From assembly GCA_021818865.1 (NCBI GenBank), contig JAKASX010000019.1, positions 1-45,088 of the forward strand: a stretch of 45,088 nt of DNA, written 5' to 3'. This document shows positions 1-45,088 of the stretch, piece after piece. Numbering within the stretch: position 1 is the first letter of the stretch; each line of letters begins with the position of its first letter. Origin of the DNA: Acidobacteriota bacterium (GTDB lineage Bacteria > Acidobacteriota > Terriglobia > Acidiferrales > UBA7541). A model generated the notes under the pieces. The model was not told the origin of the DNA and made no database searches. It saw only the letters and a program-made list of their open reading frames with translations. A program made the translations under genes and the position numbers.

Positions 1-659
1 CGATCGACGAGTTCCTTTGGGCTCATCCATTCGTCCACGGGAAGCCAGAGATGCGTCTGGACGAATGGACTGAGCCCGTGGAAGCCGCGCGGAGCGACGC
101 CGATCACAGTGACCTTCCGGCCGCTGAGGAGGATGGTTTTTCCGATGATGCCGGGTTTTCCGCCGAATTCGTCCTGCCAAACGTCGTAGCCGATGACCGC
201 CGTCAGTTCGTGCTCCGGCCGTGGCGAGAATCCGCGGCCCATGGCCAGCGGCAGAGCGAGAACGGAAAAATAGTTGCGCGAAACCCAATCATCGAGCACG
301 AGCGGTGCATCGGGCGAGCCGCCAATTACGCAGCCGTGCCGATCGTACGCCAGAACCCCGGAAAGCGCGCGCGTATCTCGCGCAATATCTTCGTAATCCG
401 CCCAGGAAATCCCGCCTCGCGGATTGCCATGCGGATTGCCATGCCAGCTCTGGAAAATCTGCACCAGCGATCCTGGATCGCGGCCGGGCCATGGCCGCAG
501 GAACGCCGCGTCGGCCAGCACAAACGCCGCTGAAACTGTGCCGAGGCCGAGCGCGAGAGTGAGGATGGCGAGGACAGCGAAGCCGGGGCTCCGCCCGAGG
601 AGCCGTGCGCCAAAACGCGCATCCTGCCAGAGGGTTTCAATGCCTTTCGGCTTTGGCAT
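1..659 (-). CDS. ADOP/MacB-type ABC permease, N-terminal part (cut by window edge)
   Basis: Reading the minus strand from the ATG at 659 gives an open frame that runs off the left edge. It begins MPKPKGIETLWQDARFGAR, followed by LLGRSPGFAVLAILTLALGL and a hydrophobic segment (about residues 22-50). That is the usual start of acidobacterial duplicated orphan permeases: a short cytoplasmic lead, one membrane helix, then the periplasmic MacB core domain (here with SWADYEDIARD, YFSVLALPLAMGRGF and VIGYDVWQDEFGG). A GGGAGG ribosome site lies about 8 bases upstream. Proteins of this family usually have about 800 residues and two FtsX cores; only about 219 residues are in the window. Its substrate cannot be told. 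It is divergent from the GntR operon and shares a 128-bp intergenic region with it. Confidence 0.85.
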   Translation of the reverse strand, partial: MPKPKGIETLWQDARFGARLLGRSPGFAVLAILTLALGLGTVSAAFVLADAAFLRPWPGRDPGSLVQIFQSWHGNPHGNPRGGISWADYEDIARDTRALSGVLAYDRHGCVIGGSPDAPLVLDDWVSRNYFSVLALPLAMGRGFSPRPEHELTAVIGYDVWQDEFGGKPGIIGKTILLSGRKVTVIGVAPRGFHGLSPFVQTHLWLPVDEWMSPKELVD

Positions 660-748
660 TTTCCCACCTCCCGGGAGCTTTCAGGCAGTCTGCCACGGGG
701 GACGGGGCGTTGCAATGGGAGCGGGGTAGCAACCAGAGAAGGAGGGTA

Positions 749-777
749 TTGACTATTGTACACAGACATTGTACAAA
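749..777 (+). promoter_or_regulatory. Promoter with embedded GntR-type operator
   Basis: A -35 box TTGACT (749-754) is separated by 17 bases from a -10 box TACAAA (772-777). A perfect inverted repeat, TTGTACA (756-762), 7 bases, TGTACAA (770-776), fills the spacer and overlaps the -10 box. A repressor bound here would block RNA polymerase, so autoregulation by the GntR protein encoded just downstream is inferred. The expected start of transcription, about 784-786, is nearly at the ATG at 788, so the mRNA may be leaderless. Confidence 0.65.
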
Positions 778-787
778 TATCGCCGGC

Positions 788-1192
788 ATGCCCGGCCCGC
801 CCGTCGTCCGCATTGATCTCGGCTCAGGCGCTCCCGCCTACGCGCAGATCGTCGCGCAACTCCGCGCGCTGCTCGTTTCGGGCGCGCTTGCGGCGGGAAC
901 GCGGCTGCCGACGGTGCGCCAACTCGCGGTGGATTTGGGCGTGCACCACAACACCGTCGCGCTCGCCTATCGCACGCTTGCCGAGGAGGGGTGGCTGGAG
1001 CTGCGGCGCGGGCGTGGCGCGGTGGTAGTGGAGCGCCAGGGTCCGCGCGCGAGTTCGCGGGCGCAGGAAGAATTTTCTCGGCGGCTCGAAGGCCTTTTGG
1101 CCAAAGCCGCCGCCGACGGTTTGAGTCCGAAAGCGATCGTGCGCGAATTCGAGGCGCTCGGCCGAAAGCTGTGGAAAGGAAAAACGCCATGA
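788..1192 (+). CDS. GntR family transcriptional regulator, YtrA subfamily
   Basis: A 134-residue protein. Residues 8-75 form a winged helix-turn-helix of GntR type, with APAYAQIVAQLRALLVSGAL, GTRLPTVRQLAVDLGVHHNT and LAYRTLAEEGWLELRRGRG. A short helical tail follows, typical of the YtrA subfamily, which lacks a large effector domain. YtrA-type regulators are usually autoregulatory repressors of transporter or membrane-protein operons. The ATG at 788 was chosen because the family homology starts there and the upstream frame covers the promoter and operator. The stop overlaps the next ATG (ATGA, 1189-1192), so it is translationally coupled to the hydrolase. The ligand is unknown. Confidence 0.9.
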   Translation: MPGPPVVRIDLGSGAPAYAQIVAQLRALLVSGALAAGTRLPTVRQLAVDLGVHHNTVALAYRTLAEEGWLELRRGRGAVVVERQGPRASSRAQEEFSRRLEGLLAKAAADGLSPKAIVREFEALGRKLWKGKTP

Positions 1193-2520
1193 AATCTATC
1201 GTTCTGCTGTGTGCCCTGCTCGGTTTTTCCGCGGGAGCGATGGCGCAAATCCCGGCCCCGGCCGACGCCAAGGCGGCGCGGGCGATTCTGGCCGATCTGG
1301 CCGCGCACCGCTTCGCCGAAGTCGAAGAGCGATTCGACGCGCAGATGCACGCGGGGCTGCCGGCGGAAAAATTGGGCGCCGTGTGGACCGCGATCGAAGG
1401 CCAGGTGGGGAAATTCGAGGAAGTTCGCGGCGTCGTGGTTTCGGGCGAAGCGGTGAAAACGGTAACGCTCGTTTGCCATTTCGAGCATGCCGATCTGGAT
1501 GCGCTGCTGTCGTTCAACGCGAGCGGCCAGGTCGCCGGCCTATTCTTTCGTCCGCACGAGGAGGGCCATTGGACGGCACCGGCCTACGCGCAGCCGGAGA
1601 ATTTTGTGGAAAAGCCGGTGACGGTGACGACGGGCCGCTGGCAGCTTCCCGGCACGCTCACGCTGCCGAAAGGCAAAGGACCGTTTCCCGGTGTAGTGCT
1701 GGTGCAAGGCTCAGGCCCGCAGGACGAGGATGAAACGATCGGGCCGAACAAGCCGTTCAAGGATTTGGCGTGGGGCCTCGCGAATCGCGGCATCGCCGTG
1801 CTGCGGTACGTGAAGCGGACAAAACAGTACGGCGCGGCGAGCATCGCGAATCCCGCCACGTTCACCGTGGACGACGAAACCGACGACGACGCCAAGAGTG
1901 CGGTCGCACTGCTTGCGCGGCAGCCGGAAATCGATTCGAGGCGCGTATTCCTGTTGGGCCACAGCCTGGGTGCGACAATGGCTCCGCGGATCGCCTCGAG
2001 CGACCCACGGATCGCGGGAATCATTGTGATGGCCGGTGCGGTGACGCCGATCGAACAATTGGCGCTCGATCAGGTTCGCATGATCGTGAACCATGAAAAT
2101 CTGCCGCCGCAGGAAGCGCAAAAGCAGATTGCCACGGTCGCAGCGGAAGTGAAAGAAATCGAGAGCCCGGAATTGAAACCGGGAACCATGGTGAAATTTC
2201 TCGGCGCCGAAATTCCCTCCTCGTACTGGCTCAATTTGCGCGGCTACCATCCCGACCGCGTCGCCGCAACGCTGCACATTCCGATTCTGGTGCTGCAGGG
2301 AGGGCGGGATTATCAAGTTACTCCCAGCGAATTTGCGCTCTGGAAAAAAGCGCTGGCAGGACATAAGAACGTCACGTTCGATCTCTTTCCGGATTTGAAT
2401 CATTTATTCATTTCCGGCACGGGACCTTCGACGCCTTCCGAATATTTCAAGCCGGGACACGTGGCGGAGCCGGCGATCGCTGAGATCGCAAAGTGGATTC
2501 AGGCCTCAGGCCGGATGTAA
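1189..2520 (+). CDS. Secreted alpha/beta hydrolase with N-terminal DUF3887-like domain
   Basis: 443 residues. A signal peptide is visible at the start (MKSIVLLCALLGFSAGAMAQ), so the protein acts outside the cytoplasm. Residues about 25-125 resemble the DUF3887 module found before hydrolase domains (DLAAHRFAEVEERFDAQM, VSGEAVKTVTLVCHFEHADL). From about residue 150 there is an alpha/beta hydrolase fold (PFPGVVLVQGSGPQDEDETI) with nucleophile elbow GHSLGA (Ser), and a late LQGGRDYQVT acid loop and NHLF histidine. Family members are mostly uncharacterised esterases or peptidases. The start overlaps the GntR stop by 4 bases; the next gene begins 5 bases after the stop. The substrate is unknown. 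Confidence 0.85.
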   Translation: MKSIVLLCALLGFSAGAMAQIPAPADAKAARAILADLAAHRFAEVEERFDAQMHAGLPAEKLGAVWTAIEGQVGKFEEVRGVVVSGEAVKTVTLVCHFEHADLDALLSFNASGQVAGLFFRPHEEGHWTAPAYAQPENFVEKPVTVTTGRWQLPGTLTLPKGKGPFPGVVLVQGSGPQDEDETIGPNKPFKDLAWGLANRGIAVLRYVKRTKQYGAASIANPATFTVDDETDDDAKSAVALLARQPEIDSRRVFLLGHSLGATMAPRIASSDPRIAGIIVMAGAVTPIEQLALDQVRMIVNHENLPPQEAQKQIATVAAEVKEIESPELKPGTMVKFLGAEIPSSYWLNLRGYHPDRVAATLHIPILVLQGGRDYQVTPSEFALWKKALAGHKNVTFDLFPDLNHLFISGTGPSTPSEYFKPGHVAEPAIAEIAKWIQASGRM

Positions 2521-2525
2521 ACACC

Positions 2526-3590
2526 ATGGCGGAAGCAATAGGGACTTATCTCGCGATCCTGGTGGCGTTCGTTGGCGGGCTGATGCTGTGGCTGCCGCGG
2601 CTGTCGCGGCGCGAGCTCTTTTTCTCCGTCACCGTCAATGCCGATTTTCCCAGAGGAGAAACGGCTCGGCCCATTCTGCGGCGTTTCGATGCGCGCGTGG
2701 TCGGCGTCACACTGACGGCCGAAATTGCTGTCGCGTGGGGCGTCGGGACGTCGCGCCTGTGGCCGGTGCTCGGAGCGCTGATTTTGCAGCTTGCCGGCTG
2801 TTTCTGGGCGTTTCTCGCGGCGCATAAAGCGGTGATTCCTCACGCTGTGGCTCCGACCACAGTTCGTGAAGCAGCGCTCGCGCCGCGCCCCATTCGGCCG
2901 GTCGGCGGATGGGTGCTGCAACTGGCTCCCTTTGCCATTCTCTGTGCGGCGGCCGCTTACCTTCACGCGAACTGGCGGCGGATTCCAGCGCGATTTCCCG
3001 TGCATTGGGGCGTGAATGGCGAACCAAACGGATGGAGCACGCGCACGCCCGCAGGCGTTTATGGACCGCTGATTACGGGCGGGGTGATGGTTGTCTTTCT
3101 GCTTCTGATCACATGGGGCATCCTGCGCTGGACTCGGCACGTGCATGCCAGCGGCGGAGCCGCAGCGGCGGAACTGGGACGCGAGCGGCGTTACTTATTG
3201 ATTCTGACTTTCACGGAATTCATGATCGCTTTCGATTTCGGCTGGACGGCGATTCTGCCGCTGCGAGCGAGTCCTGCAAGCTCGCCCTCGATGGCCATCC
3301 CGTTCGGGGGTACGATGCTGCTTCTGGGATTGCTCGTGCTCCTGTTCGTCGCCCACCGGCCGCAGGAACCATTGCCGGCGACTGGCGCGAGCGTGACCGG
3401 CGATCGCACCGAGGACCGGTACTGGAAAGCCGGGATGATTTATGTCAATCGGAACGACCCGGCGGTGCTGGTGGAAAAGCGGTTTGGCATCGGCTATACG
3501 CTGAATTTCGGGCACTGGATTTCCTGGATGATTCTGGTGCTGATTCTGCTCGTGCCGCTGCTGGCGCTTCTCTTCGTGAAGCCGCACTGA
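2526..3590 (+). CDS. DUF1648/DUF5808 multi-pass membrane protein
   Basis: About 354 residues with several hydrophobic helices (near the N-terminus, around residues 90, 140, 190, 225 and 265, and at the C-terminus). The middle carries the DUF1648 signature (ARFPVHWGVNGEPNGWSTRT); near the C-terminus is the DUF5808 signature (DRYWKAGMIYVNRNDPAVLV, GIGYTLNFG). DUF1648 occurs in SdpI-like immunity or signal proteins, and such genes often sit beside small GntR regulators, as here. The ATG at 2526 fits the membrane topology better than an upstream TTG inside the hydrolase gene. The role is unknown; a regulated membrane or envelope-stress function is a guess from context. Confidence 0.8.
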   Translation: MAEAIGTYLAILVAFVGGLMLWLPRLSRRELFFSVTVNADFPRGETARPILRRFDARVVGVTLTAEIAVAWGVGTSRLWPVLGALILQLAGCFWAFLAAHKAVIPHAVAPTTVREAALAPRPIRPVGGWVLQLAPFAILCAAAAYLHANWRRIPARFPVHWGVNGEPNGWSTRTPAGVYGPLITGGVMVVFLLLITWGILRWTRHVHASGGAAAAELGRERRYLLILTFTEFMIAFDFGWTAILPLRASPASSPSMAIPFGGTMLLLGLLVLLFVAHRPQEPLPATGASVTGDRTEDRYWKAGMIYVNRNDPAVLVEKRFGIGYTLNFGHWISWMILVLILLVPLLALLFVKPH

Positions 3591-3784
3591 TTGGCTGCGG
3601 CTCCGCCAACGCGCGGCCACGCGGAAACGAGCCTTTCCGTCTCGCCAGCGCACCAATCGGTGCGCGAGAAGTACCATTCCCTGCCCGCAGCTTTCCCGCC
3701 GGCTGCCGCTGTGTTACGCTGATGCACTAAGGTGGGAACGAAATCCTTGGGCTCCCCGGAAGATTCCCATCGCGCGATCCGAAG

Positions 3785-4657
3785 ATGAACGTGAAACCTG
3801 CGGTAAGTGAAGCTGTGGATATTCGACTGGCTCATTCGCCCGACGCCGACGACGCGTTCATGTTTTACGCGCTCGCCACGCGGAAAATCCAGGCGCCGGG
3901 TCTGAAATTCACCCACGTCCTTTCCGACATCGAAACACTGAACCAGAAGGCCCAAAGCGAGACCTACGACGTGACAGCCATCAGCTTGTCGGCGTATCCC
4001 TACGTACGGGACAAGTACATACTGATGGATTGCGGCGCGAGCTTCGGGGACGGGTACGGGCCGCTGGTGGTCGCTTCGCGGCCGATGCAGCCGCGCGATC
4101 TTGGGCGCTGCCGCGTCGCTATTCCCGGCACGATGACCACCTCTTATTTGGTTCTGAAGCTCTTCGCGCCGGAAGTGCAGCCCGTCACGATGCCATTCGA
4201 CAAAATTCTGGGCGCGGTGAAGGATGGCGCCGCCGACGCCGGCTTGATCATTCACGAGGGCCAGCTGACCTATGGCCAGATCGGCCTGCATCGCGTGGTG
4301 GATCTGGGCGTCTGGTGGCAGCAGGAAACAGGTTTGCCGCTGCCGCTCGGCGGCAATGGGATTCGCCGCAGCCTGCCGCGGGACGTGGCTTTGCGCGCGA
4401 CGCAAGCGATTCGCCGCAGCATCACCTACGCGCTCGAACACCGCGAAGAGGCGCTCAACTACGCCCTGGAATTCGCTCGCGACATGGACCCCGAGCTCGC
4501 CGACCGCTTCGTCGGCATGTACGTGAATCGTTGGACGCTTCATTACGGCGAAACAGGACGCCGGGCCGTTCGCGAACTGCTCGCGCGCGGCGCCGCCGCC
4601 GGGCTCGTGCCCGGCCCCGTTGAGCCGGAGTTCCTGATCGAGGACGAAACCGCATGA
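3785..4657 (+). CDS. MqnD-like protein (1,4-dihydroxy-6-naphthoate synthase family / periplasmic-binding fold)
   Basis: 290 residues without a signal peptide. It resembles MqnD of the futalosine menaquinone pathway along its whole length: LAHSPDADDAFMFYAL, SDIETLNQKA, SAYPYVRDKY, YGPLVVASRPM, DAGLIIHEGQLTYGQIGLHR, VVDLGVWWQQETGLPLPLG. The His of LIIHE (residue 157), which corresponds to the MqnD active-site histidine, is conserved. The usual SPCPND motif is SPDADD here, so this may be a divergent paralogue rather than the menaquinone enzyme. The stop overlaps the next ATG (ATGA, 4654-4657), which ties it to the two MetE-like genes. That is odd for a menaquinone gene and raises the possibility of another substrate. 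Confidence 0.75.
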   Translation: MNVKPAVSEAVDIRLAHSPDADDAFMFYALATRKIQAPGLKFTHVLSDIETLNQKAQSETYDVTAISLSAYPYVRDKYILMDCGASFGDGYGPLVVASRPMQPRDLGRCRVAIPGTMTTSYLVLKLFAPEVQPVTMPFDKILGAVKDGAADAGLIIHEGQLTYGQIGLHRVVDLGVWWQQETGLPLPLGGNGIRRSLPRDVALRATQAIRRSITYALEHREEALNYALEFARDMDPELADRFVGMYVNRWTLHYGETGRRAVRELLARGAAAGLVPGPVEPEFLIEDETA

Positions 4658-5682
4658 CGCTCATCTTGGCCCATACCGGAAGCTATCCCCGCATCGGCGA
4701 TTCGGCCGAGTTGCAGGCGCTGCGGCGCGCGATCGCCGGCGTCGATCGCGGCGAACTGGGCGCCGCTCAGCTCGCCGACGCGGAAAACCTGATGACGCGA
4801 CGCGCCATCGAGGAGCAGGCCGCCGCCGGGCTCGATCTGATCACCGACGGCCAGATTCGCTGGAACGATCCAGTTTCCTATCTGGCCGGGAAACTGGCCG
4901 GTGTGCGGGTGAACGGCTTGCTGCGCCTGTTCGACACGAATTTCTATTTCCGCCAGCCGGTCATCGAATCCCGGCCGGTTCGGCGCGCCGCGCTCACCGT
5001 GAGCGATTTCCAGTTTGCGCGCGAGACACTGGCTTCCGTCAACGGCCACCCGGCCGCCCGGCGCGTGAAGCCGGTGCTCACCGGACCCTACACGCTGGCG
5101 CGGCTTTCGCTCGCCGAGACGGGAGAAATGAAGGCGCTTGAAACGCGCGCCGCGGCCTACGCCGAAGCGCTCGCCGCGGAAATCGGCGCGCTGGCCGATG
5201 CCGGCGCTGAAATCGTCCAAGTGGACGAACCTTCGATTTTGCTGCACGCGGAAGATTGGGCGATTTTCACCGCCTCGCTCGCTCCGCTCGCCATCGCGCG
5301 CGACGCCGCGCGAAAGCGCGGCCACAAACTGGATCTCATCCTCCACGTCTATTTCCACGATTGCGTGCCGCTTTACGAAAACCTGGCCGGGCTGCCGGTG
5401 GATGGCCTGGGCCTCGATTTCAGCTACAACCCGAAGCTCGGCGACGCCGTCGCCTCGCTCGGGTCGCCCGTTCCGCTCGCGCTGGGGCTCGTGGATGGGC
5501 GCAACACGAAGCTCGAATCGCCCGCCGAAGTCGCTCGCGAAACCACGCGTTTGCTCCCGCGCATTGCGGGCCAGCGCGCATGGCTGGGGCCCTCCTGCGG
5601 GCTCGAATACCTGCCGCGGGATCGCGCACGGGCCAAACTGGAATTGTTGGGCAAAATCCGTTCGGCGGTGGAAGGCCGCTGA
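4654..5682 (+). CDS. MetE C-terminal-like (single-barrel methionine synthase family) protein with incomplete zinc site
   Basis: 342 residues forming one barrel of the cobalamin-independent methionine synthase catalytic type: HTGSYPRIGDS near the N-terminus, KPVLTGPYTLARLS in the middle and IVQVDEPSILLHAEDW. It lacks the N-terminal half of classical MetE (about 760 residues). MetE binds zinc with His, Cys, Glu and Cys. Here the His is present (His231 in LILHVYFHD), the HxC cysteine is replaced by Tyr233, Glu by Asp255 (LGLDFSYN), and the last Cys is kept (Cys315, GPSCGLEYLPR). It may therefore be a non-catalytic partner or use another metal or thiol. It overlaps the MqnD-like gene by 4 bases and precedes a second MetE-like gene by 25. 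Confidence 0.8.
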   Translation: MTLILAHTGSYPRIGDSAELQALRRAIAGVDRGELGAAQLADAENLMTRRAIEEQAAAGLDLITDGQIRWNDPVSYLAGKLAGVRVNGLLRLFDTNFYFRQPVIESRPVRRAALTVSDFQFARETLASVNGHPAARRVKPVLTGPYTLARLSLAETGEMKALETRAAAYAEALAAEIGALADAGAEIVQVDEPSILLHAEDWAIFTASLAPLAIARDAARKRGHKLDLILHVYFHDCVPLYENLAGLPVDGLGLDFSYNPKLGDAVASLGSPVPLALGLVDGRNTKLESPAEVARETTRLLPRIAGQRAWLGPSCGLEYLPRDRARAKLELLGKIRSAVEGR

Positions 5683-5707
5683 GCACGTCCGGGGAAACCG
5701 AGAAGCC

Positions 5708-6700
5708 ATGAACCGCAAAAAACTCGAAAAGCTGGGCCTCCATCTGCCGCTGTTCCCGGTGACGTCCGTCGGCAGCTTCCCGAAAACCGACGAAGTGACG
5801 CGCGCGCGCGGCGAATTCCGGCGCGGCAAAATCTCCGCCGAGCAGCTCGAACAGACCGAGCGCGACGCGACCGCGTTCTGGATCGCCAAGCAGGAGGAGC
5901 TCGGCATCGACGTGCTGGTGGATGGCGAACAGTATCGCGGCGACATGGTTGCTTATTTCGCCGAGAAGCTCCCTGGATTCACCGAGGGCGGACTGGTGCG
6001 CAGCTACGGCAACCGCTACTACCACAAGCCGATCGTCACCGGCGAAGTCCGCTGGACCGCTCCGCTGACCGTCGAATGGTGGCGCTACGCACAGAGCCTC
6101 ACGAAAAAGCCGGTCAAAGGGATGCTCACCGGCCCCTACACGATCATGGATTGGAGCTTCAACGAGCATTACGCCGACCGCAAAGCCACTTGCATGGCGC
6201 TCGCTGGCGTGATTCGCAAGGAAGTGGAAGCGCTGATCGCCGCCGGGTGCAAAATCATTCAAGTGGATGAGCCGGCGCTTTCAGTTCGCCCCGAAGAGCT
6301 GCCCGTGGCGATCGAGGCGATGCATCGCGTCACCGACAGCCTCGACGCGTATTTCATCACCCACGCCTGCTACGGCGCGTTCGAACTGATTTATCCCGGG
6401 ATGCTCGATCTGCCGGTGGATAATTTCGATCTTGAAATGTCGAATTCCGGACTCGATCTGCTCGAACTCTTCCGCCGCCATAGCTTCACGAAAGACATCA
6501 GTTTCGGCGTGGTTGACGTCCACTCGCACGTGCTCGAGGATCCCGCCACGGTGCGCCAGCGCATCGAGCAGGCGCTGACGATTCTGCCCAAGGACCAGAT
6601 CTGGGTCGATCCCGACTGCGGCCTGAAGACGCGCACGGTGGACGAAGCCATCGCCAAGCTCAAGCGCTGCGTCGAAGCAGCTAAGGCTTTCCGAAACTAA
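5708..6700 (+). CDS. Core-MetE type methionine synthase (single catalytic barrel, complete zinc site)
   Basis: 330 residues covering only the catalytic barrel of MetE. Visible motifs are TSVGSFPKTDEV, VKGMLTGPYTIMDWSF, IIQVDEPALSVRPEEL, THACYGAFELI, NFDLEMSNSG and DPDCGLKTRT. All four zinc ligands are present: His219, Cys221, Glu243 and Cys304. The expected reaction is methyl transfer to homocysteine, or to another thiol, activated by zinc. Since the folate-binding N-terminal half is missing, the methyl donor may be a corrinoid protein or another donor, as proposed for other core-MetE families. The ATG at 5708 follows the neighbour by 25 bases; the same frame runs open far upstream, but that part is antiparallel noise. 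Very likely co-transcribed with the two genes before it. Confidence 0.85.
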   Translation: MNRKKLEKLGLHLPLFPVTSVGSFPKTDEVTRARGEFRRGKISAEQLEQTERDATAFWIAKQEELGIDVLVDGEQYRGDMVAYFAEKLPGFTEGGLVRSYGNRYYHKPIVTGEVRWTAPLTVEWWRYAQSLTKKPVKGMLTGPYTIMDWSFNEHYADRKATCMALAGVIRKEVEALIAAGCKIIQVDEPALSVRPEELPVAIEAMHRVTDSLDAYFITHACYGAFELIYPGMLDLPVDNFDLEMSNSGLDLLELFRRHSFTKDISFGVVDVHSHVLEDPATVRQRIEQALTILPKDQIWVDPDCGLKTRTVDEAIAKLKRCVEAAKAFRN

Positions 6701-6982
6701 TCGCAACGGCCGCGGTGACCACCCCGGTTGGGCGTTCGTCGCTCATTTCCATTTCCATCGCTCAGTCCCCACGCGCCTTATGCCTGGAACCGTATTCGTC
6801 GCTCCGCGTCTTGTCATTCATCTCCGCCGCTCCCTTTTCTTGAATCCGGGCGGAGGCCGAGCGATGTCGCGGCGAACCCCGGTTGCGTGAGAGGCGTATG
6901 ATACCGGCTTCCGGTGTCCGCATCGGAAGACCTGCATCGCCGGTGAATCGACCATTATTTGTTGCCGGGGAGGTGAGCGTTC

Positions 6983-8509
6983 ATGTCAACAAATTCCAGC
7001 TCTTCCTCCGTACGAAATTCCCTCTGGTGGTCCGACACGGCTCTTCTGATTTATTTGGCGCTGGCCACCGTTGTGGTGCATTGGATCACGGGCGGGCGTT
7101 ACGGTTTCCATCGGGACGAGTTGGCCTTGCTCGACGACGCGCGGCGTCTGGCCTGGGGCTATGTCGCCTATCCGCCCATGGCGGCGTTTTTCGGCCGATT
7201 GTCATTGATCCTGTTCGGCACTTCGCTTACCGGTTTTCGTTTTTTCGCCGCGCTAGCGGAGGCGGCGGCTTTGGTGGCCACTGGCTTGATGGCGCGGGAA
7301 ATGGGGGGCGGTCGAGCTGCGCAGATGGTGGCGGCCCTGGCCGCGATGGCGTGGTGCCTGGCCCTCGCTTCGCTGATGACGTACAGCGCGTTCGACTACT
7401 TTTTCTGGGTGCTGGTGGCGTACTTCGTCGTGCGGCGGCTGAAAACGGGCGATCCGCGCTGGTGGCTCGCGGTCGGCTGCGCGATCGGGCTCGGCATGAT
7501 GGCGAAGTACTCGATGCTGTTTTTCACCGCCGGCATCGTCGCCGCCGTGCTGCTCACCGATCTCCGTCGCGATCTGCGCAGCCGATGGCTCTGGTACGGC
7601 GTAGCGGCATCGCTGCTGATTTTTCTGCCGAACCTGCTGTGGGAAGCTCGGCACCAATTCATCACTCTCACTTTCCTCACGCACATTCATGCTCGCGACG
7701 TCCGCATCGGTCGAGCGGAAGGATTCCTCTTCCCCGGCCAGCTACAGATCACGCAGCTGGCGTTGCCCATTTGGCTGGCCGGGCTCTACTACTGCCTGAT
7801 TGCGAAGAGTGGCCGGAGGTTTCGGGCGCTGGGCTGGATGTATTTGGTGACGCTCGGGCTGTTCCTCGTTGCCAAAGGCCACCTCTATTACCTCGCGCCC
7901 GCCTATCCGATGCTGTACGCGGCGGGCAGCGTGTGGGGCGAACGGTGGGTCGGGTCGATGCGGCGTGGATGGGCTTGGGCGGTGCGAGCGACGGTGGGGG
8001 TGGTTCTGTTTGTCGATATGGTCATCATGGCCCTGTTTGCGCTGCCGATTGCGCCGATCAGTTCCCAGTGGTTCAAGAACCAGGTCCGCTCGAACGGCGT
8101 GATTGCCGATGAGTTTGGCTGGCAGGAACTGGTGGCGACCATCGCGAAAATTCGCGACGGCCTTCCCGCCGCCGACCGCCCCCGGCTCGGAATCCTGGTG
8201 GGAAATTATGGCGAAGCGGGCGCAGTCGAGCTCTATGGTCCGCGCTACGGCTTGCCACGAGCGATCAGCGGAGTCGATTCTTACTGGCAGCGCGGCTACG
8301 GCGACCCGCCGCCGCGGACGCTGATCGTGGTCGGCCTGACGCGCAAGTTCCTGGCGAAACATTTCTCCTCCTGCCACGTGGCCGGCCACAACGGGAACCG
8401 ATACGGAGTGGCGAACGAAGAATCGCTCTATCATCCCGACATATACCTTTGCGGCGCCTTGCGCGGGCCTTGGCCGACATTCTGGAAAAATTTCCGCCAT
8501 TTCGGCTAG
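6983..8509 (+). CDS. Glycosyltransferase family 39 (PMT/ArnT-like) integral membrane protein
   Basis: 508 residues with about ten hydrophobic helices in the N-terminal two thirds and a soluble C-terminal domain. The first periplasmic loop holds YGFHRDELALLDDARRLAWG and YVAYPPM, matching the acidic catalytic loop of GT-C enzymes that use a polyprenyl-phosphate sugar donor. The best-known relatives transfer mannose or aminoarabinose; the substrate here is unknown. A strong ribosome site (GGGAGGTGAG, about 6967-6976) decides the ATG at 6983. The roughly 280 bases upstream hold no gene that I can see. It stands alone, with no cell-envelope cluster around it. Confidence 0.85.
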   Translation: MSTNSSSSSVRNSLWWSDTALLIYLALATVVVHWITGGRYGFHRDELALLDDARRLAWGYVAYPPMAAFFGRLSLILFGTSLTGFRFFAALAEAAALVATGLMAREMGGGRAAQMVAALAAMAWCLALASLMTYSAFDYFFWVLVAYFVVRRLKTGDPRWWLAVGCAIGLGMMAKYSMLFFTAGIVAAVLLTDLRRDLRSRWLWYGVAASLLIFLPNLLWEARHQFITLTFLTHIHARDVRIGRAEGFLFPGQLQITQLALPIWLAGLYYCLIAKSGRRFRALGWMYLVTLGLFLVAKGHLYYLAPAYPMLYAAGSVWGERWVGSMRRGWAWAVRATVGVVLFVDMVIMALFALPIAPISSQWFKNQVRSNGVIADEFGWQELVATIAKIRDGLPAADRPRLGILVGNYGEAGAVELYGPRYGLPRAISGVDSYWQRGYGDPPPRTLIVVGLTRKFLAKHFSSCHVAGHNGNRYGVANEESLYHPDIYLCGALRGPWPTFWKNFRHFG

Positions 8510-8649
8510 GTCGCTCTTCCCAGCTTCCCTAGGTCGGTCGTAAAACTCGGCGAGTCGGCCCAGCCCGCAAGTGGGGCCGGGATGGTTCCGGAGCGAAGTG
8601 GTGTGCGCCTTGACGGGCGGCGGGCGTTTGCATAAAGTCAATCATCCCT

Positions 8650-10530
8650 ATGCGATCGAAACGTCTTTCTTTCGAACATTTGCTTTTACTGGCGGCGGCC
8701 GCGGCGCTGGTTTTCACCACCGGCGCGTATCCGGCCACCATCGCACAACAGACCAAGCCGCAAGCGAAGCCGAAACCCGAAGCTTCCATCGAGTTTTCCC
8801 AATTCGCGAAACAGGCGCGCGCCGCCGCGCTCGACTGGCCGAAGCACGCCGTGCGCGATCCGCATGGCATGGTGGTCAGCGACGATCCAATCGCCTCGAA
8901 AGTCGGCGAAGAAATCCTGAAAAAGGGCGGAAACGCCGTGGACGCCGCGGTTGCCGTGGCATTTACGCTGGCGGTGGTTTATCCCGAAGCAGGAAACCTG
9001 GGCGGCGGAGGGTTCATGTTGGTGCGGATGCACACCGGCAAGACGGCCTTCGTTGACTACCGCGAAGTGGCGCCGCAACGCGCGACGGCAAAAATGTACC
9101 TCTATCCGAACGGCAAGCGGATCCCTGGCGCTTCGACCATCGGCTACCTTTCCGTCGGCGTACCGGGATCGGTGGCGGGCATGGCTGCGGCGCTCCAGAA
9201 ATTCGGCACGATGCCGCTCGCCGAAGTGATGGCGCCGGCGATTCGCCTGGCGAAAGATGGTTTCCCGGTGAGCCAGCGCCTGGCGAGCGATTTGAAGGCG
9301 GGGCAGAAGCGCCTGGCGCGATTCCCCATCAGCGACCGCATTTTCCTGCGCGACGGCAATCTGTACAAGCCGGGCGAAATATTCCGTCAGCCGCAGCTCG
9401 CCGTCACGCTCGAACGGATCGCGAAATACGGTCCGAGCGAATTTTATCGCGGGCGCACGGCGCACCTGATCGCGGCGCAGATGGCGCGGCACAAGGGCTT
9501 GATTTCGCTTGCCGACCTGGCGGATTACCGGCCGCAAATCACGGCTCCGCTCGTGGCCACCTATCATGACGGCGGCCATACCTGGCAAGTGATTACGTCG
9601 CCGCCGCCGAGTTCGGGTGGCGTAGCGATCATCGAAACGCTGAACATTCTGGAAGGCTTGCCGCTCGAACCGGTGCCGCAGAACCCCGAAGCCGCGTGGG
9701 ACAACGCTGAAAACGTACATTACGTGGCCGAAGCGATGCGACTGGCTTTCGCCGACCGCGCCACCTGGCTCGCCGACCCCAATTTCGTTCACGTTCCCGT
9801 GCGCGGACTGACCAGCATGGCTTACGCGGCGAAGCTTCGCGCGACGATCAATCCGAATCGCGCAACGCCCAGCAGTGAAGTGAAAGCCGGCGACCCGAAC
9901 GCCTACGATCGCGCCGCGGCGATTGCGTGGTCGAAGTGGACGTCCGAGCACACGCACACGACGCATTTCTGCGTTGTGGACGCCGAGGGCAACGCCGTTT
10001 CGAACACCTACACGCTGAACGATTTCTTCGGTTCGGGCGTGACGACGCCAGCCGGATTTCTTCTGAACGACGAAATGGACGATTTCACCACCGATCCCGG
10101 CCATCCAAATGTTTTGTTTGACCTGATTCAGTCGCAGAAGAATGACGTGGCGCCGGGCAAGCGGCCGCTCAGTTCGATGGTGCCGACGATGGTGCTGCGC
10201 GACGGCAAATTGAGCTTTCTCAGCGGCGCTGCGGGCGGTCCTCGCATCATCAGCGCCACGTTCCTGACCGTGCTCAACTGGATGCGCATGGGCATGGGCG
10301 CGCAGCAGGCGATTGACGCGCCGCGTTTCCACAATCAATGGATGCCGGATATCCTTTATGTTGAACCGACCATGCCGCGGGCGACCATCCGCAAGCTCGA
10401 AGCGATGGGATATAAAGTGAAAGCGAATACCTGGGTCGCACAGGACAACGCCATCGGCATTTCGCCGAAAAATGGCGAGCGGCTGGGTGCGCCCGATCCT
10501 CGCCGTCACGGAGTCGCCGCCGGCTACTAG
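8650..10530 (+). CDS. ggt: Gamma-glutamyltransferase (glutathione hydrolase)
   Basis: 626 residues, about normal for the family. A hydrophobic signal sequence (residues 9-30) suggests a periplasmic location. The pro-enzyme shows the large-subunit start (DDPIASKVGEEILKKGGNAV, GNLGGGGFML) and the small-subunit start THTTHFCVVDAEGNA. Autocleavage is expected before the conserved Thr at about residue 437, which then acts as nucleophile. YTLNDFFGSG, GFLLNDEMDDFT and RPLSSMVPTMVLRDG (oxyanion and substrate loop) are all present. It cleaves the gamma-glutamyl bond of glutathione and related peptides. The next gene starts 15 bases after the stop. Confidence 0.95.
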   Translation: MRSKRLSFEHLLLLAAAAALVFTTGAYPATIAQQTKPQAKPKPEASIEFSQFAKQARAAALDWPKHAVRDPHGMVVSDDPIASKVGEEILKKGGNAVDAAVAVAFTLAVVYPEAGNLGGGGFMLVRMHTGKTAFVDYREVAPQRATAKMYLYPNGKRIPGASTIGYLSVGVPGSVAGMAAALQKFGTMPLAEVMAPAIRLAKDGFPVSQRLASDLKAGQKRLARFPISDRIFLRDGNLYKPGEIFRQPQLAVTLERIAKYGPSEFYRGRTAHLIAAQMARHKGLISLADLADYRPQITAPLVATYHDGGHTWQVITSPPPSSGGVAIIETLNILEGLPLEPVPQNPEAAWDNAENVHYVAEAMRLAFADRATWLADPNFVHVPVRGLTSMAYAAKLRATINPNRATPSSEVKAGDPNAYDRAAAIAWSKWTSEHTHTTHFCVVDAEGNAVSNTYTLNDFFGSGVTTPAGFLLNDEMDDFTTDPGHPNVLFDLIQSQKNDVAPGKRPLSSMVPTMVLRDGKLSFLSGAAGGPRIISATFLTVLNWMRMGMGAQQAIDAPRFHNQWMPDILYVEPTMPRATIRKLEAMGYKVKANTWVAQDNAIGISPKNGERLGAPDPRRHGVAAGY

Positions 10531-10545
10531 CCGCCAGAAGGCCTC

Positions 10546-11403
10546 ATGCGTCGAGTGCTCTCCACTTATCTTTTCTCGAATCAGCCGCTCCAGCGGGACA
10601 TGCTCGCCGCCGTCGGCCGCGCCGGCATCGGCGAAATCGAGCTTTTTTCGGCCACGGGTCATTTCAACTACCGTTCAGAGGAGCATGTGCGAGAGCTCCA
10701 GCACTGGCTCGAGGCCGCCAAGCTGAGCCTCCATTCGGTTCACGCCCCGATGGATCGCAGCACCGGCCGCGGCCGCGAGGGCGGCGCGCCGATTTCCATT
10801 TCCGAACCGGACAAGCTGCGCCGGATCGAAGCGGTGGACGAATTGAAATGGGCGATGGAGATGGCCGAGCAGATTCCCTTCCGCTATTTCGTGCTGCATC
10901 TGGGCACCGGGCGCGAGCCGCTCGACGCGCGGCATCAGGACGCCGCGTTCAATTCGCTGGAATATCTGGTGGTTTTCGCCAAACAGCGGCAGGTGATGCT
11001 GGCCATCGAGAATACGCCGGGTGAACTGTCGTCTCCGCAAGCTCTGGCCGAGTTTTTGCCGCAGACGAGGCTTTCCGATTTGCGCCTTTGTTTCGACGTC
11101 GGCCACGCATCGCTCGAGGACGGCATCCAGGCTTCGTTCGATCCGATGCGCGAGCGCGTGGTGACCACGCACCTGCACGATAATCTGGGCGAGCACGACG
11201 ATCATCTGGTTCCCTTCGAAGGCAAAATCGACTGGCAAGCAGTGATGCAAACCCTCGCCGAGGCGCCGGTCGAACTGCCGCTCGTTTTTGAATTGAAGGA
11301 ACCGGCGAATGGCGGCTGGCAGAACGTGCTCGATCGGGCCGCACTCGCCTACGCGCGGCTCGAGAAACTGGCAGAGGAACGGCCCGCCGCGGAAACCGAT
11401 TGA
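10546..11403 (+). CDS. Sugar phosphate isomerase/epimerase-like TIM barrel protein
   Basis: 285 residues with the xylose-isomerase-like barrel signature: [95 protein letters not shown] and [10 protein letters not shown]. The acidic and histidine residues expected to bind a divalent metal (Glu of IENTP, Asp/His of FDVGH, His of HLHDN, Glu of FELKE) are visible. Its substrate cannot be inferred; members act on sugars, inositols or nucleic-acid lesions. It lies 15 bases after ggt and 17 before asnS, so all three may share a transcript. Confidence 0.85.
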
Positions 11404-11420
11404 AGGAGCAAAACAGACCC

Positions 11421-12722
11421 ATGCCGTTTGTCAGCATCGAGCAGATCGCCAGCCATGTCGGCAAGGAAATCACCATCCGCGGCTGGCTCTACAATCTTCG
11501 CGAATCGGGCAAGCTCCTTTTCCCGCAATTTCGCGACGGCACCGGCGTGGTGCAAGGCGTCGTTTCGCAAAAGGAGAGCCCGGACGCGTTCCAGGCGCTC
11601 GTCAGCCTCACCCAGGAATCGAGCCTCGAAGTTACCGGGCGCGTTCGCGCCGATTCCCGCGCGCCGGGCGGCCACGAACTTCAGGTAACCGGCGTCTCCG
11701 TCATCCAGAAAATCCCGGAAAGCGATCCCTACCCGATTCAGCTCAAGGAACACGGCGTGGATTTCCTGCTCGAAAAGCGCCATCTATGGATTCGCACGCC
11801 GCGCCAGACGGCCATTTTGCGCGTGCGCGATCAAGCCATCTTTGCTGCCCGCGAATTCATGCACCAGCAAGGCTACGCGCTTACCGATTCACCGATTTTC
11901 ACGCCCTCCGCTTGCGAAGGCACCACGAACCTTTTCGAAGTTGCGTATATGGACGACCAGAAGGCCTACCTTACCCAGTCCGGCCAGCTTTATCTGGAAG
12001 CGACCGCGGCGGCGCTGGGCAAGGTTTACTGTTTCGGGCCGGCGTTTCGCGCCGAGCGGTCGAAGACGCGCCGCCATCTGACCGAATTCTGGATGCTCGA
12101 GCCCGAAGCCGCTTTCGCCCATATGGACGACATGATGGCGCTCGCCGAGGGGCTGATCAGCCACATGATTTCAAGCGTGATCGAGCATTGCCCCGGCCCG
12201 CTTTCGACGCTCGGCCGTGACGTCGCGCGCCTGGCCGCGGTTCGCCCTCCGTTTCCCCGCATTCGCTACGATGAAGCAATCGAAATCCTGCATCGGCACG
12301 GCAACCAGACGCCCTGGGGCGAGGATTTCGGCGGCGACGAAGAGACCATCCTTTCCAGCCAGTACGATCGCCCGGTGATCGTTCATCGGTATCCCGCGTC
12401 CATCAAGGCTTTCTACATGGAACCGGATCCCGAGCGGCCCGATCTGGCGCTCGGCTTCGATATTCTGGCCCCGGAAGGCTATGGTGAAATCGTTGGAGGC
12501 GGTGAGCGCATTTCGAGCCTCGATCTGCTCGTCCAGCGGCTGCGCGAGCAGAACCTGCCCGAGGAGGCATTCAGCTGGTATCTCGATCTGCGGCGCTACG
12601 GCAGCGTGCCGCACGCCGGCTTCGGCCTCGGCATAGAACGCACGATCGCCTGGATCACCGGCGTCGAGCACATCCGCGAGGTCATTCCGTTTCCGCGCAC
12701 GATTTACCGGATTTCGCCTTGA
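11421..12722 (+). CDS. asnS: Asparagine-tRNA ligase
   Basis: 433 residues, typical length for AsnRS. An N-terminal OB-fold anticodon-binding domain ([32 protein letters not shown]) is followed by the class II catalytic domain: motif 1 region, [20 protein letters not shown], motif 2 [21 protein letters not shown] (shortened here to its core [18 protein letters not shown]), and motif 3 [21 protein letters not shown] and the overall pattern favour AsnRS over AspRS, and no bacterial AspRS insertion domain is present. The ATG at 11421 is preferred over a TTG seven codons upstream; an AAGGAG ribosome site lies at about 11403-11407. Confidence 0.95.
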
Positions 12723-12879
12723 AGGCATCGGAGGAGGAATTCAGAGTTCGCAGTAGAGAGGATGGGGTTGTAGGACCCGGCTTCCGGGCTGGGTAACTAG
12801 CTCTCCACCGGCTTTCAACTTCCGATAGCCAATTTCCACCGGCCGACACTAGAATACGCTGCTCGAACGGAATCACCTT

Positions 12880-13791
12880 ATGGCACACAAAATCCGCATT
12901 ATCGGCGTACCGATGGACCTGGGCGCCAGCCGCCGCGGCGTGGATATGGGGCCGTCTGCGTTGCGCGTTGCCGGGCTGCAGTCGCGCATCAAACAACTCG
13001 GCCACACCGTAGAGGACGTCGGCAACGTCGCGGTGAAACAGCCCGAAGAACAACATTACGGGGACAAACACGCCAAATATCTGAAGGAAATCGCCGAAAC
13101 CTGTCTGGGGCTCGCGGCCATCGTCGAGCAGGCCCTCGCCGATGAATGCATCCCGCTCGTTCTCGGCGGCGACCATTCGCTCGCCGTCGGCTCGATTGGC
13201 GGAGCGGCCTCCCGTTTTCACAAGGAAGGCCGCCGCATTGGTTTGCTCTGGCTCGACGCCCACGGCGATATGAATACGCCGGAAATCAGCCCCTCCGGCA
13301 ACATTCATGGCATGCCGCTCGCCGCGCTGGTGGGCCACGGCGCCTCCGAGCTCACGGAGATTATGGGATTCCGCCCGATTCTCGAGCCGCGCAACGTCGC
13401 GCTGGTCGGCATTCGCGACCTTGATCATCGGGAGCAGCGCCTGATCAAGCAGACGGGCGTGCATGTCTTCACCATGCGCGACGTGGACGAACGTGGCATG
13501 CGCGAGGTGATGACGGAAGCGCTGCGCTTCGTGACCGACGACACCGCGGGCGTCGCCGTCAGTTTGGACATGGATTTCGTGGATCCCGGCGAAGCGCCTG
13601 GCGTCGGCACGCCGGTGCGCGGCGGGGTGACCTATCGCGAGGCGCATCTGGCGATGGAAATGATCGCGGATTCACGCGCGATGGTTTCGCTCGAAGTCGT
13701 CGAAATCAATCCGGTGATCGACGTTCACAACAAAACCGGCAATCTCGGCGTTGAATTGGTGCTCTCAGGCCTCGGGAAAAGAATTCTTTGA
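12880..13791 (+). CDS. rocF: Arginase
   Basis: 303 residues. It hydrolyses L-arginine to ornithine and urea with a two-manganese centre. The start IIGVPMDLGASRRGVDMGPS and the motifs LGGDHSLAVGSIG, LDAHGDMNTPEISPSGNIHG, MPLAALVGHG and VSLDMDFVDPGEAPGVGTPV hold the metal-binding His and Asp residues. The C-terminal VSLEVVEINPVIDVHNKTG is typical of arginase rather than agmatinase. A 157-bp gap after asnS contains a TAGAAT -10-like box at about 12852, so it probably has its own promoter. No other arginine gene is nearby. Confidence 0.95.
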   Translation: MAHKIRIIGVPMDLGASRRGVDMGPSALRVAGLQSRIKQLGHTVEDVGNVAVKQPEEQHYGDKHAKYLKEIAETCLGLAAIVEQALADECIPLVLGGDHSLAVGSIGGAASRFHKEGRRIGLLWLDAHGDMNTPEISPSGNIHGMPLAALVGHGASELTEIMGFRPILEPRNVALVGIRDLDHREQRLIKQTGVHVFTMRDVDERGMREVMTEALRFVTDDTAGVAVSLDMDFVDPGEAPGVGTPVRGGVTYREAHLAMEMIADSRAMVSLEVVEINPVIDVHNKTGNLGVELVLSGLGKRIL

Positions 13792-13843
13792 TGTTCAATC
13801 GTTTCCATTCCGATTCGGCGCCTTTGGGCGCCCGCAGGAACTC

Positions 13844-14974
13844 ATGACAGCCAAAAAACGCATTCGCGTCGCCGTGCTCTTCGGCGGCCGTTCGGCCGAG
13901 CACGAAGTTTCGATCGCCTCAGCTGCTTCGGTGATTCGCGCGCTCGACCTGGCGAAATATGAGGTCGTGCCCGTCGGCATCACCAAGCAAGGCCGCTGGC
14001 TCGTCGGCAGCGGCGCCGAACGGTCACTCGCCGATATCTTGCGCAAGGGCCGACCCATGTTGCTCGCTCCCGAGCCGGATGGAGACAAATTGCTGCCCCG
14101 CGACGCCCGCAAGGGCGCGGCGCCGGTTGGCATTGATGTTGTATTTCCCGTGCTGCACGGAACCTACGGCGAGGATGGCACACTCCAGGGCTTGCTCGAG
14201 CTGGCGAATTTTCCCTATATCGGCTGCGGCGTGCTCGCTTCATCGCTCGGCATGGACAAGGTGGTGCAGAAACAACTTTTCGAGCACGCCGGGCTGCCGG
14301 TAGTGAAATATCTGGCGCTGCCGCGCCCGCGGTGGGAAACCGATCCCGATTCCGTCCTCGCCGATGTGCAGCGGCGGTTCCATTTTCCCGTATTCCTCAA
14401 GCCGGCCACGCTTGGATCCTCCGTTGGCATGACCAAGGCGCACAATCTGGCCGAACTTTCCGCCGGACTCGATCTGGCCGCCGAATTCGCGCAAAAGATT
14501 CTTGTCGAGCGCGCCGTCGAGGCCCGCGAAATCGAGGTTGCCGTGCTGGGAAATGAGGATCCGCGCGCATCGGTTCCCGGCGAAATCGTTCCCCATCGCG
14601 AATTCTACGATTACGTGGCGAAATACACCGAGCCCGGCACCGACCTGCGGATTCCCGCGCCGATCGCTCCGCGGCAGGCGTCGAAAGTGCAGGATTACGC
14701 CATTCGCGCCTTTGAGGCGATTGAGGGGCGCGGGATGGCGCGTGTGGATTTCTTCCTCGAGAGCCACACCGGCCGCATTTACGTCAACGAAATCAATACG
14801 ATCCCGGGTTTCACGTCCATCAGCATGTACCCGCGGCTCTGGGAAGCCTCCGGCGTACCCTACGGTGAGTTGATTGACCGCCTTATCCAACTCGCTCTCG
14901 AGCAACACCGCGAAAAGCAGCGCACGAAGTTCTCCATCGAGCCACCGCCCGGCGGCGACGTTCTTTCCGGGTAG
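13844..14974 (+). CDS. ddl: D-alanine--D-alanine ligase
   Basis: 376 residues. This ATP-grasp enzyme makes D-Ala-D-Ala for peptidoglycan. Family motifs seen are VAVLFGGRSAEHEVSIASAA, FPVLHGTYGEDGTLQGLLEL, the ATP-grasp core KPATLGSSVGMTKA, VERAVEAREIEVAVLGN, GRGMARVDFFLE and YVNEINTIPGFTSISMYPRL. The length and the extended GVGPLLA-like region fit the longer VanA-type/Ddl group. The ATG at 13844 starts the homology; an upstream TTG would extend into unrelated sequence overlapping arginase. It lies 52 bases downstream of arginase and may be co-transcribed with it. Confidence 0.95.
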   Translation: MTAKKRIRVAVLFGGRSAEHEVSIASAASVIRALDLAKYEVVPVGITKQGRWLVGSGAERSLADILRKGRPMLLAPEPDGDKLLPRDARKGAAPVGIDVVFPVLHGTYGEDGTLQGLLELANFPYIGCGVLASSLGMDKVVQKQLFEHAGLPVVKYLALPRPRWETDPDSVLADVQRRFHFPVFLKPATLGSSVGMTKAHNLAELSAGLDLAAEFAQKILVERAVEAREIEVAVLGNEDPRASVPGEIVPHREFYDYVAKYTEPGTDLRIPAPIAPRQASKVQDYAIRAFEAIEGRGMARVDFFLESHTGRIYVNEINTIPGFTSISMYPRLWEASGVPYGELIDRLIQLALEQHREKQRTKFSIEPPPGGDVLSG

Positions 14975-15039
14975 CCGTCCGGGAAATCCTCGCACGCGAG
15001 CATTCTCTTCCGGTTTTTCTGGCTCCCATTTTTCCTGCC

Positions 15040-15089
15040 TTGACACTTTTATCCATTCGGTTAAACTTATTGACTAACCGGATAGTCAA
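15040..15089 (+). promoter_or_regulatory. Promoter and TetR-type operator of the exporter operon
   Basis: A consensus -35 TTGACA (15040-15045) is followed after 16 bases by a -10-like TAAACT (15062-15067). Just downstream, at 15070-15089, lies TTGACTAACCGGATAGTCAA, a palindrome matching its own complement at 18 of 20 positions, mismatched only at the two bases flanking the CCGG centre. It covers the expected transcription start and runs into the ribosome site (AAGGAG) of the TetR gene. This is the layout of an autoregulated TetR operon. Confidence 0.7.
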
Positions 15090-15098
15090 GGAGCCAAG

Positions 15099-15734
15099 GT
15101 GCCGCAGCCACGCACGCGCAAACAACACCCGGAAACCGCCGACCGTATCCTGGCCGCCGCCGAAGAAGCCTTCGCCGCGCACGGCCTCGCCGGCGCCCGC
15201 ACCGAACGCATCGCCGCACGAGCCGGCGTCAACAAAGCACTGCTCTATTACTATTTCCGCAGCAAGCGCGACCTCTACCGCGCCGTTTTGCGCCACTTGC
15301 TCGAGCAGCTCCACCGCACCAGCGAGCCCGGCGCCGATGCCCCGTCTTCTTCCCGCGAACAACTCGCCGGCTTCGTGAACCGCTACTTCGACTTCCTCGC
15401 GACTCATCCCAATTTTCCGCGCCTGATGCAGCGCGAGGTGATGGAATCGAAAGGGGAATTGGACTGGGTCCTGCGCGATTATTACCGGCCGCTGCTCGAA
15501 GGGCTCGTTCGTCTGATCGCGCAAGGGGTTCGCCGGGGCGAGTTCCGCCGCGTGGACCCACAGCAGTCCGCGCTGACCTTGATGGGCGCGACCACCAGCT
15601 ATTTCGCCGCGCCGCTCTGGGGCCGCTTCCTTGGCCGCGATCTTCTGGAGCCTGCCGCTCTCGAAGCGCGCCGTCACGCGCTGCTCGATTTCCTCGGCTA
15701 CGGATTGTTCCGTCCGGAAAGAGGCGAGTCATGA
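15099..15734 (+). CDS. TetR/AcrR family transcriptional regulator
   Basis: 211 residues starting at GTG, with AAGGAG six bases upstream. Residues 8-60 hold the TetR DNA-binding domain: HPETADRILAAAEEAFAAHG, ARTERIAARAGVNKALLYYY and FRSKRDLYRAVLRHLL. The C-terminal ligand domain (FVNRYFDFLATHPNFPRLMQ, RGEFRRVDPQQSALTLMG) resembles the CecR/YbiH-like group that controls HlyD-ABC exporters. The stop overlaps the start of the HlyD gene (ATGA, 15731-15734). A repressor of its own operon is inferred from the palindrome upstream; the inducer is unknown. Confidence 0.9.
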   Translation: MPQPRTRKQHPETADRILAAAEEAFAAHGLAGARTERIAARAGVNKALLYYYFRSKRDLYRAVLRHLLEQLHRTSEPGADAPSSSREQLAGFVNRYFDFLATHPNFPRLMQREVMESKGELDWVLRDYYRPLLEGLVRLIAQGVRRGEFRRVDPQQSALTLMGATTSYFAAPLWGRFLGRDLLEPAALEARRHALLDFLGYGLFRPERGES

Positions 15735-16825
15735 CCGGGCGCAAGTTTCTCGCGTTGCTTGGCACGATTTTTCTTGTCGCACTCCTCGTCTACCTCACCA
15801 CCACTCCCAGCACAAGCGAGATTCGCCTAGTTGGGGTGGTGGACGGCAACGACGTCGTGGTGAGCCCGCAGATCACGGGCCGCATGGTGAAGCTGCTGGT
15901 GGACGAGGGCTCGGTGGTGAAAAAAGGCCAGCTGATCGCCGAATTTGATCCGAGCGAACTTCAGGCGGTGCTTGCCTCGCAAACGGCTAATATCCAGACG
16001 ATCGCTTCGAATCTGGACGCGTCCCGGCGCACGCTGGTTTTGACGAACGAGCAAACATCGGCCCAGATCGCGCAGGCGGGCGCCAGCCTGACCGCAGTCC
16101 AGTCCCAACTCGCCCAGTCCCAGGCCACGCTCTGGCGCGACGAACAGACCTATCGCCGCGTGAGCGCGCTCTTTGCCAGCGGCGTCGAAAATGCTCAGGA
16201 CCGCGACAATGCGCTCGCCACCGTCCGGGCCGACCGTGCCGGGGTCAATGCGCTCGAAGACCAGGTGAAAGCGCAGCGCGCCGCGCTGGCGCTTGCGCAC
16301 GCCAATCGGCTCCAGCTGCGCGTGATTCACAGCCAGGTCGCCGCGGCCACCGCCCAACTCGCCCAAGCCCGCGCTCTGCGCGAGCAGGCCGCCATTCAAC
16401 TCGGTTACACGCGCATTTATTCACCGCTCGACGGCATCGTTTCCGTCCGCGTCGCCAAACAAGGCGAAATTGTGGCGGAGGGCTCTCCCATCGTCGTCAT
16501 CGTGGACGTCAATCACCTCTGGGTCCGCGCCGACGTCGAGGAAACGTATATCGATGCGATCCATTTTGGACAAAAACTTACCGTGGTGCTGCCATCCGGC
16601 GACCGGCTGGAAGGCACCGTCTTTTTCAAAGATGTCGAGGGCGACTACGCCACGCAGCGCGATGTCAGCCGAACCAAGCGCGACATCAAAACCTTTGCCA
16701 TCAAGGTCTCGATTCCCAATCCCCGCCTTCGACTCTTCACTGGAATGACCGCTTACGTTCTGCTTCCCCCACAGGCTTCGGCGAAGCGAAGCTGGTTCGG
16801 GCGGCTCGTCCAGAAACTCCGTTGA
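15731..16825 (+). CDS. HlyD family periplasmic adaptor (membrane fusion protein)
   Basis: 364 residues. One N-terminal membrane helix (about residues 6-22) anchors it to the inner membrane. Then come the first lipoyl half (VVVSPQITGRMVKLLVDEGS), a long alpha-helical hairpin rich in Ala/Gln (residues about 80-220), the second lipoyl half (IYSPLDGIVSVRVAKQGEIV) and a beta-barrel (LWVRADVEETYIDAIHFGQK). It is expected to link the ABC transporter to an outer-membrane channel. The order TetR-HlyD-ATPase-permease resembles E. coli YbiH(CecR)-YbhGFSR, but here with a single permease. Confidence 0.9.
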   Translation: MTGRKFLALLGTIFLVALLVYLTTTPSTSEIRLVGVVDGNDVVVSPQITGRMVKLLVDEGSVVKKGQLIAEFDPSELQAVLASQTANIQTIASNLDASRRTLVLTNEQTSAQIAQAGASLTAVQSQLAQSQATLWRDEQTYRRVSALFASGVENAQDRDNALATVRADRAGVNALEDQVKAQRAALALAHANRLQLRVIHSQVAAATAQLAQARALREQAAIQLGYTRIYSPLDGIVSVRVAKQGEIVAEGSPIVVIVDVNHLWVRADVEETYIDAIHFGQKLTVVLPSGDRLEGTVFFKDVEGDYATQRDVSRTKRDIKTFAIKVSIPNPRLRLFTGMTAYVLLPPQASAKRSWFGRLVQKLR

Positions 16826-16832
16826 GGGCGTG

Positions 16833-17813
16833 ATGAGCGCGATCGAAGTCGATGGTCTGACGAAGAAATTCGGCGATTTCGTCGCGGTGAACGACGTTTC
16901 GTTTAGCGTCGGCGAGAACGAAATTTTCGGTCTGCTCGGCCCGAACGGCGCCGGCAAGACGACGATCATTCGCATGCTCACCACGCTGACGCCGCCGACG
17001 GCCGGGAGGGCGCGCGTAGCGGGTTTCGACATCGTGCACGAACCAAACGGCGTTCGCCAGTCCATGGGCGTGATTCCCCAGGCGCTGACCTCCGATCCCG
17101 AACTCACCGCCGAGGAAAACCTCCTGATCCATGCGAAGCTCTACGGCGTTCCGCGCGCCACGCGCGAGGCCCTGGTACCAGAGTTGCTGGCAGCCGTTGA
17201 GCTGGAAAAGTTTCGTTCAGCGCTAGTGCGCACGTTTTCCGGCGGCATGCGGCGAAGGCTGGAAATCGCACGCGGGCTGATGCATTCTCCGAAGATTCTG
17301 TTTCTCGACGAGCCCACCAGCGGTCTCGATCCCGTTTCACGCACAAACGTATGGGAAATGATCGAGCGTCTTTGCCGCGAGAAGAATCTGACCATCCTAT
17401 TGACGACCCACTACATGGACGAAGCCGACAAGCTTTGCGACCGAATCGCGATTGCCGATCACGGCCGGCTGATGGCGCTCGATACGCCCAGCCGGCTCAA
17501 GGCCTCCATCCCCGGCAACGACGTGGTCGAGGCGGAATTCGATCGGGTTCCCGACGGCTGGATCGAGGAACTGAAGCGGCTTGACGGAGTGCGTTCGGTG
17601 CAGGCTCACGAGAGCGTTTTTCGGTTGTCGTCGACGGAGGGCCCGCGCACGATCGCCGCGCTCATGGAGCTGGTTCGCGAGCGCGGAAACACGTTGCGCC
17701 GGGTCAGCGTGGCCAGCACGACGCTGGACGACGTTTTTCTGCATTACACCGGGCGCGGACTGCGCGACGAACTCGGGGAAGGCCGCTACGACGTGGGCCA
17801 CCTGTATCGCTGA
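16833..17813 (+). CDS. ABC-2 type exporter, ATP-binding protein
   Basis: 326 residues. Walker A is GPNGAGKTT, the Q-loop is VIPQALTSDPELTAEEN, the signature is FSGGMRRRLEIARGLMH, Walker B is ILFLDEPTSGLDP, and the H-loop is LLTTHYMDEAD. A C-terminal extension (LDGVRSVQAHESVFRLSSTE, SVASTTLDDVFLHYTGRGLR) is typical of drug or polyketide exporter ATPases of the DrrA/YbhF kind. The ATG at 16833 directly follows a possible GTG; a GAGG site overlaps the HlyD stop. It lies 7 bases after HlyD and 18 bases before the permease. Confidence 0.95.
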   Translation: MSAIEVDGLTKKFGDFVAVNDVSFSVGENEIFGLLGPNGAGKTTIIRMLTTLTPPTAGRARVAGFDIVHEPNGVRQSMGVIPQALTSDPELTAEENLLIHAKLYGVPRATREALVPELLAAVELEKFRSALVRTFSGGMRRRLEIARGLMHSPKILFLDEPTSGLDPVSRTNVWEMIERLCREKNLTILLTTHYMDEADKLCDRIAIADHGRLMALDTPSRLKASIPGNDVVEAEFDRVPDGWIEELKRLDGVRSVQAHESVFRLSSTEGPRTIAALMELVRERGNTLRRVSVASTTLDDVFLHYTGRGLRDELGEGRYDVGHLYR

Positions 17814-17831
17814 GAAACCGGAGGCAAGCCA

Positions 17832-18950
17832 GTGAAGCTCTATCGCATCGGCGCGCTTGTGGAACGGGACATGCGGAAATTCTTCCGAAGCCCTTCGCTG
17901 ATGATGGTTTCGATGATTTTCCCGATGGTGCAGCTGATCGTGCTGGGGTACGCGTTTGGCGGGAAAATCAAGCACGTCACCGTCGCTTTCGTGAACAACG
18001 ACCACGGCGCGGAATCCGTAAAAATCCGCGAAATGCTCGATGGCATCGTCACCGGTCCGCAGACCATCCGAATCGTCGACTACTCTTCCCTGCCGAACGC
18101 CGTCCGCGACCTGAAAACCGGCATCGTTCGCGGAGTCGTCTTCGTCCCTTACGATTTCTCCTATCGGGTGGAGCATCAGGACAATCCCCGCCTCGTTTTC
18201 ATCGAGGACAATACCGACAGCTTCCTTTCGAGCACGCTACAAAGCCAGTTTCAGCTGATGGTGCAGCAGATCGACCAGCCAGCGGTCACTTCGCGCCTGC
18301 CCGCCCAGATTCAGCTGAACGTCGTCGAGGTATATCCCTATATCGAATACATCAAATATCTGCTGCCGGGCTCGATTGCGATGTCGATTTTCGTGGTCGC
18401 GATGATCGGCGGCGGCATCACGTTTATCGACGACAAATCGCGCGGCCTGCACGAAGGTTATCTGGTCACACCGATCGAAGGCGCAGAGCTGGTCCTCGGG
18501 CTGAATTTGGCGGGAGCGATCAAGGGGCTGATGGCGGGAATGGTGATCACCGCGATCGGAGGGTTGATCGCCGGCGTCGCGCACATGGACGATCCGGTGC
18601 GGCTGGGCTACCTGGCGCTCGTGTGCGGCATTGCCGCGCTGACGATGATTTCGTTCATGTTCGTCACGATGGTGCGCGTGGACGACCCGATGGTGCCGCG
18701 GGCCGTTTTCGGAGTGCTGAATACGCTGCTGTTTTTTCCCTCCGGCGCCATCTATCCCATCCAGGGATTCCCCAGATGGATGCAATGGATCGCCACAGTC
18801 GACCCGTTTTATTACGTCGTTCACGCTCTGCGCAATTTGCTCTTGAAAAATGTTGGCATCGGCGGCATCTACCAAGACTTGCTGGTGCTGATCGGCATGT
18901 CCGCACTTTTCCTCACGGCCGGCATTCTGCTCTTCAAGCGGCAACTGTAG
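17832..18950 (+). CDS. ABC-2 type exporter permease
   Basis: 372 residues. An N-terminal helix (residues about 22-42, PSLMMVSMIFPMVQLIVLGY) is followed by an extracytoplasmic domain of about 140 residues and then five helices (from about residue 180), a YbhS/YbhR-like ABC-2 membrane topology. The core holds ITFIDDKSRGLHEGYLVTPI and the late segment LFFPSGAIYPIQGFPRWMQW, FYYVVHALRNLLL. With the ATPase and HlyD adaptor it should form a tripartite exporter. A GGAG ribosome site lies about 8 bases upstream. The operon ends here, and a convergent gene follows after 62 bases. Confidence 0.92.
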   Translation: MKLYRIGALVERDMRKFFRSPSLMMVSMIFPMVQLIVLGYAFGGKIKHVTVAFVNNDHGAESVKIREMLDGIVTGPQTIRIVDYSSLPNAVRDLKTGIVRGVVFVPYDFSYRVEHQDNPRLVFIEDNTDSFLSSTLQSQFQLMVQQIDQPAVTSRLPAQIQLNVVEVYPYIEYIKYLLPGSIAMSIFVVAMIGGGITFIDDKSRGLHEGYLVTPIEGAELVLGLNLAGAIKGLMAGMVITAIGGLIAGVAHMDDPVRLGYLALVCGIAALTMISFMFVTMVRVDDPMVPRAVFGVLNTLLFFPSGAIYPIQGFPRWMQWIATVDPFYYVVHALRNLLLKNVGIGGIYQDLLVLIGMSALFLTAGILLFKRQL

Positions 18951-18995
18951 CGAAAAAGCCGCAAACAGGCTTACGTTGATTTCGGGAGGATTTCC

Positions 18996-19012
18996 AGCCG
19001 GGATTTCCGGCT
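18996..19012. terminator. Possible bidirectional terminator hairpin between convergent genes
   Basis: AGCCGG and CCGGCT form a 6-bp stem around a GATTT loop, followed on the plus strand by TTTAG. It sits between the converging permease and phosphatase genes. The stem is short and the T-run weak, so this is tentative. Confidence 0.35.
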
Positions 19013-20671
19013 TTAGCCGGGGGTCTGGCCGAAGTACTCGAGCGCGACGACGGTGATGTCGTCCGCTTGCGCGTAGCCGGCGGTGAAAGCTCGCACGCCC
19101 GCGAGCACCGAGTCCAGCAATTCCTGCGCGCTCTGGCCGTTGAAGCGCTGGAGCACGCCGCGCAACCGGTCTTCGCCGAAAAGTTCGCCCTCGGGATTCG
19201 CCGCTTCGGTGACGCCGTCCGAATACATCACGAGAAAATCGCCCGGCTCGAGCTGCGCCGTGCCGGAAACGTATTCGGCGAAATCGAACATGCCGATCGG
19301 GAAACTCTGCGCTTCGAGCGCCACCAGATCGCCCGAACGCCGGCGGACGAAGGCAGGCACGTGGCCGGCGTTGAAATAATCTATCGAGCCGTCGGGTTTC
19401 ACCACAGCGTAAAACAGCGTCGCGTAGCCCGATTCGTCGGTCCGGTCGCAAACGCGCCGGTTCACGCGCTTGGCGAGTTCGGTGAGTGGCAAAGCGTTCG
19501 TGGCCGTGGCGCAGAACGATCCCATGAGCATCGAAGCCAGCAGCGCCGCGGGCATTCCCTTGCCCGCGACGTCCGCGACGACGAATCCGCGCGCGCCGTC
19601 GGGCAAATCGACAACGTCGTAACAATCGCCTCCGACGTTGCGGCAGGCGATCGTTCTTCCCACGGCAACCAAAGACGGTTCTTTCGGCAACGTTTTCGGC
19701 AGAAGTTGCTGCTGGATTTCGCTGGCGATTTCCAGCTCGCGTTCGAGCCGCTCGCGTTCCCTGGCTTCGGCGAAGAGACGGGCGTTTTCCACGACCGTGG
19801 CCGCTTCGGCCGCGAGGGAGCGCAACACCTGGCGATCGAGTTCGGAAAACGCGGCGAGCGGGCGACGGCTGTCCAGATAGAGCACGCCGAGCAGACCGGG
19901 CCGCGACGCAACCACCGTGGAATCCACAGAGCGGATGGTTGGCTGCCGTTCGAGCGGAATCGCCAACAGCGTGCGCAGCGCTTCGCCGACGATGCTCGCC
20001 TGCTCGCGCAGCGTCTGCTCCTCGCCGATATCGGCGATGATCAACTCTCGGCGCGATTCCGCCACTTGCTTGAGCACGGAACTCGAAACGCGCACTTCGC
20101 TGTGCGGGAGCGTGCGCTGGCCGGATTCCCGCGCGACCGTCGGGCGCAATTCATTCGTTTCATCGGCCAGAAGCAGCACGCCGCGGTCAGCTCCGGTGAC
20201 GCGAATGGCAGCATCCACCACCGCGGCCAGCATGTCTTCGAGCAGCATGTGGCCGTAAATCGCTCCGGCGGCTTCGAGCAACACGCCCAGGTGGTAGAGT
20301 TCGCGGGAACTCGAGGAGGAAGGCGGCGGCGAATCCACGCGCTCAAGCAGGTCCTCGATCCGCCGTTCTTCGCCGCCGAAAATGAGCTGAAACGAATTGG
20401 CGAATCCGAATTCGATCGTGTCGTTGGGATGGAGTTCCTGGCGGCTGACCTTCTGCTGATTGACGAAAGTGCCGTGGCGACTCTCCAGGTCAACCAGGAT
20501 GTATTTTCCGCCTTCCTCGATAATCTGCGCATGCTGGCGGCTGATGCGGCCATCGCGCAGCACGAGATCGCAATCCGCCTGGCGGCCGATGCGAAGCGGA
20601 GTCGAGACCAAGTCCACGGTCCGGCGCACCCCACCCGGTTCCACCACAGTCAATCGAGGATTGCGCGTCAT
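19013..20671 (-). CDS. FHA-GAF-SpoIIE (RsbU-like PP2C) Ser/Thr phosphatase
   Basis: 552 residues with three domains. An FHA phosphothreonine-binding domain is at about 5-95 (TPLRIGRQADCDLVLRDGRI, SRQHAQI, SRHGTFVN). A GAF sensor is at about 130-305 (AAVVDAAIRVTGADRGVLLL, PLLGVLYLDSRRPL-like segment). A short coiled coil (LERELEIASEIQQQLLPKTL) leads to a SpoIIE/PP2C phosphatase domain at 340-548 with GGDCYDVVDLPDG, VVADVAGKGMPAALLASM, FNAGHVPAF, MYSDGVTEAAN and YAQADDITVVAL, which carry the metal-binding Asp residues. Such proteins dephosphorylate anti-sigma antagonists. The FHA domain suggests it reads the output of Ser/Thr kinases, of which three lie further right, but no direct link is shown. 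Confidence 0.92.
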   Translation of the reverse strand: MTRNPRLTVVEPGGVRRTVDLVSTPLRIGRQADCDLVLRDGRISRQHAQIIEEGGKYILVDLESRHGTFVNQQKVSRQELHPNDTIEFGFANSFQLIFGGEERRIEDLLERVDSPPPSSSSSRELYHLGVLLEAAGAIYGHMLLEDMLAAVVDAAIRVTGADRGVLLLADETNELRPTVARESGQRTLPHSEVRVSSSVLKQVAESRRELIIADIGEEQTLREQASIVGEALRTLLAIPLERQPTIRSVDSTVVASRPGLLGVLYLDSRRPLAAFSELDRQVLRSLAAEAATVVENARLFAEARERERLERELEIASEIQQQLLPKTLPKEPSLVAVGRTIACRNVGGDCYDVVDLPDGARGFVVADVAGKGMPAALLASMLMGSFCATATNALPLTELAKRVNRRVCDRTDESGYATLFYAVVKPDGSIDYFNAGHVPAFVRRRSGDLVALEAQSFPIGMFDFAEYVSGTAQLEPGDFLVMYSDGVTEAANPEGELFGEDRLRGVLQRFNGQSAQELLDSVLAGVRAFTAGYAQADDITVVALEYFGQTPG

Positions 20672-21789
20672 GGGCGTGGTTTATATGCCTCATCCCAGAA
20701 CAGTAGTTTCGCCCCGGGTCTCGTTATCTTAGGCGAAGCGGGCTGGCAAGTAAACCTCCGCGAATCAGAAATGTGAGGGCAAAGCGAGGATGCCCGATTT
20801 GCGGAAAATGGTGTTGGCCGTTTGTGTCGGTGGAGGGCCGGTGGAACGGGCACGAATCGGACGAACCGGCGATGAAGCGATCGGCTGGAAACGCTTCGGG
20901 AAACCATGCGTGGCAGATTTTCGAGGAACAGACGGCCCGGACGGCGCGAAAAATGAGACAAAAACGGCGATTGAAATTGGGTGCCGCAGGGTGTCACGGG
21001 TTGTCGAGCATAAATTCCGATAAGCGGCGTTTTTTCAACGACGTAATTTTTCCAGGGTGTCACTTTTTGAGGCACTTCTGAGTGGACTTCGGAGCGCGAA
21101 ACGTCCGCGCCGGCGCGTGGGGCGCTTGCCCGGATCGCGGAATCGCTGCACGAGGCGGAGGGTGACACTCGCGGAACCTCGGGGAATGGGTTTCTTTCTC
21201 TTGGGAGCCCAGTATTTTCAATGGAATACGAGCTGTTGCGTGGGCGATGGAGGGCGTCACGAGAGTAGTGTTCTGTTTCTTCCCGAATCGCTCGAACGCC
21301 GCGTTGGTATTGGGGATTTGTTGATCGAGCGGATTTGGGTAGGTCACCCTGGGGCGTTGCCGCTGCCGTGGACTCGAATGGAATGGCGACGGAAGTTCGG
21401 ACCATGAGTTTGCTTCTCCAACTGCTCCCCGGCATGTGATGCTTCCTTCTGCGTGCGGATAAAAGCCGCGGTTTTTCCCGGACGCAACGGCATTTTCGCG
21501 CGATGCGAATGCGAGCGCGAGGGGTGGGTCTACGTAAGGAGGCGAGGGGGAGTTGCGGCGATCCGAACATGCCTGTTATCCGGCAGCGAGCTCGAGATCG
21601 GAACTGGCTTGCGCTCATCGGTACTGGCGCTTTTGTGCGGCCGGAGTCTTTTGCCTCGCTGGCGAGGGCGGCGACATGGATCTCTATGGTGTGGGCCCTG
21701 AGTACCTGGGTCGTCCGGCTATCGCCCTTGAAGTGACCGGCGGCCTCTTCGTCGGCGGGGGCGAGGATCAGCCTTCGCTCGCCCGTCTG
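20672..21789. other. Decayed or non-coding stretch at the left border of the accessory island
   Basis: About 1.1 kb with no gene I can recognise on either strand. One minus-strand frame stays open through all of it, but its translation after the transposase fragment has no family features, and plus-strand frames are equally open, as expected in GC-rich DNA. It probably holds insertion-sequence debris. The motif GGGTGTCAC recurs several times, without any clear arrangement. Confidence 0.5.
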
Positions 21790-22029
21790 TATTGAGGGGG
21801 CGAAGAGGAGCTTCATTGCGTCGGCCATGACCTTGTTCTTCTGCGCAGACTTCGGTTTTCCGGTGTGCGCCCACGCTTCGCATAGGAGGCGCGGCGGCAG
21901 GTTTGCATGGAACCCCGCCACCTGATTGCGTCGCAATCGTTTCCGCAGAACGGCGCGACCTTCCACATCCGCCCCGTGAACCTGAGAAGCATTCTTGGCA
22001 GGGTCCAGACCAATCGTGGCTGTCTTCAT
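21790..22029 (-). pseudogene. IS110-family transposase, N-terminal fragment
   Basis: From the ATG at 22029 the minus strand reads MKTATIGLDPAKNASQVHGA, then DVEGRAVLRKRLRRNQV, FHANLPPRLLCEAWAHT and KNKVMADAM. This matches the DEDD/RuvC-like N-terminal domain of IS110 transposases: the first Asp in GLDPAKN, Glu in CEAWAH and the later ADA. The spacing after CEAWAH is already shortened, and the similarity fades after about 80-100 codons. No C-terminal domain follows on this strand. A separate C-terminal IS110 fragment lies on the opposite strand at 27.7-28.1 kb. The end of the fragment is an estimate. Confidence 0.7.
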
Positions 22030-22204
22030 GGATGTCCCGCCCCGGGGTGCGACGAAGCTTACTGCTTGCGGCCGGGGCTGGGATGGGTCCATTCCATTGG
22101 GTCGGCCGGTGCGCTGAGGGACGATCTCTGCCTGTCGCGACGTTGGGACGTGTCCCCGCGCGTTGTCTCCAGCGGCTGGCCGTCTCCCGACATCGTGTTG
22201 CTAA

Positions 22205-24244
22205 CTAGTGCACACGCGTGGCTCTGCGGCGGGGGACGCCAAGCATTTCCAACCATTCGTCAGTGCTGATAGACCGCTCGATATCTGTTTCTGAGAGGGA
22301 GTTCACCACGTCATCGAACACTAGGCCGCGTTCTTTTAGCTTTTGATGAATCCTTTGCTCAATCGTGTTCTGCGTCCAGAAACTGTAGACGTTGACGCCA
22401 CGCTGCTGACCATGCCGGTGAGTACGATCTTCGGCCTGCCACATCGTTGCCGGATTCCACCAGTGATCGAAATGGAAAACGTAATTCGCCTCAGTCAGCG
22501 TCAGTCCGAGTCCGCCGGTCTTTAACGTTGCCAAAAGAACGCTCGTGCCGCTATCCGACCGGAATCTACTGATCTCCTTTTCCCGTGCGGCATCGCTCAG
22601 ACCGCCCTTGAGCACCGCAACGCCGAATGGCTTTAGCAAAGGCACGAGTCTTGCCACGCCATATTCATCAACCCACTGCGTAAAGACCAACGCTTTGTGC
22701 CCGTTGTCCTTAATCGTCTTGAGAAATTCTAGAAGCGCTTCCGATTTGGGACTTGAGGTCTTGTCAGATGCGAAATTGCATACACGCTTTAGCTTGGTGA
22801 TCACGGCGAAGATGTGAGTTTTTGTAACTTGCTCCCCCAACTCCGTCAGTTCGCGTGCACCCCCCTGTAAAACGCGCTCATATTCCGCTCGCTGGTCCGC
22901 ATCCAGTTCCATCCAGCACTCTTGCTTGATCTTCGGCGGGAGGTCTTGAAGGACGTCCTTCTTCATGCGGCGAAGGAAGTATGGTTGCATCAAGCGTTTC
23001 GCTTCACCGGCAGAGACGTTGTAGTGCATGTATTTGGGTTTAACGAAGCTAAAGATTCCGGCGAGGTCTTCGACCTTTGTCTCAACTGGGGTGCCCGTCA
23101 ATGCCCAGCGGAATGTAGGCGATGGCCGTTTCACTGCTCGGCTACGGCTGGTATCAGGATTTTTGATGTATTGCGCTTCATCCAATATAACGGCATCGAA
23201 ACTACCAATCACGGAATCATCAACAAGCGCCTCCGATGTAGGCAGTTCCTCGAATGGTGTTTGGCAATATGGACAAATGAATCGTGGTGTCTGCTCGTCC
23301 GTAAGATGGACTTTATTACCGAAGGAAGAGGTCCGCTGGCATGCCTTGCACTTGATCTCGGCCTTTTTCTTAACGACGGTGAGAAAGTCGGATGACAGCG
23401 TGTCGTAGGCCGCCACGTATACGTGGGCTGGAAACTTCCAATCTAGCTGCCTTTCGTCTCTGGTTCCGCGAACGACCGTAAAACTCAATTCGGGGGCCCA
23501 TCTTTGCAGGTGGTCCTGCCAAACCTTCAGGACACTAACCGGACACACAATCAACGCCTTTGTGGTGGCACCAGTTTGAAACAAAACTCTCAAGGCAACG
23601 ACGGTTATGACCGTCTTGCCCGTTCCCATTTCATCGCCCAGAAGGGCGGAGTTGTGCTCGACGAGGAACTTCACGCCAACTTGCTGGTAGGGGCGCAGGT
23701 GGTTCAACACGTCGACGTCGGGTGAGAATTCAACTGCAATGGGGGGCTGGAGTGTCGGGTAAATCAAGTCCCAGATCGACAAGCTGGTGATTGTCTGCGT
23801 CGAGAGGCCGTACGCGTTCTTCGTCCGCGAGTACGCTTTAGCAAATCCATTCTGGTCAACTGACTTGGGAGTCGATGCTGACGGACCCTTTCTGTTGCGG
23901 GCCGTGTAGTCCACGCCGACAAGGCCCGCTGTGTCCAGCGGCTCGAACAGGTTTCCAGATACCCACGTTTTCGATAGGTCAGGGAGTTCGGGAGCGAAGG
24001 CATGGGAGGTTAATGTCGTGAATGGCGAAAGCAGCGACGTTCCAACAATCGAAAACACCAAATCAGCCGACACCGTCGTGCTCTGAGAGAGCGTGGCATT
24101 CGTAATCCTGTAGACGCCTGCGCGCGTGACCGGAGCGAAAGGCGGGTATTCAACGTGAACGGGAGGAAACGCGACCGAGACTGGATGGGCGACAGATGCG
24201 GGCAGCGGGGCTATCAGCCTTGCTAGGCGACGAACAAGATTCAC
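22205..24244 (-). CDS. SNF2-family DEAD/DEAH-box helicase with inserted zinc ribbon
   Basis: 679 residues from a GTG start at 24244, which overlaps the preceding stop by 4 bases (GTGA). The N-terminal 170 residues match nothing I know. The Snf2 motor follows: YQQVGVKFLVEHNSALLGDE with Walker A EMGTGKT, motif II LDEAQYIKN, motif III LTGTPVETKVEDL, then the C-terminal lobe with LVFTQWVDEYGVARL, LKTGGLGLTLTEANYVFHFD, HWWNPATMWQAEDRTHRHGQ. Between motifs Ia and II is a zinc ribbon: CKAC near residue 300 and CPYC about 33 residues later. It is an ATP-driven DNA translocase. With Mrr and HNH nucleases next door a defence role is likely but not proven. Base composition is visibly less GC-rich than the flanks, which suggests transfer. 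Confidence 0.88.
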   Translation of the reverse strand: MNLVRRLARLIAPLPASVAHPVSVAFPPVHVEYPPFAPVTRAGVYRITNATLSQSTTVSADLVFSIVGTSLLSPFTTLTSHAFAPELPDLSKTWVSGNLFEPLDTAGLVGVDYTARNRKGPSASTPKSVDQNGFAKAYSRTKNAYGLSTQTITSLSIWDLIYPTLQPPIAVEFSPDVDVLNHLRPYQQVGVKFLVEHNSALLGDEMGTGKTVITVVALRVLFQTGATTKALIVCPVSVLKVWQDHLQRWAPELSFTVVRGTRDERQLDWKFPAHVYVAAYDTLSSDFLTVVKKKAEIKCKACQRTSSFGNKVHLTDEQTPRFICPYCQTPFEELPTSEALVDDSVIGSFDAVILDEAQYIKNPDTSRSRAVKRPSPTFRWALTGTPVETKVEDLAGIFSFVKPKYMHYNVSAGEAKRLMQPYFLRRMKKDVLQDLPPKIKQECWMELDADQRAEYERVLQGGARELTELGEQVTKTHIFAVITKLKRVCNFASDKTSSPKSEALLEFLKTIKDNGHKALVFTQWVDEYGVARLVPLLKPFGVAVLKGGLSDAAREKEISRFRSDSGTSVLLATLKTGGLGLTLTEANYVFHFDHWWNPATMWQAEDRTHRHGQQRGVNVYSFWTQNTIEQRIHQKLKERGLVFDDVVNSLSETDIERSISTDEWLEMLGVPRRRATRVH

Positions 24245-24792
24245 TTTGCTTCACCAATCTTCTGTTGGTGGACTTGCTCCAGAGCGGTGAGCACGCGGTG
24301 AAACGGTTCTAGAAGGTCAAAGCGGTTAAATACCTGCGTCAGAAGGGGGACCGAGGCTCCAATATCGTCCCCAAAATCTCTATGAGCCACGAGCACCACT
24401 GGCTCGAACTGGCCTGAGTTTGACGATAGCAATGTCGTGCGCTTCTCGTCAGAATCAGAAGAGGAGAAATCGAGACCGCTTTCTTTTGTCACTTGCAGGA
24501 TGGGCACGCTAGCCTTCGCACGGAGCCACAAAAGGTCTGGGTCTTCGACGAGAACCACAGACGGCGGCTGTTTAAGCGAGTTGAAGAGCGGAACGCCGAT
24601 AAGTTCGACCATGACGTGGCGCTGCAGCATTGTGCCATAGAGCACCGTCTGCAAACTCGTGGGGCGAATTGGGTTGGTGCAGCGGAACTCAAGTGGCTTC
24701 GTATCGATATCTGTCAGCAACAACGCTCCACGAATCGCCTTGTCTGAATCGAATTTGCGTGAAGCCAAGAACAAGAGTTGTGAGTCAGCCAT
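24241..24792 (-). CDS. Unknown protein coupled to the SNF2 helicase
   Basis: 183 residues from the ATG at 24792, chosen for the AGGAG site 8 bases upstream. It begins MADSQLLFLASRKFDSDKAI and is a mixed alpha/beta, soluble protein, without a signal peptide, membrane helix or cysteine cluster. Notable segments are FRCTNPIRPTSLQTVLYGTM, VELIGVPLFNSLKQPPSVVL and a Ser/Asp-rich stretch (LDFSSSDSDEK). The C-terminus is helical (FHRVLTALEQVHQQ). I do not recognise the family. The 4-base overlap with the helicase start shows that the two are translated together, so it is probably a partner, specificity or loading subunit of the helicase. Confidence 0.8.
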   Translation of the reverse strand: MADSQLLFLASRKFDSDKAIRGALLLTDIDTKPLEFRCTNPIRPTSLQTVLYGTMLQRHVMVELIGVPLFNSLKQPPSVVLVEDPDLLWLRAKASVPILQVTKESGLDFSSSDSDEKRTTLLSSNSGQFEPVVLVAHRDFGDDIGASVPLLTQVFNRFDLLEPFHRVLTALEQVHQQKIGEAK

Positions 24793-24811
24793 CTGGACAC
24801 TCCTGCGAGGA

Positions 24812-24840
24812 AGCCTACTCTGGGCTAGTGCAGGCGTCAA
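24812..24840 (-). promoter_or_regulatory. Putative promoter of the helicase operon
   Basis: On the minus strand TTGACG (24840-24835) and TAGGCT (24817-24812) are 17 bases apart, 20 bases upstream of the ATG at 24792. The -35 box is good, the -10 box weak. Confidence 0.4.
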
Positions 24841-24961
24841 TCGGTGAAGGCAGTGCGGGTCGTGACTGATAAGGCTTTAAGCGTTCTGGGCGGGATGGCT
24901 GCGCGACTGCGGCACCGTCCTCTTGTCATTCGCGGCGTGTCCGTGATAGTTTTCGCCACGC

Positions 24962-25771
24962 ATGTTGCCAAAGCAGAGCGACATTGAAATTCCGCTGTTA
25001 AGGACCCTCGCGGAGATGGGGGGACGCGGAGTTCCTCGGGACATCTATCCACGCGTTCGTCAGTTCTTTCCGAGTGTGACGGATGCCGACGTTGCCGAGA
25101 CCCTGGTGAGCGGCGGAAACAAGTGGGCCAACCGCATTCAGTGGGTCCGGCAGCACTTGATTTCCCGGGGCGAAGTGGAGAGCGCGGGGCACGGGGTCTG
25201 GGCAATCACGGAGAAGGGGCGCGCCAGGCTCGGTGCTGTGGAGAAAGAGCGGAGTGCTCCCGCTCCGGCCACGTCGTTTAACCTCGAAGAGCTGGCCGAA
25301 GAATACTCGGCCGCGTTTCATGATAAGGTGCTTCAAAAGCTTCAGGACCTAACGCCCCAGCAATTCGAGCGCTTCGCCAACGCCTTGCTCGAGGCGTACG
25401 GTTTTAGTGAGATGCATGTCACTGGCAAGGCGGGTGACGGCGGGATTGATGGGAGCGGGAAGCTCCGGGTTGGCCTGGCCACGATGGACGTGGCATTCCA
25501 ATGCAAGCGTTGGCAGGGGATGGTGGGTCGCCCGGAGATCGATAAGTTCCGAGGGGCGATTTCCGGTGAGTTCCAACAGGGCATCTTTTTCACAACGTCC
25601 GATTTTTCCGGCCCGGCCCGCGACGCATCCATCAAAAAGGGCGCGGTGCCGATTGTGTTGCTAAACGGCGACAGCATCGTGCGGCTGATGGTGGAAAAGG
25701 GACTTGGCGTAAAACGCCGGCCCGTCGAAATCTTTGAGGATCAGATCGAGAGCATCTTTGAGCAGGAATGA
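24962..25771 (+). CDS. Mrr-type restriction endonuclease
   Basis: 269 residues. An N-terminal Mrr_N winged helix (residues 1-85; IEIPLLRTLAEMGGRGVPRD, WANRIQWVRQHLISRGEVES, GVWAITEKGRARL) is joined to a Mrr_cat PD-(D/E)xK nuclease: LTPQQFERFANALLEAYGFS, AGDGGIDGSGKL with Asp163, VAFQCKRWQG with Gln180 and Lys182. This is the D-(x)n-QxK form typical of Mrr. Enzymes of this family cut DNA with methylated or otherwise modified bases. The gene is divergent from the helicase pair (169 bp between starts). A TTGTCA and a GATAGT box lie just upstream; no clear ribosome site is seen. No methyltransferase is near, which fits modification-dependent restriction. Confidence 0.9.
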   Translation: MLPKQSDIEIPLLRTLAEMGGRGVPRDIYPRVRQFFPSVTDADVAETLVSGGNKWANRIQWVRQHLISRGEVESAGHGVWAITEKGRARLGAVEKERSAPAPATSFNLEELAEEYSAAFHDKVLQKLQDLTPQQFERFANALLEAYGFSEMHVTGKAGDGGIDGSGKLRVGLATMDVAFQCKRWQGMVGRPEIDKFRGAISGEFQQGIFFTTSDFSGPARDASIKKGAVPIVLLNGDSIVRLMVEKGLGVKRRPVEIFEDQIESIFEQE

Positions 25772-25850
25772 TTCCTTGGTTCGCCGCGTCGGATTGTTCG
25801 CGCCTCGGACATGTTAGGGTGTCGCGCATCTTGAGTGAAGGCCACGATAA

Positions 25851-26771
25851 TTGAGGCTTTACGTAGCCATCACGGACTCGGACTGGTTCAACTACCTGTC
25901 AGAACTGCGCCCTGACGAAGTGAATTTCTGGCAACCCAGCGCGTCCGGGTCGTTCCACGCCCTCTCGCCGGGAGAGCCCCTTCTTTTTAAGCTGCACAGC
26001 CCCCACAACTACATCGTCGGGGGCGGCTTTTTCGGCCACTACGCCGTGTTCCCCGTGAGCTTCGCGTGGGCAGCATTTGGTACGAAGAACGGGGCGGCGA
26101 CCGAAGCAGAAATGCGGCGTAGGATTGAGCGATACAGACGCATCGCGGCCGGCGAGACATCAGATTATCTGGTCGGCTGCATCCTCTTGGAGGGCCCGTT
26201 TTTCTTCGGCCGTGATGAGTGGGTTCCCGCTTCGGACTGGAGCAGAGAGATCGTACGCGGCAAAGGTTATACGACCGAGGACGGGACCGGATGGCGAATG
26301 TGGAATGAAGTAGAGCTCCGTCTCAAGGCAAAGGGAGCACTGCTTCCCGAGCCGGAGATGGTGAAGGGCGTGCAGTTTGGCCAGCCTCAGGTGATTGTGC
26401 CCCGCTTGGGGCAGGGCTCATTCAGGGCTATTGTCACGGACATCTACAAACGCCGGTGCGCGGTTACGAATTCCCATGTGCTCCACGTTCTGGACGCGGC
26501 GCACATCAGGCCGGTCGCCGCGCAGGGTAGCCACAGCCCTAGCAACGGGCTATTGCTCAGGCAGGATGTCCACACGCTGTTTGATCTTGGCTATTTGACA
26601 GTGACGCCGGATTTTCATCTCGAAGTCAGCCACAAGATCAAGGAAGAATTCGACAATGGGAAGGAATACTACGCGCTACAAGGGAAGAAGATTCTTCTTC
26701 CCGAATCGTCCGCCCTATGGCCGTCGAAGGCGCAACTCGATTGGCACAATCAGCATGTATATCGGCCCTGA
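25851..26771 (+). CDS. HNH endonuclease with N-terminal PUA/EVE-like domain
   Basis: 306 residues from a TTG start; no ATG is near and GAAGG lies about 10 bases upstream. The N-terminal part (residues 1-160; FWQPSASGSFHALSPGEPLL, FKLHSPHNYIVGGGFFGHYA) has the look of a PUA/EVE-like fold, often used to read modified bases. The C-terminal part is an HNH_2-type nuclease: YKRRCAVTNSHVLHVLDAAH, IRPVAAQGSHSPSNGLLLRQ, DVHTLFDLGYLTV, with the DAAHI histidine, the Asn of SNGLLL and the His of DVHTLFD. McrA-like, modification-dependent cleavage is inferred. It lies 79 bases after Mrr on the same strand. Confidence 0.85.
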   Translation: MRLYVAITDSDWFNYLSELRPDEVNFWQPSASGSFHALSPGEPLLFKLHSPHNYIVGGGFFGHYAVFPVSFAWAAFGTKNGAATEAEMRRRIERYRRIAAGETSDYLVGCILLEGPFFFGRDEWVPASDWSREIVRGKGYTTEDGTGWRMWNEVELRLKAKGALLPEPEMVKGVQFGQPQVIVPRLGQGSFRAIVTDIYKRRCAVTNSHVLHVLDAAHIRPVAAQGSHSPSNGLLLRQDVHTLFDLGYLTVTPDFHLEVSHKIKEEFDNGKEYYALQGKKILLPESSALWPSKAQLDWHNQHVYRP

Positions 26772-26815
26772 GCGTGGGATTCATGTTCCGGCCTTCACGA
26801 ATGGCGGGCGGCTAA

Positions 26816-26882
26816 GGTTTAGCCGGTTCATTTTTTGATGGCGCATGCGCGTTGGGGTGATGGCTTGGAGCGGGCGGCACGG
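26816..26882. repeat. Imperfect direct repeat, copy A
   Basis: Starts GGTTTAGCCGGTTC and continues through GCGTTGGGGTGATGGCTTGG. Copy B is at 27118-27180. The copies differ at scattered positions and by small indels. Confidence 0.6.
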
Positions 26883-26911
26883 GGAGTGAGGCGTGGGGAA
26901 AGCAGATCCCT

Positions 26912-26931
26912 CCCGACTGGGAAGCGTCGGG
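26912..26931. repeat. Stem-loop repeat, copy 1 (CCCGAC...GTCGGG)
   Basis: Stem CCCGAC/GTCGGG with 8-base loop TGGGAAGC, followed by ACTTC. Homologous copy at 27425-27444 has a compensatory stem change. Confidence 0.55.
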
Positions 26932-27015
26932 ACTTCCTCTGGCCGTCGCCACAGGCGTGGCTCGGGATGACCAGGCTTGATGGCGGAGGGCTGGGCGAAG
27001 GAGGGCCGGGCTTCA

Positions 27016-27029
27016 GGGGCTAAAGCCCC
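27016..27029. repeat. REP-like hairpin
   Basis: GGGGCT-AA-AGCCCC followed by TTGCTAT. It belongs to a set of palindromes in this window with a stem and a short C/T-A tail. Confidence 0.5.
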
Positions 27030-27117
27030 TTGCTATCACGGCTTTTAATGTCGGAGCTCCCGATTTCTTCGGGACGGGTTCCGCTCCGGCCCCCGCAAGC
27101 ACCGAGCGGGTGACTGC

Positions 27118-27180
27118 GGTTTGGCCGGTTCGTTTTTCACGGCGTGTGCGTTGGGATGATGACTCGGAGCGAGCGACGGC
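27118..27180. repeat. Imperfect direct repeat, copy B
   Basis: Starts GGTTTGGCCGGTTC and continues through GCGTTGGGATGATGACTCGG. Homologous to 26816-26882, in the same direction. Confidence 0.6.
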
Positions 27181-27312
27181 GGTGAGATTCTCGCGGGTTG
27201 GGCGGTCTTCGTTCGCCGCGCGGGCGAAGGTGGGGATTTTCGGTTCTTTCCGTGCCGGGAACTTAAGGCGGTGCTGCGGGCGCGGGGACCGGCAGTACAC
27301 TTTTTAGGGGCT

Positions 27313-27332
27313 GGGCACGCGGCAGCGTGCCC
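27313..27332. repeat. REP-like hairpin
   Basis: GGGCACGC and GCGTGCCC form a perfect 8-bp stem around a GGCA loop, followed by CTACCAG. Same general design as the other palindromes in the window. Confidence 0.55.
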
Positions 27333-27424
27333 CTACCAGGGTTTCCACAAGCGGGGCTCGGGATGACTAGGTTCGGTGGCGGTGGCCCGCCTACGCTGAA
27401 GCTACGGCGCGACAAGCCCGCCTT

Positions 27425-27444
27425 CCCGATTGGGATGCATCGGG
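27425..27444. repeat. Stem-loop repeat, copy 2 (CCCGAT...ATCGGG)
   Basis: Stem CCCGAT/ATCGGG with loop TGGGATGC, followed by ACTTC. Compared with 26912-26931, the closing C-G pair has become T-A on both arms. Confidence 0.55.
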
Positions 27445-27508
27445 ACTTCTCGTTGAGGGTGATCGGTGGCGCGTCTTGCGCTCGCGAGGAAATACGCAGG
27501 GGCACAGT

Positions 27509-27562
27509 CCCGATGGAAGGCGCGACCCCGATAGAGGGCACGGCCCCGATAAAGGGCATCGG
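27509..27562. repeat. Tandem repeat, 3 x 18 bp
   Basis: Three adjacent 18-bp units: CCCGATGGAAGGCGCGAC, CCCGATAGAGGGCACGGC and CCCGATAAAGGGCATCGG. In the frame of the transposase fragment they read PDGRRD, PDRGHG, PDKGHR. Confidence 0.85.
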
Positions 27563-27622
27563 GGCGCAAAAAGCGCGGGTGCTAAAAACGCAGGTGCAAA
27601 AAGCGCAGATGCGAAGGACGCA
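27563..27622. repeat. Tandem repeat, 4 x 15 bp
   Basis: Directly follows the 18-bp array. Units: GGCGCAAAAAGCGCG, GGTGCTAAAAACGCA, GGTGCAAAAAGCGCA, GATGCGAAGGACGCA. In the transposase frame they read GAKSA, GAKNA, GAKSA, DAKDA. Confidence 0.85.
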
Positions 27623-28404
27623 GATGATGGCGCTACAACGTTCCGAAAACGGAAGCCGATAGCGAGGACCTCGAGAGCCAACATCCGCACCCTTTGCGGA
27701 CGGCGCAAGGAGTTGATGACACAGCCGGGTGTGGGACCGATCACGTTGCTGGCGTTTGTGCTGACCCTGGGCGATGTGCGGCGCTTCCCGCGCGGCAAGC
27801 AGGTGGCCAGCTATCTGGGGCTGATCCCGCGGGAGTACAGTTCGGGCGGGAAACAGCGGCTGGGCTCGATCAGCAAACAGGGGAATCGTTTTATGCGGAT
27901 GCTGTTGGTGGAAGCGGCGCAGATTGCCGTGCGCTCGGATCCGCAGATGAGAAGCGAATATTTGCACCGCTGCCAGCGAAAGGCCAAAGCAGTGGCCAAG
28001 GTGGCGGCGGCGCGGAAGTTGGCGGTTCGGCTCTACTGGATGCTGAAGACGAACACCGGCTATCCAGAGGTCGTTCGTGTCGAGAGCAGTTCGCGGGTGC
28101 CGCTGGTCGGCGAAAGCTAGACCGGAGAGTTGATTGGGCGCTCTCGTCCCGGTGACAAGCCGGGATTCGCATAGAAGAATCATGGCCGCAGTCCAGGCCG
28201 TATCGATGGCTGGCGGGATGACCGCCGGATTTGATTCGACGCCGAGAGATTCAGAGCTTCGGTCCTCCGCCTGCTCCGACTTCCCAGCGGTGCTCGAAAA
28301 CACCGCGGCACACACGTGTCTCTTGACAACGCCTTCGTTCTTATCGAGCGGCACCCGGAAGTGCAAAGTGAGCCGCGAACGGCTGCATGGGCCGGCGTGG
28401 GAGC

Positions 28405-28484
28405 ACGAGCGAAGGCGCCACGCTCGCAAGCCGGGCATGGGCGCACGAGCGAAGGCGCCACGCTCGCAAGCCGGGCATGGGCGC
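28405..28484. repeat. Tandem duplication, 2 x 40 bp
   Basis: Two identical 40-bp units (28405-28444 and 28445-28484), each starting ACGAGCGAAGGCGCCACGCT and ending GGGCATGGGCGC. Perfect identity suggests a recent event or an assembly artefact. Confidence 0.9.
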
Positions 28485-28523
28485 CCTTGAAACCACGGAC
28501 AAAACGCCGGTTGGCCGCCGCCC

Positions 28524-28540
28524 GCAGGCTGGAAGCCCGC
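28524..28540. repeat. REP-like hairpin
   Basis: GCAGGCTGGAAGCCCGC, an imperfect palindrome followed by GCCACCC. Same design as the other REP-like elements. Confidence 0.4.
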
Positions 28541-28606
28541 GCCACCCGGCTTGATGGATTCGTTTCGGCAGCCGCGCTTGCCGCTGGCGATGAAGGAGCG
28601 CCGGGG

Positions 28607-29245
28607 TCAGTTCCTGGTTTCGGAGGGAGAGCGGCCGGCGAGCAGGCGAAGGCCGGTCTTCAAATCGAATGCGAGATCGGCGGCGCGGCCCAGGCGGCGC
28701 GCGGCAGCGGGAATTCGTTCGGGTTCGGACAAAACGATTTCCAGATTTTCCAGAATGGCGCCGAGCAGGCGAAGCGCTTCCTCCGGGAAGCCGTCGGGAT
28801 CGGGCAGCCAGTTGCATTCGGGAGCGCGGGCCGCCGCGGCATCGGCTTCCTCAATTCGGCGGTCAATTTCCTGCTCGCAACCGAGCGCGCGCTCGACGAG
28901 AGCGAGGGCGAGCGGCAGGAACGAGGCGTCGCGATACACGAAATCGGCGCGGCCGGCAGCGACCAGAGGAGCGATGCGAAACGCTCCTTCGCGATTGCCG
29001 ATGCCCACCACGGGACCGCACCAGGAAAATTCCTCGGTGAGAGCGGCGAGCGAGGCGCCATCAAGAAACGGCTCGTCGAGCAGGATGAGCAAGGGGAACT
29101 GCTGGCGCTGGCCGAGCTAGGCGCGGGCGCGATCGACCGATTCCGCGGGCCAGATCTGGCAGCCGCGGGCGTCGCGCATGGCGAGCGAGCGCAATCCGCG
29201 GATCAGCTCGGCGTCGCGCGTGATGGCAAGCAGCCAGCCGGTCAT
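28607..29245 (-). pseudogene. Pseudo-receiver protein interrupted by an in-frame amber codon
   Basis: From the ATG at 29245 the minus strand reads MTGWLLAITRDAELIRGLRS for 42 codons, then TAG (29119-29117), then continues in the same frame with LGQRQQFPLLILLDEPFLDG and on to the stop at 28607. Read through, it makes about 212 residues with a receiver-like fold: VDRARA-x-LGQRQQFP then LLILLDEPFLDG (phosphoacceptor-like Asp strand), VVGIGNREGAFRIAPLVAAG and ADFVYRDASFLPLALALVER. The acidic pair at the N-terminus and the Lys of active receivers are not evident, so it may be a pseudo-receiver. It follows the hybrid histidine kinase gene on the same strand by about 180 bases. Either a nonsense-mutated gene, a sequencing error, or amber readthrough. 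Confidence 0.65.
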
Positions 29246-29427
29246 GACGCGTCCCCAGCCGAGGCCTCTCCGAAGCCGGGCGGGCCGATGCGCCGGACGC
29301 GCGACCCGACGATCCGCAAGCTTGGCCAGGTTGCCTCCAACAGATCGGGATGCTTCGCTTCGCTCCGCATGACAGGGGACGCTGGGCTGCGACGAAAATC
29401 ACCGCTCCGCATTTTGGGAAGGTCCCT

Positions 29428-31053
29428 CTAATCGCCATTGGCGGCGACCGAGGCCGCGGCGGAATCGGCGCTCCGGTGCGTTCGTTTCGCGAGCAGGCGG
29501 GCAATCATTCCTTTCAATTCGGGCAGCAGGAAAGGTTTGGCGAGGAACGAGAGATTTTTGTTGCGAACGAGCGGCGTGGCGCAAAGGGAAGGATCGGAAG
29601 TCATTACCAGCAGTTGACTGCTTGCGCCGCCGTTTGCAGCCTCGAGGGCGATCAGCAATTCCGTCCCGCGCAGATCGCGCAGCCGCCAATCGCAAATCAC
29701 GAGGTCGTATGGATTCCGTTTCACGCGGTCGAGTGCCTCTTCCCCGCTCGCCACCAGTTCCACGCGGTGGCCATCGGCCACGAGGACGTCGGCAATCAAT
29801 TGGGCGACACCGGGTTCGTCTTCCGCCACCAGAATCCTGCTTGGCGAAGACACGCGCGGCGATTCCTCGCGCGCCCGCAAAGATTCGGGTTTCGCAGGCG
29901 CGATTGGGAGCGTGACCGTGAACGCGGCGCCCGACCCCGGCACGCTCGCCACCTGAATGTCTCCGCCATGCTCGCGCAAGATTCCGATGACGATGGAAAG
30001 CCCGAGACCGGTGCCCACGCCCATCGGCTTCGTCGTGAAAAACGGCTCGAAAATGCGCGATTGGAGTTCGGCGGGAATGCCGGGACCGTTGTCCTCGACG
30101 TGCAAACAGACGCGATCCGCGCCGTGGCGCGTGCGCAGAACGATCCGGCCCGGCCGCGACGATTCGGCGATCGCCTGCTGCGCGTTCACCAGAAGGTTGA
30201 GCACGATCTGCTGCAATTGCACCGGATTCGCCAACGCGAGCGGCAATTCGGGATCGAGGTCCACCTCGGGGCTAATGCCCGCCCGCCGAAAATCGTAGGT
30301 GCACAGCCAGAGGGTACGCTCGATTATTTCGTTCAATTGGACGGGAATGCGCTCGGGCTTCGCTTCGCGAGCCAGCATCAGCAGGCTGCGAACGATCCGC
30401 GCCGCGCGCTCGGTTTCCTCGCAGATGCGGTGCACGTCGGCCAGCGATTTCGGATCGAGAGGCCGGTCGAGCAACAAATGCCCGTATCCCATCAGCGTGG
30501 TGAGCGGGTTATTCAGTTCGTGCGCGATCCCCGCGACGAGTTGCCCCATCGCGGCCAGTTTGTCGGTTTGCAGGAGTCTGGCCGGCAGTTCACGTTCGGC
30601 GCTCGCATCGCGGTAGCGTTCCACCCACCCCGCCTTGCCGCCCGAGGCGTTGTAGACCGGCCGGGCGATCCGTTCGAGCATCCGCCCGCGCGCGGCCAGA
30701 GCGATCTGCTCGCGGCCAACCCCACTCTCCGCTTTCCACAACATCCAAGGAGGGTCGAGACGGTCTTGGGGATGGGCCAGGCGCGTGGTGAGTATCCGCG
30801 CCAAAGACGAGAAGTCGCGTAAATCGCCCCATTCGGCGTCGCTCAATTCGAGCAGATTGCGCAGCCTTTCGTTGACCAGACGGATCGTACCGGCACGGTC
30901 GTAAACGACGAAAGCATTTTCAGAAAGGCCGAGGACGGTATCGAGTTCCGACTCGGCGGTCCGTGTAACGGCACCCGCACTTTTGGTGCTGGCAAAGCTC
31001 AACGTGGTGTCCCGCCTGCCTCGTGGGTCGCGTCTTGCCCTAGAACGCCCCAC
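29428..31053 (-). CDS. PAS histidine kinase with C-terminal receiver domain (hybrid sensor kinase)
   Basis: 541 residues, no membrane helix. A PAS domain is at about 40-150 (ENAFVVYDRAGTIRLVNERL, RNLLELSDAEWG). HisKA holds the phospho-His in MGQLVAGIAHELNNPLTTLM (about residue 178). The HATPase domain has N-box LQQIVLNLLVNAQQAI, G1 VEDNGPGIP, F-box FEPFFTTKPMGVGTGLGLSI. The receiver at about 415-525 has AEDEPGVAQLI, the phosphoacceptor Asp in YDLVICDWRLRDLRG, and the conserved Lys in LAKPFLLPEL. The GTG at 31053 overlaps the small membrane gene; a TTG at 31002 is an alternative start and better placed for an AGGCGG site. It probably senses a cytosolic or small-membrane-protein signal. Confidence 0.9.
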   Translation of the reverse strand: MGRSRARRDPRGRRDTTLSFASTKSAGAVTRTAESELDTVLGLSENAFVVYDRAGTIRLVNERLRNLLELSDAEWGDLRDFSSLARILTTRLAHPQDRLDPPWMLWKAESGVGREQIALAARGRMLERIARPVYNASGGKAGWVERYRDASAERELPARLLQTDKLAAMGQLVAGIAHELNNPLTTLMGYGHLLLDRPLDPKSLADVHRICEETERAARIVRSLLMLAREAKPERIPVQLNEIIERTLWLCTYDFRRAGISPEVDLDPELPLALANPVQLQQIVLNLLVNAQQAIAESSRPGRIVLRTRHGADRVCLHVEDNGPGIPAELQSRIFEPFFTTKPMGVGTGLGLSIVIGILREHGGDIQVASVPGSGAAFTVTLPIAPAKPESLRAREESPRVSSPSRILVAEDEPGVAQLIADVLVADGHRVELVASGEEALDRVKRNPYDLVICDWRLRDLRGTELLIALEAANGGASSQLLVMTSDPSLCATPLVRNKNLSFLAKPFLLPELKGMIARLLAKRTHRSADSAAASVAANGD

Positions 31054-31171
31054 GGATGATCAGATAGCTCATTAACAGAGCCGAACTCACTGCAATCGCG
31101 ATCTCCAGAGCCGTTTGCATTGCCCGGCTCAAGCGAAGGACACGAACAGGCCTCGAGTAGCTGTAGTACAT
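31040..31171 (-). CDS. Small single-helix membrane protein upstream of the histidine kinase
   Basis: 43 residues, beginning MYYSYSRPVRVLRLSRAMQT and ending in a hydrophobic helix (about residues 21-39, ALEIAIAVSSALLMSYLII) and RGAF. The basic N-terminal third (five Arg) and hydrophobic C-terminal half predict one inner-membrane helix with the N-terminus inside. A GGAGAG ribosome site lies 4-9 bases before the ATG at 31171. The stop lies inside the start region of the kinase gene (14-base overlap if the GTG at 31053 is used). Being so short it is easily missed. A role as membrane anchor or signal peptide for the soluble PAS kinase is an inference from coupling only. Confidence 0.6.
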   Translation of the reverse strand: MYYSYSRPVRVLRLSRAMQTALEIAIAVSSALLMSYLIIRGAF

Positions 31172-31192
31172 GGCTCTCTCCGGGCATGTCTG

Positions 31193-31210
31193 TAGCACGG
31201 GGAATGCCAA
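31193..31210 (-). promoter_or_regulatory. Putative sigma-54 promoter
   Basis: On the minus strand TTGGCATTCCCCGTGCTA has the GG-N10-GC spacing of -24/-12 promoters, with TGGCA intact and TGC at -12. It ends 22 bases before the ATG at 31171. Mismatches at the -12 side (GTGCT for TTGCA) keep this tentative. Confidence 0.4.
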
Positions 31211-31229
31211 CGAGGGAAAGTAAGTTTAT

Positions 31230-31248
31230 CTGTATCAATCAGATACAG
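31230..31248. promoter_or_regulatory. Inverted repeat upstream of the small protein-kinase operon
   Basis: CTGTATC-AATCA-GATACAG, perfect 7-bp arms, 20 bases upstream of the sigma-54-like site. It could be an activator site or a short hairpin. Confidence 0.45.
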
Positions 31249-31392
31249 GCTGACTGAGTCGGGATTTGCCAGCAGGGTGTTTCAGAGCGGGAATTGTCGT
31301 TTCAGTCTGGCGCTGCCCACGGCACGCGCCATCTCGAGTTTCGCCGGCGTCGAAATGAAAAACTTCGCCGCTCGCTTCGATTTCTTTGGGGC

Positions 31393-34300
31393 TTATTTCT
31401 TCGAGCCGCCGAAGGCGCCGCAACTTTCCGCAGGCAAATTTTTTGGCGCGGCGAGCGGTGCAATTCCAGCGTTGGCGAACTGGCGGTTCGTCGCAGGCAG
31501 ATCCTGCGTCAACAGCTGTTGCCAGGACACGACATCTTTTTTCAGCATGCCGCAGGCGAGCCGGACCGTCGCGTAGGCCGAGGGAGTCGGTCTGCCATCA
31601 CCGGTCTGGATCAGATCCACCAGATCGGCCAGTTCGTGATTCACTTGGCCGAAGCCGGGCCGGGCGAAGGAGCCCAACTCGAGCTCATCGAGCTTGCCGT
31701 CCAGGCGTTTCGCCTGTTCGCTCGGCTGCCTGGCTCCCGGGTGCGCAGAGAAATCCTTGCGGCGGCTGGCCAGTTCGTCTTGCAATCGCACAGCCGCGCG
31801 GTAGCCTGTCGCGCTTGCGGCCATAGCCTGCGCGATGGCGCGTTCGAGCGCGAATTGCGCTGCAAGCGCCGCCGGAGTCGCTTGGATGCGCGGATCCATT
31901 TTCACGATAAGCGAACGGCGATACGTTTTGCCGGCCACGGTCAGCGCGAGATCATATTTTCCGGGCAGCACGCGAGCACCGAAGGGATAGTGCCGCGGCG
32001 TTTTGCCCAAGATCACGTGATTCACGTCGGAATAGACGATGTAATTCCCTTCCTTGGGGGAAAGCACCGACGGCAGCGTATCCGGGTGCTCGTAGCGCAG
32101 ATTCCAAACGAAACGGTTCATGCCCGGTTTTGCCGGCAGCGCTTCGGGCGGCGCAAACCAGTAGCTGGGCACGTTGGCCGGGGTCGCATCGGGCGGCGTG
32201 GAAACGCTGGAAAATCGGCGAACGAGCTTTCCCGCAGCGTCGTAGATGGCGAGCGAAATGGGAGCGGTGGGCGCGGAGGCGAGGTCGTAATCGAGGATCG
32301 CGCCGTCGGGAGGATTTTCCCCGGCCGGCACTTCCGGCGGAAGCGGGGTATCGTTGTTGCGATCCCAGCGGATGCGGATGGCGGTTTCCGGCTGGTAGAA
32401 ATAGACGCCGGAAGTTTCGAGGCTTCGCGCAGCGGCGGCGATCTGCCGTAGCGGCGTCAGATCATCGAGAATCCAGAACGCGCGGCCGAACGTCGCGGCG
32501 ACAAGGTCGTTGCCGTGAACGGCCAGGTCGCGCACGGATGCCGTCGGCAGATTGAGCTGAAGCGATTGCCAGTTGGCGCCGTCGTCGAACGACACGAAAA
32601 CGCCGGTGTCCGTGCCGGCATAGAGCAGCCCGCGGCGCGCGGGATCGGCGCGAACGACCTGGGCAGCGCCGAAGGAGGGCAAACCGGCGTCGATTTCGCG
32701 CCACGATTTGCCGAAATCGGTGGTGCGGTAGAAATATGGATGCGAATCCTGGAACTGGTCCACGGCGGCGTAGGCAACCGCGGCGTCGAAGGGCGAAGGC
32801 TCGATAATGCTGACGAGCGTGCGCGGGCCAAAGCCCGGCGGCGTGACGCTTTGCCAGGACGCGCCGTCATTTCGGGTCAATTCGATCAAGCCGTCGCCGG
32901 TGCCCACCCAGATTTCGCCTTTCGCAACTGGCGAAAGAGCAAGAGTGGTGATCACGCGGGTGAATCGCGCCGCGAATCCCTGCGGAGGATGTTTTTCGCC
33001 CGGCCGCACGGTCAAATCGGCGCTGATGCGCTTCCAATTCACGCCGCCGTCGGTGGTTTTGAAGACGTATTGCGCGCCGAAATAGAGCGCATGAGGATCG
33101 AGCGGCGAAAACTCCATTGGCGCGTTGTTCGAAGTGCGGATTTGGGGCCCATGGATGAAGACGTAGGTCAATTCGCCGGTTCGCCGGTCGAAGCGAACGA
33201 CGTCGCCGCCCTCGCCACCCGCGTAATTGATGTTTGGATGGAGAGGATCGGCGGCAATGTAGCCGAATTCGTAGCCGCCCGGTGAAAACCAGTCCCGGTA
33301 ACGGATTTCGCCGTAATCGCTGCGGCTGGGCACGGCGGCCGAACCGCTGTCCTGCTGTTCGCCGTAAACGAAATAGGGGAATCCTCCTCCCGTGGTCACG
33401 TGGTAGAACTGGCCGGTGGGCTGGTTGTACCAGGGCGTCCACGTTTTTCCGTTATCCAGGCTGATCGTCGCGCCCTGATCCACGCCCAGAATCATGCGAT
33501 GGGGATTTTTCGGATCGATCCACATCACGTGGTAATCGTCGCCGCCAGGCGACCCTTTGAGCGCGTGAAATTCCACGCCGCCGTCGGTCGAGCGATAGAC
33601 CGACGTCTGCATCACGTAGACGACGTCCGCATTCCGCGGGTCCACATAGACGCGGCTGAAATATCCGCTGCCGGTCACGCGGGGATCGCGGGTGATTCGC
33701 CGCCAGCTTTGGCCGGCGTCGTCCGAACGGAACAATCCCTCCGACAAAATCGCGTAGACGCGCCGGCCGCTGGTGCCCGGAGCGACGGCGATGCCCGTTC
33801 TGCCCCACGGGCGTTTCGGCAATCCCTGGGCGGAAAGCATTTGCCAGGACGCGCCGCCATCGGTGGTCTTGTAAATCCACGCATCGGGGCCGTGCTCGGG
33901 TCCGCGTCCGCGCCGGAATTCCGTGCGCCACAGCGCCGCGTAAAGCACACTCGGATGGTTCGGATCGAGCTCCAAATCGGCCACGCCCGTGTCGTCGTCC
34001 TTGAAGAGAACGTGCCGCCACGTTTTCCCGCCGTTCGTCGTGCGCCACACGCCGCCCGCCGCGCCCGGTTTGATTCCGTTCATCGCGCCCGCGAGCACCA
34101 CGTCGGGATTGCGCGGGTCGATAACGAGCGCGTTGATGAAACCGGCGTTGGCAAGACCGATATGCGTCCACGTCTTGCCGCCATCGGTCGACTTGAAAAC
34201 GCCCTGGCCCAGCGCCTGGTTGGGCAAATCGCCCGTGCCGACGTAAATGACCGACGGATCGGAAGGCGCGACGGCGAGCGCGCCAATCGGAGCTACGTGC

Positions 34301-34593
34301 TCGGCGTCGAAAATCGGTTTCCAGACGGTGCCACCGTCGGTGGTCTCCCAAACGCCGCCGCCCGGCGTGCCCATGTAATACACGGCGGGATTCCCGGCGA
34401 TTCCGGCCACGGCGGTCACGCGCCCCGCGCGGTACGGCCCGATCAGCCGCCAACGCATGCCAGCGTAGAAGCTGGGGCTATAGGGCTGAGCCAAGCCAGG
34501 CCGCGGCGCGGAAATAATTGCGAGCAAGGGCAGCAGAAAAAGGCAAGAAAGATGGCGGATGTTAGGAAGCGGGCGAGTCACGTCGATATTCAC
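31393..34593 (-). CDS. Large secreted Asp-box / VPS10 (sortilin)-like beta-propeller protein
   Basis: 1066 residues. A signal peptide is visible (residues about 12-36, LSCLFLLPLLAIISAPRPGL, A-Q cleavage). The body is a series of BNR/Asp-box hairpins (S/T-x-D-G-x-x-W): ETTDGGTVW, KSTDGGKTW, RTTNGGKTW, KTTDGGASW, RSDDAGQSW, SLDNGKTW, KTTDGGVNW, RTTDFGKSW, SFDDGANW. These build one or two seven-to-ten-bladed propellers as in sortilin-like glycosyl-hydrolase-annotated proteins of Acidobacteria. The C-terminal 300 residues are a beta-sandwich plus a helical end. Catalytic activity is unproven for this family; binding of an exported ligand is possible. The S10 carboxypeptidase-like gene lies directly upstream on the same strand. 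Confidence 0.88.
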   Translation of the reverse strand: MNIDVTRPLPNIRHLSCLFLLPLLAIISAPRPGLAQPYSPSFYAGMRWRLIGPYRAGRVTAVAGIAGNPAVYYMGTPGGGVWETTDGGTVWKPIFDAEHVAPIGALAVAPSDPSVIYVGTGDLPNQALGQGVFKSTDGGKTWTHIGLANAGFINALVIDPRNPDVVLAGAMNGIKPGAAGGVWRTTNGGKTWRHVLFKDDDTGVADLELDPNHPSVLYAALWRTEFRRGRGPEHGPDAWIYKTTDGGASWQMLSAQGLPKRPWGRTGIAVAPGTSGRRVYAILSEGLFRSDDAGQSWRRITRDPRVTGSGYFSRVYVDPRNADVVYVMQTSVYRSTDGGVEFHALKGSPGGDDYHVMWIDPKNPHRMILGVDQGATISLDNGKTWTPWYNQPTGQFYHVTTGGGFPYFVYGEQQDSGSAAVPSRSDYGEIRYRDWFSPGGYEFGYIAADPLHPNINYAGGEGGDVVRFDRRTGELTYVFIHGPQIRTSNNAPMEFSPLDPHALYFGAQYVFKTTDGGVNWKRISADLTVRPGEKHPPQGFAARFTRVITTLALSPVAKGEIWVGTGDGLIELTRNDGASWQSVTPPGFGPRTLVSIIEPSPFDAAVAYAAVDQFQDSHPYFYRTTDFGKSWREIDAGLPSFGAAQVVRADPARRGLLYAGTDTGVFVSFDDGANWQSLQLNLPTASVRDLAVHGNDLVAATFGRAFWILDDLTPLRQIAAAARSLETSGVYFYQPETAIRIRWDRNNDTPLPPEVPAGENPPDGAILDYDLASAPTAPISLAIYDAAGKLVRRFSSVSTPPDATPANVPSYWFAPPEALPAKPGMNRFVWNLRYEHPDTLPSVLSPKEGNYIVYSDVNHVILGKTPRHYPFGARVLPGKYDLALTVAGKTYRRSLIVKMDPRIQATPAALAAQFALERAIAQAMAASATGYRAAVRLQDELASRRKDFSAHPGARQPSEQAKRLDGKLDELELGSFARPGFGQVNHELADLVDLIQTGDGRPTPSAYATVRLACGMLKKDVVSWQQLLTQDLPATNRQFANAGIAPLAAPKNLPAESCGAFGGSKK

Positions 34594-34642
34594 CCCTCGC
34601 GGAATTCACGTGCCAACGACGGAGAGTATACGCCAGAGGCGG

Positions 34643-36175
34643 TCAGCGGCCGGCCGGGGCCGTTGCCGATGCGTAAAACTCATCCAGATTGCGGTGCAGC
34701 GCGTCGAGGGATTCCGCATTCAGATACAGCATGTGGCCCACGAAGTAGTGATGGACGTGAACGTGGGCGCGCAGCGCCGCCGGCAATTCGAGCTGCGCCA
34801 ACGTGTATTCGGTGGCGAAGAACGGCGTGCCCAGGTCGAAATATCCTTCATTCACCATCAACTGCAGATGCGGATTCGTGATCATCGCGCGGCGCAAATC
34901 GGGGACTACGTTTGTGAATCCGGGGCGCGCGCCGAAATTCTGAAATGGCGACCGGTGCTTCCAATCCCAATTGCGGCTGACTTCGGGATTCAGAATCAGG
35001 TAGGGGCGCCGGCTGGCGTAATGCAGGTCCTTGTAGAAATATTGCTGGATGGCCGCGGTGAACGCGCCGCGAATCGCGGTCGACATCACCGCGTAGTCGC
35101 GCACGGACGAGATTCGATTCACCGCGTAATTCGCGTAGCGCGCGTCCAGCCGCCCGGTTTCGAGGCCGCGGCTCGCCAGGAGTTCCTTTTCGAATTCGTC
35201 GGCGTTCACCCGCAGATTCGCTTTCCTCCAGAAATCCGCACTCAGCCCGGTGTATGCGGCCAGTTGCGCCGCCAATTGGCTTTTTTCCTGCGCACCCAGA
35301 CGGTCGCCCGCGAGCAGCGCCACGCTGTATTGCTGGTCGGCGAATTTTTCCACTTGAGCGAGGAACGCGGGCAGGTTTTTCGGCTCGGGCGAAAGCGCGT
35401 GGTGGTACCAAGCGATCGCGGCGTAGGAAGGCAGGAAAAGAACGTAGGGCAGATCGTTGCCCGGCTGGAAGGATGACGCCTCGAAATTGAGAACGGAAGA
35501 GAGCAGGATCACGCCGTTGAGCTGCATGCCCTGGTTTTGCAGGTAGTTCGCCAGCGCGGCGGAGCGGAACGTTCCGTAGCTTTCGCCCAGGATGAATTTC
35601 GGCGAATTCCAGCGGTGAAATTTGGTGACGTACTGCTCGATGAACTGGCCGACCGAGCGCACGTCTTCGTCCACGCCCCAGAATTGTTTTCCCGTCGCTT
35701 TCCCCAGCGGATGGCTGAATCCCGTTCCCACTGGATCGATAAAGACGATATCGGTGCGATCCAAGATGCAATCGGGATTGTTGACGATGCTGTAGGGCGC
35801 AGGCGGCACGCTTTTTGCGTCCGAGGGAACTACCACGCGCCGCGGGCCGATTCCGCCCATGTGCAGCCAAACGGAAGACGAGCCGGGTCCTCCGTTGTAG
35901 GCAAACGTGATGGGACGCTCCGACTCGCTTTTGACGGCGTCTTTCCAGTACGCGACGTAGAAGATGCTGGCAATCGGCCGTTCGCTGGCGTCGCGCAGGA
36001 TGAGCGTGCCGGCGTGGGCGGTGTAGGCGATGGGCGTTCCACCGATGGTCACGCTCCCGTGCGAAACCACGTCCCGGCTGCGCGGGCCATCGACCGGCTG
36101 GGCGCGCAATGCCAGCGGCAGGCTTACAAGTAACAAGAACGAAAACGAAATCAGGGCGTATCGCCGATTCATCAT
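34643..36175 (-). CDS. Secreted S10 family serine carboxypeptidase-like protein
   Basis: 510 residues. Signal peptide at the N-terminus (LISFSFLLLVSLPLALRAQP). The S10 fold is shown by the oxyanion loop YNGGPGSSSVWLHMGGIGPR, the DPVGTGFSHPLG segment, nucleophile elbow GESYG, the acid in NEGYFDLGTPFF and the His in VHHYFVGHMLY. The Ser-Asp-His order and oxyanion loop match carboxypeptidase Y-like enzymes, which remove C-terminal residues from peptides. Several ATG codons cluster at the start; the one at 36175 is preferred because AGGAAAGG lies 7 bases upstream, though one at 36181 is possible. It precedes the Asp-box protein by 49 bases, so the two may be co-transcribed. Confidence 0.9.
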   Translation of the reverse strand: MMNRRYALISFSFLLLVSLPLALRAQPVDGPRSRDVVSHGSVTIGGTPIAYTAHAGTLILRDASERPIASIFYVAYWKDAVKSESERPITFAYNGGPGSSSVWLHMGGIGPRRVVVPSDAKSVPPAPYSIVNNPDCILDRTDIVFIDPVGTGFSHPLGKATGKQFWGVDEDVRSVGQFIEQYVTKFHRWNSPKFILGESYGTFRSAALANYLQNQGMQLNGVILLSSVLNFEASSFQPGNDLPYVLFLPSYAAIAWYHHALSPEPKNLPAFLAQVEKFADQQYSVALLAGDRLGAQEKSQLAAQLAAYTGLSADFWRKANLRVNADEFEKELLASRGLETGRLDARYANYAVNRISSVRDYAVMSTAIRGAFTAAIQQYFYKDLHYASRRPYLILNPEVSRNWDWKHRSPFQNFGARPGFTNVVPDLRRAMITNPHLQLMVNEGYFDLGTPFFATEYTLAQLELPAALRAHVHVHHYFVGHMLYLNAESLDALHRNLDEFYASATAPAGR

Positions 36176-36336
36176 GGACATCCTTTCCTGGAACCGAACT
36201 TCCGCATTCGCCGAGTCAATTTTCCCGGCAAGATTCTACAGGAAACGGCGAGAGCGTGCCGCAAATGGAAAGGTGACTTTGATTACAGAAGACGAGCCAG
36301 CTTTCTGGGAGACTAGGAGCAGCAGGGGAGGTCGAC

Positions 36337-36888
36337 ATGGCCGTACGGATTGGCGCGAGTTCGCATGGATTCTCGAATCCCACCGGCTTTCTCTCGGATT
36401 GCCATCGCCGAATCGAGATGTTCCTCGGCGCGCTGGAAGCCGTAGCCAAGGCGCTGGATCGGCCGCTTGCCGAAGGCGAGCGGAAATCGCTCGACGCCGC
36501 CCTACGCTACTTCCGGGAATCGGCGCCGAAACACAATGCCGATGAAGAGGAATCACTTTTTCCGCGCTTGCGCCGAATTCGCGACCCGCAAGCGCAGCAG
36601 GCGGTCGAGAAATTGGAAACGCTCGAACGGGAGCATCGGTGGGCCGAGCCTTTGCACGCCGAAATCGACCGGCTCGGCCAAATTTGTCTTTCAGGGCGTG
36701 AATTGTCCGCGGAAGCAGTGCGGAATTTCCGCGAGGCCGTTTCCCAACTGGGCGCGATGTATCGCACGCACATTGCCGCGGAGGAAAACGTCGTGTTTCA
36801 CGCTGCCTCGCTCGTGCTCTCCGCCGCCGATCAGGCAGCCATCGCCAAGGAAATGGAAGCGAGAAGGAGCTTGAACAAAAGCGATTAG
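36337..36888 (+). CDS. Hemerythrin HHE-domain protein
   Basis: 183 residues, all alpha-helical. The expected iron ligands appear as NPTGFLSDCHRRIEMFLGAL (first His), APKHNADEEESLFPRL (HxxxE), LEREHRWAEPLHAEIDRL (His pair) and YRTHIAAEENVVFHAA (HxxxE). A di-iron, oxygen- or NO-binding protein is expected. A GGGAGG ribosome site lies just before the ATG at 36337. It lies alone between divergent neighbours; no regulator is next to it. Confidence 0.9.
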   Translation: MAVRIGASSHGFSNPTGFLSDCHRRIEMFLGALEAVAKALDRPLAEGERKSLDAALRYFRESAPKHNADEEESLFPRLRRIRDPQAQQAVEKLETLEREHRWAEPLHAEIDRLGQICLSGRELSAEAVRNFREAVSQLGAMYRTHIAAEENVVFHAASLVLSAADQAAIAKEMEARRSLNKSD

Positions 36889-36934
36889 AGGGTGGGCGGC
36901 CGACGCCCGGCGGTGATTCTTCCCTGCCTCAGGT

Positions 36935-37795
36935 TCAATGCACCGTGGCGTTCACGAACTTTGCGCCGGCGTTGCGGCCGAGCATCACCACCATTCGCAA
37001 CGGATTGATGGCCGCCGTAAGGTCAATCACCTGCACCTTGAATCGCAGCGCGAATTTGCCTGCCAGTTCCGGCGCGATGTGCACGACGAGCGGAACGCCC
37101 TCGATTTCCCCGCGAAAATTGTAGTTTCCCTGTTTGTCCTCGGTGAACGAGCCGCGCGGGATCGTCACCGCGTACGACGCCAATTGTAAAGCCACACGGT
37201 CCGTGAGCGGATTGAATCCGGTCGATCCGGCGCCCAGGCGAATTTCGGCGCTCACGTCAAAAGATGGCGGCTGGCCGGAATAGACGTTCACATCGGCGTG
37301 TAAGCGGGAAAACGGAGCGAGCGCGGTCACCTGCGCGCCGAGCGAAGGAGAATAATCGATGGTGTAAAAAAACGTCGCGCCGAGCGTCGCCACGCCCACG
37401 AACGATGCCCCGCTTTCCTTCCCCTGGCTGTCGTAGGCGCTCACTTGCAACTTGAAAGGTCCGGTCCGAGCGCCGATTGCCTCCAAAATGTATTCGCCTG
37501 AGGCCGGCGACGGGATATCGAGCCGTTTGACCGCGGGCGTCGAAGCTCCGCCGCCCGTGTAGTAGTCGCTCGAGGGAATTTGGATGACGTCCTGATTGCT
37601 TGACGGATCGAAACCCGTTTTCAAGCCGCTCGGTGAGATCGCCAGCAGATGAACCGTCGTATCGGCCACGACTTTGATGGAACCTGTTCCGCCTGCCGGG
37701 GTCTGTGGCTGCCGCGCTCGCACCAGCAGCGCAAAGGAAAAAGCGAAAAACAAGAAGGGGGAAAATGAGCCGGAAAGCCGGCGAGGAATTTTCAT
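36935..37795 (-). CDS. Secreted protein of unknown function
   Basis: 286 residues from the ATG at 37795. A signal peptide is visible (KIPRRLSGSFSPFLFFAFSF, ALLVRA), followed by a beta-rich, Ser/Gly/Thr-rich body. Segments such as VVADTTVHLLAISPSGLKTG, KRLDIPSPASGEYILEAIGA and GPFKLQVSAYDSQGKES look like carbohydrate- or Ig-like beta-sandwich repeats, possibly a pre-peptidase C-like or Big-type module, but I do not recognise a family. No cysteines are evident. Transcribed toward the hemerythrin gene, from which its end is 46 bases away, and divergent from the kinase pseudogene. Confidence 0.75.
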   Translation of the reverse strand: MKIPRRLSGSFSPFLFFAFSFALLVRARQPQTPAGGTGSIKVVADTTVHLLAISPSGLKTGFDPSSNQDVIQIPSSDYYTGGGASTPAVKRLDIPSPASGEYILEAIGARTGPFKLQVSAYDSQGKESGASFVGVATLGATFFYTIDYSPSLGAQVTALAPFSRLHADVNVYSGQPPSFDVSAEIRLGAGSTGFNPLTDRVALQLASYAVTIPRGSFTEDKQGNYNFRGEIEGVPLVVHIAPELAGKFALRFKVQVIDLTAAINPLRMVVMLGRNAGAKFVNATVH

Positions 37796-37894
37796 CAAGC
37801 CCGTCCTGCAAACTGACGAACTGCCCGCTTACAGTTGGACATTAGGACGCAGCCGGTGAAAATGCAAGCGACGCCGGTAGGTTCCCAACCTTCA

Positions 37895-37923
37895 TTGCTT
37901 CTATATGTTCCGATTACTATAAT
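37895..37923 (+). promoter_or_regulatory. Promoter of the first kinase (pseudo)gene
   Basis: TTGCTT (37895-37900), 17 bases, perfect TATAAT (37918-37923). The expected transcription start is about 37930-37934, essentially at the ATG at 37934, so the message would be leaderless or nearly so. Confidence 0.6.
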
Positions 37924-37933
37924 GCGCCCGCCA

Positions 37934-39480
37934 ATGGCATTGGCGGCTGGAATGCGGCTGGGGCCCTATGAAATCCTCTCGGCAATTGGCGCGGGCGGGA
38001 TGGGTGAGGTGTATCGCGCGCGCGATACGAAGCTCGGGCGCGAAGTTGCGCTGAAAGTCCTGCCTGAAGGATTCGCCGCAGATCCCGAGCGCATGGGGCG
38101 TTTTGAACGCGAGGCGAAAGTCCTGGCTTCGCTGAATCATCCGAATATCGCCGCGATTCACGGATTCGACGAATCGGGCGACGTGCGGGCGCTCGTAATG
38201 GAGTTCGTCGAGGGCCAGACGTTGGCGGAGAGGATCACAGGTCTTGCAGGGACGGGTTCCAAGCCCGCTCATACAAACGACAGCGGGATTCCTCTCGATG
38301 AAGCGCTGCCGATCGCGGAACAAATTGCTGAAGGTCTGGAATACGCGCACAACGAGGCGTCGTCCATCGCGATCTGAAACCGGCGAATGTGAAAATCACG
38401 CCGGAGGGTACGGTAAAAATCCTGGATTTCGGGCTGGCGAAGGCGCTCGAAGGCGAGACAAGCGCGGGCAACATTTCCACCTCGCCTACGATCAGCCGGA
38501 TGGCGACGCAAGCAGGCGTCATCTTCGGCACGGCCGCGTATATGTCGCCGGAGCAAGCAAAGGGGCGGCCGGTGGATCGCCGGGCGGACGTCTGGGCGTT
38601 CGGCTGCGTGCTTTACGAAATGCTGACCGGGAAGAAGCCGTTCGACCCGGAAATTATGCTGTCGCCTGATGGGCGGCGGGTTGCGATACGCGTCGCCACT
38701 TCGGGCTCTCCCGCCTCTTTGTGGGTCTACGATTTATCGAGCGGGATAGGCACGAGGCTTACCTTCGGCTCGCAATTCGGCGGCGGAAGCCCGCCTGCGT
38801 GGTCGCCCAACGGCAGGCGACTGGCTTTCGATGCGGGCAATGGGAGAGAGATCTATCTTCAGCCATCGGACGGGTCTTCCCCTCCACGGCGGGTATATTC
38901 GGCACCGGTCTCGCTGGGGGTTAACAGCTGGTCTCCTGATGGCAAATCCCTGGTCTTATTTGAAGAATTGGCCAGTGGCGTGGTGCTCAAGAGGCTGCTG
39001 TTGGCCGACCATCCAAGACTTCTGCCCCTTGTGGCTACGTCAGGCTGGGCGATTGAGGGCACTTTCTCGCCGGACGGAAAGTGGCTCGCCTACGCTTCGA
39101 ACGAAACGGGCCGGTATGAGATCTACGTAGATCCGTACCCGGGTCCTGGCGGCACGTTCCAGGCGTCCTCGAACGGCGGCCAACTTCCGGAATGGTTGAA
39201 GGGCGGCAGCGAGCTGGCATTCATTGATCCGAAAGACAAATTGAACGTGGTTGACGTCCGCGCGAGCGCTGGACAGCTCGAATTTGGCCAACCCCAGGTC
39301 CTATTCGGCGGCCGTCCGCTACCCGTGCTTCCTGGTTACGCCTACGCCGAAGAGGCTGGTACGCCAGTTTACATGACGCACGATGGTAAGCACATCGTCC
39401 TGGCCGTTCCCGTCAACCTCAACGCACAGACGCCGTTGTTGCTTCAAACGGATTGGCTTGCTAATTTGAATCGAAATTGA
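37934..39480 (+). pseudogene. Ser/Thr protein kinase with WD40/TolB-like repeats, frameshifted and internally deleted
   Basis: The N-lobe is normal (GPYEILSAIGAGGMGEVYRA, EVALKVLPEGF, LASLNHPNIAAIHGF). At 38350/38351 one G appears to be missing in CAC(G)AACGAGGC; adding it restores EYAHERGVVHRDLKPAN and the frame that continues to 39480 ([25 protein letters not shown]). The deletion creates a stop at 38375. A second lesion follows: the kinase domain jumps from LTGKKPFDPEI (about 38641) straight into the propeller repeats (LSPDGRRVAIRVA, WSPNGRRLAF, FSPDGKWLAYASNETGRYEI), losing the C-lobe end and the membrane helix. A REP-like element is inserted in the hinge. The gene is therefore very likely inactive. 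Confidence 0.8.
38243..38275. repeat. REP-like palindrome inside the first kinase gene
   Basis: CTTGCAGGGACGGGTTCCAA (hairpin core GGGTTCCAAGCCC, 38254-38266) followed by GCTCATACAA. It adds about 16 residues (GLAGTGSKPAHTN) between GQTLAERI and DEALPIAEQIAEG. Confidence 0.55.
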
Positions 39481-39537
39481 TTCTGGAATCAGGAACGAAG
39501 AGCGGGCCTATCTGGGCATTCGTGATCCTGCCGTTCG

Positions 39538-39564
39538 TTGACTTGCTTCTGGCCCCGCTATAGT
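39538..39564 (+). promoter_or_regulatory. Promoter of the intact kinase gene
   Basis: TTGACT (39538-39543), 15 bases, TATAGT (39559-39564); the spacing is short. The expected transcription start falls within about 6 bases of the ATG at 39576, as for the neighbouring kinase genes. Confidence 0.45.
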
Positions 39565-39575
39565 ATTCGCGAAAC

Positions 39576-41924
39576 ATGGGGGATTCGTTGTCACTGACGG
39601 GGAAGACCATCTCCCATTACCGCATCCTCGAACGGCTGGGTGGCGGCGGGATGGGCGTGGTGTATAAAGCGCAGGACAGCCGGCTCGACCGCTTCGTCGC
39701 TCTCAAATTCCTGCCCGAAGAACTGGCTCGCGACGGCCAGGCACTCGAGCGATTCCGGCGCGAAGCCAAAGCCGCCTCCGCGCTGAATCATCCGAATATC
39801 TGCACGATTTATGACATCGGTGAAGAAAATGGCAAAGCCTTCATCGCGATGGAATATCTGGAGGGTCAGACGCTGAAGCAGTCCATCGGGAACAAACCGC
39901 TGGAATTCGAGAAGCTGATCGACCTGTCCATCGAGGTGTCCGATGGCCTGGACGCTGCGCATTCAAAGGGAATCGTTCACCGCGACATCAAGCCGACAAA
40001 CATATTCGTCACGGAGCGCGGGCACGCCAAAATTCTGGATTTCGGTTTGGCGAAGGTCGCTTCCGCCGAAAAGATGGCCGGCGCCGGGGAAACTCTGGCG
40101 ACTCGGGGCGACGAACCCGCGCATCTCACCAGCCCCGGGACCGCGCTGGGGACCATCGCTTATATGTCACCCGAGCAGGCGCGCGGGGCCGATCTTGACG
40201 GGCGCACCGATCTTTTCAGTCTGGGCGCCGTTCTTTACGAAATGGCCACGGGGCGTCCGGCCTTTGGCGGCGAAACCTCGGCCGTCATCTTCGATGCCAT
40301 TCTCAATCGAGAGCCAGCATCGGCGAGGAAAGTGAACCGCGAATTGCCGGCCAAGTTCGAGGAGATCGTCGGCAAGCTGCTCGAAAAGGACCCTGATTTC
40401 CGCTATCAGAGCGCATCGGGCGTGCGCTCGGATTTGAGGCGCCTTAAACGCGATTCCGGCTCGGGTCGCGTCGCGGCTGTGGAGTCCCGGAACGTATCTC
40501 CTGCCGGAAAAGCGCGACTGCCTAAAGCCAGCAAGACGATCGATTCGCTGGCGGTGTTGCCGTTTGAAAATGCCAGCGGCGACCCCGCCAACGACTACCT
40601 GAGCGAGGGCATCACGGAAACCATCATCAACGACCTCTCACGCCTGCCCAAGGTGCGCGTGGTGCCGCGCGGGGTGGTGTTCCGGTACAAGGGCAAGGGT
40701 GTGGATGCGTTCACCGCTGCGAGCGAATTGGGCGTGCGCGCCGTAGTCAGCGGCCGGGTTTTGCAGCACAAGGACACGCTCATCGTGAAGGCGGAATTAG
40801 TGGACGTGGCGCGGCAGGACCAGCTGTGGGGCGACCACTACAATCGAAAAATGGCCGACCTGCTCGAAGTGCAAGACGAAATCGCGCGCGAGATCACCGC
40901 GCGCCTCGAACAGCGCCTCGGCGGCCGGCCCTCTCTTCCTGCGCATGGAACGAAACGTCCAGTCGTCAACCCGGAGGCCTACCGGCTGTACCTTCAGGCA
41001 AACCATCAAGCCCGAGCGTGGACCCCGGAGGGGCTTCGCAAGAGCCTGGAAATGTTTCAGCAGGCTATCGCCATCGACCCCGGTCACGCACCGAGCTACG
41101 CCGGACTTGCTTATTCGCTCTCGCTGATGGCGTTTTACGGATTTTTTCCAGCCATCGAGGTTTGGCCCAAGGCCAAGGCGGCCGCGACCCGGGCGATCCA
41201 GTTAGACCCCACGATCGCGGAAGCGCACGTAGCGCTGTCCTTACACGCGGCGCAAGCCGAGCACGACCTGCCGAAAAGCATTCGCGAAGCGGAAGAAGCC
41301 GTCCGGCTCAATCCGGACCTGGCCATTGCCCACCATGGGCTGAGCATCGCCCTGAACATCTCGCGGAGGTCCGAGGAAGCCTTGCCGGTGGTCCGCAAAG
41401 CCGTCGAGTTGGATCCCCTTACACCCTTGTTTCAAGCCCACGTCAGCTGGACACTGCATTGCCTTGAGAGAGACGAGGAGGCCTGGGACTACCTCCAATC
41501 CACGCTCGCCCTTCACCCGAACGACTACTACACCTTGCGCATCCTGCTGTACTGCGCTTCCACTCCCGAGAAATGCAGAATAGCGATAGAGGCGATGAAG
41601 AAAATTTCCGCGCCGAGCGAGAGCAGACTCGCCGGCGTGGGAGCAATGGCCGTTGTCTATGCGCGAATGGGTGACAGGGAACGGGCGATGGAGATAGGCG
41701 GGCAACTCGAAGGAGAAGCCGCGAGCTCGCCTGCCGCCGCGTACTATTTGGGCGCGCTCCACTGCGAGCTGGGCGAAGAGGAAACAGCAATCGAGTGGCT
41801 GGAACGGGGCGAGGAGAAGAGGCTGGGGCTGCTGATCATTCTCGCCTGCGATCCGATTTTCAAGCGGCTGCGGCCGATACCGCGTTTCCAGGCGCTGCTT
41901 CGCAAGTTGGGCCTGCCAACGTAG
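39576..41924 (+). CDS. Ser/Thr protein kinase with FlgO/TolB-N-like domain and TPR repeats
   Basis: 782 residues. An N-terminal Hanks-type kinase domain (about 10-290): [20 protein letters not shown], catalytic Lys in [64 protein letters not shown]. Residues about 325-465 form a module seen in adenylate cyclases and kinases ([60 protein letters not shown]). The rest (about 475-770) is a TPR superhelix ([60 protein letters not shown]). No membrane helix is evident. A cytoplasmic signalling kinase is expected; targets are unknown. Unlike its two neighbours it has no palindrome insertion and is intact. Confidence 0.93.
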
Positions 41925-42064
41925 CCGGTGGTCTTTCGCATGCTTGGAGGGGGTTGCCAGTGGTCTTTGGGCCTCGAAGGCAATTGGAAGTCTCTGCCCC
42001 AAACTGAGTGAGGTTGCAACCGGCCGTCGTTTACATTCAGCGACTTCGAAAGGGGAACGCGCCT

Positions 42065-42520
42065 ATGCGCAGAACCTGCATGGCAATTGCCGTGGCCGCT
42101 CTGGTAGCCATGCCCGCTGCCGCTTCGCCGAGGACCGACGTGATGGCGACCGTCCGCCAATTTGTGAATTCCTTCAACCGGGGCGACAAGAAAACCGCCG
42201 CGACCGCTTGTGCGGACAAAACCTACATCATCGACGAATTTCCGCCCCACGAATGGCACGGCGCCGGCGCCTGCCTCGAGTGGATGAACGCCTACGACGC
42301 CAACGCCCGCAAGACCGGCGTGACCAACGGCAAGGTTACCCTCGGACCCGTGCGCCACATCGACATCACAGGCGGTCGCGCCTACGTCGTCGTCCCTGCC
42401 AACTACTTCTACAGGCTGAAAGGCAAACCGGTCCGGGAAATTGGCTCGATGTTCAACGTCGTTCTCCAAAAGGGCGCAACTGGCTGGCGGATCGTTGCCT
42501 GGTGCTGGACCAAGCGCTAG
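42065..42520 (+). CDS. Secreted NTF2-like (SnoaL/DUF4440-type) protein
   Basis: 151 residues. Signal peptide MRRTCMAIAVAALVAMPAAA, then an alpha+beta cone fold of the NTF2 superfamily: MATVRQFVNSFNRGDKKTAA, TACADKTYIIDEFPPHEWHG, WMNAYDANARK, RAYVVVPANYFYRLKGKPVR and WRIVAWCWTKR. The family covers ketosteroid isomerases, small enzymes and ligand-binding proteins; no catalytic set is clear here. The ATG at 42065 was chosen for AAGGGG 10 bases upstream and the signal peptide; an upstream TTG would add an unlikely leader. It is 23 bases before the flavoprotein gene and probably in the same operon. Confidence 0.82.
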   Translation: MRRTCMAIAVAALVAMPAAASPRTDVMATVRQFVNSFNRGDKKTAATACADKTYIIDEFPPHEWHGAGACLEWMNAYDANARKTGVTNGKVTLGPVRHIDITGGRAYVVVPANYFYRLKGKPVREIGSMFNVVLQKGATGWRIVAWCWTKR

Positions 42521-42543
42521 CCGCCCCGAAAAAGGAACTCGAG

Positions 42544-43734
42544 ATGGCGGCACAAATCTACGACATTATTACGGTAGGAGGCGGGATTGCGGCGTCCTCA
42601 TTGGCCAAAGCGATGGCCGAGCGAGGCGCTAAGGTTTTGGTGTTGGAGCGGGAGAAGCGATTCAAGGACCGCGTGCGCGGAGAGGCCGTCGTGCCTTGGG
42701 GTGTAGCTGAGGCTGAGGAACTCGGAACTTACCGCCTGCTCAGGGAAACGTGCGCCCATGATGTGCCTTACGTTGAGGGCGGCTCCGGGTTACGAGACCT
42801 CCGAGCGACAACGCAACAGCAACTGCCTTTACTCTCCTTCCAGCACCAGGTCATGCAGGAAACCCTGTTGGAGGCTGCGGAAGGCGCCGGAGCGGAAGTA
42901 CGCCGCGGGGTCAGCGTAGAGCGCATCGAGTGTGGGGCCGAGCCTGCTGTGGTTGTGGATGGGCACAGCCAGGAGCGGGTCCCGGCGCGTCTGGTGGTTG
43001 CCGCCGACGGTCGCGGCTCCATAGTGCGAAAATGGGCGGGCTTCCCGGTCCGCGAACAGATCAATGCCTGCTACATGGCTGGCGTGCTGCTGACAGACGT
43101 ACACGCGTCGACGGAGACTTGTTACGCTGTGTTCAACCCCGAGCTTGGCACCTGGTTCGGTCTATTTCCTCAGGCGGGAGACCGATTCCGAGCCTACCTC
43201 GTTTATCCGAAGAACGCGGGTTGCCGTCTACAGGGCGAATCCATGCTCGACCTATTCGTCAGTGAGTCCGCGAAAACGTATGCTCCGCTGGCCGATTACC
43301 TCGCCGAGGTGAAAAGCGTCGGGCCACTGGCCAGTTTCGATGTGAGCGACTCCTGGGTGGAACACCCTTACCGCGATGGCGTGGCGCTGGTTGGCGATGC
43401 TGCTGCCACCAGTGATCCCACCTTCGGCCAGGGGCTCTCCTTTGCCCTGCGTGCCGCGCGCGTGCTTCGCGACGAACTTACGAGCAATTCCGATTGGGAA
43501 GCGGCGGGCCATCGCTACGCCGACGAGCATCAGCGGTGTTTTCACGCATGCCACACCGTTCAGGGATGGCTCCGAACCCTGTTTCAAAACCCTTCAACGG
43601 AATCAGCGGCCTTGCGAGCAAAAGCGATGCCGCTTATCGTTGAGGATCCCACACGCGTTCCCGATCACATTCTCAGCGGGCCTGACTTACCCTTAAACGC
43701 ACAGATGCGTGCGCGACTTTTTGGCGAATGCTGA
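42544..43734 (+). CDS. FAD-dependent monooxygenase / oxidoreductase (p-hydroxybenzoate hydroxylase fold)
   Basis: 396 residues. The Rossmann motif is DIITVGGGIAASSLAKAMAE (about residues 7-26), followed by VLVLEREKRFKDRVRGEAVV with the Arg of the class-A monooxygenase pattern. A second DG-like motif, ARLVVAADGRGSIVRKWAG, and the late FAD motif DGVALVGDAAATSDPTFGQG (GD) complete the pattern. Class A flavoprotein monooxygenases use NAD(P)H and O2 to hydroxylate or epoxidise; geranylgeranyl reductases share the fold. The substrate is unknown. Preceded by an NTF2-like gene, which often accompanies small-molecule oxidation enzymes. Confidence 0.85.
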   Translation: MAAQIYDIITVGGGIAASSLAKAMAERGAKVLVLEREKRFKDRVRGEAVVPWGVAEAEELGTYRLLRETCAHDVPYVEGGSGLRDLRATTQQQLPLLSFQHQVMQETLLEAAEGAGAEVRRGVSVERIECGAEPAVVVDGHSQERVPARLVVAADGRGSIVRKWAGFPVREQINACYMAGVLLTDVHASTETCYAVFNPELGTWFGLFPQAGDRFRAYLVYPKNAGCRLQGESMLDLFVSESAKTYAPLADYLAEVKSVGPLASFDVSDSWVEHPYRDGVALVGDAAATSDPTFGQGLSFALRAARVLRDELTSNSDWEAAGHRYADEHQRCFHACHTVQGWLRTLFQNPSTESAALRAKAMPLIVEDPTRVPDHILSGPDLPLNAQMRARLFGEC

Positions 43735-43861
43735 TCCCGTTACTACGGGCTGAGTCGACAAACAGTGCCCGGCTCACTCAACTCCGGATCAGCCAACCGC
43801 CCGGGCATTGCGAGGTTAGCTTCACGTAGCGCCGTTCATACGACGCAGGGCATAAGCGGGG

Positions 43862-43867
43862 TATAAT
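43862..43867 (+). promoter_or_regulatory. -10 box of the third kinase gene
   Basis: A perfect TATAAT lies 10 bases before the ATG at 43878. No good -35 is seen. The spacing again predicts a leader of only a few bases. Confidence 0.5.
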
Positions 43868-43877
43868 CGCGCCGCTT

Positions 43878-45088
43878 ATGCCACTGGGGAGAGGCGCACG
43901 GCTGGGCGTATACGAGGTCGTCGGCGCGATAGGCGCGGGCGGGATGGGCGAGGTGTATCGCGCGCGGGATACGAAGCTCGGGCGCGATGTTGCGCTGAAA
44001 GTTTTGCGCGCGGAATTCGCCGCCGACTCCGAGCGCATGGCGCGGTTCGAGCGCGAAGCGAAAGTCCTGGCATCGCTGAATCATCCGAATATCGCTTCGA
44101 TTTTTGGATTTGAAGACTCGGGCGGCGTGCATGCGCTCGTCATGGAATTGGTCGAAGGCCAGACGCTGGCGGAGCGAATTGACGAGCCGGGAACGCGTGG
44201 CGCGGGACCGCGAGGTGCCGGCCTAAAGGCCGGCGCTACACAGGCTGGCGCAGCGGGAGCGATGCCTGCCGATGAGGCATTGCCCATTGCAAAGCAGATC
44301 GCGGAAGGACTCGAATACGCGCACGAACGGGGGATCGTCCATCGCGACCTGAAACCGGCGAATGTGAAGATTACGCCGGATGGCGTGGTGAAGATACTGG
44401 ATTTCGGGCTGGCGAAAGCCATCGAGGGCGAGACTCCAGCGGGCGACATTTCGAGTTCGCCGACACTCACGCACTCGGCGACGCAGGCGGGAACCATATT
44501 GGGTACCGCGGCGTACATGGCGCCGGAACAGGCGAAGGGCAAGGCGGTCGATCGCCGAGCCGACATCTGGGCGTTCGGGTGCGTGGTGTACGAAATGCTC
44601 ACGGGCAAGCCGGCGTTTAGCGGCGAAACGGTTTCGGACATACTGGCGGCGGTGATTCGCGCCGAGCCGGATTGGACTCCGGTACCCGCGAGCACGCCCG
44701 CGGCGATCCGGAAATCGTTGGCGCGGTGCTTGCAGAAAGACGCGAAGCAGCGGCTACAAGCCATCGGCGAGGCGCGCATCGCGATCGAGGAAGCGCAGGC
44801 GGGCGCGGCGGAGGATTCGGGTTCGCTTGCGGCGCCTGCGATCGCAGCGAAGACGATACCGGCATGGCGCCGCGCGCTGCCCTGGGCCGTAGCCGGCCTA
44901 GGGATTGCGGCAGCGGTGATCGCGCCTATCCTCCTCAGGACTTCCAGGCAGACCGCCAAACCCTCGCCGATTGAACTGAGTCTCGACATTCCCTCCGGCC
45001 AGCAACTCATCACGGGCGCCGGCCCCGCAGTGGTCGTGTCGCCGGACGGTTCGCGGATTGCCTATGCGGCCGGGACTGCCGGAAACGG
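43878..45088 (+). CDS. Ser/Thr protein kinase with membrane helix and propeller repeats (cut by window edge)
   Basis: Open from the ATG at 43878 to the end of the window (403 codons seen). Kinase domain: [115 protein letters not shown] and the C-lobe end (AEPDWTPVPA, SLARCLQKDAKQRLQAIGEA). A membrane helix follows (LPWAVAGLGIAAAVIAPILL, about residues 345-364), then the first propeller strands (LSLDIPSGQQ, VVVSPDGSRIAYAA). This is the standard acidobacterial kinase-TM-PD40 layout, giving an envelope-sensing kinase. A palindromic element is inserted in the hinge (44211-44245). Confidence 0.92.
   Translation, partial: MPLGRGARLGVYEVVGAIGAGGMGEVYRARDTKLGRDVALKVLRAEFAADSERMARFEREAKVLASLNHPNIASIFGFEDSGGVHALVMELVEGQTLAERIDEPGTRGAGPRGAGLKAGATQAGAAGAMPADEALPIAKQIAEGLEYAHERGIVHRDLKPANVKITPDGVVKILDFGLAKAIEGETPAGDISSSPTLTHSATQAGTILGTAAYMAPEQAKGKAVDRRADIWAFGCVVYEMLTGKPAFSGETVSDILAAVIRAEPDWTPVPASTPAAIRKSLARCLQKDAKQRLQAIGEARIAIEEAQAGAAEDSGSLAAPAIAAKTIPAWRRALPWAVAGLGIAAAVIAPILLRTSRQTAKPSPIELSLDIPSGQQLITGAGPAVVVSPDGSRIAYAAGTAGN
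44211..44245. repeat. REP-like palindrome inside the third kinase gene
   Basis: Perfect hairpin GCCGGCCT-AA-AGGCCGGC (44217-44234) followed by GCTACAC. It contributes GAGLKAGATQAG to the protein between GQTLAERI and DEALPIAKQIAEG, without disturbing the frame. Confidence 0.7.

Follow-up and report, generated by a model that had tools for sequence, protein, structure and literature searches.

A gene for a 183-aa protein with a predicted endonuclease V (EndoV)-like fold, followed by a gene for a helicase of one particular SNF2 subfamily, forms a conserved pair that was found at 16 distinct loci in eight phyla (one archaeon included), always in this order. On balance, the pair is likely to be a conserved two-gene DNA-targeting module that consists of an EndoV-like recognizer and an SNF2 translocase and is directed most likely against foreign DNA. 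SNF2-nuclease proteins recur in bacterial immunity, and, to our knowledge, little is understood of how they select the DNA that they act on; an EndoV-fold partner fixed to a single SNF2 subfamily across eight phyla represents a concrete and testable candidate for the DNA sensor. At the same time, an unannotated protein family gains a predicted fold and two conserved gene contexts. Of the original prediction, a possible defense set of four genes, the grouping held for the helicase and the 183-aa protein and failed for the Mrr and HNH nucleases encoded next to them.

Gene organization of the locus

The pair lies in the window (the whole stretch of Acidobacteriota DNA analyzed here, 45,088 nucleotides in length), divergently from the genes for an Mrr-type endonuclease and an HNH nuclease (Table 1). 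All four genes were found where they had been predicted, with the SNF2, Mrr, and HNH domains confirmed by Pfam matches; each has relatives in other genomes, so all four open reading frames (ORFs) are genuine genes. The proposed translational coupling of the 183-aa ORF to the helicase gene is real, because the TGA stop codon of the former overlaps the GTG start codon of the latter (GTGA). The lower GC content attributed to this block is likewise apparent (0.54-0.56 across 22-25 kb versus ~0.62 in the surroundings), and no methyltransferase was noticed among the ORFs read at 17-31 kb, as had been stated. With regard to the two IS110 transposase fragments said to flank the block, the right one is certain, with a Pfam match; the left one is IS110-looking by eye and has none.

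The 7-kb stretch with all four genes is a variable island that is missing in close relatives. In a genome of the same genus (G002), the two genes that flank the island are directly adjacent; named by eye, one of them encodes a histidine kinase and the other a phosphatase-like protein that begins with an FHA domain. The closest relative (G003; phosphatase 96% identical) matches the window up to position ~21541 and again from ~28607, with unrelated DNA in between.

Table 1. Features of the variable island and their positions in the window
Feature	Position	Strand	Remarks
Variable island, limits approximate	21541-28607		Missing in G002; unrelated DNA in G003
Decayed IS110-like N-terminal remnant (MKTATIGLDPAKN...)	21651-22092	(-)	By eye only; no Pfam match
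SNF2/Rad54-type helicase, 679 aa	22205-24244	(-)	GTG start; zinc ribbon within motor; no C-terminal nuclease; gene 2 of conserved pair
183-aa protein, predicted EndoV/DUF99-like RNase H fold, probably non-catalytic	24241-24792	(-)	Gene 1 of conserved pair
Standalone Mrr-type endonuclease	24962-25771	(+)	Mrr_N winged helix and Mrr_cat; divergent from helicase pair
Nuclease with PUA-superfamily (ASCH/EVE-like) domain, by predicted fold, and HNH, 306 aa	25851-26771	(+)	TTG start; solitary type IV-like
C-terminal remnant of an IS110-family transposase	27476-28120	(+)	Transposase_20, 2.8e-28

Conservation and distribution of the gene pair

When 84,980 species genomes were scanned with a three-sequence alignment of the 183-aa protein, 15 loci were returned, 14 of them with an SNF2 helicase gene directly downstream; at locus L058 the contig end cuts off the downstream side. 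These numbers favor the helicase context, because the patterns used in the scan were taken from helicase-linked copies. One of the 15 loci, in the same-class genome G099, was also the sole further copy detected in a search of about 200 related genomes, and a phylum-wide search revealed another in G208; the helicase gene is located downstream in both. The 14 scan loci, the window, and G208 together make up the 16 pair loci, which come from Acidobacteriota, Chloroflexota, WOR-3, Actinomycetota, Aquificota, Bacillota, Planctomycetota, and Bathyarchaeota, although single phylum assignments may be wrong because all scan loci belong to metagenome-assembled genomes. The genes of the pair mostly overlap or lie ≤20 bp apart. 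The proposed check, whether the 183-aa protein always precedes an SNF2 helicase, gave a positive answer at the 16 loci; a sister branch of the family instead heads operons with FHA, GGDEF, and kinase genes (see below).

The 183-aa partner is specific to one SNF2 subfamily. A search of the phylum with the profile of this subfamily gave scores of 778 bits in G000 (777.7 bits for the window helicase) and 735 bits in G208, followed by values of ≤418 bits from generic SNF2 proteins that match the profile over the motor only. Among the best 29 SNF2 loci of the phylum besides the window, the 183-aa gene was present only in G208, at a subfamily-level score, and was not found beside the 28 others. Nor was it seen next to any of the SNF2 genes examined in viral contigs (80 loci), and a search of limited sensitivity found no relatives of the 183-aa protein in plasmids, phages, or viral contigs. 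The distribution of the pair is sporadic and scattered across phyla.

Predicted fold and conserved residues of the 183-aa protein

The 183-aa protein, which had been described as unknown, has no match in Pfam, NCBIfam, or PADLOC. Its AlphaFold model (15 homologues; pLDDT 90.8, pTM 0.87) predicts an RNase H fold of the EndoV/DUF99 type: the nearest solved fold is endonuclease V (3ga2; Z 13.6 over 171 residues, 3.7 Å), followed by the DUF99 protein 2qh9 (Z 13.3, 149 residues) and then by the Argonaute PIWI and UvrC RNase H domains (Z ~9-10). The similarity to Endonuclease V and DUF99/Endo_dU extends to the “EP.R” motif of a C-terminal helix. A search of the 183-aa protein for the corresponding families, PF04493 and PF01949, gave no family at E ≤ 1, and profile alignment gave no proof of kinship of the 183-aa family with EndoV or DUF99 (a weak E of 0.04, compared to 0.023 for the accepted DUF99-EndoV pair used as the positive control); the link to EndoV rests on the fold.

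Unlike in these enzymes, the catalytic acidic residues are not conserved in the 183-aa family; the gene for the 183-aa protein also differs in being located in an operon with an SNF2 motor. The three RNase H/EndoV positions, which were placed by eye from the secondary structure and not from superposed coordinates, are acidic in 4/15, 0/15, and 3/15 rows of the alignment, and the second of them is an invariant glutamine, Gln48. The other invariant residues are Glu35, Tyr52, Glu162, and Arg166. Recognition, rather than cutting, is the likeliest role for the 183-aa protein. Nevertheless, the lack of conserved acidic residues need not mean that it is inactive: the DEDD site of DUF99 proteins is incomplete, and they cleave deoxyuridine-containing DNA at that base (PMC11585767).

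The SNF2 helicase and its C-terminal domains

The window helicase, a compact SNF2 protein, contains the SNF2-rel_dom (9e-42) and Helicase_C (1e-19) domains of Pfam, and the best solved relative of its motor is the Snf2/Rad54-family helicase 1z63. Its N-terminal part comprises ~170 aa. The zinc ribbon inside the motor, pointed out in the original prediction, is there (C-x2-C ... C-x2-C between the helicase motifs); in this family, only the window helicase and those of L034, L046, and L048 have it, and it is therefore not a defining trait.

The C-terminal regions of these helicases vary. Of those with a complete C terminus (14, including the window), six carry an Mrr_cat domain that keeps the GxD...QCK catalytic motif, one carries a DnaJ domain, and seven, the window helicase among them, have no such domain. 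The six fusions lend indirect support to a helicase-Mrr association. On the other hand, no Mrr gene was found in the examined flanking DNA of the helicases that lack a nuclease domain; as these constitute about one-half of the family, cleavage cannot be universal.

Relationship to known defense systems

Among the known systems, a close parallel is provided by the type I Zorya protein ZorD, in which, as in the six fused homologues of the window helicase, an SNF2 motor is followed by a C-terminal Mrr-like nuclease. ZorD was the best PADLOC match of those fused helicases that were scanned (about 240-274 bits), and their motor and Mrr parts could be aligned end to end with some ZorD models. However, the long N-terminal part of ZorD is missing, also in the fused forms; the window helicase, which carries no nuclease domain, scores 134 bits against the NCBIfam NF041790 equivalog cutoff of 1500; and the partner of the SNF2 helicase is an EndoV-like protein. 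None of the ORFs read at 17-31 kb was noticed to encode ZorA or ZorB (MotA/MotB-like) or ZorC. Assignment to the DISARM protein DrmD is similarly contradicted by scores of 67.7 and 51.4 bits against equivalog cutoffs of 610 and 950 bits, respectively. A nuclease domain fused to an Snf2 helicase reportedly takes part in phage defense in Halomonas meridiana, to judge from the title of a 2024 paper by Liu.

Defense-type genes do adjoin some of the pairs: DUF499/Swt1-HEPN and integrase genes at L046, an N6/N4 methylase gene at L047, and genes for DUF1156 and an SNF2-NOV_C helicase at L054. DUF499 and DUF1156 are components of the BREX-related DUF1156-DUF499-SWI2/SNF2-nuclease defense loci, in which an SNF2 motor is joined to a PD-(D/E)XK nuclease (PMC7641849, PMC12839542); these loci are not known to include an EndoV-like partner. 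Near the window pair, no gene for DUF499, DUF1156, or any other methyltransferase was noticed in the ORFs read. A search of the open-access literature found no paper on an SNF2-EndoV-like pair, which is probably undescribed, yet within the known SNF2-nuclease kind.

Possible functions of the pair

In the proposed DNA-targeting module, the 183-aa protein would bind or sense DNA at bases that are damaged or modified, at branched structures, or at DNA ends; co-translated with the Rad54-like SNF2 translocase of double-stranded DNA, it would load or license the latter. In many relatives, the C-terminal Mrr nuclease of the translocase could then cut the engaged DNA. The window helicase, which would have lost such a nuclease or never had it, might depend on one acting in trans, possibly the neighboring Mrr, or might act by remodeling or stalling. 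Defense appears likelier than repair: it is favored by the location in a variable island, the scatter across phyla, the Mrr fusions, and the DUF499/Swt1-HEPN, DUF1156, and methylase neighbors, and is weakened by the occurrence of pairs among ordinary metabolic genes (L052 and L053 in Aquificota, L057 in Planctomycetota, and L060) and by the signaling paralogues.

A more far-reaching version can be offered tentatively. By analogy with short Argonautes, a catalytically dead EndoV-fold recognition subunit, a relative of the PIWI-like RNase H domains, might load a Rad54-like SNF2 translocase-Mrr nuclease in a cross-phylum system, with the same family redeployed in the FHA/GGDEF/kinase operons.

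A role in DNA repair or genome maintenance, with the EndoV-like protein marking deaminated or damaged bases, the translocase remodeling the DNA, and the fused Mrr domain trimming it, would agree with the nearest folds, both of which belong to deamination-repair enzymes, EndoV and DUF99/Endo_dU (PMC11585767). It would also suit the Snf2/Rad54-family relative of the motor and the housekeeping neighborhoods of several copies. Such a role, although a serious alternative, is nonetheless less likely, given the sporadic distribution (one other copy in about 200 relatives), the island location in this genome, the lack of conserved catalytic acidic residues, and the defense-type neighbors at L046, L047, and L054.

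The sister branch brings in a further possibility. In several other families detected in the phylum search, a relative of the 183-aa protein heads an operon that also encodes a ~260-aa protein, FHA-GGDEF proteins, and a Ser/Thr kinase, a context that is nearly universal in one family, f33. This points to a general adaptor more than to a defense sensor, and the 183-aa family could accordingly be seen as an FHA/kinase-controlled adaptor whose helicase partner remodels nucleoprotein or transcription complexes. For the helicase-linked copies, such phospho-signaling or regulation seems distinctly improbable: neither kinase nor FHA genes were noticed next to those that were read, the helicase-linked and signaling contexts separate fully in the tree (support 100/99), and fusion to an Mrr nuclease is ill suited to regulation. 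Comparison of the ~260-aa protein with the helicase N terminus, its suspected counterpart, using hhalign returned nothing, and this identification was rejected.

The Mrr and PUA-HNH nucleases

Joint action of the helicase, the 183-aa protein, Mrr, and PUA-HNH could be argued from their adjacency in one island, from divergent promoters that could be shared, and from the Mrr_cat fusions of homologous helicases, but it is very improbable, as both nucleases come from families that stand alone and neither Mrr together with HNH nor either of them with the pair was found at any other locus searched, which argues against a four-gene system. The co-occurrence of Mrr and HNH, suggested as a check, was looked for directly: the two shared no plasmid record and were never adjoining in 201 related genomes. 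Likewise, the DNA flanking the other helicase pairs contained no Mrr gene. Instead, each nuclease would be a solitary restriction enzyme in its own right, brought together with the proposed DNA-targeting module in one variable island.

By its sequence, the window Mrr is an ordinary solitary type IV-like enzyme, independent of the pair. It has the same Mrr_N plus Mrr_cat architecture (3e-17 and 1.2e-25, respectively, above the Pfam cutoffs) and GxD...QxK motif, here GGID...QCK, as the Mrr type IV restriction endonucleases, with no notable difference. Its origin as a split-off of the helicase-fused domain was considered and rejected, since it is nearer to the standalone Mrr proteins (40-43% identity) than to the fused domains, five of which were matched (25-33%).

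The PUA-HNH protein, similarly, is an ordinary solitary type IV-like enzyme that is independent of the pair. Its HNH_2 domain was recognized in Pfam (1.3e-11), and the PUA/EVE-like front domain ascribed to it is borne out, with moderate confidence, by the predicted fold (AlphaFold pLDDT ~80 for residues 1-160; the HNH part is poorly modeled). The best matches of the N-terminal domain (residues 1-172) are ASCH (Z 12.8) and VcaM4I (Z 9.7), and YTH domains are also matched; the protein thus resembles the EVE-HNH enzyme VcaM4I in joining a PUA-superfamily front to HNH and differs from it in that its N-terminal domain is nearer to ASCH than to EVE. Its relatives, 39-63% identical, come from other genomes and from viral contigs, where their gene surroundings are unrelated.

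Gene neighborhoods of the pair and its relatives

Two homologous loci place the pair (the 183-aa EndoV/DUF99-like protein and the SNF2 helicase) next to components of DUF1156-DUF499-SNF2 systems: DUF499/Swt1-HEPN in L046, and a second SNF2 helicase with NOV_C together with a DUF1156 methyltransferase in L054. The pair in L046 might occupy the SNF2 slot of such a system. At its C-terminus, the helicase homologue of L046 carries a DnaJ domain (Pfam E value of 1e-10) rather than a Mrr nuclease. The actinobacterial contig L049 lacks the fused nuclease, and a NYN/PIN-like gene, recognized by eye, lies just downstream of its helicase.

In the phylum relatives L036, L037, L039, L040, L041, and L043, a 183-aa-like protein is encoded in a conserved operon together with an unknown protein of ∼260 aa, and Pfam matched neither of them. 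One or two FHA-GGDEF proteins and a HEAT-repeat Ser/Thr kinase complete the operon. This operon was found in most of family f33. In L038, type III CRISPR-like component genes (identified by eye) directly follow the 183-aa-like gene and its partner.

Insertion site of the island

The phosphatase/histidine kinase junction, compared between the window and L253, looks like an insertion hot spot. The site is empty in the same-genus genome G002 and carries cargo other than that of the window in G003, the closest relative. A short tandem repeat lies at the island's right edge.

Coordinates of the features discussed
Feature	Locus	Positions	Repeat unit
Island	Window	21541-28607	
Same junction	L253	3458-11214	
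Tandem repeat	Window	28397-28490	∼45 bp (gagcgaaggcgccacgctcgcaagccgggcatgggcgc)
Helicase homologue with DnaJ end	L046	8538-11192	
NYN/PIN-like gene	L049	3199-3546	
Locus of the 183-aa-like gene with type III CRISPR-like genes	L038 (G376:C184)	3000-19000
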